From Prosthecomicrobium sp. N25 (GTDB lineage: Bacteria > Pseudomonadota > Alphaproteobacteria > Rhizobiales > Ancalomicrobiaceae): 64,000 nt of DNA. Where the stretch lies: NCBI RefSeq assembly GCF_037203705.1, contig NZ_JBBCAT010000001.1, positions 965,418-1,029,417 on the forward strand. The letters are read 5' to 3'. The translations under genes and the position numbers were made by a program. Of the stretch, positions 1-64,000 are shown piece by piece (within the stretch, counting starts at the first letter, position 1; each line of letters begins with the position of its first letter). Below the pieces are notes generated by a model, which had not been told where the DNA came from, ran no database searches, and worked only from the letters and a program-made list of their open reading frames with translations.

Positions 1-192
1 CCGCTGGATCCAGAGGGCGCGGAAGTTCCGCTTCTTTATCCGGCGGTCGCGGGTGGCGTACTGCATCGAGCGGTCGACGGCGGCCTTCGCCGTCCGGATG
101 GTGTTCTTGCGGCGGCCATAGTAGCCCTTGGCGGCCTTCAGCACCTTCTTGTGCTTGGCGTGGGCGGTCACACCGCGCTTCACACGAGCCAT
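1..192 (-). CDS. rplT: 50S ribosomal protein L20 (partial, runs off window)
   Basis: Only the first 64 residues are inside the window; the family is about 118-120 residues, so the 3' part lies before position 1. The N-terminus [16 protein letters not shown] and the block GYYGRRKN are diagnostic of L20, a 23S rRNA-binding protein needed early in 50S assembly. The ATG at 192-190 lies 44 nt downstream of rpmI and the two form the usual L35-L20 operon. In many bacteria infC precedes this pair, but here a divergent regulator occupies that place. Confidence 0.97.
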
Positions 193-236
193 GGTGGTTC
201 TCCTATCGGGTCAAAGTCGTTCGTTGCGGATCGGGT

Positions 237-434
237 TCACGCGTAGGGCATGAACTTGCGGATGATCCGCGCGTCGGGCTCGGCGAGCACGGTGGTGCCG
301 CGGGCATTGCGCACGAACTTCGCCGTGCGCTTGATCATGCCGTGGCGCTTGCCGGCCTGCTGGACCTTGACCTTGCGGGTGGCCGTGAGCTTGAAGCGCT
401 TCTTCGCGCCGCTCTTGGTCTTCATCTTGGGCAT
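237..434 (-). CDS. rpmI: 50S ribosomal protein L35
   Basis: This is a complete 65-residue protein, the normal L35 length. It begins [15 protein letters not shown], the family hallmark, is strongly basic, and ends in the typical [10 protein letters not shown]35 is a structural protein of the large ribosomal subunit. It is the first visible gene of the rpmI-rplT operon, 44 nt ahead of rplT. Its leader contains a 9-bp G+C-rich hairpin at 489-511. infC does not lie immediately upstream. Confidence 0.97.
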
Positions 435-488
435 TTTGCTCTCTCTATGCCTTGCGGAGACGGTGGGGCGGCCCGAAGGCCACCCGAG

Positions 489-511
489 CGCGCCGGCCGG
501 TCGCCGGCGCG
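489..511 (-). promoter_or_regulatory. Leader hairpin upstream of rpmI (candidate)
   Basis: CGCGCCGGC (489-497) and GCCGGCGCG (503-511) are perfectly complementary, giving a 9-bp stem with a 5-nt loop, 54 nt upstream of the rpmI start. It lies in a 303-nt non-coding stretch (435-737) that holds nothing else I recognise. L35/L20 operons are often autoregulated through leader structure, so an attenuator or leader stem is possible. In DNA this G+C-rich the stem could also be chance. Confidence 0.35.
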
Positions 512-737
512 AGAACCCCCGTCATCCTGAGTTGATCTGGGTTCGAGCCTTCATGAACCGCCACGGCATGCCCTTACGCCGGTCGGTCCGAAAGACGGCC
601 GGGTTATAGGATCATGGCGCGGGAAATGCAACGGGGCGGGCGTGCCTTCGCGCGGCGCCGCGCCGCCCCTTGAGTTGCCGGGCCCCTTCGAGAAGGATGG
701 AGGCGTCGAACCCGGCTCCCTCGTGACGGATCAAGCC

Positions 738-1280
738 ATGCCAGACCGCAAGATCGGCAGCGCCGCCGCCCGGCAGAAGCCGGCGAGGCCGGCCCGCGCC
801 CCGGCCGAGGAGGCCCCGGACGGCCTCGGCCGGCAGGACCGCATCATCCTGCGCGCCCTGCAGGCCGATGCCCGGCTGACCACCGCCGAACTGGCCGAGA
901 AGGCCGCCATGTCCACCTCTCCCTGCTGGCGCAAGGTGAAGCGCCTGGAGGAGGAGGGCTACATTACAGGCTACCACGCCACCGTCGACCCCAAGAAGCT
1001 CGGCTACGGCGTCCAGGCCTACGTGCTCGTCGGCACCGACACCACGGCCGAGGACCAGACCAACGCCTTCGAGGAGGCCGTCCGGGCCATGCCCGAGGTG
1101 CTCTTCTGCACGGGCGTGTCCGGCAGCGACGACTATATCCTCCATGTCGTCGCCCGCGACCTCGACGACTTCTACGAGAGCGTCTTCAACCGCATCCGCC
1201 GCCTGCCGCTCGTCCGCCGCACCCAGACCATGTTCGCCATGAAGTCGGTGAAGGCCTCCCTGGCCGTGCCGATCCCCTGA
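738..1280 (+). CDS. Lrp/AsnC family transcriptional regulator
   Basis: The protein is 180 residues from the ATG at 738; an in-frame ATG at 642 would add a low-complexity extension and is less likely. After a basic, Ala/Pro-rich N-terminus comes an AsnC-type winged helix (LGRQDRIILRALQADAR, then AEKAAMSTSPCWRKVKRLEEEGYI). A C-terminal Lrp ligand-binding (RAM) domain follows, with the typical core GVSGSDDYILHVVARDLDDF. It sits 12 nt upstream of an arylformamidase-type hydrolase and probably shares its transcript. Lrp-type KynR regulators control kynurenine genes in other proteobacteria, so a role in tryptophan catabolism is plausible but inferred. Confidence 0.88.
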   Translation: MPDRKIGSAAARQKPARPARAPAEEAPDGLGRQDRIILRALQADARLTTAELAEKAAMSTSPCWRKVKRLEEEGYITGYHATVDPKKLGYGVQAYVLVGTDTTAEDQTNAFEEAVRAMPEVLFCTGVSGSDDYILHVVARDLDDFYESVFNRIRRLPLVRRTQTMFAMKSVKASLAVPIP

Positions 1281-1292
1281 AGGAGGAGACCC

Positions 1293-2111
1293 GTGGCCGT
1301 CGATCCGCATTGGGAACGCGAGTTCAATCCCCGCCTGTCCGTCCCCGACGCCCCCGCCCTCTACGCCGACTGGCCGGTCCGCGCCGCCGGCACCCGCGCG
1401 CGGCGCCCTCCGGAGACCGTGGCGTATGGCACCCACCCGCGCGAGGCGATCGACATCTTTCGCGCCCCGGACGCCCGCGGCGCCCTCCTCTTCTTCCACG
1501 GCGGCTACTGGCGGGCCTTCTCCAAGGAGGACTTCTCCTGGGTCGCCGACGGCTTCGTCGACCAGGGCCTGACGGTTGCGGTCGCCGGCTACCCGCTCTG
1601 CCCGGACGTGACCCTCGCCCGCCTTTGCGAGTCGGCGCGCGCCGCCGCCGAGGCGCTCTGGCGCGACCACCTGTCCCCCTCCGAGCGCGCGCGCTTCGTC
1701 GTCAGTGGCCATTCGGCGGGCGGCTACCTGACCGCCCTGATGCTCGCCACCGACTGGACCGCCCGCGGCCTGCCCGTGAGCCCCTTCGCGGCCGCGCTTT
1801 CGGTCTCCGGCGTCTTCGACCTCACCCACTTCGTCGAGACCAGCATGAACGAGGTCGTCGGCCTGTCCCCGTCCGATGCCGCGGCCCTGAGCCTGACGAC
1901 GTCGGCGGTGCGGGCCCCGTGCCGCCTCGTCCTCGCCGTCGGGGCCGAGGAATCGGCCGAGTTCCACCGCCAGAGCGAGGGCCTGGCGAGGGCCTGGGCG
2001 GACCTCGCGCCGGAGGTCGTCGACCTCGCCGGTCGCAATCACTTCACGATCCTGGAGGATCTCGTTTCGCCCGGGGGGCCGCTCAATCGTCGCGTGACGG
2101 CCGCCCCCTGA
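1293..2111 (+). CDS. Alpha/beta hydrolase, arylformamidase (kynurenine formamidase) type
   Basis: The protein has 272 residues and a GTG start directly behind a strong AGGAGGAG site. The HGGYW motif with the following KEDFSW segment is typical of the AFMID/BNA7 branch of alpha/beta hydrolases, which cleave N-formylkynurenine to kynurenine and formate. The nucleophile elbow is GHSAGG and the C-terminal catalytic histidine is in GRNHFTILEDL. Genes for the preceding (kynA) and following (kynU) steps lie 7-9 kb away, which supports this role. A general carboxylesterase is the alternative. The end is only 6 nt from the convergent phosphatase gene. Confidence 0.8.
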   Translation: MAVDPHWEREFNPRLSVPDAPALYADWPVRAAGTRARRPPETVAYGTHPREAIDIFRAPDARGALLFFHGGYWRAFSKEDFSWVADGFVDQGLTVAVAGYPLCPDVTLARLCESARAAAEALWRDHLSPSERARFVVSGHSAGGYLTALMLATDWTARGLPVSPFAAALSVSGVFDLTHFVETSMNEVVGLSPSDAAALSLTTSAVRAPCRLVLAVGAEESAEFHRQSEGLARAWADLAPEVVDLAGRNHFTILEDLVSPGGPLNRRVTAAP

Positions 2112-2117
2112 AGGGGA

Positions 2118-2879
2118 TCAGTCGAGCACCCGGGGCCCGGCCTCGTCGATCCGGAGCACGGTGAGCCGGTTCGTCGCGTAGGCGCCGGTGTCGATGTTGA
2201 TGCGGTTGGCCCGGAAGTCGACCGCGTTCACCGGCGTATGCCCGTGCACGACGATATGGCCGAAGTCGTGGTTTGACTTCAGGAACTCGCTGCGGATCCA
2301 GAACAGGTCGTCGGGCCGCTGGGCCTCCAGCGGGACGCCGGGCTTCAGTCCCGCATGGACGAACACGTAGGACCCGAAGCGCGCCCAGGAATGCGTCGCG
2401 CCGAGGAAGCGGAAGTGCGACTGCGGCAAGAGCGCCTTGAAGGCGCGCGCCAGGTCGGCCGCGTTCTGGCTGCCGGCCTGCACCATCCACGGCTCGACCC
2501 CGTAGGACAGGATGGTCGGCACCGCGCCCATGTCGAGCCAGTCGCCGAAGAGAGCGTCCTCCCCGAGGGCCTCGATGAGGGTGGCCTCGTGATTGCCCCT
2601 GAGGAACACGCAATCGACCGTCTCGGCCCGTCGGATCAGGCGCTCGACGACGCCCCGTGAGTCCGGCCCGCGGTCGATGTAGTCGCCCACGTAGATCTCG
2701 ATCGGCTCCTCGCCCTCGAGCGTCGCCCGGTCCGCGTCGAGCCGTGCGAAGGCCAAGTCGAGCGCGTCCGAGCGGCCGTGCACGTCTCCGATGGCGTAGA
2801 GGACGCGCCCCGCCGGCGCCGGCGGGTAGGCCACCGGCTGGGCAGTCCGGAAACGACTGATCAAAGCCCCGAGCACCAT
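2118..2879 (-). CDS. PPP-family metallophosphoesterase / serine-threonine protein phosphatase
   Basis: This 253-residue protein carries all three metal-binding signatures of the PPP superfamily: GDVHGR (31-36), GDYIDRG (65-71) and GNHE (95-98). A further histidine lies in VVHGHTPV near the C-terminus. The size and motif spacing match bacterial PrpA/PrpE-like enzymes, which dephosphorylate proteins or small phosphates using two metal ions in the cytoplasm. It has no signal peptide. It stands alone between a convergent hydrolase and the priming glycosyltransferase gene, so its substrate is unknown. Confidence 0.88.
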   Translation of the reverse strand: MVLGALISRFRTAQPVAYPPAPAGRVLYAIGDVHGRSDALDLAFARLDADRATLEGEEPIEIYVGDYIDRGPDSRGVVERLIRRAETVDCVFLRGNHEATLIEALGEDALFGDWLDMGAVPTILSYGVEPWMVQAGSQNAADLARAFKALLPQSHFRFLGATHSWARFGSYVFVHAGLKPGVPLEAQRPDDLFWIRSEFLKSNHDFGHIVVHGHTPVNAVDFRANRINIDTGAYATNRLTVLRIDEAGPRVLD

Positions 2880-2991
2880 GTCCTGTCCCTAACACTGTAC
2901 CGGTCGGCCGTGATCCGGAAATGTCCGGATCCGGACGGGAGGACAAAGCAAGCAATAACGGTGCCGAGTGTCGCCGAGCAGCTCCGTAACT

Positions 2992-4443
<1,452 letters not shown>

Positions 4444-4623
4444 CCGGAGGTGTCCGCCTTGATTGGATTTGCTTAACCCTGACCCGTAGCGATAACCGAT
4501 TTTTTGCGCTGCAGAAAGACACGGCACACATCACAGGATTGCAGAAATGCAAGAATCGTCGGCAGCGCGACCGCGACCCGGCGGGACGCGGACACCGTGA
4601 CGCAGTTCGATATGTCTATACAA

Positions 4624-4652
4624 TTGACAGCATCCGGACCTTCTGATGTGAT
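4624..4652 (+). promoter_or_regulatory. Predicted sigma-70-type promoter for the ABC importer
   Basis: TTGACA (4624-4629) is followed after 17 nt by TGTGAT (4647-4652), 30 nt before the start of the substrate-binding-protein gene. The surrounding sequence is clearly more A+T-rich than the genes. The -35 is a perfect consensus and the -10 matches at four of six positions. Confidence 0.42.
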
Positions 4653-4682
4653 CGGCCGCTGTCCCGTTGAGGAGGTCGACCC

Positions 4683-5630
4683 ATGCCTGTTCGTGGTCTT
4701 CTTGCCGCCGCGGCTCTCGCCGCATTCGCCCTGTCGGGTCCCGCCGCGGCCCAGACGAAGATCGGCCTCGGGATCTCCGGCTGGACCGGGTTCGCCCCGC
4801 TGACCCTTGCCGACAAGGCCGGAATCTTCGCCAAGAACGGCCTCGACGTGTCCATCAAGAAGATCCCGCAGAAGGACCGCCACCTCGCCATCGCGTCGGG
4901 CGACATCCAGTGCGCCGCCACGACGGTCGAGACCTGGGTCGTATGGAACGCCGCCGGCATCGCCACCAAGCAGATCTTCCAACTGGACAAATCCTACGGC
5001 GCCGACGGCATGGTGGTCCGCAACGACCTCAAGTCGATCGCCGACCTCAAGGGCAAGACCGTGGCGGCCTCCGCCCCCGGCACCGCACCCTACTTCACGC
5101 TCGCCTGGTTCCTGCGCAAGAACGGCCTCTCGGTGAAGGACGTCAACGTCGTCAACATGGAGCCGGGCCCCGCCGCCCAGGCCTTCATAGCCGGCCAGAA
5201 CGACGCGGCGATGACATACGAGCCCTATCTCTCCTCCGTCCGCGACAAGCCGGAAGCCGGCAAGATCATCGCCACCACCCTCGACTATCCGATGATCATG
5301 GACACGGTCGGCTGCACGCCGAAGTTCCTGGAGGAGAACCCGAAAGCCGCCAAGGCCCTCGCCGACAGCTACTTCGAGGCGCTCGACATGATCGCCAAGG
5401 AGCAGGCCAAGGCCTACGAGATTATGGGCGCCGACGTGAAGCAGACCGGCGACCAGTTCGGCGCCTCCGCCAAGTACCTGCGCTGGCAGGACAAGGCGGC
5501 CAACCAGAAATTCTTCGCCGACGAGATCTTCCGCTTCTCCGAGGAGGCGGCCGCCGTCCTCCTGGAGGTCGGCATCATCAAGTCGAAGCCGGACATCAAG
5601 ACGCTGGTGGACGACCGCTTCATCAAGTGA
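4683..5630 (+). CDS. ABC transporter substrate-binding protein, NMT1/SsuA-like
   Basis: This 315-residue protein has a Sec signal peptide (cleavage expected after AAA near residue 23) and a GAGGAGG site before the ATG. The fold markers of NMT1/THI5-like periplasmic binding proteins are visible: [20 protein letters not shown] near the mature N-terminus, then [17 protein letters not shown] and the later EPYLSSV. Relatives bind aliphatic sulfonates, taurine, nitrate or pyrimidine-like compounds; the ligand cannot be told here. Permease and ATPase genes follow on the same strand after a 141-nt gap. Confidence 0.88.
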
Positions 5631-5771
5631 TCGCCGGCTCGGCGGGTCCCTGCCGCCTTGCAGTGTGGCCCGCCGTCCGGTCCGGGAGGCCCGCCCCCGG
5701 CCGGCCTTGCGGACGGGCGCATCCATGCCGGCGTCCGGACGTCCCCCGGCCTGTCTTGTCGCGGAGTGCTC

Positions 5772-6545
5772 ATGAAGCCGCTGGAGCCGATCTCGCCCGC
5801 CGCCCGGACGATCCTCGGGATCCTGTTCTTCGTCCTGTTCTTCGCGGCCTGGGCCTACGCGACCCTCGGCGGCTTCGTCTCGCGGACCTTCCTGGCCGAC
5901 CCGGTCACGATGGTCCGGGACGGCTGGTCGCTGCTGGTCGACTACGGCTTCCTGAAGGACATCGGCATGACGGTCTGGCGGGTCGTCGGCGGCTTCGTGC
6001 TCGCCGCGATCCTGGCCGTGCCGCTCGGCATCCTGATGGGCGCCTACAAGCCGGTGGAGGCCTTCTTCGAGCCCTTCGTCTCCTTCGCCCGCTACCTGCC
6101 CGCCTCCGCCTTCATCCCGCTGCTGATCCTTTGGGCAGGGATCGGCGAGTTCCAGAAGCTCCTCGTCATCTTCATCGGTTCGGTGTTCCAGCTCGTCCTC
6201 ATGGTGGCGATCGCGGTCGGGTCGACCCGCCGCGACCTGGTGGAGGCCGCCTACACGCTCGGCAGTCGGGACGCCGGCATCGTCCGCCGGGTCATGATCC
6301 CCGCCAACGCCCCCGAGATCGCCGAGATCCTCCGGCTGGTGCTCGGCTGGGCCTGGACCTACGTGATCGTCGCCGAGCTGATCGGCTCCTCCTCGGGCAT
6401 CGGCCACATGATCGTCGACAGCCAGGCGCTGCTCGCCACCGGTCAGATCATCTTCGGCATCATCGTCATCGGCGTCATCGGCCTCGTCTCGGACTTCCTG
6501 TTCAAGGCGATGAACCGCCGGCTCTTCCCCTGGACCTTCGCATGA
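5772..6545 (+). CDS. ABC transporter permease, SsuC/TauC-like
   Basis: The protein is 257 residues, starting at the ATG that begins [12 protein letters not shown]. It has about six transmembrane segments and a BPD_transp_1 core. The EAA loop is recognisable as [29 protein letters not shown]. It forms the membrane channel of the importer whose binding protein precedes it. Its stop codon overlaps the ATPase start in an ATGA, so the two are translationally coupled. Confidence 0.9.
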
Positions 6546-7327
6546 CGAAACTCGCCGTCGAGGGCGTCTCCCGCGTCTTCCCCGGCCGCCGCGGCGGCAA
6601 GCCCACGCGCGCGCTGGAGCCGACCGACCTGACGGTCGCTGCCAACGACTTCATCACCGTCCTCGGCCCCTCGGGCTGCGGCAAGTCCACGCTCCTGCGC
6701 ATCGTCGCCGGCCTCGACCGGCCGACCGCCGGCCGCGTCCTCCTCGACGGGCGTCCGGTCACCGGGCCGGGCCCCGACCGGGGCATGGTGTTCCAGTCCT
6801 ACACGCTCTTCCCCTGGCTGACGGTCGCCGAGAACATCGCCTTCGGGCTCGCCGAGAAGGGCATGCCGGCGGCCGAGCGTCGCGAGATCGTCGCCGCCTA
6901 CATCGACAAGGTCGGCCTGCGCGGCTTCGAGCACCATTGGCCGAAGCAGCTCTCCGGCGGCATGCAGCAGCGCACCGCCATCGCCCGCGCGCTCGCCAAC
7001 GATCCCGAGATCCTGCTCCTCGACGAGCCCTTCGGGGCCCTCGACAACCAGACCCGCGGCCTCATGCAGGAACTCCTGCTCGGCATCTGGGAGCGCGAGC
7101 GCAAGACCGTGCTGTTCGTCACCCACGACATCGAGGAGGCGATCTTCCTCGCCTCCCGCGTCGTCGTGATGACCGCGCGCCCCGGCCGCATCAAGGCCGA
7201 CATCCCTGTCGATCTGCCCCATCCGCGCGACTATCGCCTGAAGACCACCCCCGACTTCTCCGCCCTCAAGGCCCGCCTCACCGAGGAGATCCGCGCCGAA
7301 GCCGTGCTCGCCGCCACGGAGCATTGA
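6542..7327 (+). CDS. ABC transporter ATP-binding protein, SsuB/TauB-like
   Basis: This 261-residue cytoplasmic ATPase has Walker [10 protein letters not shown] (42-50), a Q-loop in [11 protein letters not shown], the signature LSGGMQQR, Walker [12 protein letters not shown] and the H-loop in FVTHDIEEA. The sequence is typical of the nitrate/sulfonate/taurine importer branch. It overlaps the permease gene by 4 nt and completes a three-gene importer with the binding protein. Confidence 0.93.
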
Positions 7328-7399
7328 GTCGCGCGCGACGCCGCCGGCCTTCCCGCCGCCATGGCCCTCCCGCATCATCGCCTCGAGACCTGATTCGGG

Positions 7400-8146
7400 A
7401 TGCCGATGTCCTTCTTCGCCCGCCGCCCCGTCCTGCCGGCCCATGTCGACCTGGACCTCGGGGACGGGCGCACCGCCCGTGTCGCGGTCCGGCAGGAGCC
7501 GCGCGCCCGCCGCTATTCGCTGCGCATCCCGACCGCCGGGGACGCCCCGGTCCTGACCTTGCCGCGCACCGGCCGGCTGCCCGAGGCGCTCGCCTTCCTG
7601 GAGCGCCACCGCGGCTGGCTCGCCGACCGCCTCGCCCGCCGTCCCGCCGCCATCGCGTTCGAGCACGGGGCCCTGCTGCCGCTGCGCGGGACGCCGCACC
7701 GGGTCTTCCATCGTCCGGACCTGCGCGGCACCGCTTGGGTCGAGACCCTCGGCGAACTCCCGCACATCATGGTCACCGGCGCCCGTGAGCACTTGCCCCG
7801 GCGCCTGACCGACTTCCTGAAGCGCGAGGCCCGGCGCGACATCGAGCCCGCCGTGGCGCTCCACGCCGGCCGCCTCGCCGTCCGCCCGACCGCCATCCGC
7901 CTCAAGGACACGCGGAGCCGCTGGGGCTCCTGCACGGCGACCGGGGAGCTCTCCTTCTCCTGGCGGGTGATCCTCGCCCCGCCCTTCGTGCTCGACTACC
8001 TGGTCGCCCACGAGGTCGCGCACCTGCGCGAGTTGAACCATTCCCACCGCTTCTGGCGCGCCGTCCGCGAGACATGCCCGGACATGGACCGTGGCCGGGT
8101 CTGGCTGAAGCGGCACGGCACGCTGCTCCACGCCTACGGCGCCTGA
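7400..8146 (+). CDS. YgjP-like zinc metallopeptidase domain protein (DUF45/SprT-like)
   Basis: The protein has 248 residues. The zinc site is HEVAH (H204, E205, H208) followed by H214 in LNHSHRFW, and an upstream TRSRWGSC block is typical of YgjP-like proteins. The N-terminal part is a beta-rich domain. Members are cytoplasmic putative metalloproteases of poorly known role. An ATG two codons downstream (7406) is an alternative start. The 3' end overlaps the convergent cobK by 13 nt. Confidence 0.85.
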   Translation: MPMSFFARRPVLPAHVDLDLGDGRTARVAVRQEPRARRYSLRIPTAGDAPVLTLPRTGRLPEALAFLERHRGWLADRLARRPAAIAFEHGALLPLRGTPHRVFHRPDLRGTAWVETLGELPHIMVTGAREHLPRRLTDFLKREARRDIEPAVALHAGRLAVRPTAIRLKDTRSRWGSCTATGELSFSWRVILAPPFVLDYLVAHEVAHLRELNHSHRFWRAVRETCPDMDRGRVWLKRHGTLLHAYGA

Positions 8147-8895
8147 CGGCCGGCCGCCTCCGCCAGGAAGGCCATGACGGCCTCGAGTTCGTGGAAGAGC
8201 GGCACGTCCGGCCGCGGCGGCGGAGCCACGAGAATGACCGGAAGCCCGAGCCGCCGCGCCGCCTCGATCTTCGGATAGGTGGCCGCGCCGCCCGCGTTCT
8301 TGGTCACCAGGACGTCGATGCGCCGGTCCTGGAGGAGCCGGATCTCCGCCGCGAGGTCGAAGGGCCCCCGGTCGAGGAGCAGGTCGGCCTGCGCCGGCAT
8401 CTCGGCCGGGTCCGGCGCGTCGATCGTGCGGACCACGTAGTGATGCTGCCCGGCGGCCCGGAAGTCGGCGACCCCGAGCCGCCCGATGGTGAGGAGCACC
8501 CGCCGCGGCGCCGGCCCCAGCGCCGCCGCGGCCGCGGAATTGTCGGGCACTTCGGTCCACTGGTCACCGTCGACCGCCTGCCAGGGCACCCGCGAGAAGG
8601 CGGCGAGCGGCACCCGGGCCGCGCGGGCCGCCTCGGCGGCGTGGGCCGACATGCGCGCCGCGAAGGGATGGGTGGCATCGACCAGCGCGCCGATGCCCTC
8701 GGCGGCGAGATGGCGCGCCAGCCCTGCGGCGCCGCCGAATCCGCCGATCCGGACCGGCAGTGCCTGGGCGGCCGGCTCCCGCGTGCGGCCGGCGAGCGAC
8801 AGGGTGGCGTCGAAGCGCGGGTCCCCCGCGAGCCGCCGGGCGAGCAGCCCCGCCTCCGTGGTCCCCCCGAGGACCAGCACCCGGAGGGGTTTCAA
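8134..8895 (-). CDS. cobK: Precorrin-6A reductase (cobalamin synthesis), TTG start
   Basis: The protein is 253 residues. It opens with a nucleotide-binding strand-loop [19 protein letters not shown] and contains [23 protein letters not shown] and VTKNAGG, the hallmarks of CobK/CbiJ, which reduces precorrin-6A to precorrin-6B with NADPH. No ATG fits; a TTG at 8895 overlaps the kynA stop as TTGA and has GGACGGAG upstream, implying translational coupling. No other cobalamin gene and no cobalamin riboswitch is seen nearby, so its position at the end of a kynurenine operon is unusual. Confidence 0.88.
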
Positions 8896-9731
8896 AGCTC
8901 CGTCCTCAGCGCCCAGAGTTCCGGGAACAGCACCACCCCCAGCATGCGCTTGAGGTAGTCCACCCCCGAGGTCCCGCCCGTCCCGCGCTTGAAGCCGATG
9001 ACTCGCTCCACCGTCGTCACGTGGTTGAAACGCCAGCGCCGGAAATAGTCTTCGAAGTCCACCAGCTTCTCGGCGAGCTCGTAGAGCTTCCAATGGGTGC
9101 CCGTGTCCCGGTAGACCGCCGTCCAGGCCGCCTTCACGCTCTCGTCCGGCGCATAGGGCTGCGTCACGTCGCGGTCGAGGACGGCGGGGTCGACCGGCAG
9201 GCCCGACCGGGCGAGGAGCCGGATCGCCTCGTCGTAGAGGCTCGGCGCCGCGCGGATCGCTTCCAGCCGGGCGACGAGGTCCGGCCGGTGCTCGTGCGGC
9301 TTCAGCATCGCGGCGTTGCGGTTGCCGACGAGATACTCGATGGCGCGGTACTGGTAGGACTGGAAGCCTGAGGACTGGCCGAGCGCCGTCCGGAACGTGG
9401 TGTAGTCCGCCGGCGTCATGGTCCGCAGCACGTCCCAGGCGTTGTTCAGCTGCTCGAAGATCCGCGACACCCGCGACAGGATCTTGAAGGCGGGCTCCAG
9501 GTCGTCCCGCGCGACCGCCCGCATCGCCGCCGTGATCTCGTGGATGGCGAGCTTCATCCAGAGTTCCGACGTCTGGTGCTGGATGATGAAGAGCATCTCG
9601 TCATGCGCCGCGGTGAGCGGATGCTGGGCCGACAGGATCGGGTCGAGCGACAGATAGTCGCCGTAGGACATGCGCCCGGCGAAGCCCGTCACGGCCCCGT
9701 CCCGGGCCGGATCCTCCGGATCGCCGCTCAT
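8892..9731 (-). CDS. kynA: Tryptophan 2,3-dioxygenase
   Basis: This 279-residue heme enzyme opens the indole ring of L-tryptophan to N-formylkynurenine. The substrate-pocket motif HQTSELWMK has its histidine at residue 52. The C-terminal block [13 protein letters not shown] supplies the proximal heme histidine and is followed by [11 protein letters not shown]. Length and motifs are normal for bacterial TDO. The start overlaps the kynU stop (ATGA) and its own stop overlaps the cobK TTG, so kynU-kynA-cobK form one coupled operon. Confidence 0.97.
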
Positions 9732-10966
9732 GTCACCTTGGCCCTCACCTTGAACTCCGGCCGGTCCCAGAGCCGGTCGCTCATGATCGCCGCGAGCGTC
9801 GCGGCGGCGTCGAGCACCTCGCCATGCGAAAGGTACAGCGGCGTGAAGCCGAAGCGGATGATGTCCGGTGCCCGGAAGTCCCCGATCACGCCGCGCGCGA
9901 TCAGCGCCTGCATGACGGCGTAGCCCTCCGGCGTGCGGAACGAGATCTGGCTGCCGCGCACCGCCGGGTCGCGTGGGCTCGCCAGGACGAGATCCGGGCA
10001 GGTCGCCGCGACGGCCGCCACGAAGAGCGCCGCCAGCGAGGCCGACTTGGCGGCGAGCACCGCGAGGTCGACGCCCTCGAAGACGTCCAGCGCCGCATCG
10101 AGCGCCGAAAGGCCGATCACCGAGGGCGTGCCGGCGCGCAGCCGGTCGATGCCCGCCGCCGGCCGGTAGTCGAGATCGAACGCGAAGGGCGCCGCGTGGC
10201 CCATCCAGCCCGAGAGCGCCGGCTCGACCGCCTCCTGGTGGCGCGGCGCCACATACGCGAAGGCCGGCGCGCCCGGCCCCCCGTTCAGGTACTTGTAGCC
10301 GCAGCCGATCGCGAAGTCGGCGCCCGCCCCGGCGAGGTCGACCGGGAAGGCCCCCGCCGAATGCGCCAGGTCCCAGATGGTCAGCGCCCCGGCCGCCTGC
10401 GCCCGCGCGGTGAGGGCCGGCATGTCGTGCCGACGCCCGGTGCGGTAGTCGACCTCCGTCAGCATCAGGACCGCCAGGTCGTCCCCGATCGCGTCCGCGA
10501 CCGCCTCCGGGGCGACCACGTCGAGACGGTGCCGGTCGCCGAGGAGGCGGATCAGGCCCTGCGCCATGTAGAGGTCCGTCGGGAAGTTCCCCCGGTCGGA
10601 GAGGATGCGGGTCCGCCCCGGCCTCAGCCGCAGCGCCGCGGAGAGCACCTTGAAGAGGTTGACCGATGTGGAGTCCGCCGCCGTCACGCTGCCCGGCTCC
10701 GCGCCGATCAGCCGCCCGATCTTGGCGCCGACCCGCGCCGGCAGGTCGATCCAGCCGGCGCTGTTCCAGCTCCGGATCAGCCCCTCGCCCCACTCCGTCT
10801 CGACCGTCCGGGCGACCCGCGCCGGCACGGCCTTCGGCATCACGCCGAGCGAATTGCCGTCCAGGTACACGATCCCGGGCGGGACGGCGAAGAGGTCCCG
10901 CCGGCCGGCAAGCGGATCCGCCGCGTCCCGCGCCGCCGCCTCGCGCCTCAGCGCTTCCGTGACCAC
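9728..10966 (-). CDS. kynU: Kynureninase
   Basis: This 412-residue PLP enzyme converts kynurenine to anthranilate and alanine. Visible signatures are YLDGNSLG near the N-terminus, [11 protein letters not shown], the phosphate-binding region around DSTSVNLFK, the aspartate in [10 protein letters not shown] and the PLP lysine in [12 protein letters not shown]. The start is a GTG behind an AGGAGG site. It is first in the operon with kynA and cobK, and its promoter faces a MarR regulator across a perfect 20-bp dyad. Confidence 0.97.
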
Positions 10967-10978
10967 GCGCGCCTCCTA

Positions 10979-10998
10979 TTACTTTAAGTTTAAAGTAA
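10979..10998. promoter_or_regulatory. 20-bp perfect dyad, candidate MarR operator
   Basis: TTACTTTAA, a 2-nt centre and TTAAAGTAA form a perfect inverted repeat with 9-bp arms. It is strikingly A+T-rich in its surroundings. It lies 12 nt upstream of the kynU GTG and covers the predicted -10 box. Size and symmetry suit a winged-helix dimer such as the divergently encoded MarR protein. Confidence 0.72.
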
Positions 10999-11020
10999 AC
11001 CCCCTCCGAATAGCCGTCAA
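10992..11020 (-). promoter_or_regulatory. Predicted kynU-kynA-cobK promoter
   Basis: On the minus strand TTGACG (11020-11015) is followed after 17 nt by TACTTT (10997-10992). The -35 matches five of six consensus positions; the -10 is weak and lies inside the 20-bp dyad. Binding there would be expected to block RNA polymerase. Confidence 0.45.
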
Positions 11021-11108
11021 GCGCTCGCAGACCACGTCCGCCGAACGAATTGCTTGAAACTCGGACCGTTCAGGGTTCAAACATTAGGCACGCGACCCGG
11101 GGGACGAC

Positions 11109-11612
11109 ATGGACGGCGACGATCAGATCGACATCGAGGCGATCGTCCGGCACGAGCCGGCCGGGCACAAGATCGAACTCCGGCTGTGGCTGCGGGTCCT
11201 GTCCTGCGCGAACATGATCTCGGACGAGATCCGCCGCCGCCTGCGCGCCGAGTTCGACGTGACCCTGCCGCGCTTCGACCTTCTCGCCCAACTCCGGCGG
11301 GAGCCCGAGGGCCTGCGGCTCGGCGAACTCTCCAAGCGCATGATGGTGACCAACGGCAACATCACCGGCCTCGTCGACCGGCTGGTCGAGGAGGGGCTCG
11401 TCCGTCGCGAGCCTGTGCCGGAGGACCGCCGGGCCGCCGTGGTGCGCATGACGCCGGACGGCGAGGCCGTGTTCGCCCGCATGGCGGCCGCGCACGAATC
11501 CTGGCTCGGCGAACTCTTCGGCGACGTCGAGCCGAAGCTGCTCGCCGAGCTCCTGAAGGATCTCGAGGTGCTCAAGGCTTCCGTGGTCCGCCGCCGCTCG
11601 GCTCCGGACTGA
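11109..11612 (+). CDS. MarR family transcriptional regulator
   Basis: The protein has 167 residues. It carries a typical MarR winged helix: LPRFDLLAQLRREPEGLRLGELSKRMMVTNGNITGLVDRLVEEGLV, then the wing with PEDRRAAVVRMTPDGE. Flanking helices would form the dimer interface. It is divergent from kynU with 142 nt between the start codons, and the 20-bp dyad there is its most likely target. It may sense a tryptophan-pathway or aromatic compound; that is inference. Confidence 0.9.
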   Translation: MDGDDQIDIEAIVRHEPAGHKIELRLWLRVLSCANMISDEIRRRLRAEFDVTLPRFDLLAQLRREPEGLRLGELSKRMMVTNGNITGLVDRLVEEGLVRREPVPEDRRAAVVRMTPDGEAVFARMAAAHESWLGELFGDVEPKLLAELLKDLEVLKASVVRRRSAPD

Positions 11613-11613
11613 G

Positions 11614-11649
11614 GCGGCAGGCCGCCGGTACGCCGGTACGGCCTGCCGC
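11614..11649. terminator. Bidirectional terminator-like hairpin
   Basis: GCGGCAGGCCG (11614-11624) and CGGCCTGCCGC (11639-11649) form a perfect 11-bp stem with a 14-nt loop in the 46-nt space between the convergent MarR and copper-chaperone genes. There is no clear U tract on either side, but position and stability suggest a shared terminator. Confidence 0.6.
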
Positions 11650-11658
11650 GCAGGCCGC

Positions 11659-12171
11659 TCAATGCCCCATGTGCGCCTTCGGGTCGCCGGCCCCCGCGCC
11701 CATGTCCGCGTGGCCCGCGGGCATGGCCCCGATCGCCTCGACCTTGAACTCCACCGCGATGGTCCCGGCCTTCTCGAAGGTCAGGCTGCCCTTGACGCTC
11801 TCGCCGGCCGCCAGCGGCCGCTTGAGCTCCATGAACATGAGGTGGTAGCCGCCGGGTTTGAACTCGACCGTGGCGCCCGGGGCGATCTCCACGCCCTTCG
11901 GCATCTCGCGCATCCGCATCACGCCGTCGACCACCGACATCTCGTGAATCTCGACCCGTCCGGCGACCTCGCTCGTGCCGGACAGCAGGCGGTCGGGCGT
12001 GCTCCCGGAATTGGTGAGCTTCACGTAGCCGCCGCCGACCTGCGCCCCGGGCGGCGTCGCCCGCGCCCAGGGATGCCCGATGGCGATGTCACCGAGCGTG
12101 TAGCCGTGCGCCATGACGAGCGCGGACGAGAGGGCGAGCCCGAAGGCCGCCGCCGAAAGGGTGCGGAACAT
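11659..12171 (-). CDS. Periplasmic copper chaperone PCu(A)C family protein
   Basis: The protein is 170 residues with a signal peptide (MFRTLSAAAFGLALSSALVMA). The PCu(A)C copper-binding set is visible: HPWARATPPG, then H-x-M in VEIHEMS, the MRMREM cluster and H-x-M in GYHLMFM. A His/Met-rich tail (HADMGAGAGDPKAHMGH) could hold extra copper. Relatives deliver Cu(I) to cytochrome oxidase CuA or scavenge copper in the periplasm. A DUF2946-like gene lies 87 nt upstream, and the two are probably co-transcribed. Confidence 0.9.
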   Translation of the reverse strand: MFRTLSAAAFGLALSSALVMAHGYTLGDIAIGHPWARATPPGAQVGGGYVKLTNSGSTPDRLLSGTSEVAGRVEIHEMSVVDGVMRMREMPKGVEIAPGATVEFKPGGYHLMFMELKRPLAAGESVKGSLTFEKAGTIAVEFKVEAIGAMPAGHADMGAGAGDPKAHMGH

Positions 12172-12258
12172 GAAGCAACTCCGATCAGGAACCGCTGCGG
12201 CGGGTTCGTCCGCGCCAGCCGGTCCCGGTATAGGGATAAGGGGTGAAATCCGGATCCG

Positions 12259-12645
12259 TCAGGCGGACAGGGGCGGGCCGCGCGAGGCCGGCGCATGGCG
12301 CGTCGCCGGCTCGGCGAGGCTCGCCGGGAGGGATCCGCCCAGGATCGCCTTCCCGTCGGGGGCGACGAGAGACGGTGCGGCCGGAGCCGGCAGGCCGGGA
12401 GCGCCGGCGATCAGGCAGGCGTCGCACATCGCCAGGACATGCGGGCCGGCCGGAGCCCCGTCGTCCACGGCGCAGATCGCCGGGACCGTTCCGTCCGGCA
12501 GCGCATAGGCCGCCAGGAGCGCGGGCGCGGGCCGGTCCGGCTGCAGCCCGAGGGGCCGGTGGGCCGTCCCGAACAGGACGGCGGCCAGCATCGCTAGCGC
12601 GGCGACGGTGGCGGCAAGGGTCCTGTGGCGCAGGGCGGCGAGCAT
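12259..12645 (-). CDS. DUF2946-like exported small protein
   Basis: The protein is 128 residues from the ATG beginning MLAALRHRTLAAT; a longer in-frame version lacks a sensible N-terminus. One hydrophobic segment near the N-terminus is a signal or anchor. Two cysteines in MCDACLIAG plus an earlier ICAVDDG resemble DUF2946 proteins, which are often found beside copper-handling genes. Its neighbour is the PCu(A)C chaperone, which supports a role in metal handling. The assignment rests on this small motif and context only. Confidence 0.6.
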   Translation of the reverse strand: MLAALRHRTLAATVAALAMLAAVLFGTAHRPLGLQPDRPAPALLAAYALPDGTVPAICAVDDGAPAGPHVLAMCDACLIAGAPGLPAPAAPSLVAPDGKAILGGSLPASLAEPATRHAPASRGPPLSA

Positions 12646-12726
12646 GCCCGGCACCCTGCTGCCGGCGCCCGGCCTTGTCAATCGGCGCTGCTCCGGATGC
12701 GTGCGGCGCACCGGAGCACACGCCAC

Positions 12727-14265
12727 CTACGGTCCTCCGCGCCGCACCCGCGGCTCGCGGCCGGCCCGGAAGGGCCGCTGCGGCGCCTGGCCCTTGGGAT
12801 GGCCGGGCTCGGTCCGCCAGCCCACGCCGGCGACCACGACCGTGCGATTGCCGCGGAAGTCGGTCTCGGCGCGGATCAGGCCGCGCTCGCTCATGTAGCT
12901 GAGGAGCCAGCGGCCGCGCGAGGGCGAGTGGCTGCCGTAGGCGCGCGCCAGCGCCTCGTCGGCCGGGCAGGGCGCCTGTTCGTGCGCCGCGCGGGCGACC
13001 AGCAGGAAGACCCCCTGCATCTCCTCCGGCAGCACCTCCGCCATCGCGAGCACGGGCTGCCATGCCGGATCCTCGGCCTCTCCCGAGAGGCCGGCCCGGG
13101 CCAGGGCGAGGCGCCGCCGAAAGGCGCCGAGATCCTCCGCCGCGCCGTCCAGCCGGTGCACCCGGCAGTGGAACAGGAAGTCCTGGTAGACGAGCGGGAC
13201 GGGCCGGAACCCGGTCTCCGGGTCGGCCAGGATGTCCCGGTAGATGCCGTCGAGGATCGCCTGCTTCTCCGCGGCGCTGCGCTGGTCCGCCGGTTCCTCG
13301 ATCCGCTCGGGCACGCGCGGCGCGGCCGCCCGCGCCGACGCCACCTTGCCGAGGATCTCGGCGGTGCGCGGCGCCTTCGGCGCGACGGGGGCGGCAGGGG
13401 CGGGAAGGGGAGCCTGGCCGGGATCGAAGATCAGCGCCTCCAGGTCCGCCGGTGCCGTCTCGGGCATCGGCATCAGGGACGGGCGACCGCTCCGCGACGC
13501 GGTCTCCACAGGCCCGATCCGGACCTCCACCGGCCGCCGCGACAGGGCCGGCCCGAGCGCCACGAACTGGCCCGAGGACAGATCCCGGAAGGCCTCCGCC
13601 TGCCGCCGCTCCATGCCGAGGAGGTCGGCCGCCCGCGCCATGTCGATGTCCAGGAAGGTCCGCCCCATCAGGAAGTTGGACGCCTCCGCGGCGACGTTCT
13701 TGGCGAGCTTCGCGAGGCGCTGCGTGGCGATGATGCCCGCGAGGCCCCGCTTGCGGCCGCGGCACATGAGGTTGGTCATCGCCCCGAGCGAGGCCCGCCG
13801 CGCGTCGTCCGCCACCTCGCCGGCCGCCGCCGGCGCGAAGAGCTGCGCCTCGTCGACGGCGATCAGCATCGGGAACCAGGCCTCGCGCTCCGCGTCGAAG
13901 AGCCCGTTCAGGAAGGCCGCCGCGCAGCGCATCTGCTCCTCGGCGTCGAGGCCCTCGAGATCGAGCACCGCCGAGGCCCGGTGGCGCCGGATGTTGAGGG
14001 CGATTCGCGCGAGGTCCTCCGGGCTGCGCTCGGCGTCCACGATCACGTGGCCGTAGCGCTCCGCGAAGGTGACGAAATCCCCCTCCGGGTCGATGATCGC
14101 CTGCTGGACGTGGGGCGCGCTCTGCTCCAGGAGGCGGCGCAGAAGGTGCGATTTGCCCGAGCCGGAGTTCCCCTGGACCAGGAGGCGCGTCGACAGGAGT
14201 TCCTCGAGATCCATCAGCAGGCTCTCGCCCGTGCCGCACCGCCCGAGTTCGATTCCGATCCGCAT
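12727..14265 (-). CDS. HerA-like ATP-binding protein (DUF87 type)
   Basis: The protein is 512 residues from the ATG beginning MRIGIELGRC. Walker A is GNSGSGKS (32-39). Walker B is in LIAVDEAQLFAP, and RGRKRGLAGIIATQRLAKLAKNV matches the HerA/FtsK-like arginine and sensor region. An Ala/Pro-rich linker follows, then a C-terminal part with a possible winged helix (SRGRWLLSYMSERGLI). HerA enzymes are hexameric DNA translocases that usually pair with the nuclease NurA, which is absent here. The gene ends 81 nt before the DUF2946-like gene. Its DNA substrate is unknown. Confidence 0.82.
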   Translation of the reverse strand: MRIGIELGRCGTGESLLMDLEELLSTRLLVQGNSGSGKSHLLRRLLEQSAPHVQQAIIDPEGDFVTFAERYGHVIVDAERSPEDLARIALNIRRHRASAVLDLEGLDAEEQMRCAAAFLNGLFDAEREAWFPMLIAVDEAQLFAPAAAGEVADDARRASLGAMTNLMCRGRKRGLAGIIATQRLAKLAKNVAAEASNFLMGRTFLDIDMARAADLLGMERRQAEAFRDLSSGQFVALGPALSRRPVEVRIGPVETASRSGRPSLMPMPETAPADLEALIFDPGQAPLPAPAAPVAPKAPRTAEILGKVASARAAAPRVPERIEEPADQRSAAEKQAILDGIYRDILADPETGFRPVPLVYQDFLFHCRVHRLDGAAEDLGAFRRRLALARAGLSGEAEDPAWQPVLAMAEVLPEEMQGVFLLVARAAHEQAPCPADEALARAYGSHSPSRGRWLLSYMSERGLIRAETDFRGNRTVVVAGVGWRTEPGHPKGQAPQRPFRAGREPRVRRGGP

Positions 14266-14460
14266 CCCGCGACCCGAGTTCTCAAGGATTGTCCGGCCGG
14301 ACCCTAGCACGCCGAACCCCCGCGCAATCGGCCAAGCCGCGGAACTCCACAGGAGATCGCACCCTGCCGCTGCCGCTTCGCGCCGTCATGGCGCCGGCGC
14401 CAGGAGGCGCGTCCTCCGCTAGAATGGCGCGGGGGCGCGCGCGGCGCCCGGAGATCCGCC

Positions 14461-14988
14461 ATGACCGACCCTGCCGAACGGCCCAACACGATACCCTGGC
14501 CGCCGCTCATCCTCGTGGCCGCCGCCCTCCTCGCCTTCGGGCTCGGCCGGCTCGCGCCGCTGCCGCTCCCGGGCGGCCCGATTCGGGTCGGCGCCGGGGC
14601 CATCGCCTGCCTCGCCGCCCTCGGCCTCGACCTCGTCGCCATGACGGCGATGAGGCGGGCCCGCACCAACATCCTGCCGACGCGCCCGGCCCTGACGCTG
14701 CTGACGGACGGCGCCTTCGCGCTCTCGCGCAACCCCATCTACCTCGGCAACGCGCTCCTCCTCGCCGGCCTCGGGCTGGTCTTCGGGGAGGGCTGGTTCC
14801 TGGTCGCCGCGCTCGCGGCCTCGCTCCTTGTCGACCGCCTCGCCATCCGGCGCGAGGAGGCGCACCTGGCCGCCCGCTTCGGCGAGGCCTGGCGCGCCTA
14901 CGCGGCCACGACCCCGCGCTGGATCGGCCCGATCGGCCGCCGGCCGGCCGGCCGCGATGGTGAACGCCCCGTCAACGCCGGAAGGTGA
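14461..14988 (+). CDS. Isoprenylcysteine carboxyl methyltransferase / phospholipid methyltransferase family membrane protein
   Basis: This 175-residue protein has about four hydrophobic segments. The family motif is clear: LLTDGAFALSRNPIYLGNALLLAGLGL, followed by RREEAHLAARFGEAWRAYAATTPRWI, which matches the SAM-binding C-terminal part of ICMT/PEMT-like enzymes. Members methylate membrane lipids or prenylated substrates; bacterial roles are mostly unknown. It is divergent from the HerA-like gene (195 nt apart) and 80 nt ahead of the peptidase gene. Confidence 0.85.
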   Translation: MTDPAERPNTIPWPPLILVAAALLAFGLGRLAPLPLPGGPIRVGAGAIACLAALGLDLVAMTAMRRARTNILPTRPALTLLTDGAFALSRNPIYLGNALLLAGLGLVFGEGWFLVAALAASLLVDRLAIRREEAHLAARFGEAWRAYAATTPRWIGPIGRRPAGRDGERPVNAGR

Positions 14989-15068
14989 TTCGCGCTACCG
15001 CTTTGAACGGAAAGGCAGGACGGGACGCGTATGGTGCTCCGTGACAGACATTCGAACGGAGCATCCCG

Positions 15069-15671
15069 ATGCGCGGCTTCGTCTTCCACTCGCTCACGGC
15101 CCTCTCGCTCCTCGCCTTCGGCGCCGTCGAGGCCTCGGCCATGAACCTCGGCGGTTCGGCCGGGCAGGTCCGCAAGGCGCGGGCGTCCTTCATCAGCGAG
15201 CGCGGCCCCGTGCTCGCCCCCATGGGCCACGTCGCCTTCTGCCTGAAGATCCCGACCGAGTGCCGCAAGCCGGACGGCACCTCGGGGCCGGTCGATCTCA
15301 CCGCCGACCGCCGCGCCGAACTGGTCGCCGTCAACGAGGCCGTCAACCGGACCATCGCGCCCCGCCACGACCGCTCCGGCCCGGGGGTGATCGACCAGTG
15401 GACCCTGGCGCCCCGCGCCGGCGACTGCGAGGATTACGCCATCACCAAGCGCAGCCGCCTGATCGAGCGCGGCTGGCCCGCCTCGGCTCTCCGCCTCGCC
15501 ATCGGCCGCACTTCGGCCGGGGAGGGCCACGCCGTCCTGGTGATCCGGACCGCGTCCGGCGACCTCGTCCTGGACAACCGCACCGACGCGATCCTGCCCT
15601 GGTACGCCACCGACATCCGCTGGGTCTCGATGCAGTCGAGCGAGGATCCACGCTTCTGGCGCGAGATCTGA
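15069..15671 (+). CDS. Bacterial transglutaminase-like cysteine peptidase (BTLCP), periplasmic
   Basis: The protein is 200 residues with a signal peptide ending near ASA. The catalytic triad of BTLCPs is visible: Cys120 in AGDCEDYAITK, the histidine in EGHAVLVI and the aspartate in LVLDNR. The family includes LapG, which releases adhesins in response to c-di-GMP. No LapD- or LapA-like gene is nearby, so a LapG role is not shown. It is convergent with the Wzc/ExoP gene at the edge of the EPS locus. Confidence 0.9.
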   Translation: MRGFVFHSLTALSLLAFGAVEASAMNLGGSAGQVRKARASFISERGPVLAPMGHVAFCLKIPTECRKPDGTSGPVDLTADRRAELVAVNEAVNRTIAPRHDRSGPGVIDQWTLAPRAGDCEDYAITKRSRLIERGWPASALRLAIGRTSAGEGHAVLVIRTASGDLVLDNRTDAILPWYATDIRWVSMQSSEDPRFWREI

Positions 15672-15771
15672 AGTCCGGCGCCGGTCGCGTCCGCCTTCGC
15701 GGTTCGGAAGGAACAGCGATGGGCCTAGGTGTCGGACGGCGCTTGGGGCCGCGACGACCGGGCCGATCCCG

Positions 15772-18105
15772 TCAGGACTCGTGCTGTTCGTAGTAGTTGT
15801 GCGCGTTCTTCTTGTCCTGCATATAGCCGGCGAAGGAATCGTAGCGCTTAAGCTTCTTCATCGCGACCTTCGAGAGCACGACGCCGAGGCACTTCTCGGC
15901 GATCCCCGTCTCGAGCGCCAGCGTGGACGCGGTCGACTCCTTCGGCGTCTTCCCCCATTCGATGACGAGCAGGAACCGGTCGATCGTGGGCGAGATCGCG
16001 CGGGCGTCGACCACCGCGCCGATCGGCGGCAGGTCCAGGATGACGTAGTCGTAGACCGCGGAGGCGTGTTCGAGGACGGCCCGCATCTTCGGCGAGGCGA
16101 GCAGTTCGCTCGTGTGCGCGACGCGGCGGTGGGTGGCTCCCGGCAGGAAGCTCAGCCCGCTGCGCTCCTCGACGATCAGGGCCTGCTCGAGTGGCACCGC
16201 GCCCGCCAGCACGTCCAGGATGCCGAGATGGGCCTGGGGCGCGATGTTGCGGGTGAGGTCGGGGTTGCGCAGGTCGGCGTCGATCAGCAGCGTCCGCGCG
16301 CCCTGGGTGGCGAAGAGCGACGCCATGTTCTTGGCGACGGTCGTCTTGCCCTCGCCCGGGAACATGGAGACGACCCCGATCACCACCGGCGAGCGCCGCG
16401 CGATCGACAGGTCCGACGCCACCTTGACCGAGCGCAGCGTCTCCGCGAAGGCGGTCAGCGGTGCGTCCAGCGTGTAGTTCATGATCGGGTTGACGGACGA
16501 CACCCCGGTCGCGCCGGGCTTCCGGGCGTCCGGCCGCGCCGCCTTGGTCTTCGGCACCAGCGGCAGGTTGCCGAGGAAGCTCAGGCCCAGGATGTCGCGC
16601 ACCTGATCGCCGTTGCGGAATCCCTGGTCGCGCAGTTCGCGCAGAAGGCCGATTCCGGTCCCGAAGCCGAGGCCGACCATCAGTGACGCGAGCACGATCA
16701 GGTTGGTCTTCGGCCAGCTCCGCAGCGAGGGCGCCGCGGCGGGCGTGATGATGCGCGCCTCCGTCACCGGGAACGACTGCTGCTGCATCGCGTCCTGGAA
16801 CCGGGCCAGGTAGGTCTGGTAGAGGTTCTGGTAGGTCTGCGCATCGCGCTCCAGTTCGCCGAGACGGACCATCTGGGCGCTGTCGGCGACGTTGCCCGAG
16901 ACGGCGGTCTTCAGCGAGGCCTCGAGCGACTTCTCGCGGTCGGCCGCGATCTGGTACTCGCTCCGCGCGTTCTCGAGCAGGCGTCCGAGCTCGTCGAGGA
17001 TCAGCCGCTCGTACTCGCGCATCTCCTTGCGCATGTTGGAGGCCTGCAGGTGGTTCGCCCCGAGCCGTGACGAGATCTCGGACTCCTGCTTGGACACCTG
17101 CAGGTACTTCACCCGCAGCTCGTTGATCACGGGGCTGCCGAGCGATTCCGTCACGCTCGCGAAGGGCTGCTTGTCGTCGAGGATCTGCTGCAGGCGCTCA
17201 TAGCGAGCCTGCAGGCGGGACGTCTCCGAGCGGGCCGCGATCAACTGGGTGTTGACCTCGGACAGCTGCTGCTCGTTGATCAGGCGTCCCGAGGCGGCCA
17301 CGAGGTTGTTCTTGGCCTTGAACTGCTGGACGGTGTTGGCCGCTTCCAGCCACTTCGCCCGCAACTCCTCGATCCGGTCCTCCAGCCACACGCTGGCGCG
17401 CCGCGTTGCGTCGAAGCGCGAATCGAGCTGGTCGACCAGGTATTGCTGCGCGAACTCGTTGGCGATCTGGGCGGCCAGGTCCGGGCTCGTCGACGTATAG
17501 GAGACGTAGAGCACGTAGGTGCGGCCGAGACGCTGTGCCGAGACGTTCTTGCTCACGTAGGCGGCGGCGATCATCCGCAGAACGCCGGTCGGATAGTTGG
17601 GGTCCTTGATGGACGCCCGGATCATCTGCCCGAGATCGGCTTCCGGCTCCTCGGTCCCGAGCAGCGCGTTGACGTTGACCTTGCGGACCACCTTGTCGAG
17701 GAAGAGCTTGAAGGGCGAGGTCTCGCCGAGCATCAGCTCGCGATTCTGGTAAAGCTTCAGCTTGTCGACGACCGCATAGACGATCTTATCGGAGAGCAGG
17801 ACCTGAACCTGGCTCTCGATGGCGCCGGATTCGAAGATGAGCGCGCCCTCGACCGCGTTCTGGGCGGCCATGCCGGCCTTGCGCGAGTCGATCAGGATCG
17901 TGGTGCTGGCCGTGTAGAGTGGCACGGCTGTGGTCGCGTAAGCGATGCCCAGGCCGAGGAACAGGATTCCGCAGGCGATGATGATCCTGGCCTGCCGCAC
18001 GAACATGGCGACCAGCTGACGGATGTCCGGCGCGGAGGCTGCTGCAACGTGTTGGCTGACATTCGAGAACTGGATGACACCGTCGCTCGGGGTCCTCGTC
18101 AACAT
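15772..18105 (-). CDS. Polysaccharide co-polymerase with BY-kinase domain (Wzc/ExoP type)
   Basis: The protein is 777 residues. The start at 18105 has GGGAGG 9 nt upstream; an in-frame ATG 14 codons earlier lacks a site. An N-terminal Wzz domain has a first TM (IIIACGILFLGLGIAYA) and a long coiled-coil region, with a second TM near residue 470. The C-terminal tyrosine kinase has Walker A PGEGKTT (about 585), Walker A' LLIDADLR and Walker B YVILDLPPIG. The tail holds only four tyrosines, fewer than in E. coli Wzc. Such proteins set chain length and drive export with Wza, which is encoded upstream in the same operon. Confidence 0.93.
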   Translation of the reverse strand: MLTRTPSDGVIQFSNVSQHVAAASAPDIRQLVAMFVRQARIIIACGILFLGLGIAYATTAVPLYTASTTILIDSRKAGMAAQNAVEGALIFESGAIESQVQVLLSDKIVYAVVDKLKLYQNRELMLGETSPFKLFLDKVVRKVNVNALLGTEEPEADLGQMIRASIKDPNYPTGVLRMIAAAYVSKNVSAQRLGRTYVLYVSYTSTSPDLAAQIANEFAQQYLVDQLDSRFDATRRASVWLEDRIEELRAKWLEAANTVQQFKAKNNLVAASGRLINEQQLSEVNTQLIAARSETSRLQARYERLQQILDDKQPFASVTESLGSPVINELRVKYLQVSKQESEISSRLGANHLQASNMRKEMREYERLILDELGRLLENARSEYQIAADREKSLEASLKTAVSGNVADSAQMVRLGELERDAQTYQNLYQTYLARFQDAMQQQSFPVTEARIITPAAAPSLRSWPKTNLIVLASLMVGLGFGTGIGLLRELRDQGFRNGDQVRDILGLSFLGNLPLVPKTKAARPDARKPGATGVSSVNPIMNYTLDAPLTAFAETLRSVKVASDLSIARRSPVVIGVVSMFPGEGKTTVAKNMASLFATQGARTLLIDADLRNPDLTRNIAPQAHLGILDVLAGAVPLEQALIVEERSGLSFLPGATHRRVAHTSELLASPKMRAVLEHASAVYDYVILDLPPIGAVVDARAISPTIDRFLLVIEWGKTPKESTASTLALETGIAEKCLGVVLSKVAMKKLKRYDSFAGYMQDKKNAHNYYEQHES

Positions 18106-18183
18106 CCAGTTCGTCCTCCCAGCCGCGAATGATTCGCCCGATCGCAACCCATGCCGGGGAACTGTGTCGGCCTCAAGGCTGCC

Positions 18184-18843
18184 TCAGGGCTGGGCTTCCG
18201 AAGGGCTCCCGTTCCGCCGCGTCCGGATGGTCAGACCGCCGCCCCCGAAGCCGCTCGAGTTGACGCCCGCGTTCGGGCCGGTCGTCGACCGGAAGGTGCC
18301 TTCGGTCCACATCGTGGCGGGTCCCACCGATCCGGCCGCGATCGATGCGGCGCCCGGCCCGCGCGAGGCCGAGAAGGCGAGGGCGGCCGTGTCCAGTTCC
18401 TTGCCGCCCCGCAGGAAGGCCTCCGTGATCTCCGCGTCGCCGAGCTCGGCCACGAAGGTCTGAATGGCGAGCGCCGCCTCCGGGCTGATCGTGGTGCAGA
18501 GACGGGCGACCTCCATCAGGGCCCGGCCCACGATCCGCTTGTCGTTCGAGGGCAGCGTCTTGGCGTAGGCGCCGAGAGGCGCAAGGGTCTTGGTGTCGGA
18601 CCCCACGAGCCGCCGGATCTGCCGGCCGACCGAGGCGGCGCGCCGATCGTCCCCTTCCGGCGCGTCCTTGAACAGGAGCGACGGGTCGCTGCTGTAGTGC
18701 TGCACTTCGGCAGCATCCATCTTCGCCGGCGGCAGCAGGCAGGCCGCCGCGACCGCGGGCTGCGAGCCGGACGGGCTGGCATTTTGCTGGGCTGCAGCCA
18801 CAGTTGCAAAAGACGCGAAGGCGATCAGATACAGAGCACGCAT
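18184..18843 (-). CDS. Exported protein of unknown function in the EPS operon
   Basis: The protein is 219 residues from the ATG of a clear signal peptide (MRALYLIAFASFATVAAAQ). I do not recognise a domain. The mature part is mainly helical and Ala-rich and contains two cysteines (AACLLP and ARLCTT). The last 60 residues turn Gly/Ser-rich and low in complexity (SSGFGGGGLTIRTRR). It lies between the O-antigen-ligase-like gene and the Wzc/ExoP gene on the same strand, so it is probably a periplasmic accessory of polymer assembly. This is inference from position. Confidence 0.72.
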   Translation of the reverse strand: MRALYLIAFASFATVAAAQQNASPSGSQPAVAAACLLPPAKMDAAEVQHYSSDPSLLFKDAPEGDDRRAASVGRQIRRLVGSDTKTLAPLGAYAKTLPSNDKRIVGRALMEVARLCTTISPEAALAIQTFVAELGDAEITEAFLRGGKELDTAALAFSASRGPGAASIAAGSVGPATMWTEGTFRSTTGPNAGVNSSGFGGGGLTIRTRRNGSPSEAQP

Positions 18844-18948
18844 ACCGGACCTCGACTCCCCTTGCCATTTCGTAGCATGAGCCCCGCTCCTTTCCAAGAC
18901 TTGCGGACAAATTGAGTTAACCTGTGTTCGGGAAGTGTTAGGCGCCGA

Positions 18949-21123
18949 TCAGCGCCCCCGCTCGTAGAGGCGTCTCTGCAACAGGAGACGTCGTTCCGGC
19001 TCGGTGTTCTCGAATTTCTTCAACAGGAGCCCTCCCGAGGACGCGGGTATGTTCCCCATCAGGAACACCGCGTCCGGCACCGTCGCCTGGTTCGCCACAT
19101 AGTCCAGGTCCCTGTCCAGCACCGCCCGCAGCGCCTCTCCCTTCGGCTGGATCTGGCCGAGGAAGGCGGCGCGGGCCATCACCACCTGGTATTCGGCCGG
19201 CGCGTATCGCTGCGACAGCACCGCGAGCGGCGCGAGATTTTCCGGGTCGGCCCCGGCGAGCGCCTGCACCATGGCGAGCCTCAGCCAGAAATTCCCCTCG
19301 GTGGGAAAGCAGGCGAGAGCCGCGGAGAGCAGCGCCTCGGCGCGAGCGAGGGCGGCGGCCCTGTCGGCCTCGAGGTCCGCCTGCTTCAGCGTGATCGTCA
19401 CGGCCGCCCGCAGGCTGTCGGACCGGCAGCTGCGGGCCACGGCGGCGAGCCGCGCCGGCTCGAGGTAGGGCGCCACCGCCTGTGGATCGACCGGGTAGTT
19501 GCTTTCGATCTGCCCGGCGATCCGCAGGAGTTCCACGTCGGACAGGCTCTGCGACGCGGCATGCAGCGCCGGCTGGGCGAAGGCGACGCCGCCGGCGAGG
19601 AGTGCGGCTCTCACCAGCAGCATGGCGCCGTGGTCGACCAGGCGCGGACCGACGGTCGAGGGGCCGTTCCGCGGCGCCGGCAGGCACTGGGGCACGCCCG
19701 CCGCCAGCGCGGCCGCGAAGAACACCGCGAAGCCGTTGATCTGCATCGAGAAGTCGACCAGCCCGTGGACGGCCGCGACCAGAACCATGCCCAGGGTCGC
19801 GAGAGGCGCGAACCGGTACCGCTGCCTGACCGCGAAGCCGCGCGCGACCGTGACGGCCAGCACCAGGAGCCCGAGCCCGATGATCGCGGCCGCGGCCGGC
19901 CAGCCGAGCCCGAAGGCCGCCTCGAGATAGACGCTGTGTCCCCGGTCGAAGGCGCTGCCGGGCGCGCAGTCGGCCGCCCTGTAGGCCGGGAAGGCTTCGT
20001 AGAAGGTGCCGAACCCCGTGCCGCCCAGCGGATGCTCGTCGAGCCCCCGGGCGATCGCGTCGTAGAGGCACCAGCGGTCGTCGTCGAGCCCGCGCGTCAC
20101 CGAGCGGAAGATGATCCGCTCGCCCGCCACCAGGACGAGTGCCGCAAAGCCGACCGCCAGTCCCAGTCCGGCCTTGATGCGCCCGCCGGGCCCGTCCTCG
20201 CGCCCGGCCTGGACCACGTAGAGGACGAGCGGGACCCAGCCGGCGACCGTCGCCGCCACGCCCATCCGGGAGGCGGTCAGGATCAGCGCGAAGAGCACCA
20301 GCACAAGCCCTCCGGCCCAGCGCAGCAGGCGCCGGCCCGCCGGATCGCTCCAGCCGAGCAGCGACCAGAAGGCCGGCAGCGTCGGCAGGTAGCCCCGGTC
20401 GACCAGCGCGCGCACCATGACGGCGAAGACCAGGAGCGACGACACGCCGAAGAAGGTCGCGGCGGTGTTCCGGTTGACGAAGGTACCGGTCAGCGAGGTG
20501 ATGTAGGCGGTCTTGGTCTGGAACAGAAGCTGGCCTGGGTCGAACAGGAATTGCAGCACGCCGACCGCAGCCACCGCGATCCCGAGGAGCGCCAGCCACC
20601 GCCAGAGCCGTCCGGCTTCCCGGTCGCCGCCGAAGAGGACGAGCCCGGTGCCGAAGGCCAGGAAGGGACCCGCGATCGCCAGGAGCGAGGCGAGCGTCGC
20701 GGTCGGCGCGACCGAGATTGTGCCCGGCAGTTCGCGCCCGAGGGCTTCCGCGGCCTCCGCCCAGACCGGGTGCTCGAGCGCCCGCAGCACCTCCGGCCAG
20801 TCGTCGTCGATCGGGGTCGCCTGCAGCACGATCACCGCGCCGAGCAGCGCGAAGACCGCGATCGCCGCCACGCCGACGAGCGCGGCGCGCCGGGTCGGAA
20901 CCGGGGCCAGCGCGGCGAGGCCGGCCAGGATCGACAGCAGCAGGGTGGACTGGGCGAGGTCGGAGCTGCGCACCGATCCGTAGGCCGCCACCGCGTAGGC
21001 GACCGCGAGGATGTAGGCGATCCGGAGAGCCGTCCGATAGACGTTCGCGACGCGGCCCCCGAGGCCCGGGGCCTCCTGCAGCGAATCCCCGGGCACGCCG
21101 TCGAGGGCGTCCCGGGGAGCCAT
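18949..21123 (-). CDS. O-antigen ligase / polymerase-like membrane protein (Wzy_C family)
   Basis: The protein is 724 residues; the ATG at 21123 is 4 nt after the wza stop, which favours this start. About 12 hydrophobic segments fill the first 500 residues. The family loop is visible as HPLGGTGFGTFYEAFPAYR and GHSVYLEAAFGLGWPAA. A soluble, helical C-terminal region of about 200 residues, possibly TPR-like, is unusual for a plain Wzy. It probably polymerises or ligates repeat units at the periplasmic face of the inner membrane. A second candidate of this type is at 24709. Confidence 0.85.
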   Translation of the reverse strand: MAPRDALDGVPGDSLQEAPGLGGRVANVYRTALRIAYILAVAYAVAAYGSVRSSDLAQSTLLLSILAGLAALAPVPTRRAALVGVAAIAVFALLGAVIVLQATPIDDDWPEVLRALEHPVWAEAAEALGRELPGTISVAPTATLASLLAIAGPFLAFGTGLVLFGGDREAGRLWRWLALLGIAVAAVGVLQFLFDPGQLLFQTKTAYITSLTGTFVNRNTAATFFGVSSLLVFAVMVRALVDRGYLPTLPAFWSLLGWSDPAGRRLLRWAGGLVLVLFALILTASRMGVAATVAGWVPLVLYVVQAGREDGPGGRIKAGLGLAVGFAALVLVAGERIIFRSVTRGLDDDRWCLYDAIARGLDEHPLGGTGFGTFYEAFPAYRAADCAPGSAFDRGHSVYLEAAFGLGWPAAAAIIGLGLLVLAVTVARGFAVRQRYRFAPLATLGMVLVAAVHGLVDFSMQINGFAVFFAAALAAGVPQCLPAPRNGPSTVGPRLVDHGAMLLVRAALLAGGVAFAQPALHAASQSLSDVELLRIAGQIESNYPVDPQAVAPYLEPARLAAVARSCRSDSLRAAVTITLKQADLEADRAAALARAEALLSAALACFPTEGNFWLRLAMVQALAGADPENLAPLAVLSQRYAPAEYQVVMARAAFLGQIQPKGEALRAVLDRDLDYVANQATVPDAVFLMGNIPASSGGLLLKKFENTEPERRLLLQRRLYERGR

Positions 21124-21127
21124 GCCG

Positions 21128-22339
21128 CTACTTCTTGCCAAGGTCCCCGATGCTCTGCTTCGCCCTGGCAAGGCCCTGCGGCACGTTGCCGATCGTCGCC
21201 GAGGTGTTGTTGAGCAGGCCCAGGAACTTGTAGAGCTCCACCGAGTCGGCGTTCGAGACGTACAGGATGTCCTGGTTCTGCAGCGGGAACTGCTGGGCCA
21301 GGAAGAACATCGCCGGCTGCCGGAAGTTGGCCCTGAAGATGACCGGGATGTCGCCCTTGTCGGCCGGGAACTGGGTGAGGTCTACGCCGAGCTTGGCCAG
21401 GATCCGCCGGTCGACGATCCGGTACAGGAAGGCCTGGGCCGGATCGGCGCGGTCGTCGTTGAGCCCGCCGGCCTTGGCGACGCCCTCCGCCCAACTCACC
21501 CGCTCCGCCTCGAAGAAGAAGAGGCCGTTGCCGCCGGACGCGCCGAAGGCCAGGAACGAGCGCTGCTCGCGGTAGACGTAGATCGTGTCGCCGGGCGCCA
21601 CGTAGATGTTCTCGCCCGGATTCTCGATCAGTTCCTTGAAGTAGACGGTCGACTTGCGCTTGCCGCGCTGCAGGGTCACGAAGGTCTCGTAGCCCGGGTA
21701 GCGGATGCCGCCCGCGCGCGAGATCAGGTCGAGGACCCGTTCGCCCGCCGGGTTCAGCGAAATCTTGTTCGGAGCGTTGACGTCGCCGACGACGGAGACG
21801 TCGGACGCCCGCTGCTGGATGAAGGAGACCACCGCCTGCGGCTCGATGGCCCGGTTGGCGAGCTTCAGCTCGATGTCGCGCTGGATCTCCTTGAGGGTCC
21901 GTCCCGCGGCCTGGATCTGCCCCGCGTAGGGGACCGAGACGCTGCCCGAACGGTCGACGAGCTGCGGCGGGAACGTCACGAAGTTGCCCGGGCGCGACCC
22001 CGCCTCGCGCGGGATGAAGAGGCCGCCGGCCTCCGACTCGAAGATCGTCACCTGGATGCTGTCGCCCGCACCGACCCGCAGTTCCGGCGCGCCGGCCCGG
22101 CCGGCCCCGAAGCTCGCCAGCAGCGAGCCCGACGGGGCCTGGATGACGTGCTCCAGCACGTCCCGCGACAGGTCGACGAGGGCGTAGTTGAGAACGGGTG
22201 TCGCCGGATTCTGCCCGACCGTGGCGGTCGCCTCGGAAACGATCGCCTGATCGTCCGGACCGTCGCGCGACAGGGTTGAGCAGCCGGCCAGAAGCGCTGC
22301 CGTTACCATCAGCACGAGAACTCGGAACAAGGTCGCCAT
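21128..22339 (-). CDS. Outer-membrane polysaccharide export lipoprotein (Wza type)
   Basis: The protein is 403 residues from the ATG with AGGAAG 9 nt upstream. A lipoprotein signal peptide ends in the lipobox LLAGC. A polysaccharide-export domain follows (LRVGAGDSIQVTIFESEAGG, then SGSVSVPYAGQIQAAGRTLKEIQRDIE), with SLBB-like segments (VVGDVNAPNKISL, APGDTIYVYRE). Wza homologues form the octameric outer-membrane channel for capsule or EPS. It is first in the operon wza, ligase/polymerase, unknown protein, Wzc/ExoP. Confidence 0.93.
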   Translation of the reverse strand: MATLFRVLVLMVTAALLAGCSTLSRDGPDDQAIVSEATATVGQNPATPVLNYALVDLSRDVLEHVIQAPSGSLLASFGAGRAGAPELRVGAGDSIQVTIFESEAGGLFIPREAGSRPGNFVTFPPQLVDRSGSVSVPYAGQIQAAGRTLKEIQRDIELKLANRAIEPQAVVSFIQQRASDVSVVGDVNAPNKISLNPAGERVLDLISRAGGIRYPGYETFVTLQRGKRKSTVYFKELIENPGENIYVAPGDTIYVYREQRSFLAFGASGGNGLFFFEAERVSWAEGVAKAGGLNDDRADPAQAFLYRIVDRRILAKLGVDLTQFPADKGDIPVIFRANFRQPAMFFLAQQFPLQNQDILYVSNADSVELYKFLGLLNNTSATIGNVPQGLARAKQSIGDLGKK

Positions 22340-22642
22340 CAAAGGTCGCTTCCTGGAGCACGGCCACAAGGGTACCAGTGGAACTTACAGGATACGTCGC
22401 CCGGCACCAGCAGAATATGGTTCACGGATCTCCATCGAACGTCGTTGTGTCGGTTATGCAACGACCGCGGCACCCGGGCTGGCTTTAGGGCAGTCTAACA
22501 TCCGGCATCTAGAATACCATTGACGTTAACCATAACTGATGTCCGGGTCGCAGCGAGTAACGGGTGTTCCGACCAACTCGGATTTCCTTGCGTTTGCCCG
22601 GGGCGAGATCGGCCGCCGACTCGGCCTTGCCGGTGAAAGGAC
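22340..22642. promoter_or_regulatory. Divergent promoter region of wza with a 7-bp inverted repeat
   Basis: These 303 nt separate wza from the divergent exported-protein gene and contain no gene. They are more A+T-rich than the flanks. GTCGTTG (22441-22447) and CAACGAC (22459-22465) form an inverted repeat with an 11-nt spacer, a possible operator about 100 nt upstream of wza. No promoter can be assigned with confidence. Confidence 0.4.
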
Positions 22643-24691
22643 ATGAACATGATGGGCATACGAAGCGACGGCCGGGCCTGCCGTGTCGGCCTGGGGCCGA
22701 TCGCGCGCCGTGCGGCCGCCGGCGCGGCCCTCGTCGTCGCCTTGCTGGCCGGGCAGCCCGGCGCGCGCGCGCAGCTGCAATCGGACTCGGACGCCGTCCT
22801 GTCCGCCTGGACGAAGGTCGCCCAGCAGGCCGGCGCCACCGTCACCATCGGCCGGCGCGGCTATGATCGCGCGACCCGGACCCTCGACCTCGCCGACGTG
22901 GTGATCGCCGTCCCGGCCGCGCCCCCCCGGCCCGCCCTGCGGATCGAGGTCCCGGCCGTGACCCTGGTCGGGCTCGAGGAGCGCCGCGACGGCCTGGTCG
23001 CCGCGCAGCGCATCGCGGCTCCGGCGATCCGCATGACCAATGCCGCCGGCACCGAGACCGCCACCCTGGCCGACCTCGAGATCCGCCGGATGCGCGTGCC
23101 GAGCGTCCTCGGCGGCCTCGATCCCGCCCGGCCCTTCACCAGTCATCTCGCCCGCCTCCGGCAGCAGCTCGCCTTCGGGCTCGAGTCCCTGACGACCCGC
23201 AGCCTGCAACTGGAGCAGAAGACCGGCGACGGCCGCTACGGCCAGACGGTCTCCGTCGCCGGCCTCTCGATCGAGAACGCCGGCATCGGCAAGCTCACCC
23301 GCCTTCGCCTGGAGGCGCCCGCCCTGATCGTGGTGGCGGACGGGGAGACCCACACGACGGCCGCCGCCGCCCTCGAGGCGACCGCCCTCGACCTCGGCGC
23401 CTACCTCGCCGCCTTCGACGACGCCGAATACGCCCCGTCCGGCAGCGACCGCCGCTGGCGGACCCTGCTCGGCTCGCTCACCTTGGAGGGGGTCCGGCAC
23501 ACGGCCGGCAAGGCGAGCCTGACGCTCGACAAGGTCGAACTCGCCGATTTGCGCCTCCGTCAGGCCACGGCGCCCTTCGCGTCCCTCATGGACCTCGCCA
23601 ACACCGACGCCGCGGCGCTCCAGCGCAAGCCGGACGAGATGGCCCGCCTCGCCGCCTCGCTGCTCGAAAGCATCGGCTTCGGGCGCCTTTCGGTCGCCGG
23701 CCTCGCGATCGGCGGCTATTCGCCCGCCACCGTCGCGCTCGACGAAGTCACGGCCACCAATGTCTCGATCGGGGATGTCGGCGAGATCTCGCTCGCCGGC
23801 GGCCGCCTGGCCGAACCCGGGGGACGTCTCGGCTTCAGGACCGTCGCGCTCGGCCGGATCGAGCTTCCGCCCCTCGCCGTCCTGTCGCGGGCCGCCGTGG
23901 CGGCGCGGGCGGGCGAGCCGGTCGACCGCTCGGCTCTCGTCCCGCGCCTGGGGTCGGCACGCTTCGAGGCCGTCGAGATCGCGCCGGCGGGCGCGGAGCC
24001 GCTGAGCCTCGGCCTGGTCTCTCTCGATGCCGCCAGCTTCTCGGGCCCGATTCCGGGCGACGTGCAGCTGAAGCTGCGCAAGGTGCGCCTCCCGCTCGGG
24101 TGGGTGGACGGGACCGGGCTCAAGCAGCTTCTCGTGACTCTCGGCTACAGCGTGGTCGACCTCGACGCGGACGTGAACTTCGTCTGGAACGAGGCGACCC
24201 GGGAGATGAAGCTCGATCCGCTGGACGTCAACATGGTCGAGGCGGGGCGCCTGGTTTTCAGCGCCTTCCTGACCGGGGTCGGGCGGGACGCCTTCGAGGG
24301 CGGGGCTGGGGCGGAGGCCCTGAGCAAGGCCGCCGTGAAGGGCATCCGCCTTGAGTATCGCGACGGCTCCTTCTTCGACCGCTTCGTCAACGCCTGGGCG
24401 GCCAACGCCGGTCAGCGCAGCGAGATCGTCAAGCGCAGCCTCATCGAGTCGGCCCAGAACCTCACCAGCGCCATTCCGGACCAGCCGATCCAGCGCCGCA
24501 TCTTCGAGGCCCTGTCCGCCTTCATTCAGACACCGAAATCTCTCACCTTCACCTCCCAGGTCACCACGCCGGTCCCGCTCTCGGTCATCGCCTCGCTTGC
24601 CAGGTTGACGCCGGGCCAGATCCCGGTGCTTCTGAAGATCGACGGCGAGGCGAACCGGTGGGTCCCGTCCGTGCCGGGCGCGGTGCGCTGA
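22643..24691 (+). CDS. Large exported protein of unknown function next to wza
   Basis: The protein is 682 residues with an N-terminal signal or anchor (AAAGAALVVALLAGQPGARA). The second ATG at 22649 is an alternative start. I recognise no family. The body alternates short hydrophobic strands with charged turns and repeatedly shows L-x-L-x-x-(V/A) patterns (DLADVVIAV, TLADLEIRRM, TLDKVELADLRL), suggesting a long beta-structure of AsmA/TamB-like character. It has no cysteine. It is followed after 17 nt by a polymerase-like membrane protein and is divergent from wza, so a periplasmic role in polysaccharide assembly is likely but unproved. Confidence 0.75.
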   Translation: MNMMGIRSDGRACRVGLGPIARRAAAGAALVVALLAGQPGARAQLQSDSDAVLSAWTKVAQQAGATVTIGRRGYDRATRTLDLADVVIAVPAAPPRPALRIEVPAVTLVGLEERRDGLVAAQRIAAPAIRMTNAAGTETATLADLEIRRMRVPSVLGGLDPARPFTSHLARLRQQLAFGLESLTTRSLQLEQKTGDGRYGQTVSVAGLSIENAGIGKLTRLRLEAPALIVVADGETHTTAAAALEATALDLGAYLAAFDDAEYAPSGSDRRWRTLLGSLTLEGVRHTAGKASLTLDKVELADLRLRQATAPFASLMDLANTDAAALQRKPDEMARLAASLLESIGFGRLSVAGLAIGGYSPATVALDEVTATNVSIGDVGEISLAGGRLAEPGGRLGFRTVALGRIELPPLAVLSRAAVAARAGEPVDRSALVPRLGSARFEAVEIAPAGAEPLSLGLVSLDAASFSGPIPGDVQLKLRKVRLPLGWVDGTGLKQLLVTLGYSVVDLDADVNFVWNEATREMKLDPLDVNMVEAGRLVFSAFLTGVGRDAFEGGAGAEALSKAAVKGIRLEYRDGSFFDRFVNAWAANAGQRSEIVKRSLIESAQNLTSAIPDQPIQRRIFEALSAFIQTPKSLTFTSQVTTPVPLSVIASLARLTPGQIPVLLKIDGEANRWVPSVPGAVR

Positions 24692-24708
24692 GGAGGAACG
24701 GGCCAGAC

Positions 24709-26016
24709 GTGGACATGACGGCGACATTCCGGCCGCGCGACAGGAGCCTGGAGGCGATCTGCCTCTATGCGATCTTCGCCGCGACGCTCTCCATCTTCCT
24801 CGACCTGTCGCTGAAGTCGGGGGTCCGCATCCGCCCCTTCGATCCGCTCGTGCTCGTGTCGGGCGCCATCCTGCTGGTCGCCGCGCGGGCGGGCCTGCGC
24901 GTCTCCACAGGCCTTCTCCTGTATGCGATCTACGCGGGCGTGAACGCGCTCTCCGCCTTCAAGGGCGGCACGGGCAACGGCCTGCGCGAGACCATCCAGT
25001 CGATGGAGATCGTCCTCTACGCGGCGATCATCGCCTCCTACCTCGACCAGATCGACTGGCGCAAGGCCGGCACCCTGTTCCTGGCCGGCCTGGTCGCCAT
25101 CATGATCTACAACATCCTCTGGCACGTGAGCCACGGCTTCTATTCGGGCTGGAAGATGCTCAACGAGCCGAAGTTCACGTTCACCTACATCCAGGTCGCG
25201 CTGTTCATCTATCTCTACATCAGGAACCGGTCGCTCAGCCTGCTCGAGGCGGTGCTTCTCGGCGTGCTCTTCGTGATCCTGGTCCAGTCGGGCGAGCGCA
25301 AGGCCCTGCTCCTCTTCGTCGCCTATACGGGGCTCATGGTCCTGTTCGGACGGATCTCGTTCCTCCTCGTGGTCGCCGCCCTGCCGGCCGTCCTTCTGGT
25401 CGGCTCCATCCTGGCCTCGTCCGACGAGTATGTCGGGCGCCAGTTCAATTCGATAAAGGCCTACCTGACGACCGATCGCGAGACGATGAGCATCGACGAG
25501 TTCGTGGTCACAGGCGACGAGCAGACCCTCTCCAACGCGCAGCGGCTCTTCGCCAAGCGGCTGTCCGAGGAGATCTACGAGGACAAGTACTGGCTCGGAG
25601 TCGGCACGAACGGCTACCTGGACTACGTGACCGACCGTTTCTCGGACCTGCCGCCCTACCTCCTGGTCGGCATCCACAACGAGTTCCAGCGTGCCCGGAC
25701 GGAGGGCGGCATGGTCGGCTACGTCGTCTTCCTGGTGCCCTGGCTGCGGGTCCTCGCCTTCATCGCGCTGCGCTTGTTCTCCCGAAATCCGAACGAACGC
25801 GATCAGGCCCATGTGGCCCTGCTGGCGATCCTGGGCCTTTTCGTCCATGCCCGCTTCGAGGGGTCGGGGCTTCACTCCCAGGTCAACATCGTCTTCGCCT
25901 TCCTGCTCCCGGAACTGGCCGCGCGGGTGCGGGTGCAGCATCCGGGGCTGCAAATCGCGGGACCCTTGCGCCCGGTCCTGCGGGGCCGGCCGGCGCCGGG
26001 AGGCAACGCCGGCTGA
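24709..26016 (+). CDS. O-antigen ligase/polymerase-like integral membrane protein
   Basis: The protein is 435 residues from a GTG at 24709, 10 nt after AGGAGGAA; an ATG at 24715 is the alternative. About ten hydrophobic segments are visible. A periplasmic loop with LGVGTNGYLDYV and HNEFQRARTEGGMVGYV resembles the conserved loop of Wzy/WaaL proteins, where a histidine-asparagine pair precedes an acidic residue and GxxGY. It is probably the repeat-unit polymerase or a ligase. It is co-directional with and close to the unknown protein at 22643. Confidence 0.75.
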   Translation: MDMTATFRPRDRSLEAICLYAIFAATLSIFLDLSLKSGVRIRPFDPLVLVSGAILLVAARAGLRVSTGLLLYAIYAGVNALSAFKGGTGNGLRETIQSMEIVLYAAIIASYLDQIDWRKAGTLFLAGLVAIMIYNILWHVSHGFYSGWKMLNEPKFTFTYIQVALFIYLYIRNRSLSLLEAVLLGVLFVILVQSGERKALLLFVAYTGLMVLFGRISFLLVVAALPAVLLVGSILASSDEYVGRQFNSIKAYLTTDRETMSIDEFVVTGDEQTLSNAQRLFAKRLSEEIYEDKYWLGVGTNGYLDYVTDRFSDLPPYLLVGIHNEFQRARTEGGMVGYVVFLVPWLRVLAFIALRLFSRNPNERDQAHVALLAILGLFVHARFEGSGLHSQVNIVFAFLLPELAARVRVQHPGLQIAGPLRPVLRGRPAPGGNAG

Positions 26017-26019
26017 CCG

Positions 26020-26057
26020 GGGGGCGGGGCCGTCGTCGGGCCGCCTCGCGGGCCCCC
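26020..26057. terminator. Possible terminator between convergent genes
   Basis: GGGGGC (26020-26025) and GCCCCC (26052-26057) can pair across a 26-nt loop in the 42-nt space between the polymerase-like and methyltransferase genes. The stem is short and lacks a U tract, so this is weak. Confidence 0.28.
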
Positions 26058-26058
26058 T

Positions 26059-27036
26059 TCAGCCCTTCCGGGCTGTCAACGCCTTCTGCTCCTCGTAGAA
26101 CCGGATCGCGTCCGCCGGCCGGATCGATTGTTCCGACCGCTCGCCGTAGAAGTAGGTGCCGGAGGCCGCATCCGCGGCGAAGCGGCCCGGCGCCAGCAGG
26201 TCGAAGAAGCGCAGCCAGAAGAAGGCCGCCGCCACGGCCCGCCCCGCCCCGCTGCTGCGCGTCAGGGCGCGGGCGAGATAGCCGAGCAGCCACCGCGCCG
26301 ACGTTCCCGGACCGCCCGTGTAGCCCGCGTCGATGAGGGTGAACCGGCGAAACAGCCAGCGGTGGCCGCTGAGGCTGAAGCGGCAGAAGTCGTACGGCCC
26401 CTCGTGCACAGGCTGCATGAAGGGCGTGTCGGCGAAGACGAGCCCCCCGGGCTTCAGGACCCGGTGAATCTCGGCCACCACGGTCTGCGGATCCAGCACG
26501 TGCTCGAGCACCGCCTGGATCCAGACCCCGTCGAAGGCGCCATCCAGGAAGGGGAGCTGGTGCCCGTCGGCCACCAGGGTCGTGTTCGCGGAGGCGTAGA
26601 TGTCCGTGCCGACCAGGTCCACCTCGGCGGCCGCATAGAGCGCGCGGGCCCCCGAGCCGATCTCGCCGCCGCCGACCACCAGGATGCGCGGCCGTGCCGT
26701 CCGCGCCCCGAGGGCCCTCACCATCTCCACCGAGATGCGCTCCGCCGACTGGTTGGTCCCGAACAGGAACCGCTTGGCCCGGCTCGAGACCGTCTGCTGC
26801 GACGGGTCGCGCGGCAGGTCCGACCCGGCGGCATGCCGGAAGAAGACCTCCTCGTCGAGCACGCTCTCCCGGAAGTCGACCAGGATGGGGACCCCCTGCA
26901 AGACTTGGAACGGCCGCCCGTGCTGCTCGCAGTCCGGGTTGTCGCAGCGCAGCGTGGACGTCGCGTCGCGCGCCAGCTTCGTCCGGCAGCGCGGGCAGGC
27001 CAGGATGTCGGTGATTGCGGTGTAGTCTACAACCAT
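26059..27036 (-). CDS. SAM-dependent methyltransferase with N-terminal zinc ribbon
   Basis: The protein is 325 residues. A Trm112-like zinc ribbon opens it, with C14-x2-C17 and C31-x4-C36. A class I methyltransferase fold follows: LVVGGGEIGSGA (SAM loop), DGHQLPFLDGAFDGVWIQAVLEHV and HRVLKPGGLVFADTP. This layout is common for methyltransferases in polysaccharide loci, which modify sugars or lipid-linked intermediates. It is last in a run with three glycosyltransferases on the same strand, 48 nt after the preceding one. Confidence 0.87.
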   Translation of the reverse strand: MVVDYTAITDILACPRCRTKLARDATSTLRCDNPDCEQHGRPFQVLQGVPILVDFRESVLDEEVFFRHAAGSDLPRDPSQQTVSSRAKRFLFGTNQSAERISVEMVRALGARTARPRILVVGGGEIGSGARALYAAAEVDLVGTDIYASANTTLVADGHQLPFLDGAFDGVWIQAVLEHVLDPQTVVAEIHRVLKPGGLVFADTPFMQPVHEGPYDFCRFSLSGHRWLFRRFTLIDAGYTGGPGTSARWLLGYLARALTRSSGAGRAVAAAFFWLRFFDLLAPGRFAADAASGTYFYGERSEQSIRPADAIRFYEEQKALTARKG

Positions 27037-27084
27037 GTCGCGTGCTCCCGCCCGCTTATCATCAAAGAGATCGGGGCGGCCGGG

Positions 27085-28221
27085 TCAGCGGCCGTCGGCC
27101 CGCCCGGCCTTGTCCCGCACGAGGTCGTCCGTTACCGCGGCGGTGAACCGGGCATAGGCCTCCCGCGAGAAGAGCTGCTCCATGCGAGCCCGCGCCCGGG
27201 TGCCCAGGCGCTGCCGCAGGCCGGCGTCGTCCATCACCCGCCGGAGGCTCCCGGCGACCTGCTCGGGGTCGAGCGAGGTCAGGATCGCCTCCTCGCCGTC
27301 CCGCGCATAGTCGGCGATGCCACCGACCGGGTTCATGACCGCCGGAAGCCCGACCATCAGGGCCTCCGCGGCGACGATGCAGAACCCCTCCTGGTCGCTG
27401 AGGTTCAGGAACACGTCGTGGTCTGCCGCCCGCCGCCACCAGTCCGGGACGAAGCCCTCGAACACGACCGCCGAGCGGATCCCGAGCCGATCGGCGAGCG
27501 CCTCCAGGTCCGGCCGGGTCGGCCCCGTGCCGACGATGTGGAGCGCCAGCCGCCGGCCCTCGCCGGTCAGGCGCGCGACGGCCGCGAGGGCGAGGTCGTG
27601 CCGCTTGCGCGGGATGAGCCGGCCGGCCATCACGATGCGCAGCGGGTCCGCGGCTCCGTAGCCGGCCTTGGCGAGCGCCTCGGGATCGGCGACGAACAGC
27701 GGAACGACCCGCTGGCGCCGCGGGCGCTCCCGGAAATATCGGCCGGTCTCTTCCAGGGTCGCCTGGCAGTCGGCCCAGATCTCGTCCACGCGCCCCGACA
27801 GGGCTTTCAGCAGGACCTCGTAGACGCCCGTGAGCCGGCCCTTCTCCAGGACGGCGATGTGCTCGAACGCCACGCAGCGGACGCGCGGGAAGGCCATCAG
27901 CACGGCCCGGCCGACGATGTTGGCCTGCTTGAGGGACAGCACGACCGAGGCCGGCCGCTCCCGCCGGATCAGGCGGAAGAGGACGACCGCCAGCTTCAGG
28001 AGGGCAACGATCGTGAGCTTGCGCGACCGCGTCGCCTCCACGATCCGTGCCTCCCCGACCGTCGCGGCGAAGTCGCGCCTGAGGTCCTCCGAGAGGGTGG
28101 CGGCCACGACGATCCGGTAGTCGGTGCCGGCCAGGAAGCCGTTGCGCACGAGCGTCAGGAGGCCGAGCTCGGCGCCGCCGTGCCAGAAGCCGTTGAGCAC
28201 GTAGAGGACCTTCGCCGCCAT
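27085..28221 (-). CDS. Glycosyltransferase family 4 protein
   Basis: The protein is 378 residues with a GT-B fold. The N-terminal domain starts VLYVLNGFWHGGAE. The nucleotide-sugar domain contains IVMAGRLIPRKRHDLAL and the GT4 E-x7-E motif as EGFCIVAAE. It probably adds one sugar to the lipid-linked EPS repeat unit on the cytoplasmic side; donor and acceptor are unknown. It begins 6 nt after the GT2 gene ends. Confidence 0.9.
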   Translation of the reverse strand: MAAKVLYVLNGFWHGGAELGLLTLVRNGFLAGTDYRIVVAATLSEDLRRDFAATVGEARIVEATRSRKLTIVALLKLAVVLFRLIRRERPASVVLSLKQANIVGRAVLMAFPRVRCVAFEHIAVLEKGRLTGVYEVLLKALSGRVDEIWADCQATLEETGRYFRERPRRQRVVPLFVADPEALAKAGYGAADPLRIVMAGRLIPRKRHDLALAAVARLTGEGRRLALHIVGTGPTRPDLEALADRLGIRSAVVFEGFVPDWWRRAADHDVFLNLSDQEGFCIVAAEALMVGLPAVMNPVGGIADYARDGEEAILTSLDPEQVAGSLRRVMDDAGLRQRLGTRARARMEQLFSREAYARFTAAVTDDLVRDKAGRADGR

Positions 28222-28227
28222 CCGGAC

Positions 28228-29235
28228 CTACCTCCCGGATCCGCCGCCGGCCGGGTCCTGCACCCCGAGTGCCTTGCGGCGGCCCGCCACCGACGCCATC
28301 CGGCCCACGATGGGCCGCATGACCGGCGCCGTGGCCACCCGCGAGAGCCAGGATCGGAGACTGAGCGGGTCGAGCCGCAGGGCCAGCCGCGCCAGCGCGA
28401 CGGCCTCCTCGTAGTCCCCGGTCAGGAATCGGCTGTTGGCGAGCTTGCTGGCCCGTTCGGCCAGCCGCGCGGGAACGAGCGGCATCAGCCGCGGATCCGC
28501 GGCGGCCGCCCGGAACGCCACGAAGGCATGTTGCGCCATCAGGTCCCGGTTCGAGCCGGTGATGCTCGACCGCCGCACCCGCTTGTAGAGGAGCGGCTTC
28601 GGCGTGAAGGCGAACCGGCAGACCCGTGCGAGCCTGTTGAACAGGTCCGTATCCTCGAACACCTTGACGGACGGGTCGAAGCCGCCGACCTCGTCGAGGA
28701 CGGCGCGGCGCAGGATGGTCGTCGACGGCACGATCGGCGGGTCGACCTGGAAATAGGCCTTCGCCAGGTCCGCCGCGCCTGTGATGTCCAGCGCCTTGGC
28801 GAGATGCGCGGAGGAGAGATCGCCGTCCGCGAAGAGGTAGAAGTCCGAGTAGACCAGCCCGACCTGCGGATCGGCCTCGATCAGCGGCAGTTCCGTCTCG
28901 ATCTTGTCGGGCGTCCACAGGTCGTCGCCGTCCAGGATCGCGACGAACGGCGTCGAAGTCCGGGCGATGGCGAGGTTGCGCTGTCGCGAGATCCCGTTTC
29001 CGCCCGTCCCGTAGAGGACCTCGACGCGTCGGTCCGCCGCCTCCAGCTCCCTCAGCACCGCGATCGTCTCCGGCGCGGAGCCGTCGTCGGCGATCACGAT
29101 CTTGTCGACGAGGTCGGCCCGCGTCTGATCCGTCACGGACCGGACCGCCGCGCCGATGAACGGCCCCTCGTTGTAGCAGGTCATCACCACCGAAACGCGC
29201 GGCGAGGTGCCGGCGACGGGTGCCGTCGTGCTCAC
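28228..29235 (-). CDS. Glycosyltransferase family 2 protein
   Basis: The protein is 335 residues from a GTG that overlaps the preceding gene's stop as GTGA. A GT-A domain shows VSVVMTCYNEGPFIGAAVRSV, IADDGS and the metal-binding D-G-D in ILDGDDLWTPDK. A later FEDTDLFNRLAR corresponds to the ED acid-base region. The C-terminal 80 residues are helical. It is the middle gene of the GT4-GT2-GT4 run and probably extends the EPS repeat unit. Confidence 0.9.
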   Translation of the reverse strand: MSTTAPVAGTSPRVSVVMTCYNEGPFIGAAVRSVTDQTRADLVDKIVIADDGSAPETIAVLRELEAADRRVEVLYGTGGNGISRQRNLAIARTSTPFVAILDGDDLWTPDKIETELPLIEADPQVGLVYSDFYLFADGDLSSAHLAKALDITGAADLAKAYFQVDPPIVPSTTILRRAVLDEVGGFDPSVKVFEDTDLFNRLARVCRFAFTPKPLLYKRVRRSSITGSNRDLMAQHAFVAFRAAAADPRLMPLVPARLAERASKLANSRFLTGDYEEAVALARLALRLDPLSLRSWLSRVATAPVMRPIVGRMASVAGRRKALGVQDPAGGGSGR

Positions 29236-30398
29236 GGGCCGCTCCTTTCGCGCTGGATGTCCGCGATGGTCGCGAGCGTGCGCTCGGCGACCGAGTCGAT
29301 TCCGATGTGGGCCTCCGCGAAGCCCCGCGCCGCCCGGGCCATCGCGGCCCGGCGATCGGGATCGAGCCTGAGGGCCGCCCGCATGGCCGCCGCGAAGGCC
29401 TCCGGCGTGGATTCCGGGACCACGAAGCCGGTCTCGCCCTGCGTCACGATCTCGGCGACCCCGCTCGCCGCGTACACGATGGGCACGACGCCCGCCGACA
29501 TGGCCTCGAGCAGGGCGTTGGACTGGCCCTCCCGCATGGATGCGGACACGAAGAAATCGGCGCCGAGAAGCTCCCCGTAGACGTCGGCCGTGTAGCCCGG
29601 ATAGCGCACCGCCGCGGACCCGTCCTTCGCCAGCGTCGGCGCCAGCCGGTCCCGCTCCGGGCCTTCCCCGACGAGCCTGAGCTCGACCGCGTCGCCGCCT
29701 TGCTCGACCGCCAGGGCGGCCTCGTGCAGGACCGCGATGCGCTTGTCGGCGACGAGCCGGCCCGCATACACGAAGCGCCGCCCCGACCGGCCCGCCAGCG
29801 CCGCCTCGAGCCGCTCGGCGGGAGGCAGCACCACCCCGTTCGGGAAGCGCGCGATGCGCCGGTCCGGGATGCCGAGCGCGAGGAGTTCGTCTGCGATTTG
29901 GCCGCTGTTGGCCACGAAGCGGTCGACCCGCCGCCGCAGCAGGGCCTCGACCCAGTCCCCGTAGAAGAAGCGCTTCGCGCGCAGCGCCGCGAATTCGGAC
30001 GCCTCGCCGCCGCCGCCGAGCTTGACGAGGAGCGGCGAGCCGCTGCGCATCGCAGCCAGCGCCGGTCCGGCCGCGTGCAGCCGCGCATGAAACACGTAGA
30101 CGGGCACGCCCCGCCATGCCGCACCGCCGAAGCGGGCCGCGAACCAGGCGGTCCAGGCCAGGAACGAGGCGATCCGGCGTCCGCCGAGGTTCGGGTAGTG
30201 GCGGACCTTGCGCCGCACGATCCGCCCGAATGCGGTTTCCTCGACCTCCGGCACATCCGGCGCGACCGTCGGAGCGACCAGGGTGACGTCGACCCCGCGC
30301 CGGCCGAGCGCGTCGGCCAGGATCTGCGCCTGCCGCTCCGCCCCGCCGTAGCTGTCGGGGAAGAACGCGGCGACGACCAGGAGCAGGCGATCAGTCAT
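29232..30398 (-). CDS. Glycosyltransferase family 4 protein
   Basis: The protein is 388 residues. The glycine-rich N-terminus is FFPDSYGGAERQAQ. FVYAGRLVADKRI and the E-x7-E motif EGQSNALLE mark the donor domain. It is first in the run of three glycosyltransferases and a methyltransferase, all minus strand and closely coupled. A terminator 89 nt upstream separates it from the PEP-CTERM-like gene. Confidence 0.9.
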   Translation of the reverse strand: MTDRLLLVVAAFFPDSYGGAERQAQILADALGRRGVDVTLVAPTVAPDVPEVEETAFGRIVRRKVRHYPNLGGRRIASFLAWTAWFAARFGGAAWRGVPVYVFHARLHAAGPALAAMRSGSPLLVKLGGGGEASEFAALRAKRFFYGDWVEALLRRRVDRFVANSGQIADELLALGIPDRRIARFPNGVVLPPAERLEAALAGRSGRRFVYAGRLVADKRIAVLHEAALAVEQGGDAVELRLVGEGPERDRLAPTLAKDGSAAVRYPGYTADVYGELLGADFFVSASMREGQSNALLEAMSAGVVPIVYAASGVAEIVTQGETGFVVPESTPEAFAAAMRAALRLDPDRRAAMARAARGFAEAHIGIDSVAERTLATIADIQRERSGP

Positions 30399-30486
30399 GC
30401 ACTCTCCGGCGGACGCCCGGGGGCGATCCCGACCCTGGGCTTACCTGTTCGACGGAGCCGCCGCAACCGACCCGTCGCCGCGGTGC

Positions 30487-30528
30487 AAAAAGCGAGAGGG
30501 GAGGCCGACGCGTCGCGCCGGCCTCCCC
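30487..30528 (-). terminator. Rho-independent terminator after the PEP-CTERM-like gene
   Basis: On the minus strand a 10-bp perfect stem (GGGGAGGCCG/CGGCCTCCCC at 30498-30507 and 30519-30528) with an 11-nt loop is followed after 6 nt by five U residues (30491-30487). It lies 21 nt after the stop of the sorting-signal protein and explains why that gene may be expressed separately. Confidence 0.72.
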
Positions 30529-30549
30529 CCGCATTCTTCGAGCCGTCCT

Positions 30550-31131
30550 TCAAGCCGTGGCGGCCCGCGCCCGGCGCCGGCGCCAGGCCATGAAGCCGCC
30601 GAACCCGGCGAGCAGCGGCAGGGCCGCGCCCGCGACGGGCCCGGGGACCGATGCCGCGCTGAGCGAGAAGTTGTCGAACGACACCGACGAGGTCGGACCG
30701 CCGAAGCCGAACGCACCGGCGCTCAGCAGCACGGACTGGACGCCGTTGCTGTAGAAGGACCCGGAGTTGGTCCCCGAGCTCGGCGCGAACAGGGTGCCGC
30801 CGAAGTTGGCGAGCGTCGTGCCGCCGGCCGTCACGCCCCAGGTTCCGAGCGACGACCCGGTGACCTTGTAGTCGAACGAGACGTTGTACCAGCCCGCCGC
30901 CAGAGACAGCGCTTGCGAGAACAGGCCCGCGAAGCCGCCCGATCCCGAGTTGCCGATCGTGGCCCGGCCCGACGAGGCGTCGACGGTCCCGAAGTTGATC
31001 GTCCAGCCCGTCATGTCGTTGGTGGCGAAGTCGCCGTTGGTGACGCCGGCGGCCTGCACCGGAGCCGCCGCAAGCCCCGCAAGCGCCGTACACGCGAGGG
31101 CGCGTACAACCTTTAGTCGAAGTGATGTCAT
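30550..31131 (-). CDS. Secreted protein with PEP-CTERM-like (VPGPxAGA) sorting tail
   Basis: The protein is 193 residues from the ATG beginning MTSLRLKVVRAL; a signal peptide ends near VQAAG. The mature domain is a Gly/Ser/Thr-rich beta-sandwich candidate opening VTNGDFATNDMTGW, like carbohydrate-binding folds. The last 32 residues are a tripartite tail: VPGPVAGAA, a hydrophobic helix (LPLLAGFGGFMAW) and an RRRRAR cluster. This architecture is that of exosortase substrates of the VPLPA/PEP-CTERM type. An exosortase is encoded at 41885 in the same locus. The gene is flanked by a terminator and is probably monocistronic. Confidence 0.8.
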   Translation of the reverse strand: MTSLRLKVVRALACTALAGLAAAPVQAAGVTNGDFATNDMTGWTINFGTVDASSGRATIGNSGSGGFAGLFSQALSLAAGWYNVSFDYKVTGSSLGTWGVTAGGTTLANFGGTLFAPSSGTNSGSFYSNGVQSVLLSAGAFGFGGPTSSVSFDNFSLSAASVPGPVAGAALPLLAGFGGFMAWRRRRARAATA

Positions 31132-31486
31132 GTATGGCCTCCTGACCGACCTCGATAGTGATTCGAGGCCCCGCAACCATCTCTGATATCGCAGTTGCGA
31201 AATAGCCGTCAAGAAGGGGAGTCGAATCCGTTTAGGAAAATGATCCCGCTACTTTTTCAGGTACGTAGCCGCGAAAGCTGATCGTGGGGCGTTCATTACA
31301 CTGGCCAGGCCCGATAACCATGTCAGGCCTGAGGGAAAAATTCTGCGGGTTACGGAAGGAACGTTTCAGAATAGCCTCGGTTCCAAACTTATGGCAAGAA
31401 TATGGCAGCAGAAATCTATTGTTTGGCAACCGCCGAGATGATTGAATAGGATGTCGAAGCGTTCACCGGTCGGGCAGGGAGATACA
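31132..31486. promoter_or_regulatory. Divergent promoter region, A+T-rich, no gene
   Basis: These 355 nt separate the PEP-CTERM-like gene from a divergent glycosyltransferase. They are clearly more A+T-rich than the rest of the locus and contain no convincing reading frame. CAGGCC (31306-31311) and GGCCTG (31326-31331) form a short inverted repeat. The region probably carries both promoters, but no box stands out. Confidence 0.4.
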
Positions 31487-32686
31487 ATGGCAGGGTGTAC
31501 CGTCGTCCACGTCATCACGCGCTTCATTCGCGGCGGTGCGGACGAGAACACTCTCATCACCTGCAACAGGCAGGCGCGCGCCGGCCTGGACGTGGTGCTC
31601 GTGGTCGGACGGGAGCATCATCCCGACATGGTCGCCAAGCTCGATCCCGCCGTGCGGCTGGAGGTCGTCAGCTCTCTCGTGCGCGAGGTGAACCCCTGGC
31701 ACGATGGGGTCGCCCTGGCGACCCTGGTGGCGCTCCTGCGCCGCCTGCGCCCCGATGTCCTGCACACGCACGAAAGCAAGGCCGGCATCCTCGGCCGCTT
31801 CGCCGCCGCGATCGTCCGCGCCCCGCTTGTCGTCCACACGGTGCACATCCTGCCCTTCGTCAACGTCTCGCCGGCCAAGGCGAAGGTCTTCCTCGCCCTG
31901 GAGCGGCTGGCCGCCCGGGTGACGGACCAGTTCATCGACGTCAGCGAGGGCATGCGGGACGTCTGCATCGCCCACGGCCTCGGCACGGCCGAGACCCACG
32001 TGGTCGCCCCGAGCGGGATGAACGTGGCGCGCTTCCGCAACGCCACCGCTCCGGACCGCGCCGGCCTCTTCGGCGTCGACCCGTCATGGCTGACGACGCC
32101 GGCCGGACCGGCCGTCGTCGCGCTCGTCGCCGGCGCGCTGGAGCCGCGCAAGCGCGTAACCGAGCTCGTCGAGGAACTCGGTCGCCGCGGCATGCCGCCG
32201 GACCTGCGCCTCGTCGTCGTCGGCGATGGCCCCGAGCGGCCGGCGGTCGAGAAACGCGTCGCCGCCGGGGGGCTGGCCGACAAGGTCCTTCTCCTCGGCC
32301 ACCGCGGCGACCTGGAACGCCTCATCGCGGCGGCGGATCTCTGCGTCCACGCCGCCTCCAACGAGGGCCTGCCCCGGGTCGTGCTGCAATACGTGATGGG
32401 AGGGCGGCCGGTGGTCGTGCCGGCCCTCGCCGGCATCGAGCGCGTGGTGGAGGACGGCCGTACCGGGGACGTCGTCGGCTTGGACGGGGTCGGTCCGGTG
32501 GTCGATGCGATGCTGGCGCTCGCCGCCGACCCGGACCGGCGCGCCCGCTACGCCGCCGGCGCCCGCGCGATGGACATGTCCGCCTGGGACGCCGACCACA
32601 TGATGCGCCTGATCGGCGAGGCCTATGCCCGCGCCGCCGCCTCCCGCGGGCTGCCGGCCCCGATCGCGTCGGCCCTGGCCCGTTGA
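31487..32686 (+). CDS. Glycosyltransferase family 4 protein with altered E-x7-E motif
   Basis: The protein is 399 residues from the ATG with AGGGAG 6 nt upstream; two earlier in-frame starts lack sites. The N-terminus VVHVITRFIRGGADENT and the donor domain ALVAGALEPRKRV fit GT4. The usual E-x7-E is EGLPRVVLQ, with glutamine in place of the second glutamate, while the HAASNEG context is intact. It stands alone and convergent with the epimerase gene. It probably adds a sugar to the EPS unit, but the changed residue may affect activity or donor use. Confidence 0.87.
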   Translation: MAGCTVVHVITRFIRGGADENTLITCNRQARAGLDVVLVVGREHHPDMVAKLDPAVRLEVVSSLVREVNPWHDGVALATLVALLRRLRPDVLHTHESKAGILGRFAAAIVRAPLVVHTVHILPFVNVSPAKAKVFLALERLAARVTDQFIDVSEGMRDVCIAHGLGTAETHVVAPSGMNVARFRNATAPDRAGLFGVDPSWLTTPAGPAVVALVAGALEPRKRVTELVEELGRRGMPPDLRLVVVGDGPERPAVEKRVAAGGLADKVLLLGHRGDLERLIAAADLCVHAASNEGLPRVVLQYVMGGRPVVVPALAGIERVVEDGRTGDVVGLDGVGPVVDAMLALAADPDRRARYAAGARAMDMSAWDADHMMRLIGEAYARAAASRGLPAPIASALAR

Positions 32687-32699
32687 ACCGGCCCCGGCC

Positions 32700-33710
32700 T
32701 CACAGGCCGTTGTAGCTCCGGTACCACTCCACGAAGGCCGGCACGCCGACGTCGACCGGCGTCGAAGGCCGGTAGCCGGTGAGCGCCTCGAGCAGGCGGT
32801 GGTCCGCGAAGGTCTCGCGCACGTCCCCCTTTTGGATCGGCAGCATGATCTTCTCGGCGGTCCGGCCGGTGGCCTGCTCGACGCAGGTCACGAAGTCCAT
32901 CAGCTTGACGGGCGTGCCGCCCGCGATGTTGACCACCCGCCAGGGCGCCGCAGGCGACAGGGTGTCGACCACCCCGTCCGCCGAGACCGGATCCCCCTTG
33001 ACGGGCGCATTGTCGACGAGCCGGACGATCGCCTCCACGAGGTCGTCGATGTAGGTGAAGTCGCGCTTCATCTCGCCCATGCCGTAGACCTCGATGGGCT
33101 CGCCGGCGAGGATCGACTTCACGAACTTGAAGAGCGCCATGTCGGGACGCCCCCACGGCCCGTAGACCGTGAAGAAGCGGAAGCACGTGGTCGGGATGCC
33201 CCACAGGTGGGAGTACGAATGGGCCATCTCCTCCATCGCCTTTTTTGAGGCCGCATAGAGCGTGATGGGCCAGTCGGCCTTGTGGGATTCGCGGAAGGGC
33301 ATCTCCTCGTTCGCCCCGTAGACGGAGCTCGTCGAGGCGAGCAGCAGGTGCTTCGGCTGCAGCACGCGCGCCAGCTCCAGCACGTTGAACGAGCCGACCA
33401 GGTTGGCATCCACGTAGGTCCGCGGATGCTCGAGCGAGTAGCGCACGCCCGCCTGGGCGGCCAGATGCACGATCACGTCGGGCTCGGCGAGTTCGCCGGC
33501 CCTCGTGAGCGCCTCCATGTCCTCGAGCCGCGCCACCACCGCCCTGAAGCCGTTGGAACGGCCCAGGATGGCATGGCGGGCTTCCTTCAGCCGGCGGTCG
33601 TAATAGTCCGTCATGGCGTCGAAGCCAACGACGAAATGGCCGTCGTCGAGGAGCCGCTTGGCCAGATGGAAGCCGATGAAGCCGGCCGTTCCGGTGATCA
33701 GGAAACGCAT
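32700..33710 (-). CDS. NAD-dependent epimerase, UDP-glucuronate 4-epimerase-like
   Basis: The protein is 336 residues from the ATG with GGAAGG upstream. The Rossmann motif is GTAGFIG (7-13). The extended-SDR catalytic set is the serine in STSSVYG and Y-x3-K in [21 protein letters not shown] is characteristic of UDP-glucuronate 4-epimerases such as LspL, which make UDP-galacturonate. The preceding gene, ugd, supplies UDP-glucuronate; the two are 28 nt apart on the same strand. Together they suggest that the polymer contains uronic acid. Confidence 0.9.
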
Positions 33711-33738
33711 GGAGTGACCTTCCGCCGAGTGGGCGCTT

Positions 33739-35043
33739 TCAGGCGCGGCCGATGCTGACATACGTGAAGCCGCGCCGGCGCACCTCGTCGGGCTTGTAGA
33801 TGTTGCGCAGGTCGACCAGCACCGGCGCCTCCACGATCGCCTTGATCCGGTTGAGGTCGAGGGCCCGGAACTGGTCCCACTCGGTCACGATCGTGACCGC
33901 GCTCGCCCCTTCGGCCGCCTCGTAGGCGTTGTTGCAGAAGGTCACGTTGGAGAGGAGCGGCTTCGCCTGCTCGGTCCCCTCGGGGTCGTAGGCCCGGATG
34001 CTGGCGCCGGCGTCCTGCAGGGCCTGGATGACCGACAGGGCGGGGGAATCGCGCATGTCGTCGGTGTTCGGCTTGAAGGTGAGGCCCAGGATCGCGATCG
34101 TCTTGCCGCGCACCGAGCCCCCGCAGGCCTGGATGACCTTGCGGGCCATGGCGCGCTTGCGGGTGTCGTTGATGGCGACCGTAGCCTCGATCAGCCGGAC
34201 CGGCGAATCATAGTCCTGCGCGGTCTTGACCAGCGCCAGCGTGTCCTTCGGGAAGCAGGATCCGCCGTAGCCCGGCCCGGCATGCAGGAACTTGGAGCCG
34301 ATCCGGTTGTCGAGGCCGATGCCGCGCGCAACGTCCTGCACGTTGGCGCCGACCTTCTCGCAGAGGTCCGCCATCTCGTTGATGAAGGTGATCTTCATCG
34401 CCAGGAACGCGTTGGCGGCGTACTTGATGAGCTCGGACGTGCGCCGCTCCGTGAAGAGGATCGGCGACTGGTTGAGGTAGAGCGGCCGGTAGACCTCGGT
34501 CATCACCTCGCGGGCACGGTCGTCCGCGACGCCGACCACGATGCGGTCCGGCCGCTTGAAGTCCGAGATCGCCGCGCCTTCGCGCAGGAACTCCGGATTG
34601 GAGCAGACCGAGACGTCCGCCTGCGGGTTCTCCTCGCGGATGATCCGCTCGACCTCGTCGCCGGTGCCCACCGGCACGGTCGACTTCGTGACCACGACCG
34701 TGAAGCCCTTGACGGCCCGGGCGATCTCCTGGGCGACGCCGTGCACGTAGGAGAGGTCGGCATGGCCGTCGCCGCGCCGGGACGGGGTGCCCACCGCGAT
34801 GAAGACGACGGCGGACTCCGCGACCGCGCTCTTCAGGTCGGTGGTGAAGGTGAGGCGCCCCGCCTTGACGTTGCTGGCCACGAGCGTGTCGAGGCCGGGC
34901 TCGAAAATCGGAATCCGCCCGTCCTTCAGGGCCGCGATCTTGTCCGGGTTGTTGTCGATGCAGACCACGTCATGGCCGAAATCCGCCAGGCAGGCTCCCG
35001 AAACCAATCCGACATAGCCCGATCCGATCATCGCGATGCGCAT
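33739..35043 (-). CDS. UDP-glucose 6-dehydrogenase
   Basis: The protein is 434 residues, the normal length. The N-terminal NAD-binding motif is [21 protein letters not shown]. The catalytic cysteine sits in [13 protein letters not shown], and the C-terminal domain has [18 protein letters not shown]. The enzyme oxidises UDP-glucose to UDP-glucuronate with two NAD+. It is first in a two-gene operon with the 4-epimerase and supplies the uronic acid precursor for the EPS. Confidence 0.96.
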
Positions 35044-35574
35044 GCAGCTCTTACCTCTTTGGCTGTTGGGAGGCTTGTGCCGGCCCGCAGCCGGCGTACG
35101 GCCGCGCTCCGGCGCCGGGTCCGCCCGAGGGGTGGACAGGCCTCCGATACGTGCCCGGCAGGCCGGGCAACAGGCTGCACGTCTCCGCCGGAACGACGGT
35201 CACGGGCAGCGGCTCGAAACGCTCGCGAGCGATTGTGGATTCGGACCGGAGGAACTGGAATTCCTCGATGGCTGCAAGTCGATGCGGCCTTCCGTCACTC
35301 TCCGGACGAACCGGGGGGATCGATGGTTCCAGCAACACTTAACAGAATCGGTTCGACGTCTCACGATCGTCTCGCGTCTTGAAAACTATGCCCTGCGGTC
35401 TCGCCGCGGGAGCTTCCTGCCCCGGGCTATTGTGCGGCGCGATTACACCGGATTTCCCACCAAGCCGCAACCGCTTTCCGGACAATGTTGATTTTGGGTT
35501 AAGGCACGCCCCCGATCAGTCCTGCGGGTGGCCGGTGCAGTCCGGCCGATTCCGGCGGGAAAGGCGCGGCGCCG
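35044..35574. other. Non-coding region upstream of UDP-glucose dehydrogenase
   Basis: About 530 nt lie between the flippase 3' end and the dehydrogenase start, both on the minus strand. I see no gene with a sensible start, site or composition. It should contain the promoter of the dehydrogenase-epimerase operon, but no clear boxes are visible. Confidence 0.5.
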
Positions 35575-35590
35575 CCGCCCCGGGGGGCGG
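35575..35590 (-). terminator. Possible terminator after the flippase gene
   Basis: CCGCCC (35575-35580) and GGGCGG (35585-35590) form a 6-bp stem with a 4-nt loop, 5 nt after the flippase stop. The U tract is poor. Confidence 0.33.
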
Positions 35591-35595
35591 GGGCC

Positions 35596-36924
35596 TCACG
35601 TCAGGATTCGGACCAGGGCCAGCGCGAGTCCGCCCGCCAGGGTGAGATAGGCGGTGATCACCGCCGGCCGGTAGGTGATCGAGAAATACCGTTTTCCGAT
35701 CAGGTGGGTCATGAACGCGAAAAAGGCGTTGACGATCACGTTGGCGTAGACCGCGAGCTGGAGCCCGCCATACCAGACGAACAAGACGCTCAGGACGACA
35801 TTGAGGGCGAGCGCCGTGACGGAGATGGGGATGATCTTCTTGTTCTGGCGGGAGACGAAGAAGCCGATGCCGAAGATGTTGTTGTAGGACGTGAGCCAGG
35901 CCCCGACCACCACGGGCGCGATCGCGTCGTACAGCATCGCGTACTGGCCCGACTTGTCGATAAACGCGGCGATGCGATCATAGAAGACGATCATCACGAG
36001 ATAGATCGCGAAGGACGACAGCATGTAGAAGATGGCCATCTGGCCGACCGATTTCTGGTCGTTCTTCGTCGCGGCCCGGAGAAGGGACGGAAGCCAGGCC
36101 TTCTGCAGCGGCATGGCGGCCAGTTTGGTGAGGTCGCCGAGGCGGGACAGGAAGGTATAGCCGCCGGCCGCGCCGAGGCCGAGCATGAACAGCACGACCC
36201 AGCGGCTCGCCATGCTGCTCAACTCCGTCATGGCCCTGTGGATGATGAGCGGCAGGGAGTAGCGGAGCAGGACGCCCATTTTGGAGAAGCCGAAGCCGTG
36301 CAGCGCGAACACGCGGTAGGTCGCCCAGAGGAACATGGGGGCCCAGCCGGCGATCTGCGAATAGCCCGTGACGACGAGGTCGCTGCTCTTCCGGTCGAGG
36401 AACAAGAACAGGACCACAACGTTGATCATCGACGGAATCGTCTCCAGAAACGCGTGGAGACCCGTGCGGCCGGTCATCCGGAAGATCTCGAACTCCATGT
36501 AGATGATCGGCCGGAACGCGAAGGACAGGATGTAAAGTCTGAGCGGAAACACGAGGTCCGCGTCGACGACCGTTTCCAGCACGCGCGTCGGCACGAGCAG
36601 GATCGCGGCCGCCAGCACGGCGAAGAACACGAAGCTGAAGGACGCGCCCGTGGCGGCGATGGCCCGGGAATCCTCCTCCGAGGTCGCGATGAAGCGGGGG
36701 ACGCCGATCCGGGGGATGCCGAGCGTGCAGATGTCCACGACCAGGAATGCGACCAGCGCCATGGTGCCGACGAAACCGAGTTCATGCGGCGTCAGAGCGC
36801 GAGCAAGCAGGATGAAGGCCAAAAGGTCGAGACCCTTGAGGGCGACCTGGCCAAATCCGTAGAAGATCACGGACCGGACGAATCCCGCGTGGGATCGCAG
36901 GAGCTTCCGAATGCTATCGATCAT
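35596..36924 (-). CDS. Polysaccharide flippase (Wzx/MATE-like)
   Basis: The protein is 442 residues from the ATG beginning MIDSIRKLLRSH; a longer in-frame start is unlikely. It has about 12-14 hydrophobic segments. VIFYGFGQVALKGLDLLAFILLARALTPHELG is the typical first-helix pattern of the polysaccharide biosynthesis (Wzx) branch of the MOP superfamily. It should move lipid-linked repeat units across the inner membrane for the polymerase. Its G+C content is visibly lower than that of neighbouring genes, as often seen in Wzx genes; transfer is possible. Confidence 0.88.
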   Translation of the reverse strand: MIDSIRKLLRSHAGFVRSVIFYGFGQVALKGLDLLAFILLARALTPHELGFVGTMALVAFLVVDICTLGIPRIGVPRFIATSEEDSRAIAATGASFSFVFFAVLAAAILLVPTRVLETVVDADLVFPLRLYILSFAFRPIIYMEFEIFRMTGRTGLHAFLETIPSMINVVVLFLFLDRKSSDLVVTGYSQIAGWAPMFLWATYRVFALHGFGFSKMGVLLRYSLPLIIHRAMTELSSMASRWVVLFMLGLGAAGGYTFLSRLGDLTKLAAMPLQKAWLPSLLRAATKNDQKSVGQMAIFYMLSSFAIYLVMIVFYDRIAAFIDKSGQYAMLYDAIAPVVVGAWLTSYNNIFGIGFFVSRQNKKIIPISVTALALNVVLSVLFVWYGGLQLAVYANVIVNAFFAFMTHLIGKRYFSITYRPAVITAYLTLAGGLALALVRILT

Positions 36925-37279
36925 AACACCGTCTTTCCCGGGAGGGCCTGCAAGCTCTCCAGAATCAACCTCGTAGACCCAATGTGTCCAACTGTGTACC
37001 AATTGAGGACAAAGCGACCGCGCATTTCCTCTTTTGACAAGAGCACCCATCCGAGCCCATTGTCGACCGGGCGATCTTGAGCAATGCAGCGCGCGACATC
37101 GTGGGTGTAGAGAAGACTACAACTTATGGGAAGTCTAGCGCTGAAAGATCGTTAAAACTAACAGGCATCGCTCGGCACGCCGGATATCCGATGGATCACC
37201 GGTGGCCGTGACGTATGCGCCACAGGAATTGGACGATTGCGTCGACGGAGGTCTGGCTCGGCAGGGCTGAGCCAAAGAG
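36925..37279. promoter_or_regulatory. Divergent promoter region between flippase and pyruvyl transferase
   Basis: These 355 nt hold no convincing gene. They are comparatively A+T-rich, especially around 37115-37165. They must carry the start signals for both divergent genes, but I could not assign boxes. Confidence 0.4.
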
Positions 37280-38578
37280 ATGGGAATGTGCAGCATGAAG
37301 ACAAAGACGGCGCTGATCACGCGTCTCAGTACGCAGAACGCCGGGAACGAGGCTCTGTCGACCGAGCTCATCAGGATGTTCCGGCAGAAGCCGGACCTCG
37401 AGACGCGGGTGCTCGACCGCTATCCGCGCAAGCTGGAGACGAGGTCCTTTGCGGAATTCGGTCCGGACCTCTCCGAAGCCGTCCCGACCTTCGAGCGCCT
37501 GACCGAGGCCGAACTCCCCCGGGAGCGGCCCGTGTCGAACCCGAGCCTCGCGCCGCTGGCCGACGAGAGTCTGGTCGCCCTGGATACAAGCGGCAAGGAA
37601 CTGCCGGGCTGGGTGCGAAGCGTGAAGCGCCGCATCGGCGTGCGCCGCAACCTCGCCGCCCTCGGCCTGATCGGGCGCGAGGAGGCCAATACGACCCTCG
37701 ATACCCTGAACTGGGCCGACCTGGTCATCTGGAATCCCGCCGGCGAATTCCACCCCACCGGCGACCCGGACCAGAATCTCAGGATCCTGATGCTGATGCG
37801 GGCCGCCCAGCGGGCCGGCAAGCGCACCGCGATCATCAACCACAGCCTCGAGATCGAGGAACCACGCCTGCGCGCCGTCGTGTCCCACGTCTATCGGCAC
37901 TGCGACTTCCTGGCCGTCCGCGAGGAGCCGTCCGCCGATGCCGTGCGCGCCCTGGGCGTGACGCCGAACAGGATCCAGGTCGTACCGGACATCGTCTTCC
38001 GCGTCTCGCGCGAGCCCGGCCCGCTGCCCGCCGGGGCCATCGTTCCCGAGGGTGCCATCGGCTTCTCGATCAACGGTCTGGAGGCGGAATCCGGCCTCGA
38101 CGAGTGGGACGCGCTGTTCTCGGCGTTGAAGGCCACGGGTAGGCCCTTCGTCTTCGTGTCGAACGCCGCCAACCACGATCTCGCCTTCGCCGAGCGCATG
38201 GCCCTGCGCTACGATGGCAAGGTGGTCGGCTGGCAGCCCAAATATCGCGACCTCCAGTCCATCATGTCCCGCCTCGCCGTCCTGGTGAGCAGCCGCCTGC
38301 ACTCCAGCATCCTGGCCATGAGCGCCGGCACCCCGGTGGTCACCGTGGAACCCTCCGTCCACAAGCTGACCGGGATCATGCAGGAGATCCGCTATCCTCT
38401 CGCGACGAGACGATCGACCGATCCGGGTTGGTCGGAGCGCGTGGTCGCCGACGTGTCGCAGATCCTCGCCGACCGCCCCCGCTATGCCGCATTGTGCGCA
38501 GCCATCGTGGACGAGCAGGCCAGGCGGATCGACGACCTCTACGACAAAGCCTTGCAGGCCATGATGCAGCCCTGCTGA
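37280..38578 (+). CDS. Polysaccharide pyruvyl transferase family protein
   Basis: The protein is 432 residues. The N-terminal TQNAGNEALS matches the N-x-GN motif of the family. Further markers are the central NPAGEFHPTG and YRHCDFLAVREEPSADAVRALGV, and late in the protein SRLHSSILAMSAGTPVV. Such enzymes add pyruvate ketals from phosphoenolpyruvate to EPS sugars, or in some branches act as pseudo-glycosyltransferases. ATGs at 37280 and 37295 are both possible starts. It is divergent from the flippase. Confidence 0.82.
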   Translation: MGMCSMKTKTALITRLSTQNAGNEALSTELIRMFRQKPDLETRVLDRYPRKLETRSFAEFGPDLSEAVPTFERLTEAELPRERPVSNPSLAPLADESLVALDTSGKELPGWVRSVKRRIGVRRNLAALGLIGREEANTTLDTLNWADLVIWNPAGEFHPTGDPDQNLRILMLMRAAQRAGKRTAIINHSLEIEEPRLRAVVSHVYRHCDFLAVREEPSADAVRALGVTPNRIQVVPDIVFRVSREPGPLPAGAIVPEGAIGFSINGLEAESGLDEWDALFSALKATGRPFVFVSNAANHDLAFAERMALRYDGKVVGWQPKYRDLQSIMSRLAVLVSSRLHSSILAMSAGTPVVTVEPSVHKLTGIMQEIRYPLATRRSTDPGWSERVVADVSQILADRPRYAALCAAIVDEQARRIDDLYDKALQAMMQPC

Positions 38579-39250
38579 CGGGCTCCTGCTCCCTTGCCGC
38601 CCCGACCGCGCGCCGGGCCGAGGCGAGGCCCGGCGGGTCGCAGGCAGCCGCGGCATTGCCTTCTCGCCTTCACAGTCTCGCCGCCTCCGCCTGCGATGAC
38701 CGTCTGCCACGGCGGGAATCGCCGGAAAGGTTGACGTTTCCTGAAGGCTTCCGAGGGCCCGTCGTCTCGGTCGCCCCACCGGAGAATGCGCATGGATCAC
38801 GAAGGCGAGAACTGGGCGTCGCTGCGAAAGACTTCACGACAGACCCGCAGGCCGAGGCTGATCTGTCCCGTATCTCACAGATCTCGCAAGATCGACTTCG
38901 GCTCCACCAGTCTCGGCCAACATGACCAGGGCCTGACCTTGGCGCTCATCTTGGCGAAGTCCTGCCCGGAGAATGCAAGCGCTGCGTGAAGTCCCCCGCG
39001 GCTCACGCGATCCCGACCACTCGACTAAAACCTCCGGGAAGCCGTTCGGGTCCCCATAACCATATGCCAACCCCATGAGTTTCAAGGCCAAATTGGTCAC
39101 CGGCCCTTAAGGCGCCCGACCCCAGCATCGGTCCCGGAAAGCGCGAGAGGACATGTCCTTCGTCCTGCCCGGCGGCCCGCGGGGGATCCTCGACCTCCGC
39201 CGTCCGGCGCGAAGGCTCCGACGCCAAGGTCTGGTTGAAAGGTGAATGCG
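38579..39250. other. 672-nt stretch without a recognisable gene
   Basis: The short open frames here have no credible start site or family signature. The middle part (about 38800-39100) is less G+C-rich and could be a decayed gene or a long regulatory leader. It separates the pyruvyl transferase from the GH16-exosortase group and should hold the latter's promoter. Confidence 0.45.
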
Positions 39251-41749
39251 ATGGTGGATACCCCGATCGATCCCCGGGTGACGCGAAGGGGCCTGCTCGG
39301 CGGCGCGGCCTGCCTGTTCATGGCAGGTCCGGCTTCCGCCCTCCCGTCGGGCTTGCAGAAGCTCGGCCGGGCCACGACCTCGACGGGCTCGCTGGCCTTC
39401 GTCAACGGCCGGCCGATCGCCCTGACCGATCCGGCCGGCACGCTGATCGGAGAGATCAGCGGCCTGTCGTCCACCTCCGGCGCAACCTTGGTCAGCCGCA
39501 GCCAGACCTACGAGGTCGGCGTCTCGGGCACCGGCGCGAACCTGAACCTGGGGCCCTCCCTGTTCCGGGAGCCCGGCCGATACCTGACCCGTCTGCATCG
39601 CAGCCTCACCGACACCACCCAGCCTGTCGTCGCCCAGACTCTCGTCCTCCGGCAGGGCATGTCGCCCGGCATGCCCTGGAGTCCCTACGTGAACGACCAT
39701 CTGGTCGTGAACGGCTGGCACCAGGAGGACCTCGGCATCGGCCCCGTCTCCCAGTGGAAGGCGCGCGGCTGCCGGGCGGCGCTCGCCGCCCAGGCGGACC
39801 CGACCCTGCAGCCCGTCCGCACCGCCGACGGCAGGGGAGTCGAGTTCCCGGCCCGCGCCCCGAACCACCTCGTGTGGCCCAACGACGCGATGCGCCATCT
39901 GCTCGTCAGGGCCCACCTGACGATCCTGCGCATCGACCCGACGGCCGGCGCGGAGACCTTCGTGGTCGTGCCGCACGGCTACACGGGCAGCGCCAACAAC
40001 CGCTGCGGCGCCGTCATCTACAACCCGACCCTGGGCAAGCTGCAGGTCCAGTGGAACGACTACACGGGCTATAATAGCCTTGTCGCGCCGACCAACGTGA
40101 CGCCGAACAAGGAGACCTGGGCCTTCGTCCTGGGCTTCCGGGTGGACGGCAACTACTGCCTGAAGATCAACGGCGGCCCGATCATCCGCACCGGCAAGTA
40201 CCACAATCCGGTCTACAACAACGGCTCGACCTCGACCTTCGGCTGCACGATCCACCGCCAGAACGTGGCCTTCGCGATCGACGCCCACCTCGACCTGCAA
40301 GGCGAACTTACCGATGCGGTCGTCGCCAAGCTGGAGTGGTGGGCCGCCCAGCGCGCCGGTATCGCGCTGCCGAGCGGCCATCGCTACGCCAATGCGGCCG
40401 CGGTGGTGGACGCCGACGACTTCCCCGTCTCCGAGGACAAGTTCGACAAGGGGGCTTGGGACCTCTACATCGCGGATTCGAAGAACACCGCCGTGACGGC
40501 CTCGAACCGGGGCAAGCCGGTTCCCTCGACGGTCGAGGGCGCCTTCAGCGAGCTCGTCTTCAACGACGACTTCCGGCGGGACAGCGTCGTCGACGGCCAC
40601 AAGTCGGCGCCGGGCATCTGGTACAGCCAGGGCGGGCTCGCCCACAACACCGTCGGGGTGAACGCCGTGCTCGGGCACGCCTCCGACACGATCGACTGCT
40701 ACCCCCACGATCCGGCCACCGGCACCCTATCGATCCGCCTCCAGTATGCGGGCGGCGCGTGGCGGACCGGTGCCATCAGCACCGTCAACCTGGCCAACCA
40801 GGGCATCACCTTCCAGGGCCCGATGGCCCGCGAGATCCGCTTCCGCTTCAAGATCCCCACCGGCCCCGTGGCGCGCGGCTATTTCCCGGCGCCGCTCTGG
40901 TCCTACGGCGTCAACCGGTCGAAGCTCTTCACCGGCATGGCCTGGGAATTCGACGACCTGGAGCTCGACGGCCGTGATCCGACCTACGTGAACGCGGGCT
41001 CCTCCCATTCGCACGAGGGCCTCATCGCGGGCTGGATGGGCCGGCGGACCCCCGACGAGGACAAGGACCGCGTCAAGCAGCTCGGGGCCCCGATGAACGG
41101 GCTGAACGGCTTCCCGAAGATCAACTTCTACGACGGCCAGTGGCACGTCCTGAAGACGATCGTGGACGACGAATTCACCTACATCGTGGTCGACGGGGTC
41201 GAGCTCAATCGGGTCCGCACGCCCCTGGAGCTCTTCCGTCGCATCCACCTCATCTCCAACTTCGCCATGGTCCTGTCCTATGGCGAACCCTCGCGCACCG
41301 CCCTGCACGACATGGAGATCGACTATGTCCGGGTCTGGAAGAAGACCCGCGACGTCGCCACCGTGGTGGCCCCCTTCTCGGCCCGTCCGCAGATCCTGGG
41401 CACCCCCGCGGTCGGCTCGACCTTGACGGTCGACGCGAAGCTCCCGGGCGTGACGACGGTCCGATACGAGTACTACCACGACGACGGCTACCCGCTGGCG
41501 ACCGCCTCCGGCCCGACCTACGTGGTGCAATCCACCGACGCAGGGAAGCGCATCCGCGCCAAGGTGATCGCCATGTCGGCGACCGACCAGCCCGAGGCCT
41601 GGACCGAGTTCACCGCCGCGGTCCCGGGCGGCTCGCCCTCGGTGATCCCGTCGCCGATCTCCGGCAGCGGCTCCACCACGAGCGGCACCACCACCGGGAC
41701 CGGAACGACCTCGACGGGCGGGTCCACATCGAAGAGGCCGAAGCGGTGA
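39251..41749 (+). CDS. Tat-exported LamG / GH16-like multidomain protein
   Basis: The protein is 832 residues; the ATG at 39251 follows AAAGGTG. A twin-arginine signal (TRRGLLGGAACLFMAGPASA) opens it. Residues of about 190-380 form a LamG-like domain ending AKLEWWAAQRAGIALPSGHRY. Residues of about 430-700 resemble glycoside hydrolase family 16, with the catalytic E-x-D-x-x-E preserved as EFDDLE (E566, D568, E571) and the closing MEIDYVRVWKK. An Ig-like domain (about 715-795) and a Ser/Thr/Gly linker ending in basic residues follow. It may trim or bind the EPS. It directly precedes the exosortase. Confidence 0.8.
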   Translation: MVDTPIDPRVTRRGLLGGAACLFMAGPASALPSGLQKLGRATTSTGSLAFVNGRPIALTDPAGTLIGEISGLSSTSGATLVSRSQTYEVGVSGTGANLNLGPSLFREPGRYLTRLHRSLTDTTQPVVAQTLVLRQGMSPGMPWSPYVNDHLVVNGWHQEDLGIGPVSQWKARGCRAALAAQADPTLQPVRTADGRGVEFPARAPNHLVWPNDAMRHLLVRAHLTILRIDPTAGAETFVVVPHGYTGSANNRCGAVIYNPTLGKLQVQWNDYTGYNSLVAPTNVTPNKETWAFVLGFRVDGNYCLKINGGPIIRTGKYHNPVYNNGSTSTFGCTIHRQNVAFAIDAHLDLQGELTDAVVAKLEWWAAQRAGIALPSGHRYANAAAVVDADDFPVSEDKFDKGAWDLYIADSKNTAVTASNRGKPVPSTVEGAFSELVFNDDFRRDSVVDGHKSAPGIWYSQGGLAHNTVGVNAVLGHASDTIDCYPHDPATGTLSIRLQYAGGAWRTGAISTVNLANQGITFQGPMAREIRFRFKIPTGPVARGYFPAPLWSYGVNRSKLFTGMAWEFDDLELDGRDPTYVNAGSSHSHEGLIAGWMGRRTPDEDKDRVKQLGAPMNGLNGFPKINFYDGQWHVLKTIVDDEFTYIVVDGVELNRVRTPLELFRRIHLISNFAMVLSYGEPSRTALHDMEIDYVRVWKKTRDVATVVAPFSARPQILGTPAVGSTLTVDAKLPGVTTVRYEYYHDDGYPLATASGPTYVVQSTDAGKRIRAKVIAMSATDQPEAWTEFTAAVPGGSPSVIPSPISGSGSTTSGTTTGTGTTSTGGSTSKRPKR

Positions 41750-41884
41750 CGGCTCTCGGAACCGGACGTCCGAAGCGGCGCCCGGTTCCGGACAAGATTG
41801 CGATGGAGAACACCCCCGGATCCTGTACAAGGCTCGGCGGGCGAGGCCGGGTCGCGGGGCAGGGGCGGATCACCGAGGGTGGGC

Positions 41885-42727
41885 ATGGCTGACGTAGCGA
41901 CCGATCTCCGGCCCACGGCGGCCTATCGCCCGGCGGGCAGCGCCGTCGACTTCGGCAGCCTCCTGGTGCCCTTCGTGCTGATCGGCTTCGCCAACGGCGA
42001 CTACGCCAAGGTCGCCGCGTCCCTCGATACGCTGGGCCTCCTCGAATCCCTCTACGCCACGTTCCAGATCAGCATCGTGGTCTGGGTCGGCATGTGGCAG
42101 GTGCTCGATCTCCTGAGCCAGTCCACGCTCGGGCCGACCACCCGGCGCGATGGCGCCGTCCTGGCCCTGGTGGGTTTTCTGTTCCTGTGGCCGATCTCCA
42201 GCCTCGCCTGGGCCGGCCTCGCCCTCCTCGCGGTCTACCTGCTCCTGGTCCGGGCCACCGACGATGTCGGCCGGCGGGCCGCCTGGGTGATCCTCGCCCT
42301 CTCGGTCACGAGCCAGTGGGCGCCGATGGTCTTCAAGTTCCTGACCGACTGGATCCTGCTCGTCGACACCGTCCTGGTCGCCACCGTCAGCGGCAGCGAC
42401 TATTCGGGCAACCTCGTCTTCGCCCGCGACGGCAAGACCGTCCTGAACGTGCTCGCCGGCTGCTCCTCCTTCGCCAACCTGTCCCTGGCCTTCCTGGGCT
42501 GGATCATGGCGCGCGCCCATTACGGCACCCGCGGCCTCGCCAGGTCCGTCCTGTTCCTCGCCCTGTCGGGGACGCTCGTCGTCGCCATCAACACGATCCG
42601 GATCGGGATCATCGCGCTCCGGCCCGACCTCTACGACCTGGCGCACGGCTCGGTCGGCGCGAACATCGCGAGCCTGCTGACCACCGCCTCGATCGCCGCC
42701 GTGTCCCTCTACGGGGCGCGCCGATGA
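41885..42727 (+). CDS. Exosortase/archaeosortase family transpeptidase
   Basis: The protein is 280 residues with about eight TM segments. The exosortase triad is visible and in order: Cys193 in LAGCSSFANL, Arg239 in INTIRIGII and His254 in AHGSVGAN. The glycine usual after the Cys-Ser pair is a serine here. Exosortases cleave PEP-CTERM-type tails and are typically linked to EPS loci. A candidate substrate is encoded at 30550. The start chosen gives MADVATDL; a GTG two codons upstream is possible. The next gene overlaps by 4 nt. Confidence 0.82.
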   Translation: MADVATDLRPTAAYRPAGSAVDFGSLLVPFVLIGFANGDYAKVAASLDTLGLLESLYATFQISIVVWVGMWQVLDLLSQSTLGPTTRRDGAVLALVGFLFLWPISSLAWAGLALLAVYLLLVRATDDVGRRAAWVILALSVTSQWAPMVFKFLTDWILLVDTVLVATVSGSDYSGNLVFARDGKTVLNVLAGCSSFANLSLAFLGWIMARAHYGTRGLARSVLFLALSGTLVVAINTIRIGIIALRPDLYDLAHGSVGANIASLLTTASIAAVSLYGARR

Positions 42728-43212
42728 CGCTCACGCGGCCGCTCACGATGGCGTTCCTGGCCTTCGCCCTCCTCACCATCGGCCTGAAAGTCGCTTTCGA
42801 GAACCGGGTCGGCTACGCCCGCCTCAACCCGACCTTCCTGGCCGAGGCCGAAGCCGCGCTGCGCGGGCAGGGCTTCGAGATCCTGCGCAAGCCCGGCAAC
42901 CTCGTCGTCGGCGGGGTCAAGGATGCCTGCCTGCTCTGGGTCGGGCCGGCCCGTCCGGAAGGCGGCGACGACGACTACCTGACCCTGACCTTGGGCAGCC
43001 TCGGCCGGATCGGCTACTGGTACCGCGGCACGGTCGCGGAGGAGCGGCCCGTCATCGGCCCGCTGCTGGACCGCTACAAGGCCCGCTTCCTCTCCGCCTT
43101 CGGCTCCACCATCGTGGCCCCGCCACTCTATTTCGTCGCCTACGCGAAGGAGTGCGCGCCCGAGACCGTCTCCGGCCTCGGCCTCCGCCGCGAGCCTGAA
43201 GCGGTCGACTAG
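42724..43212 (+). CDS. Small anchored protein coupled to the exosortase, unknown function
   Basis: The protein is 162 residues, starting in an ATGA overlap with the exosortase gene. One hydrophobic N-terminal segment (MAFLAFALLTIGLKVAF) suggests a signal anchor with a periplasmic remainder. I recognise no family. The position is that of EpsI-type companions of exosortases, and the size is near, but the EpsI sequence pattern is not evident. Two cysteines (DACLLW and AKECAPE) could form a disulfide. It is probably an exosortase partner. Confidence 0.75.
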   Translation: MTLTRPLTMAFLAFALLTIGLKVAFENRVGYARLNPTFLAEAEAALRGQGFEILRKPGNLVVGGVKDACLLWVGPARPEGGDDDYLTLTLGSLGRIGYWYRGTVAEERPVIGPLLDRYKARFLSAFGSTIVAPPLYFVAYAKECAPETVSGLGLRREPEAVD

Positions 43213-43213
43213 A

Positions 43214-43235
43214 GTCCGGATTTGGAAGGCCGGAC
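43214..43235 (+). terminator. Possible terminator of the exosortase operon
   Basis: GTCCGG (43214-43219) and CCGGAC (43230-43235) form a 6-bp stem with a 10-nt loop right after the stop. There is no strong U tract. Confidence 0.33.
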
Positions 43236-43377
43236 ATCTCGCCTGGACAGACCGCGTGTAAAGACCGGTCAATCGCGCTCCGGTGACGGAAATGTGAGGC
43301 CCGGTTGTCGTTGAGTTTTGCAGGACGCGTCTGGTATCAAAGATCCTTGCGGGTTCTTTCCAGCGCGGATCGAGTTC

Positions 43378-43926
43378 ATGAATCCCATTGACGTCGCCAT
43401 AGGCTTCTGGGTCGACTACATCATGGCTCCCGATCCCGCAAAGGCAGCCGCCTGGAGCCGCCTCGTATACTTCCTGGCCGAAAACCCTGCCGCTTTTGAG
43501 GGCCTGTGCGGGGCGGGGTCTGTCCTTAACAAGGTCGCGGTCGACAACTTGCGCGCCGCGGTCCTGCGGGTCCTCGCGGCCCGGCTGGCGACCCGGCAAC
43601 TGGCGGCAGCGGGCGCCGAGGCGCTCGTCACGGAGAGCGTGTCCGCCCGCTTCCTGATCATGCGCATGGCAACCGTCTACGGGCGCGTTCCCAAGCTTCC
43701 GACGCCGCCGCAGGTCCAGTTGGCGATCGGCCTGGCGATCATCATCGGCACGACCGGGCAGGCCTTTGCCGAGGGCAACGCCCGTAAGGCGAAGGCCGAG
43801 GCGTACCAGGAGTATATCGTCGACTATTTCCTCCACGTGGTGAAGATCGGCCAGATGCACCCGCGCGCGCTGCCCCGCATCGTCCCGCCGAAGACTTTCG
43901 ACGAGTGGTACGCCGAGAACGCCTGA
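43378..43926 (+). CDS. Hypothetical protein with one membrane segment
   Basis: The protein is 182 residues from the ATG beginning MNPIDVAIGFWVDYIM; a TTG 20 codons earlier is less likely. I recognise no family. A helical N-terminal half is followed by a hydrophobic segment (VQLAIGLAIIIGTTGQAFA near residues 115-135) and a polar tail ending FDEWYAENA. It stands alone between the exosortase group and the rhamnose operon, with 165 nt and 210 nt of non-coding DNA on either side. Confidence 0.6.
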   Translation: MNPIDVAIGFWVDYIMAPDPAKAAAWSRLVYFLAENPAAFEGLCGAGSVLNKVAVDNLRAAVLRVLAARLATRQLAAAGAEALVTESVSARFLIMRMATVYGRVPKLPTPPQVQLAIGLAIIIGTTGQAFAEGNARKAKAEAYQEYIVDYFLHVVKIGQMHPRALPRIVPPKTFDEWYAENA

Positions 43927-44136
43927 AGCGCCGTTGCGCTGACCGGTGCGCCGTGGCCGCTTCCGCGCGAGCCGTCGCCCGAGCCCCATCCGCCCACCAT
44001 GGTCCGACCTTTCGATCCCTGATGGCCCGGCTCGTCCCGGCGATCCGCCCCCGCGACGACCGACCGCCCTCCCTGTAGGCCCGGGCCTGGCAGACATCGA
44101 GACCGTCAAGAGGGTCGAAGCCTCGCGGGCATGGCT

Positions 44137-45528
44137 TCAGTCCTCCACCCCCATCGCCCGCCGCCAGCGGCGCGCATAGGCTGCCAGACCCGGGAGCGGC
44201 AAGCGTGGCGCCGGCCGGTCGGGCGGCGCGGCCGGGCGGGCCGGTTCGGACCAACGGGCGAGCAGCGAGGCCCCGAAGGCGGTGCCGGCCGTGGTGGTGG
44301 CCGCCGTTATGCGCGCCTCGGGCAGCAGGCCCTGCAGCACGGCCAGGAAGGCGTCGTTGCCCGCGAAGGTGCCTTCGACGATCACCGGCCCGGTATCGGC
44401 GCCGAGCCGCTCCAGGCTGTCGGCGCTTTCGAGCGCCAGCGTCAGGCTCGCCAGAGCCGCGCGCCCGGCCGGAGTGGCGGGCGGCTCGCCCTCGAGGCGG
44501 CCCTGCCGGCCCGCGAAGGCGCCGCCCTCCTCGACGAAGGGCGGCAGCGCCAGCGTGCCCGTCGCGATCACGCCCGCCACGTCCGCGGGCCCGGCGGGCG
44601 GGGCGCCCGGTCCGGCGATCGCGGCATATTCCCGGCCGCCCATGAACCGCGCGCAGGGGACGGGGACGCCGCGCGCGTCGACGTTCGACAACATGTCGGC
44701 CGACGGGTCCAGCCGTCCCGGATCGCCCCCGACCGCCATGGGGATGACCCAGGTCCCCGTCGACAGGATCGCGAAGGGGGCCCGGCGGGCGAGCAGGTGC
44801 GGCACCAGCGAGGCGTTCGAATCGTGGATGCCGCACAGGACCGCGGTCTCCGGCGACAGGCCCGTCTCCGCCGCGACCTCCGGCCGGATCCGCCCGAGCA
44901 CGTCGTAGGGCGCCCGGACCGGCGGGAAGAGCGCGCGGATCCCGAGCGCGTCCGTGAGCCGCGACAGGCGGCCGTTCGCCGGCTCCCACAGGTCCGCGTG
45001 GCAGGCGAGCGACGTGACCTCCGAGGCGAGCACGCCGGAAAGACGCCAGGCGAAATACTGCGGGTAGGTCAGGATCGCATCGGCCCGCCCGAAGGCCTCC
45101 GGGAACCGCCATTTCTGGTAGGCGAGCTGGCGCCCGACGGTCAGCCCGTGGGCCGCCGGCGGCGAGAAGGTCTCGGCGAAGGGCGGCCGGATCGGCGCGT
45201 AGTCCGCCTCGATCGCGTCCGGCCCGTCGAACTCGTAGTCGATCACCGGCAACGCGAGCCCGTCGCCGCCCCGTCTCGTGTCGACGACCGCCGCCGCTGC
45301 CCCGTGCGTGGTGACCACGACGGCGTCGACCGGCAGCCGCGCGGCCGCCTTCAGCCGGTCGACGGCGAAGCGCCAGACCGCGTCCGCGTCGGCATGCGGG
45401 TAGGGCGGCCCCGGCAGCACCCGGTTGGGCATCGAGGCCTCCGCCTCGACGGCGCCGCCAGCCGAGAAGACCATCAGCTTGACGTTGGTCTTGCCCACGT
45501 CGAGCACCGCGACGGATCGGACGGTCAT
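44137..45528 (-). CDS. rhaK: L-rhamnulose kinase-type FGGY carbohydrate kinase (RhaK)
   Basis: The protein is 463 residues. The N-terminal phosphate motif is AVLDVGKTNVKL and the second domain has AILSTGTWVIPM. VIVEGTFAGNDAFLAVLQGLLP and TTTAGTAFGASLLA fit the adenosine region of FGGY kinases. In rhizobia RhaK phosphorylates rhamnose or rhamnulose during uptake-linked catabolism. It is the last gene of rhaRSTPQUK, 10 nt after rhaU. A 6-bp hairpin (44117-44138) overlaps its stop and may terminate transcription. Confidence 0.9.
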   Translation of the reverse strand: MTVRSVAVLDVGKTNVKLMVFSAGGAVEAEASMPNRVLPGPPYPHADADAVWRFAVDRLKAAARLPVDAVVVTTHGAAAAVVDTRRGGDGLALPVIDYEFDGPDAIEADYAPIRPPFAETFSPPAAHGLTVGRQLAYQKWRFPEAFGRADAILTYPQYFAWRLSGVLASEVTSLACHADLWEPANGRLSRLTDALGIRALFPPVRAPYDVLGRIRPEVAAETGLSPETAVLCGIHDSNASLVPHLLARRAPFAILSTGTWVIPMAVGGDPGRLDPSADMLSNVDARGVPVPCARFMGGREYAAIAGPGAPPAGPADVAGVIATGTLALPPFVEEGGAFAGRQGRLEGEPPATPAGRAALASLTLALESADSLERLGADTGPVIVEGTFAGNDAFLAVLQGLLPEARITAATTTAGTAFGASLLARWSEPARPAAPPDRPAPRLPLPGLAAYARRWRRAMGVED

Positions 45529-45538
45529 GGGGCCCGCC

Positions 45539-45853
45539 TCACGCCAGGTGGAAGACTTCGTCGAGCGGCGCCGCCACCGGCGACCCGTCCGGGTTCGCCC
45601 GCATGATGTCCTTCATGTGGTCCCACCAGCGCCGCATGACCGGATGCGCGGGCAGCCCCGCCATGGCGTGGTCGTCGCGGCGCTCCAGGTAGCCGAACAG
45701 GATGTTCGTCTCCGCGTCGAGGTGGATCGAGTAGTTGGAGATGCCCGCGTCCTTGAGGAGGGCGGCGAGCTCCGGCCAGATCGCGTCGTGCCGGCGCTTG
45801 TATTCCTCCCGCATGCCTGGGTTCAGGAACATCTTGAAGGCGTGGCGCTGCAT
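45539..45853 (-). CDS. rhaU: L-rhamnose mutarotase
   Basis: The protein is 104 residues, the normal length for the family. Visible signatures are [17 protein letters not shown] with its catalytic histidine, [22 protein letters not shown], and the tryptophan pair in [11 protein letters not shown]. It interconverts alpha and beta anomers of L-rhamnose. It lies between the permease gene (5 nt) and the kinase gene (10 nt), the rhizobial rha order. Confidence 0.95.
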
Positions 45854-45858
45854 GGCGA

Positions 45859-46920
45859 CTAGCTCCGTTGCGCGAGGCCGGGCATCAGCCGCCGGATCAC
45901 GATCGGGGTGGCGATCGCGACGACGAGCAGGAGCCCGAGCGCGATGTTGATCACGATGCCCGGGACGTTGACCAGGGTGAGCCCGAAGGTGGCGAGCCCG
46001 AGCACGAACACGGCGAGCACGACCCCCAGGATCGAGCCCGACCCGCCCGCGATCGACACCCCGCCGAGCACCACCATGGTGACGATCTCGAGCTCCCAGC
46101 CGAGCGCGATGTTGGGCCGCGTCGACCCGATCCGCGCCGTCAGCAGCACGGACGCCAGCCCGGCCGCGAGGCCGGCCAGGAGGAAGAGCAGGAACCGGAT
46201 CCGGTCGACCCGGATGCCCGAGAAGCGCGCCGCCACCGGGTTGTTGCCGATCGCGTAGAGCCGCCGCCCGAAGGGCGTCCGGGCGAGCACGACCCCGGTC
46301 ACGGCGGCGATCCCCAGGAACAGCGCGAGCGAGACCGGCACCGGCGGCCAGTCGAGCACATAGCCCTGCCCGATCGCCTGGAAGGCGGGCGGGTAGCGGG
46401 TGATCGCCTGGTCGCCGAGGATCACCTGCGCGATGCCGCGGAAGAGCGACATGGTGCCGATCGTGACCACGATCGACGGCAGCCCGAAGCCGGTGACGAG
46501 CGCCCCGTTGACCGCCCCGCAGGCGAGCCCGACGCCGAGGCCGACCGCGACGAGCAGGGCCGGCGGCGCCCCGGCCTCAGCCGCGAAGCCCATGGCGAGC
46601 GAGGCGAGCGCCATCGTGGCGGCGACCGACAGGTCGATCTCCCGGACCAGGATCAGGAGCGCCATGGCGAGGGCCACGATCGCCTTCTCGGAGAAATTGA
46701 AGGTCGCGTCCGAAAGGTTGTAGACGTCCAGGAAGTAGGGCGACAGCGTCGCGTTGACCGCCACCACGGCGGCGAGCAGGAGCACCAGGATCGTGTTCCA
46801 GGCGAGCAGCCGCTCGCTCCAGCGTCCCGGGGCCCGGTCGGCGACCCGGTAGCGGGCCGCGTCGGCGGATGCCGGGGAGGGCGGGGCGACGCCGGCCGCC
46901 GGGCTCGAGGTCTCTGCCAT
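45859..46920 (-). CDS. rhaQ: Rhamnose ABC transporter permease (RhaQ)
   Basis: The protein is 353 residues from the ATG beginning [10 protein letters not shown], 2 nt after the rhaP stop. It has about ten TM segments of the RbsC/AraH family. Markers are [42 protein letters not shown] and [12 protein letters not shown], then [17 protein letters not shown]. It forms the importer channel with RhaP. The choice of P and Q follows gene order in Rhizobium leguminosarum. Confidence 0.92.
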
Positions 46921-46922
46921 GG

Positions 46923-47918
46923 TCACCCCCGCCCCGCCGCCGCGGCCCGCCGGGCCTCGGGCAGGATCAGCTTGCCGGTGCGGCGCTCCGCCCCGGCGTT
47001 GAGGATCACGGCGGCGAGGATGACCGCGCCCGAGATCGCCATCTGCCAGAAGGGCGAGACGTTGATGACCGGCAGGCCGTTCGCCACGATGCCGAGGAAC
47101 AGCGCCCCGAGGAGCACCCCCGGCACGGTCCCGATCCCGCCCGCGATCGAGACCCCGCCGATCACGCAGGCGGCGATGACGGTGAGTTCGTACCCGATGG
47201 CGAGGTCCGCATATGCGATGCCGTAGCGCGACGCCCAGAGATAGCCCGCGAGCCCCGACATGGCGCCCGACAGCACGTAGACCAGGAAGGTCAGCCGTCC
47301 GGGTGCGATCCCGCAGAAGCGCGCCGCCACCGGGTTGCCCCCGATGGCGTAGAGCCCCCGGCCCGTCCGCGTCTGGGTGAGGAAGAGCCAGAACCCGGCC
47401 GTGACCGCCGCGGCGATCCAGACGAGGCTCGAGATCCCGAGGAATTTCGCCTTCGGGATCGCCAGGAAGGCCTCGCTCATGCCCTGGGACGTCACCCATT
47501 GCCCGCCTGCGACGACGAAGATCAGCCCCCGGTAGACCGCCATCGTGCCGAGCGTGACGACGATCGGCGGGATGCCGAGCCCGGCCACGAGGGCGCCGTT
47601 CACCGCCCCCAGCGCGGCGCCGACGAGGATGCCGAGGACGATCACGGCGAGGATCGGCGTGCCCGAGCTCCAGCGCGAGAAGAGCGCGACCAGCATGCCG
47701 GTCAGCGCCAGGTTGGCGGCGACCGACAGGTCGATGCCGCGCGTCAGGATCACCGCCGTCTGGGCGAGTGCCAGCATGGCGAGGATCGCGGTGTCGGTCA
47801 GCACCTCCGAGAGGCTCGCGGGCGTCAGGAACACCGGCGCGCGCAGCCCCACGCCGGCGACGATCAGGAGGTTGACGAGGAGAAGCGCGACCTCGCGCGA
47901 CCGCAGGATCCCGGTCAT
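46923..47918 (-). CDS. rhaP: Rhamnose ABC transporter permease (RhaP)
   Basis: The protein is 331 residues; its ATG overlaps the rhaT stop (ATGA). It is a RbsC-type permease with [52 protein letters not shown] and [17 protein letters not shown]. It pairs with RhaQ in the membrane. Both permeases carry the same motif order and presumably arose by duplication. Confidence 0.92.
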   Translation of the reverse strand: MTGILRSREVALLLVNLLIVAGVGLRAPVFLTPASLSEVLTDTAILAMLALAQTAVILTRGIDLSVAANLALTGMLVALFSRWSSGTPILAVIVLGILVGAALGAVNGALVAGLGIPPIVVTLGTMAVYRGLIFVVAGGQWVTSQGMSEAFLAIPKAKFLGISSLVWIAAAVTAGFWLFLTQTRTGRGLYAIGGNPVAARFCGIAPGRLTFLVYVLSGAMSGLAGYLWASRYGIAYADLAIGYELTVIAACVIGGVSIAGGIGTVPGVLLGALFLGIVANGLPVINVSPFWQMAISGAVILAAVILNAGAERRTGKLILPEARRAAAAGRG

Positions 47919-49435
47919 GCCACCGCCCGCCGCTCGCGGTCGCCGCCGGTCGCCGCCGAGACCAGCGCCTCGGCCGACCACGCGCCCCTCTGGAACGCGC
48001 CCGCGACGCGTCCCTCGTGCATCACCAGGATGCGGTCCGCCATGCCCATCACCTCCGGCAGCTCCGACGAGATCAGGATGATGGCGAGCCCCTCCGCGGC
48101 GAGCTCGACCATGAAGTCGTGCACGGCCGCCTTCGAGCCGATGTCGATGCCCTTGGTCGGCTCGTCGAGAATCAGGATGGACGGCTCGGCCGCCAGCCAC
48201 TTGGCGATCACCACCTTCTGCTGGTTGCCGCCCGACAGCTCCAGGAGCCGCTGGTCCCAGTGCGCCGCCTTGACGGACAGCCGGCCGCCGAGCCGGCGGG
48301 TTATGGCCAGCTCCTGCGCCCCGTCCATCAGCCCGCCCCGCGAGAGGCGCCCGAGCGAGGCGAGGACGATGTTCTCCCGCACGCCCAGTGCCGTGACCGC
48401 CCCCTGGCCCTGCCGGTCCTCCGGCACATAGGCGAGCCCCGCCGCGATCGCCTCGGCCGGGTCGCGGATCGTCACGGGCCGGCCCCCGATTGCCACCGTG
48501 CCGCGCGTCGGCCGCGAGATGCCGAAGAGCGCCTGCATGGCCTCCGACCGCCCGGCGCCGACGAGGCCGTAGAAGCCCAGGATCTCGCCGCGCCTCAGCG
48601 AGAAGGAGAGGTCGGCGAACTCGGTCGCGTTCGAGAGCCCCTCGACGGCCAGCACGGTCTCGCCGATCGGCACGGCGCGCTTCGGGAACACCTGGTCGAT
48701 CGACCGGCCCACCATCAGCCGGACGAGCTCCGCCTCGGTCACGTCGGCGATGCGCCCCGCCCCGACCTCCTCGCCGTCGCGCAGGCAGGCCCAGCGGTCC
48801 GCGACGCGGAAGACCTCGTCGAACTTGTGGGAGATGAACAGGATCGCGCGGCCCTCGGCCTTGAGCTGCGCCACGATCCGGAACAGGTCGTCGATCTCGC
48901 GCGCCGACAGGGCCGCGGTCGGCTCGTCCATGATGACGATGCGCGCATCGTGGCTGAGCGCCCGGGCGATCTCGACGAGATGCTTCTGCGCGATGCCGAG
49001 CCGCTTCAGCGGCACGTCGACCGCGAAGTCGGCCTCGACCCTGTCGAGCAGGGCCCGCGCCCGCGCCCGCATGGCGCGCCAGTCGACGAGGCCCCGGGCC
49101 GTCGCCGGCATGTGGCCCATGAAGATGTTCTCGGCGACCGTCAGCTCGTCGAACATGACGGTCTCCTGATGGATCGCCGCGATGCCCGCGCCCCAGGCCT
49201 CGCGCGGATCCGCGAAGGCGACCGGGCGGCCGGCGATCTCGATCGTCCCGGCATCCGGCCGGTAGATCCCGGTCAGGATCTTGACGAGGGTCGACTTCCC
49301 CGCCCCGTTCTCGCCCAGAAGGGCCGTCACCGACCCGCCCTCGAGCGTCAGCCCGACCTCGTGCAGCGCCCGCACGCCGACGAAGCGCTTGGAGACGCCG
49401 GCGAGCCGGAGGAGGGGAGGGGCGGCTTCGGTCAT
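47915..49435 (-). CDS. rhaT: Rhamnose ABC transporter double ATPase (RhaT)
   Basis: The protein is 506 residues with two ABC domains, as in RbsA/AraG. Domain 1 has Walker A GENGAGKST, a degenerate signature (LGIAQKHLVEIARAL) and Walker B IVIMDEPTAALS. Domain 2 has a degenerate Walker A (GLVGAGRSE) but a full signature LSGGNQQK and Walker B LILDEPTKGID. This pattern is normal for sugar importers of this class. A stem-loop separates it from rhaS, and rhaP overlaps its end. Confidence 0.95.
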   Translation of the reverse strand: MTEAAPPLLRLAGVSKRFVGVRALHEVGLTLEGGSVTALLGENGAGKSTLVKILTGIYRPDAGTIEIAGRPVAFADPREAWGAGIAAIHQETVMFDELTVAENIFMGHMPATARGLVDWRAMRARARALLDRVEADFAVDVPLKRLGIAQKHLVEIARALSHDARIVIMDEPTAALSAREIDDLFRIVAQLKAEGRAILFISHKFDEVFRVADRWACLRDGEEVGAGRIADVTEAELVRLMVGRSIDQVFPKRAVPIGETVLAVEGLSNATEFADLSFSLRRGEILGFYGLVGAGRSEAMQALFGISRPTRGTVAIGGRPVTIRDPAEAIAAGLAYVPEDRQGQGAVTALGVRENIVLASLGRLSRGGLMDGAQELAITRRLGGRLSVKAAHWDQRLLELSGGNQQKVVIAKWLAAEPSILILDEPTKGIDIGSKAAVHDFMVELAAEGLAIILISSELPEVMGMADRILVMHEGRVAGAFQRGAWSAEALVSAATGGDRERRAVA

Positions 49436-49466
49436 GCGCGCTGGTCCGGGGACAGGGGGACGGCCT

Positions 49467-49494
49467 CGCCCCGGCCGAAGTCCCGGGCGGGGCG
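49467..49494 (-). other. Stem-loop between rhaS and rhaT
   Basis: CGCCCCG (49467-49473) and CGGGGCG (49488-49494) form a 7-bp stem with a 14-nt loop in the 113-nt gap after rhaS. In ABC sugar operons such structures often protect the binding-protein mRNA or partly terminate, raising binding protein over ATPase. This is inferred. Confidence 0.42.
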
Positions 49495-49548
49495 AAGCGG
49501 AAACCGGGAACGGGCCGGGGCCGCCGGGCGGCCTCGACCCGGCCGCGC

Positions 49549-50571
49549 TCAGAAGATCTTGGCGAACTGCTCGATGTTCGACTTGTCGAACGTGAACGGG
49601 TCCGCCATCGCGGCGTCGCCGCCCGCGCCGATCTTGATGTCTCCCATGCGTCCGGCCTTGACCGAGGTCTCGGGCTTGCCGTCCGCCTTGCCGGCGACCA
49701 GCGCCGCGGCGATCATTGTCGCCGAATAGCCGAGGTCGATCGGGTTCCAGATCGCGAAGGTGTCCGTGGCGCCGGCCAGCACCGCGCCCTTCATCTCGGA
49801 CGGCAGGCCGAGGCCCGAGACGTAGACCTTGCCGACGAGCCCGGCGTCGACCACCGCCTTGGCGGCCGCCACGATGCCGACCGAGGTCGGCGCGATGATG
49901 CCCTTGAGGTTCGGATAGGCCTTCAGCAACCCTTGAGTCTCGCGATAGCTCTTGTCCGCCAGGTCGTCGCCGTAGACCGTGGTGACGAGCTTCATCTTGG
50001 CGTAGTCGGGCTTCGCCCACTCCTTCTTCATCTCCTCGATCCAGATGTTCTGGTTGGTCGCCTGCGCGGTGGCCGAAAGGATCGCGACCTCGCCCTCGTT
50101 CTTGAGGGTCTTGGCCATCATCTGCACGCACTTGGCGCCGATCAGCTGGTTGTTCGAGGGGTTGAGGTGCATGATCCGGCCCTCCGGCGCGACGCCGGAA
50201 TCGAACGAGATCACCTTGATGCCGCGCTGCAGGGCCTTCTTGCAGACCGGCACCAGCGCGTTCGGGTCGTTGGCCGAGATCGCGATGGCGTCCACCCGCT
50301 GGGCGATCAGGCCGTCGATGACCTGGATCTGCGCCTCGGCGGTGGTGGTCGTCGGGCCCGTATAGATGAGCTCGACGTTGCCGAGCTCCTTGGCGGCCTC
50401 GAGCCCGCCGTCCCGGCAGGCGTCGAAGAAGCCGATGCCGAGCGCCTTCACCACCATGGCGATGCGCTTCTTGTCCTGCGCGAGGGCGGGCGCGGCGAGG
50501 CCGGCCGGCAGCGCGCCGGCCGCGGCCCCGGCGCCGAGGACTTTCAGGATCTCGCGACGTGTCATTCCCAT
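49549..50571 (-). CDS. rhaS: Rhamnose ABC transporter substrate-binding protein
   Basis: The protein is 340 residues; the ATG has GGAGG 8 nt upstream. A twin-arginine-like signal ([23 protein letters not shown]) precedes a Peripla_BP_4 domain: RIAMVVKALGIGFFDACRDGG, QVIDGLIAQRVDAIAISANDPNAL, KVISFDSGVAPEGR and YVSGLGLPSEMKG. It binds L-rhamnose in the periplasm and feeds RhaTPQ. It is second in the operon, 73 nt after rhaR. Confidence 0.93.
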   Translation of the reverse strand: MGMTRREILKVLGAGAAAGALPAGLAAPALAQDKKRIAMVVKALGIGFFDACRDGGLEAAKELGNVELIYTGPTTTTAEAQIQVIDGLIAQRVDAIAISANDPNALVPVCKKALQRGIKVISFDSGVAPEGRIMHLNPSNNQLIGAKCVQMMAKTLKNEGEVAILSATAQATNQNIWIEEMKKEWAKPDYAKMKLVTTVYGDDLADKSYRETQGLLKAYPNLKGIIAPTSVGIVAAAKAVVDAGLVGKVYVSGLGLPSEMKGAVLAGATDTFAIWNPIDLGYSATMIAAALVAGKADGKPETSVKAGRMGDIKIGAGGDAAMADPFTFDKSNIEQFAKIF

Positions 50572-50644
50572 GAGCTATTCCTCCCGTTGAAGACGAAACC
50601 TGCAGTCGCCGGATTGCCTCCGGTTCTGGTGCTTGCGCGCGGCG

Positions 50645-51451
50645 TCAGGCCGCCGAATGCTCCCGGGCGGCCCCGGCCTTGACGGGCACGACCTGGACCT
50701 CGATCCCGGCGTTGCGCAGCATGGCGATGGACGCCTTCGGGGCGCCGTCGTCGGTGACGACCGTCGAGACGCGGGACAAGGGTGCGACCGCGAGCGCGCC
50801 GCGCGCCTCGAATTTCGAGGAGTCGGCGAGCACGATCAGCCGGTCCGCCCGCCTGAGCAGCTTCGCCTCGGCGCGCGCGATCAGGGGATCGGCCTCGATC
50901 ACCCCCATCGGACCGATCGCGTAGCAACTCATGAACATCTTCGAGGCCGTGTAGTGCTGGATGGCGTCGTCGTCGAAGGGCGAGATGACGATCCCCTGCT
51001 TGCGGTAGACCTCGCCCCCCGGCAGCACGATCCGGTTCTCGGTGGTGGCGAGCAGCGTCTGCGCCATCGGGAAGGAATTGGTCAGGATGTGCAGACGCCG
51101 CCCGATCAGCGCCTCCGCCATGGCATAGGTGGTCGAGCCGGCGTTGATGATGATGGATTCGCCGTCCTCCGCCATCGCCACGGCCGCCGCCGCGATGGCG
51201 CGCTTGCGCTCCGCGTTGAGCCGCCGGGCGACCTCGAAGTCGCTGCCGGCGAGCGCCTTCGGGGTGATCTTGTCGACCGACTCCACCCCGCCGTGCACGC
51301 GCCGCACCAGCCCCGCCTCGGTCAGCGCCTGCAGGTCGCGGCGGACCGTCGCCGCCGAGGCGCCCGTGAGCGCCTGCAGGTCGCGCACGGTCACGACGGC
51401 GCGCTCGCGCAGCAGTGTGAGGATGAACTGGCTTCTCTCGCGTTCGTGCAT
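50645..51451 (-). CDS. rhaR: DeoR family transcriptional regulator of rhamnose genes
   Basis: The protein is 268 residues from the ATG beginning MHERERSQFIL, the usual DeoR start. An N-terminal winged helix follows (VTVRDLQALTGASAATVRRDLQALTEAGLVRRVHGG). The C-terminal DeoRC sugar-phosphate sensor has IIINAGSTTYAMAEAL and VLADSSKFEARG. It is probably released by a rhamnose-derived phosphate. It is first in rhaRSTPQUK and divergent from rhaD; the repeats at 51481-51579 are its likely targets. Confidence 0.93.
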   Translation of the reverse strand: MHERERSQFILTLLRERAVVTVRDLQALTGASAATVRRDLQALTEAGLVRRVHGGVESVDKITPKALAGSDFEVARRLNAERKRAIAAAAVAMAEDGESIIINAGSTTYAMAEALIGRRLHILTNSFPMAQTLLATTENRIVLPGGEVYRKQGIVISPFDDDAIQHYTASKMFMSCYAIGPMGVIEADPLIARAEAKLLRRADRLIVLADSSKFEARGALAVAPLSRVSTVVTDDGAPKASIAMLRNAGIEVQVVPVKAGAAREHSAA

Positions 51452-51480
51452 GGGCGGATCCCGTTCGCTCAAAAGCAAGC

Positions 51481-51579
51481 ACAAACGATCGCCGCGCGAA
51501 AGCGCTAAATCGATTGTGCGTCACAGCATAACGTTCTGCGACGCAATATGAGCGATCTTGATTGACCGTGATCGATTGT
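51481..51579. promoter_or_regulatory. Repeated ATCGATTGT elements in the rhaR-rhaD spacer (candidate operators)
   Basis: ATCGATTGT occurs at 51509-51517 and again at 51571-51579. An inverted near-copy, ACAAACGAT, is at 51481-51489 (one mismatch). The second copy lies between the predicted -35 and -10 of rhaD. Multiple half-sites of this kind suit a DeoR-family repressor. Confidence 0.55.
51517..51545. promoter_or_regulatory. 10-bp inverted repeat in the rhaR-rhaD spacer
   Basis: TGCGTCACAG (51517-51526) and CTGCGACGCA (51536-51545) are complementary with one mismatch across a 9-nt spacer. The dyad sits midway between the two operons. It could bind RhaR or a global regulator. Confidence 0.5.
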
Positions 51580-51590
51580 CGGCCTAGGTT
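51562..51590 (+). promoter_or_regulatory. Predicted rhaD-rhaI promoter
   Basis: TTGACC (51562-51567), a 17-nt spacer and TAGGTT (51585-51590) lie 66 nt before the rhaD ATG. An ATCGATTGT element fills the spacer, a position where a repressor would exclude RNA polymerase. Confidence 0.42.
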
Positions 51591-51656
51591 GGCGACCGAC
51601 CGGGCCTGCCGCGCCTGCGCGCCGCCCTCCCACGCCCCGAGCCAGACGGAGCCGCC

Positions 51657-53735
51657 ATGACCCTCGCCAACCTCTGGGACGACGCCCACGCCGCGACCCT
51701 CGACGAGCCCGGCCGCCTGCTCTACCGCTCGAACCTGCTCGGCTCGGACCTGAGGATCACCAACTTCGGGGGCGGCAACACCTCCGCCAAGGTCGACGCC
51801 ATCGACCCGCTCACCCGGGAGAGCGTGAAGGTCCTGTGGGTGAAGGGCTCCGGCGGCGACCTCGGCTCCATGAAGCGCGACGGCTTCGCGACACTCTACA
51901 TGGCGAAGCTGAAGGCCCTGAAGGGGCTCTACCGCGGCCTCGCCCACGAGGACGAGATGGTCGACTACCTGCCGCACTGCACCTTCGACCTCAATCCGCG
52001 GGCCGCTTCCATCGACACGCCCCTGCACGCCTTCGTGCCCCACGCCCATGTCGACCACGTCCACCCCGACGCCGTCATCGCCATCGCGGCCTCGAAGAAT
52101 GCCGAGCGCCTGACCCGCGAGGTCTTCGGCGACGAGATGGGCTTCCTGCCCTGGCAGCGCCCCGGCTTCGACCTCGGCCTGAAGCTCGGCGCCATGGCGG
52201 AGGCGAACCCGCACCTCGTCGGCGTCGTGCTCGGCGGCCACGGCGTCTTCACCTGGGGCGACACCGCCAAGGCCTGCTACGAGACCACGCTGCGCATCCT
52301 GCAGAAGGCCGCCGACTGGCTGGAGCGCCGCGAGACCCGCCCGAGCTTCGGCGGCCCGCGCGTCGCCGCGCTCGACCCCGCGGCCCGGACCGCGATCGCC
52401 ACCCGCCTCATGCCCGAGATCCGCGGCCGCATCTCGAGGGACGAGCGCAAGCTCGGCCATTTCGACGACAGCCCGGCCGTGCTCGCGTTCGTCAATTCGG
52501 CCCGCCTCGCCGAACTCGCCCCTCTGGGCACCTCCTGCCCCGACCACTTCCTGCGCACCAAGATCCGCCCGCTGGTCCTGCCCTTCGATCCGGCGAACCC
52601 GGACGTCGACGGGCTGGTGGCGACGCTCGACGCGGAGCTGGAGGCCTACCGGGCCGGCTACGCCGCCTACTACGAGCGCTGCCGTCGCCCGAACTCCCCG
52701 GCCATGCGCGACCCGAACGCCGTCGTCTACCTCGTGCCCGGCGTCGGCATGCTGACCTTCGCCAAGGACAAGGCCACGGCCCGCATCGCCGGCGAGTTCT
52801 ACGTCAACGCCATCAACGTCATGCGCGGCGCCTCCGGGGTCGACGCCTATGTCGGGCTCGACGAGCAGGAGGCCTTCGACATCGAGTACTGGCTCCTGGA
52901 GGAGGCCAAGCTCCAGCGCATGCCGAAGCCGAAGAGCCTCGCCGGCCGCATCGCCCTCGTCACGGGCGGCGCCGGCGGGATCGGCAGCGCCATCGCGGCG
53001 AAATTCCTCGCGGAGGGTGCCTGCGTGGTCCTCGCCGACATCGACGAGGGCGCCGGCGCGGAGACGCAGGCCGCCCTGGCGAAGCGGTTCGGCAAGGATG
53101 TCGTCCGTGCGGTCCGCATGGACGTCACCAGCGAGGAGTCCGTGGCCGCCTCCTACCGCGCCGCCACGCTCGCCTTCGGCGGCATCGACATCGTGGTCTC
53201 CAATGCCGGCATCGCCTCCGCGGCGCCCGTCGAGGACACCAGCCTCGCCCTCTGGAACCGCAACATGGATATCCTGGCGACCGGCTACTTCCTGGTCGCC
53301 CGCGAGGGCTTCCGCATCATGAAGACCCAGGGCATCGGCGGCGCGATGGTCTTCATCGCCTCGAAGAACGGCCTCGCCGCCTCGCCCGGCGCCGCCGCCT
53401 ACTGCACCGCCAAGGCCGCCGAGATCCACCTCGCCCGCTGCCTCGCCCTCGAGGGCGCGCCCTTCGGCATCCGCGTCAACACCGTCAACCCGGACGCCGT
53501 CCTGCGCGGCTCGAAGATCTGGCAGGGCGAGTGGCGCGAACAGCGCGCCGCCTCCAACAAGGTCTCGGTCGACGACCTGGAGGAGGTCTACCGCCAGCGC
53601 TCCCTCCTGAAGCGCTCGGTCTTCCCGGAGGACATCGCCGCGGCCGCCTACTTCCTGGTCTCCGAGGAGAGCGCCAAGTCGACGGGCAACATCCTCAACG
53701 TCGACGCCGGCAACATCCAGTCCTTCCCGCGCTGA
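51657..53735 (+). CDS. rhaD: Bifunctional rhamnulose-1-phosphate aldolase / short-chain dehydrogenase
   Basis: The protein is 692 residues. The N-terminal two thirds are a class II aldolase domain with the zinc-site pair HAHVDHVHPD and a later GGHGVFTWGD. The C-terminal third is an SDR with TGGAGGIGSAIAAKF, SNAGIASAAP and Y-x3-K in YCTAKAAE. The fusion cleaves rhamnulose-1-phosphate to dihydroxyacetone phosphate and lactaldehyde and oxidises the latter. It is divergent from rhaR and 34 nt ahead of rhaI. Confidence 0.96.
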   Translation: MTLANLWDDAHAATLDEPGRLLYRSNLLGSDLRITNFGGGNTSAKVDAIDPLTRESVKVLWVKGSGGDLGSMKRDGFATLYMAKLKALKGLYRGLAHEDEMVDYLPHCTFDLNPRAASIDTPLHAFVPHAHVDHVHPDAVIAIAASKNAERLTREVFGDEMGFLPWQRPGFDLGLKLGAMAEANPHLVGVVLGGHGVFTWGDTAKACYETTLRILQKAADWLERRETRPSFGGPRVAALDPAARTAIATRLMPEIRGRISRDERKLGHFDDSPAVLAFVNSARLAELAPLGTSCPDHFLRTKIRPLVLPFDPANPDVDGLVATLDAELEAYRAGYAAYYERCRRPNSPAMRDPNAVVYLVPGVGMLTFAKDKATARIAGEFYVNAINVMRGASGVDAYVGLDEQEAFDIEYWLLEEAKLQRMPKPKSLAGRIALVTGGAGGIGSAIAAKFLAEGACVVLADIDEGAGAETQAALAKRFGKDVVRAVRMDVTSEESVAASYRAATLAFGGIDIVVSNAGIASAAPVEDTSLALWNRNMDILATGYFLVAREGFRIMKTQGIGGAMVFIASKNGLAASPGAAAYCTAKAAEIHLARCLALEGAPFGIRVNTVNPDAVLRGSKIWQGEWREQRAASNKVSVDDLEEVYRQRSLLKRSVFPEDIAAAAYFLVSEESAKSTGNILNVDAGNIQSFPR

Positions 53736-53769
53736 TCGGGGCCTCGGGATGCCGAACGGGAGCAGTGAC

Positions 53770-55065
53770 ATGAGCTACAGGATCCCCGCGGGCCTGATCG
53801 AGGACGAGAACGCCCGGCTGGCGCCCGCCCTCGCCGAGGACTACGGCGCGCTGGCGCGCAAGCTCGCCCGCTCGGGCCTCGACATCGAGGCGATCACCAC
53901 GGCCGTCATGGCCTTGCGTGTCGCGATCCCGTCCTGGGGCGTCGGCACCGGCGGCACCCGCTTCGCCCGCTTTCCCGGGCCGGGCGAGCCGAACGGCATC
54001 TTCGACAAGCTCGAGGACTGTGCCGCCATCCACCAGCTGACGCGCCTGACCCCGACCGTCTCGACCCATTTCCCCTGGGACGAGGCCGACCCGGCCGAGC
54101 TGCGCGCCCGGGCCGACGAACTCGGGCTCGGCTTCGATGCGGTCAATTCCAACACCTTCCAGGACCAGCCCGGCCAGCCGCTCTCCTACAAGTTCGGCTC
54201 GCTCAGTCACACCGACCGCGCCGTCCGCGACCTCGCGGTCGCCCACAACCTCGACTGCATCGCGAGGGGCGAGACCCTGGGCGCCAAGGCGCTGACGGTC
54301 TGGATCGCGGACGGCTCCAACTTCGCCGGCCAGTCGAACCTGACCCGGGCCTTCGACCGCTACCTGGAGTCCATGGCCCGCATCGTCGAGGCCGCCCCGG
54401 CGGATTGGCTGGTCTTCATCGAGCACAAGCTTTACGAGCCGGCCTTCTATTCGACCGTCCTCTCCGACTGGGGCTCGTCATTCGCCGCCGCCCTCGAGCT
54501 CGGGCCCAAGGTGAAGTGCCTGGTCGACCTCGGACACCACGCCCCGAACGTCAACATCGAGCAGATCGTCGCCCGCCTCGTCCGCTTCGGCAAGCTCGCC
54601 GGCTTCCACTTCAACGACTCGAAATACGGCGACGACGACCTCGATTCCGGCTCGGTCGACCCCTTCCGCCTGTTCCTCGTCTTCAACGAACTGGTCGACG
54701 CCGCCGTCCGCAACGCGCCCGGCTTCGCCCCCGCCTACATGATCGACCAGTCCCACAACGTGACCGACCCGATCGAGAGCCTGATGGCCTCCGCGGTCGA
54801 GATCGCGCGGGCCTACGCGTCGGCCCTGATCGTCGACCGCGCCGCCCTCGAGGCCGCCCAGGAGGCGAACGACGCGCTCGCCGCGCACCGCATCCTGAAG
54901 GCCGGCTTCATCACCGACGTCTCCCCCATCCTCGCCGAGGCCCGCCGCCGTGCCGGCGGCGCCATCGACCCCATCGCCGCCTACCGGGCGAGCGGCTACC
55001 GCGCCGCGAAGACGCGGGAACGCCCGGTCCGGGCGGGCAGCGGCAGCGGCAGCGGCATCGTGTGA
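53770..55065 (+). CDS. rhaI: L-rhamnose isomerase (RhaI type)
   Basis: The protein is 431 residues from the ATG with GGAG 7 nt upstream; an ATG 7 codons earlier is less likely. It is a TIM-barrel isomerase of the Pseudomonas stutzeri type: STHFPWD, VWIADGSNFAGQSN, the metal-binding glutamate in FIEHKLYEP, VDLGHHAPN, FHFNDSKYGDDDLDSGS and DQSHNVTDP. It converts L-rhamnose to L-rhamnulose with a divalent metal. The Gly/Ser-rich last 15 residues are an odd extension. Confidence 0.95.
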   Translation: MSYRIPAGLIEDENARLAPALAEDYGALARKLARSGLDIEAITTAVMALRVAIPSWGVGTGGTRFARFPGPGEPNGIFDKLEDCAAIHQLTRLTPTVSTHFPWDEADPAELRARADELGLGFDAVNSNTFQDQPGQPLSYKFGSLSHTDRAVRDLAVAHNLDCIARGETLGAKALTVWIADGSNFAGQSNLTRAFDRYLESMARIVEAAPADWLVFIEHKLYEPAFYSTVLSDWGSSFAAALELGPKVKCLVDLGHHAPNVNIEQIVARLVRFGKLAGFHFNDSKYGDDDLDSGSVDPFRLFLVFNELVDAAVRNAPGFAPAYMIDQSHNVTDPIESLMASAVEIARAYASALIVDRAALEAAQEANDALAAHRILKAGFITDVSPILAEARRRAGGAIDPIAAYRASGYRAAKTRERPVRAGSGSGSGIV

Positions 55066-55069
55066 GGCG

Positions 55070-55092
55070 GCGGGGCCGGCGGCAGGCCCCGC
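55070..55092. terminator. Bidirectional terminator between rhaI and the GH16 gene
   Basis: GCGGGGCC (55070-55077) and GGCCCCGC (55085-55092) form a perfect 8-bp stem with a 7-nt loop in the 40-nt space between the two convergent genes. A short T run follows on the plus strand. Confidence 0.62.
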
Positions 55093-55105
55093 ACGCGCTT
55101 TCCGG

Positions 55106-56416
55106 CTACGGCAGGATCTGGTTGACGAGCGTGAAGTCGTCGCCGCGGATCCAAGACGTCCCGATCCCCTGCTTCAGCACCACGTAGGCCTCGGTCATCC
55201 CGGCCGGCACCGTGAAGGTGATCTCGTAGGGCTTATAGTCGGTCGAGGTGACCCGCACGCGGTTGAGGGCGGCCCAGACCCCGTTGACCTTGATGTCGAC
55301 CCCGAACAGGCCGGGGTCCGTCGCCGACCCGGACTTGAGCACGCCCGTGAGCTTGTAGGTGACGCCCGGCTGCAGCCGGGCCGTGACGTTCTGGTTGATA
55401 CCGCCGTTGGCGTTGACCTGAGCCACCTTGCTGGAGCCGCGCGGGGTGGTGTCCGTGACCGAGATCGCGTTCGCGTTGATGCCCCAGTAGGACAGGGCGC
55501 CGACCTCGAAGGTGCCGTTCGCCAGGATCGTCAGGTTGGCGACCGGCGTGCCCGGCGGCTTCATCCAGGCCCGGACGTAGTCGACCTGGAAGTCCATGAC
55601 GTCCGGCGCGCCCGCGGTGTCGGTCAGGGACATGGACACGAGCATGTAGACCGGCAGCTTGAAGATCGGCAGCGCCGGATAGCGGGTCAACTCCTTCCGG
55701 TCGTAGTACAGGATCACCCAGTCGTCCGTGATCTCCACCCCGTAGGTGTGGAAGCCCAGCTGGGCATCGGACCGCCCCGAGTAATTCGACGTCCAGCTAT
55801 GGGTGGTCGGCTCGCCCGGGCGCGGATATTTCGCCGGCCAGATGTGCAGCGACTGATGCAGACCCTTCGGGTCCGCGCCGTACCACTCGATGACGTCGAT
55901 CTCGTTCATCGTGATGGTGCGGTCGAAGTCGCCCCCCATCGAGTGCAGCCAGAAGCCCGGCCAGGCGCCGGCACCGACCGGCAGCCGCGCCCGGATCTCG
56001 AAATAGCCCTTGGCCTGGATGAAGCCGCGGTCGAGCGAATCGATGCTCTCCATCATGCCGGACGTGTAGGTCCCGTCGGCCTGCTTGCGCGCCCTGAGCG
56101 TCAGGATGCCGTTGGCGATCGAATAGGCGTCGTTGCCGGTGCCCGGCGCGACGAACTTCACCTTGCCGAAATTCGCGTGGACCGGCGCGTACCAGGGGCC
56201 CTTCCCGAGGTTCCCGGTCACCGACATCGTGTCGAATTCGTCAACGAACGTAGGCACGTAGCCGGTCAGGTCCAGGGGCCGCCCGGCCTGGCTCTCGTTC
56301 CATTGATAGTCGGTGGTGAGGGTGCCCACCCCGCCGGCTCCCGCCGGGGTCGGCGTCCACGCGATCGTCGTCAGCAGGGCCAGGGCAGCCGCCCGGCCTC
56401 TCGTGAAGGCATTCAT
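55106..56416 (-). CDS. Secreted glycoside hydrolase family 16 enzyme with carbohydrate-binding domain
   Basis: The protein is 436 residues from the ATG beginning MNAFTRGRAA, with a signal peptide ending near AGAGG. A GH16 domain (about 40-290) has the catalytic E-x-D-x-x-E as EIDVIE (E172, D174, E177), preceded by PGFWLHSMGG and closed by FQVDYVRAWMK. A C-terminal beta-sandwich opens ILANGTFEVGALSYW, like CBM4/9-type modules. GH16 enzymes cleave beta-1,3/1,4-glucans and galactans; ExoK/ExsH-type members shorten succinoglycan. It probably processes a local or environmental polysaccharide. Confidence 0.9.
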   Translation of the reverse strand: MNAFTRGRAAALALLTTIAWTPTPAGAGGVGTLTTDYQWNESQAGRPLDLTGYVPTFVDEFDTMSVTGNLGKGPWYAPVHANFGKVKFVAPGTGNDAYSIANGILTLRARKQADGTYTSGMMESIDSLDRGFIQAKGYFEIRARLPVGAGAWPGFWLHSMGGDFDRTITMNEIDVIEWYGADPKGLHQSLHIWPAKYPRPGEPTTHSWTSNYSGRSDAQLGFHTYGVEITDDWVILYYDRKELTRYPALPIFKLPVYMLVSMSLTDTAGAPDVMDFQVDYVRAWMKPPGTPVANLTILANGTFEVGALSYWGINANAISVTDTTPRGSSKVAQVNANGGINQNVTARLQPGVTYKLTGVLKSGSATDPGLFGVDIKVNGVWAALNRVRVTSTDYKPYEITFTVPAGMTEAYVVLKQGIGTSWIRGDDFTLVNQILP

Positions 56417-56936
56417 GTGCTTGTCCCGCTTTCTGAGCCGAGGTCTGCGCTGCCGGTGTTGTTGTTCTGCGAGTCTCGAGCAGCGCCTTGGAGAGTACAA
56501 CCAGGGGCTTCGGGTCCTGTTAATGGGAAAGCATGCATTCAAGTCAATCTAGTGTAGAGCCTTACCCGATGAGCTTCAGCTGCGCAATAACGGCGGCTCG
56601 AAGATGTCTCGAAGTTGCCTGGTAAGAACTGCGGGACTGGATCGCTTCGACCATTTCTGCTCGTGAAATGCTGGTCTGGCTGTGCGCTCTCGGCGCAGCC
56701 GAACCCGAATTCCGAACGAGGCCGGCCATTCTTTTGGCCAAGCCGGCCGCTACGGGCTGCCGCGACCGATCGCCGGAAGCGAACCGTACGGGGCCTTTCG
56801 ACGCCTATCGACGGCCCGAGGAACCGGTTACCCTGGGGGACGGGTCCGATCCTGCGAAGGGCCGATAAGCCCGGTCGCGCGCCCGGCGTACTGCCGGCCC
56901 CGGGGCCGTCCGGCTCTCGCGAAGGAGGGAGATCCC
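56417..56936. promoter_or_regulatory. Divergent intergenic region, 520 nt, no gene
   Basis: This lies between the GH16 gene and the acyltransferase gene. The part at 56500-56600 is A+T-rich and probably holds the GH16 promoter. GGCCGGC (56720-56726) and GCCGGCC (56742-56748) flank a TTGGCCAA palindrome, a nested dyad of unknown meaning. An open frame runs in from the acyltransferase gene, but its composition and lack of a ribosome site argue against an earlier start. Confidence 0.42.
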
Positions 56937-58133
56937 TTGAAGGCACAGACGATCGCCGGCGTCGGACACGGCGCCCCGAACCGGGCCGCCGCTGCCCAGG
57001 GGAAGTTCGAAGCGCTCGATTCGCTGAGAGGCGTGGCCGCCGTCCTCGTGGCGCTCTTCCATTTCCTGTTCGCGGGCTACCACCACGACCTCGCGATCGT
57101 CCGGAACGGCAGCATCGGCGTGCCGATGTTCTTCGTGCTGAGCGGCTTCGTGGTCTGCCACGCCTACGCGCGCCGGCTCGCCCGCCCCGACGATCTCGGC
57201 ACCTTCATGCTGCGCCGCTTCGGGCGGCTCTACCCGCTCCACCTCTTCACGCTCGGGCTGGTGTTCGCCTTCGAGGTGGTCAAGCTCGTCCTCGTCTCCG
57301 CCGGCGTGAAGAGCGGCCAGCCGCCCTTTTCCGGCGCCAACGACCTGCCGTCCCTGGCGGCCAACCTCGCGCTGCTGCAGGCGATCATTCCCTTCGATAC
57401 ATTCACCTGGAACGGAGTCAGCTGGTCGATCAGCACCGAGTTCTACACGTACATGGTCTTCGGCCTGGTATTGCTGGCCGCCGGCCCGGCAGGCGGGATT
57501 GCGCAGGCGGTTCTGGCGGCGGCGAGCGGCCTGCTGCTCCTCGCGGTCGAGACCTGGATGCCGCAGCTTCCCGTAACGGCCGGGCGCGGATTCCTGCTTT
57601 GCCTCTTCGGCTTCTTCACCGGCTGCTGCGTTTATCGCGCCTGGGTCTCCGCCCAGGCCCGCGGCTTGCGGACCGGCACCCTCGCCGAACTGGCCGCCAC
57701 CGCCCTGGTCGCCGGCACCTATGCGTTCCACCCTTTCGGCGACGTCGGCGCCGTCATGGTCTTCGCCCTCGCGATCTTCGTCTTCGCTTTCGACGGCGGC
57801 GCGGTCTCGGCCCTCCTGCGGACGAGGCTCCCACGCTTCCTCGGGCGGATCTCCTACTCGATCTACATGATGCACGCCGTCATCCTGACCTTCATCTACG
57901 GCATCGCCCGGGCCGCCGGCTCCGTCCTAAAGATCGATCTCTACGCCCCCGGCACCGAGCTCTTCAGCTTCGGCCCGCCCTGGGTCATGGATCTGGTCGC
58001 ACTCGCGGTGCTGGGCGTGATCGTCGCCGCCAGCGCCTGGACCTACGCCCACATCGAGGCCCCCTGGCGCGACCGCTTCAACGCCTGGGCAGGCAACCGA
58101 AAGTTGAGAACCCCTGTGTATGAGCGGGCCTGA
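56937..58133 (+). CDS. Acyltransferase-3 family membrane protein, TTG start
   Basis: The protein is 398 residues. The TTG at 56937 has GAAGGAGGG directly upstream and no ATG fits, so TTG is the best start. The family pattern is clear: EALDSLRGVAAVLVALFHFLF with the catalytic histidine in its usual position, then IGVPMFFVLSGFVV and RRFGRLYPLHLF, and late RISYSIYMMHAVI. About ten TM helices follow. Such proteins transfer acetyl or succinyl groups onto EPS or lipopolysaccharide sugars. It follows the GH16 gene divergently. Confidence 0.9.
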   Translation: MKAQTIAGVGHGAPNRAAAAQGKFEALDSLRGVAAVLVALFHFLFAGYHHDLAIVRNGSIGVPMFFVLSGFVVCHAYARRLARPDDLGTFMLRRFGRLYPLHLFTLGLVFAFEVVKLVLVSAGVKSGQPPFSGANDLPSLAANLALLQAIIPFDTFTWNGVSWSISTEFYTYMVFGLVLLAAGPAGGIAQAVLAAASGLLLLAVETWMPQLPVTAGRGFLLCLFGFFTGCCVYRAWVSAQARGLRTGTLAELAATALVAGTYAFHPFGDVGAVMVFALAIFVFAFDGGAVSALLRTRLPRFLGRISYSIYMMHAVILTFIYGIARAAGSVLKIDLYAPGTELFSFGPPWVMDLVALAVLGVIVAASAWTYAHIEAPWRDRFNAWAGNRKLRTPVYERA

Positions 58134-58309
58134 CGGAGCACGCCCCTGTTCGTACGGCACCTGATCCCGAAGCTGCTACCCCATCTCGGCGATCCGGCGC
58201 CGCTTGTGGCGGGCAGCGGGGCCGACCCGACGGCCGACCCGGGGCGATGACGCGGGCCCCTGGGGGGCGGCTCCGTCGGCACCGCACCGCCGGACAAGGG
58301 ATCCCGCCT

Positions 58310-59122
58310 CTAGGCTGCCGCGTGCTTGTGGCGCGCGTGCGTGTCGTACCAGCCGGCCCTGAAGCCGAGACGCTTCAGTCCGGCCCGCACCCACCGGTTT
58401 CCGATCAGGGGGTCGCTTCCCGTCAGGTAGTGGTTCAGGAGAGGTCGGCGGTAGGCCGCGAGCGCGCCGTCCGCCGAGAGCCATGTGTGGCCGGGCAGAT
58501 CTCGGCCGAACAGACCGCTCGTGTCCGCCCGGGGATTGCCGGCCTGCCGTCCCTCCCGGGCCGGCGTTGGCTCCGTCTGGCGGTGGACGCGATGTTGTGC
58601 AACGACCTGGAAGCGCTCGTATCCGAGCGTCTGCAGGAGCGCCAGCTCCTCGCGCACGGACTGCAGGTCGCGACGCTCGGATTCGATGGAGACGAAGGCG
58701 GGCTTCCGGTCGACGGCGTGGAGGCTCGCCAGCGCGGCCTTGTCCATCCCCTCTATGTCGATCTTGGCGTAGTAGGGCACGCCGTGTTCCCGCATGACGT
58801 CGGCCAGCGTGGTGCACGCCACCTCGACCGGCTCGCTTTCGACCTTCCGGCTCATGCCGTAGAACGCGCTCCGCGCGCTGCACGCCGTGCTCCACAGGGG
58901 GACCTTGGAACGGAAGAACGTGATCGATCCGGATCGCTCGGCGATCGCCTTGGCGACGATCTTGAGACGACCGTCCTGGATCTCGCCTCGGAATCGCGCC
59001 TCGGCCTTCTCGACGAGGTGCTGGTCCGCCTCGATGGCCACGACCCTGAAGCCCTTGCGGAGGTAGTAGTCGGTGTCCGAGCCGTCATACATGCCGACGT
59101 CGAAGATGAGGTCGCGAACCAT
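58310..59122 (-). CDS. FkbM family methyltransferase
   Basis: The protein is 270 residues. The SAM-binding start is LIFDVGMYDGSDTDYYLRKGFRVVAIEAD, and VPYYAKIDIEGMDKAAL is the FkbM motif. It lacks a signal peptide or TM. FkbM enzymes O-methylate sugars or polyketides and often occur in polysaccharide loci. It is convergent with the acyltransferase gene across 176 nt that hold no gene. Confidence 0.88.
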   Translation of the reverse strand: MVRDLIFDVGMYDGSDTDYYLRKGFRVVAIEADQHLVEKAEARFRGEIQDGRLKIVAKAIAERSGSITFFRSKVPLWSTACSARSAFYGMSRKVESEPVEVACTTLADVMREHGVPYYAKIDIEGMDKAALASLHAVDRKPAFVSIESERRDLQSVREELALLQTLGYERFQVVAQHRVHRQTEPTPAREGRQAGNPRADTSGLFGRDLPGHTWLSADGALAAYRRPLLNHYLTGSDPLIGNRWVRAGLKRLGFRAGWYDTHARHKHAAA

Positions 59123-59431
59123 TCCCGTGTACCCCGAGGTCCCGAAGACCGCCGTTCTTTCTTGAGCGGGTCATGTGCGCGCCGCACCTTTCCGGCGCTT
59201 TCGGCCTCCGCCGGGGAGTCCCGCAGCGGTCCGGTCGAAACGCCCGGGACGAGCGGCCCCGCTCCCGAAGGCCGGTGCCGCATCGAGTACATGACGTTAG
59301 GTCATGATGGCAATATACTGATGTGAAAAAAACTATGAGTTCAAATGCTGTGATGCATGCAAGACGCCGCCAAGGTCGGCCCCTGCCGGAGGCCGACCCG
59401 GCCCCCACCGGACGCGACGGCGAAACGCAGT
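59123..59431. other. Non-coding stretch
   Basis: About 310 nt between the FkbM start and the terminator of the sugar operon. Around 59290-59350 it is A+T-rich and may carry the FkbM promoter. No gene is seen. Confidence 0.4.
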
Positions 59432-59452
59432 CGCCGGGCGCGAGGCCCGGCG
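59432..59452 (-). terminator. Terminator-like hairpin after the sugar-oxidation operon
   Basis: CGCCGGGC (59432-59439) and GCCCGGCG (59445-59452) form a perfect 8-bp stem with a 5-nt loop, 31 nt after the last gene of the operon. Three T residues follow on the minus strand. Confidence 0.55.
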
Positions 59453-59483
59453 AAGCTTCGGTGACCGTCGCGGGACGGGTCCC

Positions 59484-60725
59484 TCAGGGCAGGCCGCCCA
59501 GTTCCTCGACCCGCACCGGCCGGCCCTCCTTGCTGCTCTTCAGCGCCGCGACGCCGGTGAGGAGCGCGAGGGCCCCCGCCCTGGCCCCGGCGCGCTGGCC
59601 GAGCGGATCCTCGGTCCCCGGCACGAACAGCATGGTGCGCAGCCGGTCGTCGCCGCCGAAATGGCCGCCCGCCGCATGCGGCACGACGATCTTCTCGCCG
59701 GGTTGGAAATTCCGCAGGAGCAGGATCTCGTCGTCCTTCGGAACCTCGTAGCGCTGGCGCTCGTACTGGCGGATCTCGAGCCGGCCCTTGGTGCCGTTGA
59801 AGGCGAGGTGATGCCCCTCGATCGGCATGCAGGCATTGAGCGAGTAGGAGACGCGCACGCCCGACTTCGTCGTCAGCGTCACCGCCATCGTGTCCGGGAT
59901 GTCGATCTCCTCGCGGAACACGCAGCCGTCGCGCACGTAGCCGTCGAACTCGGAGGGGGCCTCGTAGAGGGCCGTCAGCCAGGGGTCCGCCGAGACGTCC
60001 AGGAAGAAGTCGCACTCCGCGGCATGCGGGCAGATCTTGCAGCGCGGCCCACGGAACGGCCCGTTGCGGCCGTAGTGGCGCAGAGCCGCGGTGGCGTAGA
60101 CGGTGTCGGCCTCCGAGCCGAGATACCAGTTGAGCAGGTCGAAGTGGTGGGTCGCCTTGTGGACGAAGAGGCTGCCCGAATACTGCTCGAAGGCATGCCA
60201 GCGGCGGAAGTAGTCGGCGCCGTGCTGGGTGTCCAGGTACCAGTGGAAGTCGACCGAGGTGACCTCCCCGATGGCGCCTTCCAGCAGCAGTTCCTTCATG
60301 CGCCGCGCGGTCGGCGCGAAGCGGTAGTTGAAGGTGACGTCGACGCGGTTTCCGGTCCGCGCCTCCGCCTCCAGGATGCGCCGGCACTTCTCGGCCGTCG
60401 TCGTCATCGGCTTCTCGGTGATCACGTGGCAGCCGGCTTCGAGCGCGCGCACGATGATCTCGTCGTGGGTGTCGTCCCGCGAGGTGACGATCACCGTCTC
60501 GGGCCGTACCTCGGCGAGCATCTGAGAGAGGTCGGTATAGATCGGCGCGTTCGTTCCGATCTCGCGCCGCGCCGCCTCGGCACGCACCGGGTTGATGTCC
60601 ATCAGCGCCGTCATCTCGACCCGGTTGCGCCAGCCGGCGAGGAGCTCCTTGCCCCACATGCCGGTGCCCCGGTGCCCGGTGCCGACGAGCGCCACCCGCC
60701 GGCGCTGCAGCGTCGATCCGTCCAT
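59484..60725 (-). CDS. Gfo/Idh/MocA oxidoreductase with a cysteine cluster
   Basis: The protein is 413 residues; the ATG follows a GGAAGGGA site. The NAD(P) fold starts VALVGTGHRGTGMWG. EKPMTTTAEKC is the family E-K-P motif, and HATHHFDLLNW-like KATHHFDLLN marks the active-site region. An unusual C-x2-C-x5-C cluster (CKICPHAAEC) lies in the middle and could bind metal. Members oxidise or isomerise sugars, often at C3. It is last in a four-gene operon. Confidence 0.88.
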   Translation of the reverse strand: MDGSTLQRRRVALVGTGHRGTGMWGKELLAGWRNRVEMTALMDINPVRAEAARREIGTNAPIYTDLSQMLAEVRPETVIVTSRDDTHDEIIVRALEAGCHVITEKPMTTTAEKCRRILEAEARTGNRVDVTFNYRFAPTARRMKELLLEGAIGEVTSVDFHWYLDTQHGADYFRRWHAFEQYSGSLFVHKATHHFDLLNWYLGSEADTVYATAALRHYGRNGPFRGPRCKICPHAAECDFFLDVSADPWLTALYEAPSEFDGYVRDGCVFREEIDIPDTMAVTLTTKSGVRVSYSLNACMPIEGHHLAFNGTKGRLEIRQYERQRYEVPKDDEILLLRNFQPGEKIVVPHAAGGHFGGDDRLRTMLFVPGTEDPLGQRAGARAGALALLTGVAALKSSKEGRPVRVEELGGLP

Positions 60726-60739
60726 GCTGTTCCCTTCCC

Positions 60740-61570
60740 TCATGTCCTGCAATGCGCGTGGAAGCGGTCGATCACGGTCGCCAGGACCTCGTCCCCCGGC
60801 CGCTTCCACCAAGTCTCCGCCGAGAAGATCTCGCATTCCTGGAGGCCCAGGAATCCCGCCGCCTCGATCATGCCCCGGATGCCCCGGAGGTCGATGACCC
60901 CGTCCCCCATCATGCCGCGGTCGAGGAGCAGGTCGCGCGTCGGCACCAGCCAGTCGCAGATGTGGTGGGCGAGGATCGCCCCCATCCGCCCCGCCCGCGC
61001 GATCGCCGACGCGAGGTTCGGGTCCCACCAGACGTGGTAGACGTCGACCGCGACGCCGACGCCCTCGCCGAGCCGCTCGCACAGATCGAGGGCCTGGTCG
61101 AGGGTATTCACGCAAGCCCTGTCGGCCGCGTACATGGGATGCAGCGGCTCGATGGCGAGCGGCATGCGGTTCGCCCGGGCGTACGGCAGGATCGCGGCGA
61201 TGCCGTCCGCCACCATGTCGCGCGCCGCGCCGAGGTCGCGCGAGCCTTGCGGCAGCCCGCCGACGACGAGCACGAGGCAGTCGGCGCCGAGCGCCACCGC
61301 CTCGTCGATGGCGCGCCGGTTGTCGTCGATCGCCTCCTGCCGGCCTTCCGACGTCGCGGACGGGAACATGCCCCCCCGGCATACCCCCGTCACGGTCATG
61401 CCGTTGCCGCGGATCACCCGCACGGCCTCGTCGAGGCCCACCTTGTGGATCTGGTCCCGCCAGGGCGCGACCGCCGTGATGCCGTGCCGGAGGCAGGCCT
61501 CGCAGGCCTCCGTCAGGGTCCACTGCTGGCGCACCGTGGCGAGATTGATCGAAAGCCCCTCGACAGCCAT
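60740..61570 (-). CDS. Sugar phosphate isomerase/epimerase (AP-endonuclease-2-like TIM barrel)
   Basis: The protein is 276 residues. The TIM-barrel family pattern is visible: LSINLATVR, CLRHGITAVAPWRDQ, LAIEPLHPMYAADRA with the metal-site glutamate, VAVDVYHVWWDP, and late MGDGVIDLRGIRGMIEAAGFLGLQECEIF. Such proteins isomerise or epimerise (keto)sugars with Mn2+ or another metal. It lies 14 nt before the oxidoreductase and 3 nt after the DUF993 gene. Confidence 0.87.
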   Translation of the reverse strand: MAVEGLSINLATVRQQWTLTEACEACLRHGITAVAPWRDQIHKVGLDEAVRVIRGNGMTVTGVCRGGMFPSATSEGRQEAIDDNRRAIDEAVALGADCLVLVVGGLPQGSRDLGAARDMVADGIAAILPYARANRMPLAIEPLHPMYAADRACVNTLDQALDLCERLGEGVGVAVDVYHVWWDPNLASAIARAGRMGAILAHHICDWLVPTRDLLLDRGMMGDGVIDLRGIRGMIEAAGFLGLQECEIFSAETWWKRPGDEVLATVIDRFHAHCRT

Positions 61571-61573
61571 CGT

Positions 61574-62743
61574 CTAGCCGATCCCGTGCACGGCGAGGAG
61601 CTTCGCCATCCGCTCCGCCGCGAGGTCCGGGTCGAGCAGCACCTGCGCGCTGTCCGCCAGCCGGAAGAGTTCGGCGAAATGCAGCATGGAGCGCGCGCTC
61701 TGCTGCCCGCCGAGCATGGTGAAGTGGTCCTGCAGGCCGTTGAGCCAGGCGAGAAAAACCACGCCCGTCTTGTAGAAGCGGGTCGGCGCCTTGAAGATGT
61801 GCCGCGACAGCGGGACGGTCGGGGCGAGGATCCGGTCGTATTCGGCCCGGTCCCCGGCCGCGAGCCGGCCGAGCGCCACGGAGGCCGCCGGCGCGATCGC
61901 ATCGAAGATGCCGAGCAGCGCGTGCGAATAGCCCTGGTCGTCCCCGGCGATCAGCTCCGCGTAGTCGAAGTCGTCACCGGTGTACATCTTCACGCCGGCC
62001 GGCAGCCGCCGGCGCATCAGGATCTCCTTCTCCTTGGAGAGGAGCGAGATCTTGATGCCGTCGACCTTGGCGGCGTTGTCGCGGATGACCATCAGGGCCG
62101 TCTCCATGGCCTCCATGTGGTCCGCCGCGCCCCAGTAGCCCGCGAGGGCCGGGTCGAACATCTCGCCGAGCCAGTGCAGGATGACCGGCTCCTTCACGCC
62201 CTGCAGGATGCGCCCGTAGACCCGGGCATAGTCGCCCGGCCCCTTGGCGGCGCGTACCAGCGCCCGGCTCGCCATCAGGATGATGCGCCCGCCGTGCTTC
62301 TCCACGAAGGCGGCCTGCTCCTCGTAGGCGCGGATGACGTCGTCGACCGTGACCGCCTCGGCGGGGTTGAGGTGCTCGGTGCCCACCCCGCAGGCGATCA
62401 TGGCCCCCGGCCGGGTCCGGGCATCGGCCAGCGCCCGCGCGATCAGCTCCTGCGCGCCGGCCCAGTCGAGGCCCATGCCGCGCTGCGCGGTGTCCATCGC
62501 CTCCGCGACCCCGAGCCCGAGGTCCCAGAGATGGTGGCGGAACGCGAGCGTCCGCTCCCAGTCGAACCTGACGTCCAGCCAGGGATCCTGCTCGGCCCAG
62601 GGGTCGACCACCACATGGGCGGCCGCATAGGCGATCCGGTCGAAGGCCGGTGCGGAGCCGGCGGCGGGGAGCTTCAGCGGCGGGTTCTTGACCCGGTAGG
62701 TCTCCAGCTGCCGGTCGGCGGTGGGAAGCGCGATGGTGGTCAT
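61574..62743 (-). CDS. DUF993 family protein (dihydrodipicolinate-synthase-like)
   Basis: The protein is 389 residues from the ATG beginning MTTIALPTAD, 2 nt after the preceding stop. I recognise it as DUF993 from its overall pattern: FDWERTLAFRHHLWDLGLGVAEAMDTAQRG, IACGVGTEHL, PVILHWLGEMFDPALAGYWG, DGIKISLLSKEKE and MYTGDDFDYAELI. The lysine in GIKIS sits where the aldolase Schiff-base lysine would be. It is probably an aldolase or lyase acting on an oxidised sugar; the reaction is unknown. Confidence 0.82.
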   Translation of the reverse strand: MTTIALPTADRQLETYRVKNPPLKLPAAGSAPAFDRIAYAAAHVVVDPWAEQDPWLDVRFDWERTLAFRHHLWDLGLGVAEAMDTAQRGMGLDWAGAQELIARALADARTRPGAMIACGVGTEHLNPAEAVTVDDVIRAYEEQAAFVEKHGGRIILMASRALVRAAKGPGDYARVYGRILQGVKEPVILHWLGEMFDPALAGYWGAADHMEAMETALMVIRDNAAKVDGIKISLLSKEKEILMRRRLPAGVKMYTGDDFDYAELIAGDDQGYSHALLGIFDAIAPAASVALGRLAAGDRAEYDRILAPTVPLSRHIFKAPTRFYKTGVVFLAWLNGLQDHFTMLGGQQSARSMLHFAELFRLADSAQVLLDPDLAAERMAKLLAVHGIG

Positions 62744-62745
62744 GG

Positions 62746-63897
62746 TCAGGCCTCCAGGGTGGGGACGTCGAGCCAGCGGCGCTCGGCCCAGCTCTTCAGA
62801 CCGAGCTCGGCGAGCTGCACGCCCTTGGCCGCCTCGAGCAGGTCGAATTTCCAGGGCTTGCCCTCGACCACGTGGCGCAGGAAGTCCTCCCACTGCACCT
62901 TGAAGCCGTTGTCGTAGACCTGGGTGTCCGGTACCTCGTCCCACTGGTCCATGAACCGCATCGTCTGCGGCTGGTCCGGGTTCCAGACCGGCCGGGGCGT
63001 GTTGACCCGGTGCTGCGTCCAGCACTTGGTGAGCCCGGCGACCGCCGACCCGTGCGTCCCGTCCACGTGGAAGGTGACGAGGTCGTCCCGGCGCACGCGT
63101 GTCGTCCAGGACGAGTTGATCTGGGCGACCACCCCGCCCTCGAGCTCGAAGGTCGCGTAGGCGGCGTCGTCCGCGTCGGCGTCGTAGGGCTTGCCCCTCT
63201 CATCCCAGCGCGTCGGGATGTGGGTCGCGCCGAGGCAGGACACGGCCTTCACGGTCCCGAACAGGTTGTCGAGCACGTAGCGCCAGTGGCACAGCATGTC
63301 GAGGATGATGCCGCCGCCCTCGCCCTTCCGGTAGTTCCAGCTCGGCCGCTGGATCGGCTGCAGGTCGCCCTCGAACACCCAGTATCCGAACTCGCCGCGC
63401 ACCGAGAGCATGCGGCCGAAGAAGCCCGAATCCCGCAGCATCGCCATCTTCCGCAAGCCGGGCAGGAACAGCTTGTCCTGCACGACGCCGCTCTTGATGC
63501 CCTTGCGCCGCGCCTTGCGGGCGACGTCGAGCGCGATGTCGAGCCGCTCGGCGATCGGCTTCTCGCAATAGACGTGCTTGCCCGCCTCGATGGCGCGCTC
63601 CAGGAGCCCGGCGCGCATCTGGGTGGAGCCGGCGTCGAAGAAGATGGTGTCCGCCGGATCGGCGAGCGCCGCGTCGACATCCGTGGTGGTGCGGGCGATC
63701 CCGTGCCGGCCGGCGATCTCGGCGAGCTTATCGGCGTTGCGGCCGACCAGGATCGGGTCCGGCATCAGCCGGTCGCCGTTGGCGAGCTCGACGCCGCCCT
63801 GGTCCCGGATCGCCAGGATGGAGCGGACGAGGTGCTGGTTGTAGCCCATGCGCCCCGTGATGCCGTGCATGATGATGCCGATGCGCTGCGCAGCCAT
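62746..63897 (-). CDS. Gfo/Idh/MocA oxidoreductase
   Basis: The protein is 383 residues; the start has GGAGGAGG upstream. The N-terminal NAD(P) motif is IIMHGITGRMGYNQH, with EKPIAERLDIALDVARKA and the active-site DMLCHWRYVLDNLFG. It opens the operon, followed by DUF993, the isomerase and a second oxidoreductase. It probably oxidises a sugar or glycoside with NAD(P)+; the substrate is unknown. Confidence 0.88.
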   Translation of the reverse strand: MAAQRIGIIMHGITGRMGYNQHLVRSILAIRDQGGVELANGDRLMPDPILVGRNADKLAEIAGRHGIARTTTDVDAALADPADTIFFDAGSTQMRAGLLERAIEAGKHVYCEKPIAERLDIALDVARKARRKGIKSGVVQDKLFLPGLRKMAMLRDSGFFGRMLSVRGEFGYWVFEGDLQPIQRPSWNYRKGEGGGIILDMLCHWRYVLDNLFGTVKAVSCLGATHIPTRWDERGKPYDADADDAAYATFELEGGVVAQINSSWTTRVRRDDLVTFHVDGTHGSAVAGLTKCWTQHRVNTPRPVWNPDQPQTMRFMDQWDEVPDTQVYDNGFKVQWEDFLRHVVEGKPWKFDLLEAAKGVQLAELGLKSWAERRWLDVPTLEA

Positions 63898-63915
63898 GAG
63901 CCTCCTCCCGTGATT

Positions 63916-63933
63916 TGTAACTGTTCAGTTACA
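63916..63933. promoter_or_regulatory. 18-bp perfect palindrome, candidate operator
   Basis: TGTAACTG, a 2-nt centre and CAGTTACA form a perfect inverted repeat 18 nt upstream of the first oxidoreductase ATG and at the downstream edge of the predicted promoter. The spacing suits a TetR- or LacI-type dimer. The regulator gene is not in the window or lies beyond 64000. Confidence 0.65.
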
Positions 63934-63960
63934 CGTACACGGCTGTGTGGGAGAGGTCAA
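63932..63960 (-). promoter_or_regulatory. Predicted promoter of the sugar-oxidation operon
   Basis: On the minus strand TTGACC (63960-63955) is followed after 17 nt by TACGTG (63937-63932), whose last two bases overlap the palindrome. The -35 is good and the -10 weak. A repressor on the palindrome would sit near the transcription start. Confidence 0.42.
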
Positions 63961-64000
63961 CGGGGGCCGGCAGATTTGTACGCCGGACAGGGGATCGCGA

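Follow-up and report, generated by a model that had tools for sequence, protein, structure and literature searches.

A divergent exosortase with a conserved partner protein and a PGP-type C-terminal sorting signal in Prosthecomicrobium sp. N25

The window analysed here is a stretch of 64,000 nucleotides from the genome of Prosthecomicrobium sp. N25 (contig NZ_JBBCAT010000001.1, positions 965,418 to 1,029,417). It contains an exosortase-family gene, a partner gene that overlaps its end, and a cluster for extracellular polysaccharide (EPS), assigned by Pfam, around the gene of a putative sorting target. Features are listed by window position.

15772-38578, mixed strands: EPS cluster around the putative target (Pfam)
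15772-18147, minus strand: Wzc/Wzz-BYK (Pfam)
18949-21171, minus strand: Wzy_C ligase (Pfam)
21128-22369, minus strand: Wza (Pfam)
26059-27036, minus strand: methyltransferase (Pfam)
27085-28221 (minus), 28228-29235 (minus), 29232-30398 (minus) and 31442-32686 (plus): four glycosyltransferases (Pfam)
30550-31131, minus strand: putative target of 193 aa, counted from the ATG at 31131, with a signal peptide (by eye) and a glycine/serine-rich domain
30553-30657, minus strand: C-terminal signal of the putative target, SVPGPVAGAALPLLAGFGGFMAWRRRRARAATA, of PGP type, i.e., Pro-x-Pro, hydrophobic stretch and Arg cluster
32700-33761, minus strand: epimerase (Pfam)
33739-35043, minus strand: UDP-sugar dehydrogenase (Pfam)
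35596-37050, minus strand: Wzx-type flippase (Pfam)
37280-38578, plus strand: pyruvyl transferase (Pfam)
39242-41749, plus strand: 835-aa neighbour in the locus, with a twin-arginine start, a Ser/Thr-rich tail and no C-terminal hydrophobic signal
41885-42727, plus strand: exosortase-family membrane protein P0001, 280 aa (motif invariance, profile match, AlphaFold, tree)
42461-42463, 42599-42601 and 42644-42646, plus strand: codons of the putative catalytic triad C193, R239 and H254 (positions in the 280-aa ORF)
42724-43212, plus strand: conserved partner P0002, 162 aa, with an N-terminal helix, an alpha/beta domain and conserved C69 and C144

The original prediction had placed a full Wzx/Wzy-type EPS cluster before the exosortase gene, and Pfam indeed finds Wzc/Wzz, Wzy_C, Wza, a flippase and glycosyltransferases there. 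It had also taken the product of 39242-41749 for a Tat-exported GH16 protein. The twin-arginine start is visible by eye, as is an ExDxxE-like motif, but the GH16 assignment found no support, as the protein matched nothing in Pfam (E ≤ 10) and no PDB sequence (E ≤ 1). Two overlapping genes of the EPS cluster, 22643-24691 (plus strand) and 24658-26016 (plus strand), encode proteins of 682 and 452 aa that gave no Pfam match over cut-off. Downstream of the partner gene, the 202-aa product of 43318-43926 (plus strand) had no Pfam match at E ≤ 10, and a search of 79 other loci revealed no homolog for it at E ≤ 1e-8.

P0001 had been described as a 280-residue membrane protein with Cys193, Arg239 and His254 in the order and context of exosortases, and with serine instead of glycine after the Cys-Ser pair. 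The ORF, its length and its residues are as described: C193, N236, R239, H254 and G258 are in place, and the Cys motif reads CSS. In two alignments, one of 30 rows (A4) and one of 40 rows (A8, comprising the window and 39 of 48 named loci), C193, N236, R239 and H254 were invariant in 30/30 and 40/40 rows, P0001 included, and Gly258 was kept in at least 90% of rows; P0001 and some genomes occur in both alignments. The named set includes five loci whose genomes are already in the unnamed set, giving identical rows in the tree described below. Two loci were left out before counting: L059 (16.8 bits, no partner), which was not taken as a relative, and L060 (a match with internal stops). Mean column identity in A4 falls to 26%, yet the Cys, Asn, Arg and His do not vary, which argues against P0001 being a catalytically dead or repurposed exosortase homolog, such as a polysaccharide-processing or scaffold membrane protein. 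A repurposed protein would fit the loss of the glycine from the Cys motif, and an early conjecture, cited in PMC1569441, took EpsH itself for a flippase or polymerase. With a sorting-signal protein also lying within 1.5 kb in 35 of the 48 named loci, we consider this explanation very improbable.

The AlphaFold model of P0001 (pLDDT 92.3) has nine predicted helices of at least 15 residues, as compared with the eight or more transmembrane helices expected of the superfamily. In the model, C193 lies directly before helix 196-213, R239 toward the end of helix 218-245, and H254 directly before helix 256-279. By helix direction, the three residues are predicted to be on the same face of the membrane, with the Arg-bearing turn 214-217 opposite. 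A Foldseek search of the PDB returned no match to the P0001 fold at E ≤ 0.001. Exosortase and partner were predicted as two separate chains, because a mixed alignment of a natural fusion placed the partner rows on the exosortase half.

By profile search, P0001 scored 15.9 bits against the superfamily model TIGR04178 (cut-off 23) and had no Pfam match at E ≤ 10. A paralog in the same genome, which shares 43% identity with P0001, exceeded the TIGR04178 cut-off of 23 with 26.5 or 23.2 bits. The model matched 21 of 30 group members at E ≤ 0.01 (Pfam EpsH matched 1/30), and all ten relatives that were scanned singly did so as well, six of them passing the cut-off. Exosortase HMMs, by which the original prediction was to be judged, do match members of the family, with P0001 itself under the cut-off. 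Against named subfamilies, P0001 reached 21.2 of 125 bits for ArtD and 15.3 of 170 bits for XrtX, and the singly scanned relatives 16-23 bits against cut-offs of 90-425; no named subfamily's cut-off was reached by P0001 or any of these ten. The likeness to ArtC, ArtD, XrtD, XrtF, XrtR, XrtW and XrtX is weak (15 to 23 bits in P0001 and singly scanned members), the cut-offs of these seven NCBIfam types (90 to 425 bits) standing far above the scores of the group. In the 30-member scan, 13 named subfamilies matched one to four members each at E ≤ 0.01, the best being CrtB at 1e-7. On these sequence comparisons no named type fits P0001 and the ten relatives, in agreement with the initial remark that the type does not obviously match a named subgroup; some of the other members, for which E-values were compared, may belong to a named type.

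Profile-profile comparison gave a closer view of the relationship to classical exosortases. Using hhalign, the 40-row P0001 profile was aligned to 15 EpsI-fused classical exosortases with 95% probability (E 2e-8), with Cys on Cys and Asn-x-x-Arg on Asn-x-x-Arg, column for column. The His stands in the same following motif but was left unaligned, its spacing from the Arg being 15 residues versus 21. The expected alignment of the triad with classical types thus held for the Cys and for Asn-x-x-Arg but not for the His, and the order Cys, Asn-x-x-Arg, His-x-x-x-Gly is present in the group as in the superfamily with the His matched by motif only. In addition, a cognate tripartite C-terminal signal, as expected of the superfamily, was found in the same genomes as the P0001 group. 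By motif, profile and cognate signal, we assign P0001 to the exosortase/archaeosortase superfamily.

The invariant motifs of EpsH are Cys-x-Gly, Asn-x-x-Arg and His-x-x-x-Gly (Haft 2006, PMC1569441). In the P0001 group, Cys-x-Gly is replaced by Cys-Ser-Ser in 40/40 rows of A8 and 20/30 rows of A4, the other A4 rows reading CAS (four), CSV (two), CST, CTT, CDS and CAG (one each); the glycine required of EpsH is found in 1/30 A4 rows. The spacing from Arg to His was 15 in 70/70 rows (A4 and A8) versus 21 in 28 classical sequences, and only this spacing is an independent count, because the classical set was picked by a pattern containing Cys-x-Gly. The set was built from the 30 loci of a phylum sample that matched TIGR04178 best, less L207 (no ORF picked) and L223 (wrong frame). 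In a maximum-likelihood tree of 97 rows, a single branch with 100/100 support split the 69 group rows from the 28 classical sequences, which were its scope of comparison; a tree with known Xrt types had been envisaged, and the named types entered the analysis by score. The window, L010 (the own-genome paralog), L011 and L040 formed one clade (support 99/90).

These differences bear on a rival reading, in which P0001 would be a standard XrtA/EpsH-type exosortase that works with EpsI on PEP-CTERM targets and has simply drifted in sequence. P0001 and XrtA/EpsH belong to the same superfamily, with the Cys, Arg and His in the same order and the partner gene in the place of EpsI, and several library models match some members weakly. 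The 100/100 branch, the replaced Cys-x-Gly and the uniform spacing of 15 all speak against drift, as do a partner that hhalign separates from EpsI and 18 targets that reach no PEP-CTERM cut-off (both described below), and we give this explanation little credence. Within the range of the libraries and of the comparison set, P0001 is best described as a divergent exosortase whose signature, partner and signal mark a new subgroup.

The coupling of a partner gene to the exosortase gene, noted in the original prediction, is real: the two overlap by 4 bp, and the partner proved to be conserved well beyond the window. In the 30 A4 loci, the next ORF begins at the exosortase stop or overlaps it, and its product has a hydrophobic helix at the N terminus as well as cysteines. 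By profile, 47 of the 48 named loci have a partner after the exosortase; the contig of the 48th (L134) ends 137 bases past the exosortase. In partner sequences aligned from 28 of the 30 loci, the second Cys was invariant and the first was present in at least 90% (L058 is without it), and both were invariant in the 39 rows of a further alignment (A9, comprising the window and 38 of the 47 partner-bearing named loci). Across 41 genomes, the partner profile detected one partner beside each of 21 exosortases (19 genomes), none in the 22 genomes without exosortase, and one weak extra match (G316, E 3e-4), its rows being drawn mostly from the 19 exosortase-bearing genomes on which it was tested. On the strength of this conservation, we regard the partner as a component of the exosortase system. 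In three Microvirga, exosortase and partner are fused into one ORF:

L126:2328-3719, 463 aa
L142:6760-8151, 463 aa
L248:4875-6314, 479 aa

These fusions provide a natural template for the exosortase-partner complex.

The partner is predicted to consist of one helix and then an alpha/beta domain (pLDDT 87.6), a fold for which Foldseek gave no PDB match at E ≤ 0.001. No Pfam or NCBIfam family matched more than one of 28 members at E ≤ 1, and the best PDB match by sequence was a designed helical repeat (E 0.01 over 47 residues), which was not convincing. EpsI, described in the relevant passage of PMC1569441 as having no known function, was considered as an identity for the partner and rejected, since hhalign against 17 EpsI sequences gave 0.3% with the 39-row and 0.1% with the 28-row partner alignment; no EpsI match was found in the own genome at E ≤ 0.001. 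By profile, what stands beside P0001 is not the adjacent or fused EpsI expected of XrtA/EpsH systems.

Neighbourhood scans revealed, beside the exosortase, small proteins whose last part runs from Pro-x-Pro through a hydrophobic stretch to a cluster of Arg. Their signal reads [VA]PGP-x-AGxGLP, followed by a hydrophobic stretch and RRRR, and forms the C-terminal end of small secreted proteins. A signal profile of five rows (A3, from genomes G000, G140, G360 and G599) identified six copies in the own genome at E ≤ 1e-4, one of them in the window:

C6:235776
C1:995982 (window 30550-31131)
C1:2410300
C1:27553
C2:616987
C1:268266

The window copy, which is itself one of the five profile rows, had an E-value of 1.6e-14 in this search. 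The ORF P0004 is the same frame as the 193-aa target, read from an upstream TTG.

The signal was found to track the exosortase across genomes. In a first survey, it was detected at E ≤ 1e-4 in 11 of 13 exosortase genomes versus 0 of 23 others, and in 7/9 versus 0/23 when the row-giving genomes G000, G140, G360 and G599 were removed. Among 397 genomes of the order, it was present (E ≤ 1e-4) in 8/19 with and 0/378 without exosortase; without G000, G140 and G360, these figures were 5/16 versus 0/378 (Fisher p 6e-8). Up to 150 signal candidates were scored per genome in the first survey and up to 20 in the 397-genome survey, for which the exosortase and signal searches were taken as the same draw, the listed genomes being in agreement. 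Matches in genomes without exosortase were weak, with best E-values of 0.0016 in G016 (eight at E ≤ 1) and 0.0058 in G014. Proximity pointed the same way: in the 48 named loci, one of which (L125) is from the same genome as a profile row, 36 signal matches (E ≤ 0.01) were found in 35 loci, 29 upstream and seven downstream of the exosortase, and 36/36 lay within 1.5 kb of it. The corresponding binomial p of 2e-22 overstates independence because the lineages are related. The same profile gave no match on 6256 reversed ORFs.

No signal-bearing protein was detected within 1.5 kb in 13 of the 48 named loci, nor any signal at E ≤ 1e-4 in 11 of the 19 exosortase genomes of the order. Six of those 11 carry diverged Pro-x-Pro tails beside the pair (L015 and L043-L047; GPLP, APAP and similar). 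In L047 (10713-11628), four tandem short proteins with closely similar tails (PGPV.GVVAGPWG...YGAYRAYK and variants) directly follow the exosortase-partner pair and are perhaps a diverged and multiplied target. By eye, the targets are alike in little beyond the signal peptide and tail. Of 18 target proteins, none exceeded the cut-off of PEP-CTERM (TIGR02595) or other Gram-negative CTERM models; those of L010 and L015 barely passed LPXTG_anchor (16.8 and 16.3 versus 15.9 bits), with no LPXTG motif in either. Ahead of the six targets in the own genome, one simple pattern revealed no promoter of sigma-54 type; the test is a weak one, since the start codons of some targets are uncertain.

In many of the named loci, target, exosortase and partner form a compact cassette. 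The window differs, in that its pair lies within a polysaccharide locus while targets are scattered over the genome, the window target being 10.8 kb from the exosortase rather than adjacent. Two loci among its nearest relatives look similar: the pair of L011 lies among flippase, glycosyltransferase and nucleotidyl transferase genes, that of L040 directly after Wzc, and the targets of these genomes (G008 and G165) are elsewhere. In Rhizobium sp. WL3, the pair sits inside a colanic-acid-like locus, with both genes labelled hypothetical protein. Of the 48 named loci, just 10 have homologs of the window's Wzc, Wza, Wzy or Wzx in the vicinity of the exosortase, so by that test EPS linkage is not general. 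The own genome also holds a second complete set of exosortase, partner and PGP-tailed target (L010:11632-13372, contig C6), a compact cassette whose neighbours are pyruvate kinase and a GntR-type regulator rather than EPS genes. Both exosortase-partner pairs of the genome are thus candidate enzymes for the putative target at 30550-31131.

Position would instead suggest the 835-aa twin-arginine protein (39242-41749) as the physiological substrate in the window, since it is encoded by the nearest gene upstream of the exosortase. Its C terminus, however, is Ser/Thr-rich and basic, with neither a hydrophobic stretch nor a Pro-x-Pro signal, and no homolog was found at E ≤ 1e-8 in the 48 named and 31 further loci; we hold this assignment to be most unlikely in comparison with the PGP-tailed protein.

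Taken together, we propose, with a probability of roughly 0.85, that the window encodes a two-component exosortase of a so far unnamed subgroup, which cuts PGP-tailed exported proteins with the help of its partner. Proteins with an N-terminal signal peptide and the [VA]PGP-x-AGxGLP C-terminal signal would be exported through Sec and tethered by their last helix, with Pro-x-Pro facing the periplasm and the Arg cluster lying in the cytoplasm. Cys193 of the exosortase, aided by Arg239 and His254, would cut near the PGP motif and hold the protein as a thioester, and the one-helix partner would sit on the enzyme and help to present substrate or acceptor. The trimmed protein would then be passed to an acceptor or released, reaching the cell surface with the EPS of the surrounding cluster. 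A bolder version, which we put forward tentatively and think rather doubtful, is a sorting enzyme whose two subunits divide the work: the exosortase would cut, and the partner, as the transfer half, would take over or position the cut protein. The partner may then act via its pair of conserved cysteines or by binding the acceptor, a polysaccharide or lipid. If true, the partner would have come independently to the role that EpsI may have in classical systems.

The proposed two-component exosortase resembles XrtA/EpsH in being, by its predicted model, a multi-helix membrane protein with the order Cys, Asn-x-x-Arg, His-x-x-x-Gly, a tripartite C-terminal signal on exported proteins, a gene directly downstream or fused, and an EPS context (PMC1569441). 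It differs in having Cys-x-Ser for Cys-x-Gly, an Arg-His spacing of 15 rather than 21, a partner unrelated to EpsI by profile, and a PGP-x-AGxGLP signal instead of PEP. The Pro motif, hydrophobic domain and basic tail also recall archaeosortase A and PGF-CTERM of Haloferax volcanii, likewise of superfamily TIGR04178 (PMC7157517). That enzyme, however, is archaeal, its substrates have been shown to carry lipid at the processed C terminus, and the portion of PMC7157517 concerned describes no comparable partner. EPS-linked sorting of C-terminally tagged secreted proteins is known for cyanoexosortase B of Nostoc punctiforme, deletion of which lowers target proteins outside the cell (PMC12188702). 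One of the 30 members here matches the CrtB model (E 1e-7); cyanoexosortase B, in contrast, has PEP-CTERM targets, and P0001, compared by profile only, is without a CrtB match at E ≤ 10. In a floc former, overexpression of a PEP-CTERM protein turned released EPS into bound EPS (PMC9850573).

It has long been asked what happens to the substrates of exosortases, and why many of these enzymes are accompanied by a second protein. The system described here is a compact version, usually with one small target, one enzyme and one partner, often as three adjacent genes, and occurs, for example, in Mesorhizobium, Bradyrhizobium, Microvirga and Devosia. Loci with a single small target could make the cleavage site, the acceptor and the role of the partner easier to address. 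Among the matches listed for the exosortase/archaeosortase literature, searched by title and the starts of abstracts, no description of the system was found, the 2012 subgroup survey falling outside the comparison; the signal letters and names such as PGP-CTERM gave no literature matches. One of three plasmid records lists genes at the place, both as 'hypothetical protein', and the system may therefore be invisible in annotated genomes. At the level of sequence, the initial observation is confirmed and its exosortase interpretation supported; it had overlooked the surrounding system, namely the conserved partner and the cognate signal, one copy of which lies in the window.

Two further loci merit mention. 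The contig that carries a cassette in L144 has been binned as the cyanobacterium Kaiparowitsia implicata; the row closest to this cassette in the tree is from Devosia submarina, and the bin is therefore possibly contaminated. In Devosia algicola (L154:7923-8774), the exosortase looks interrupted, because the profile matches two separate ORFs, and the partner and target ORFs remain.
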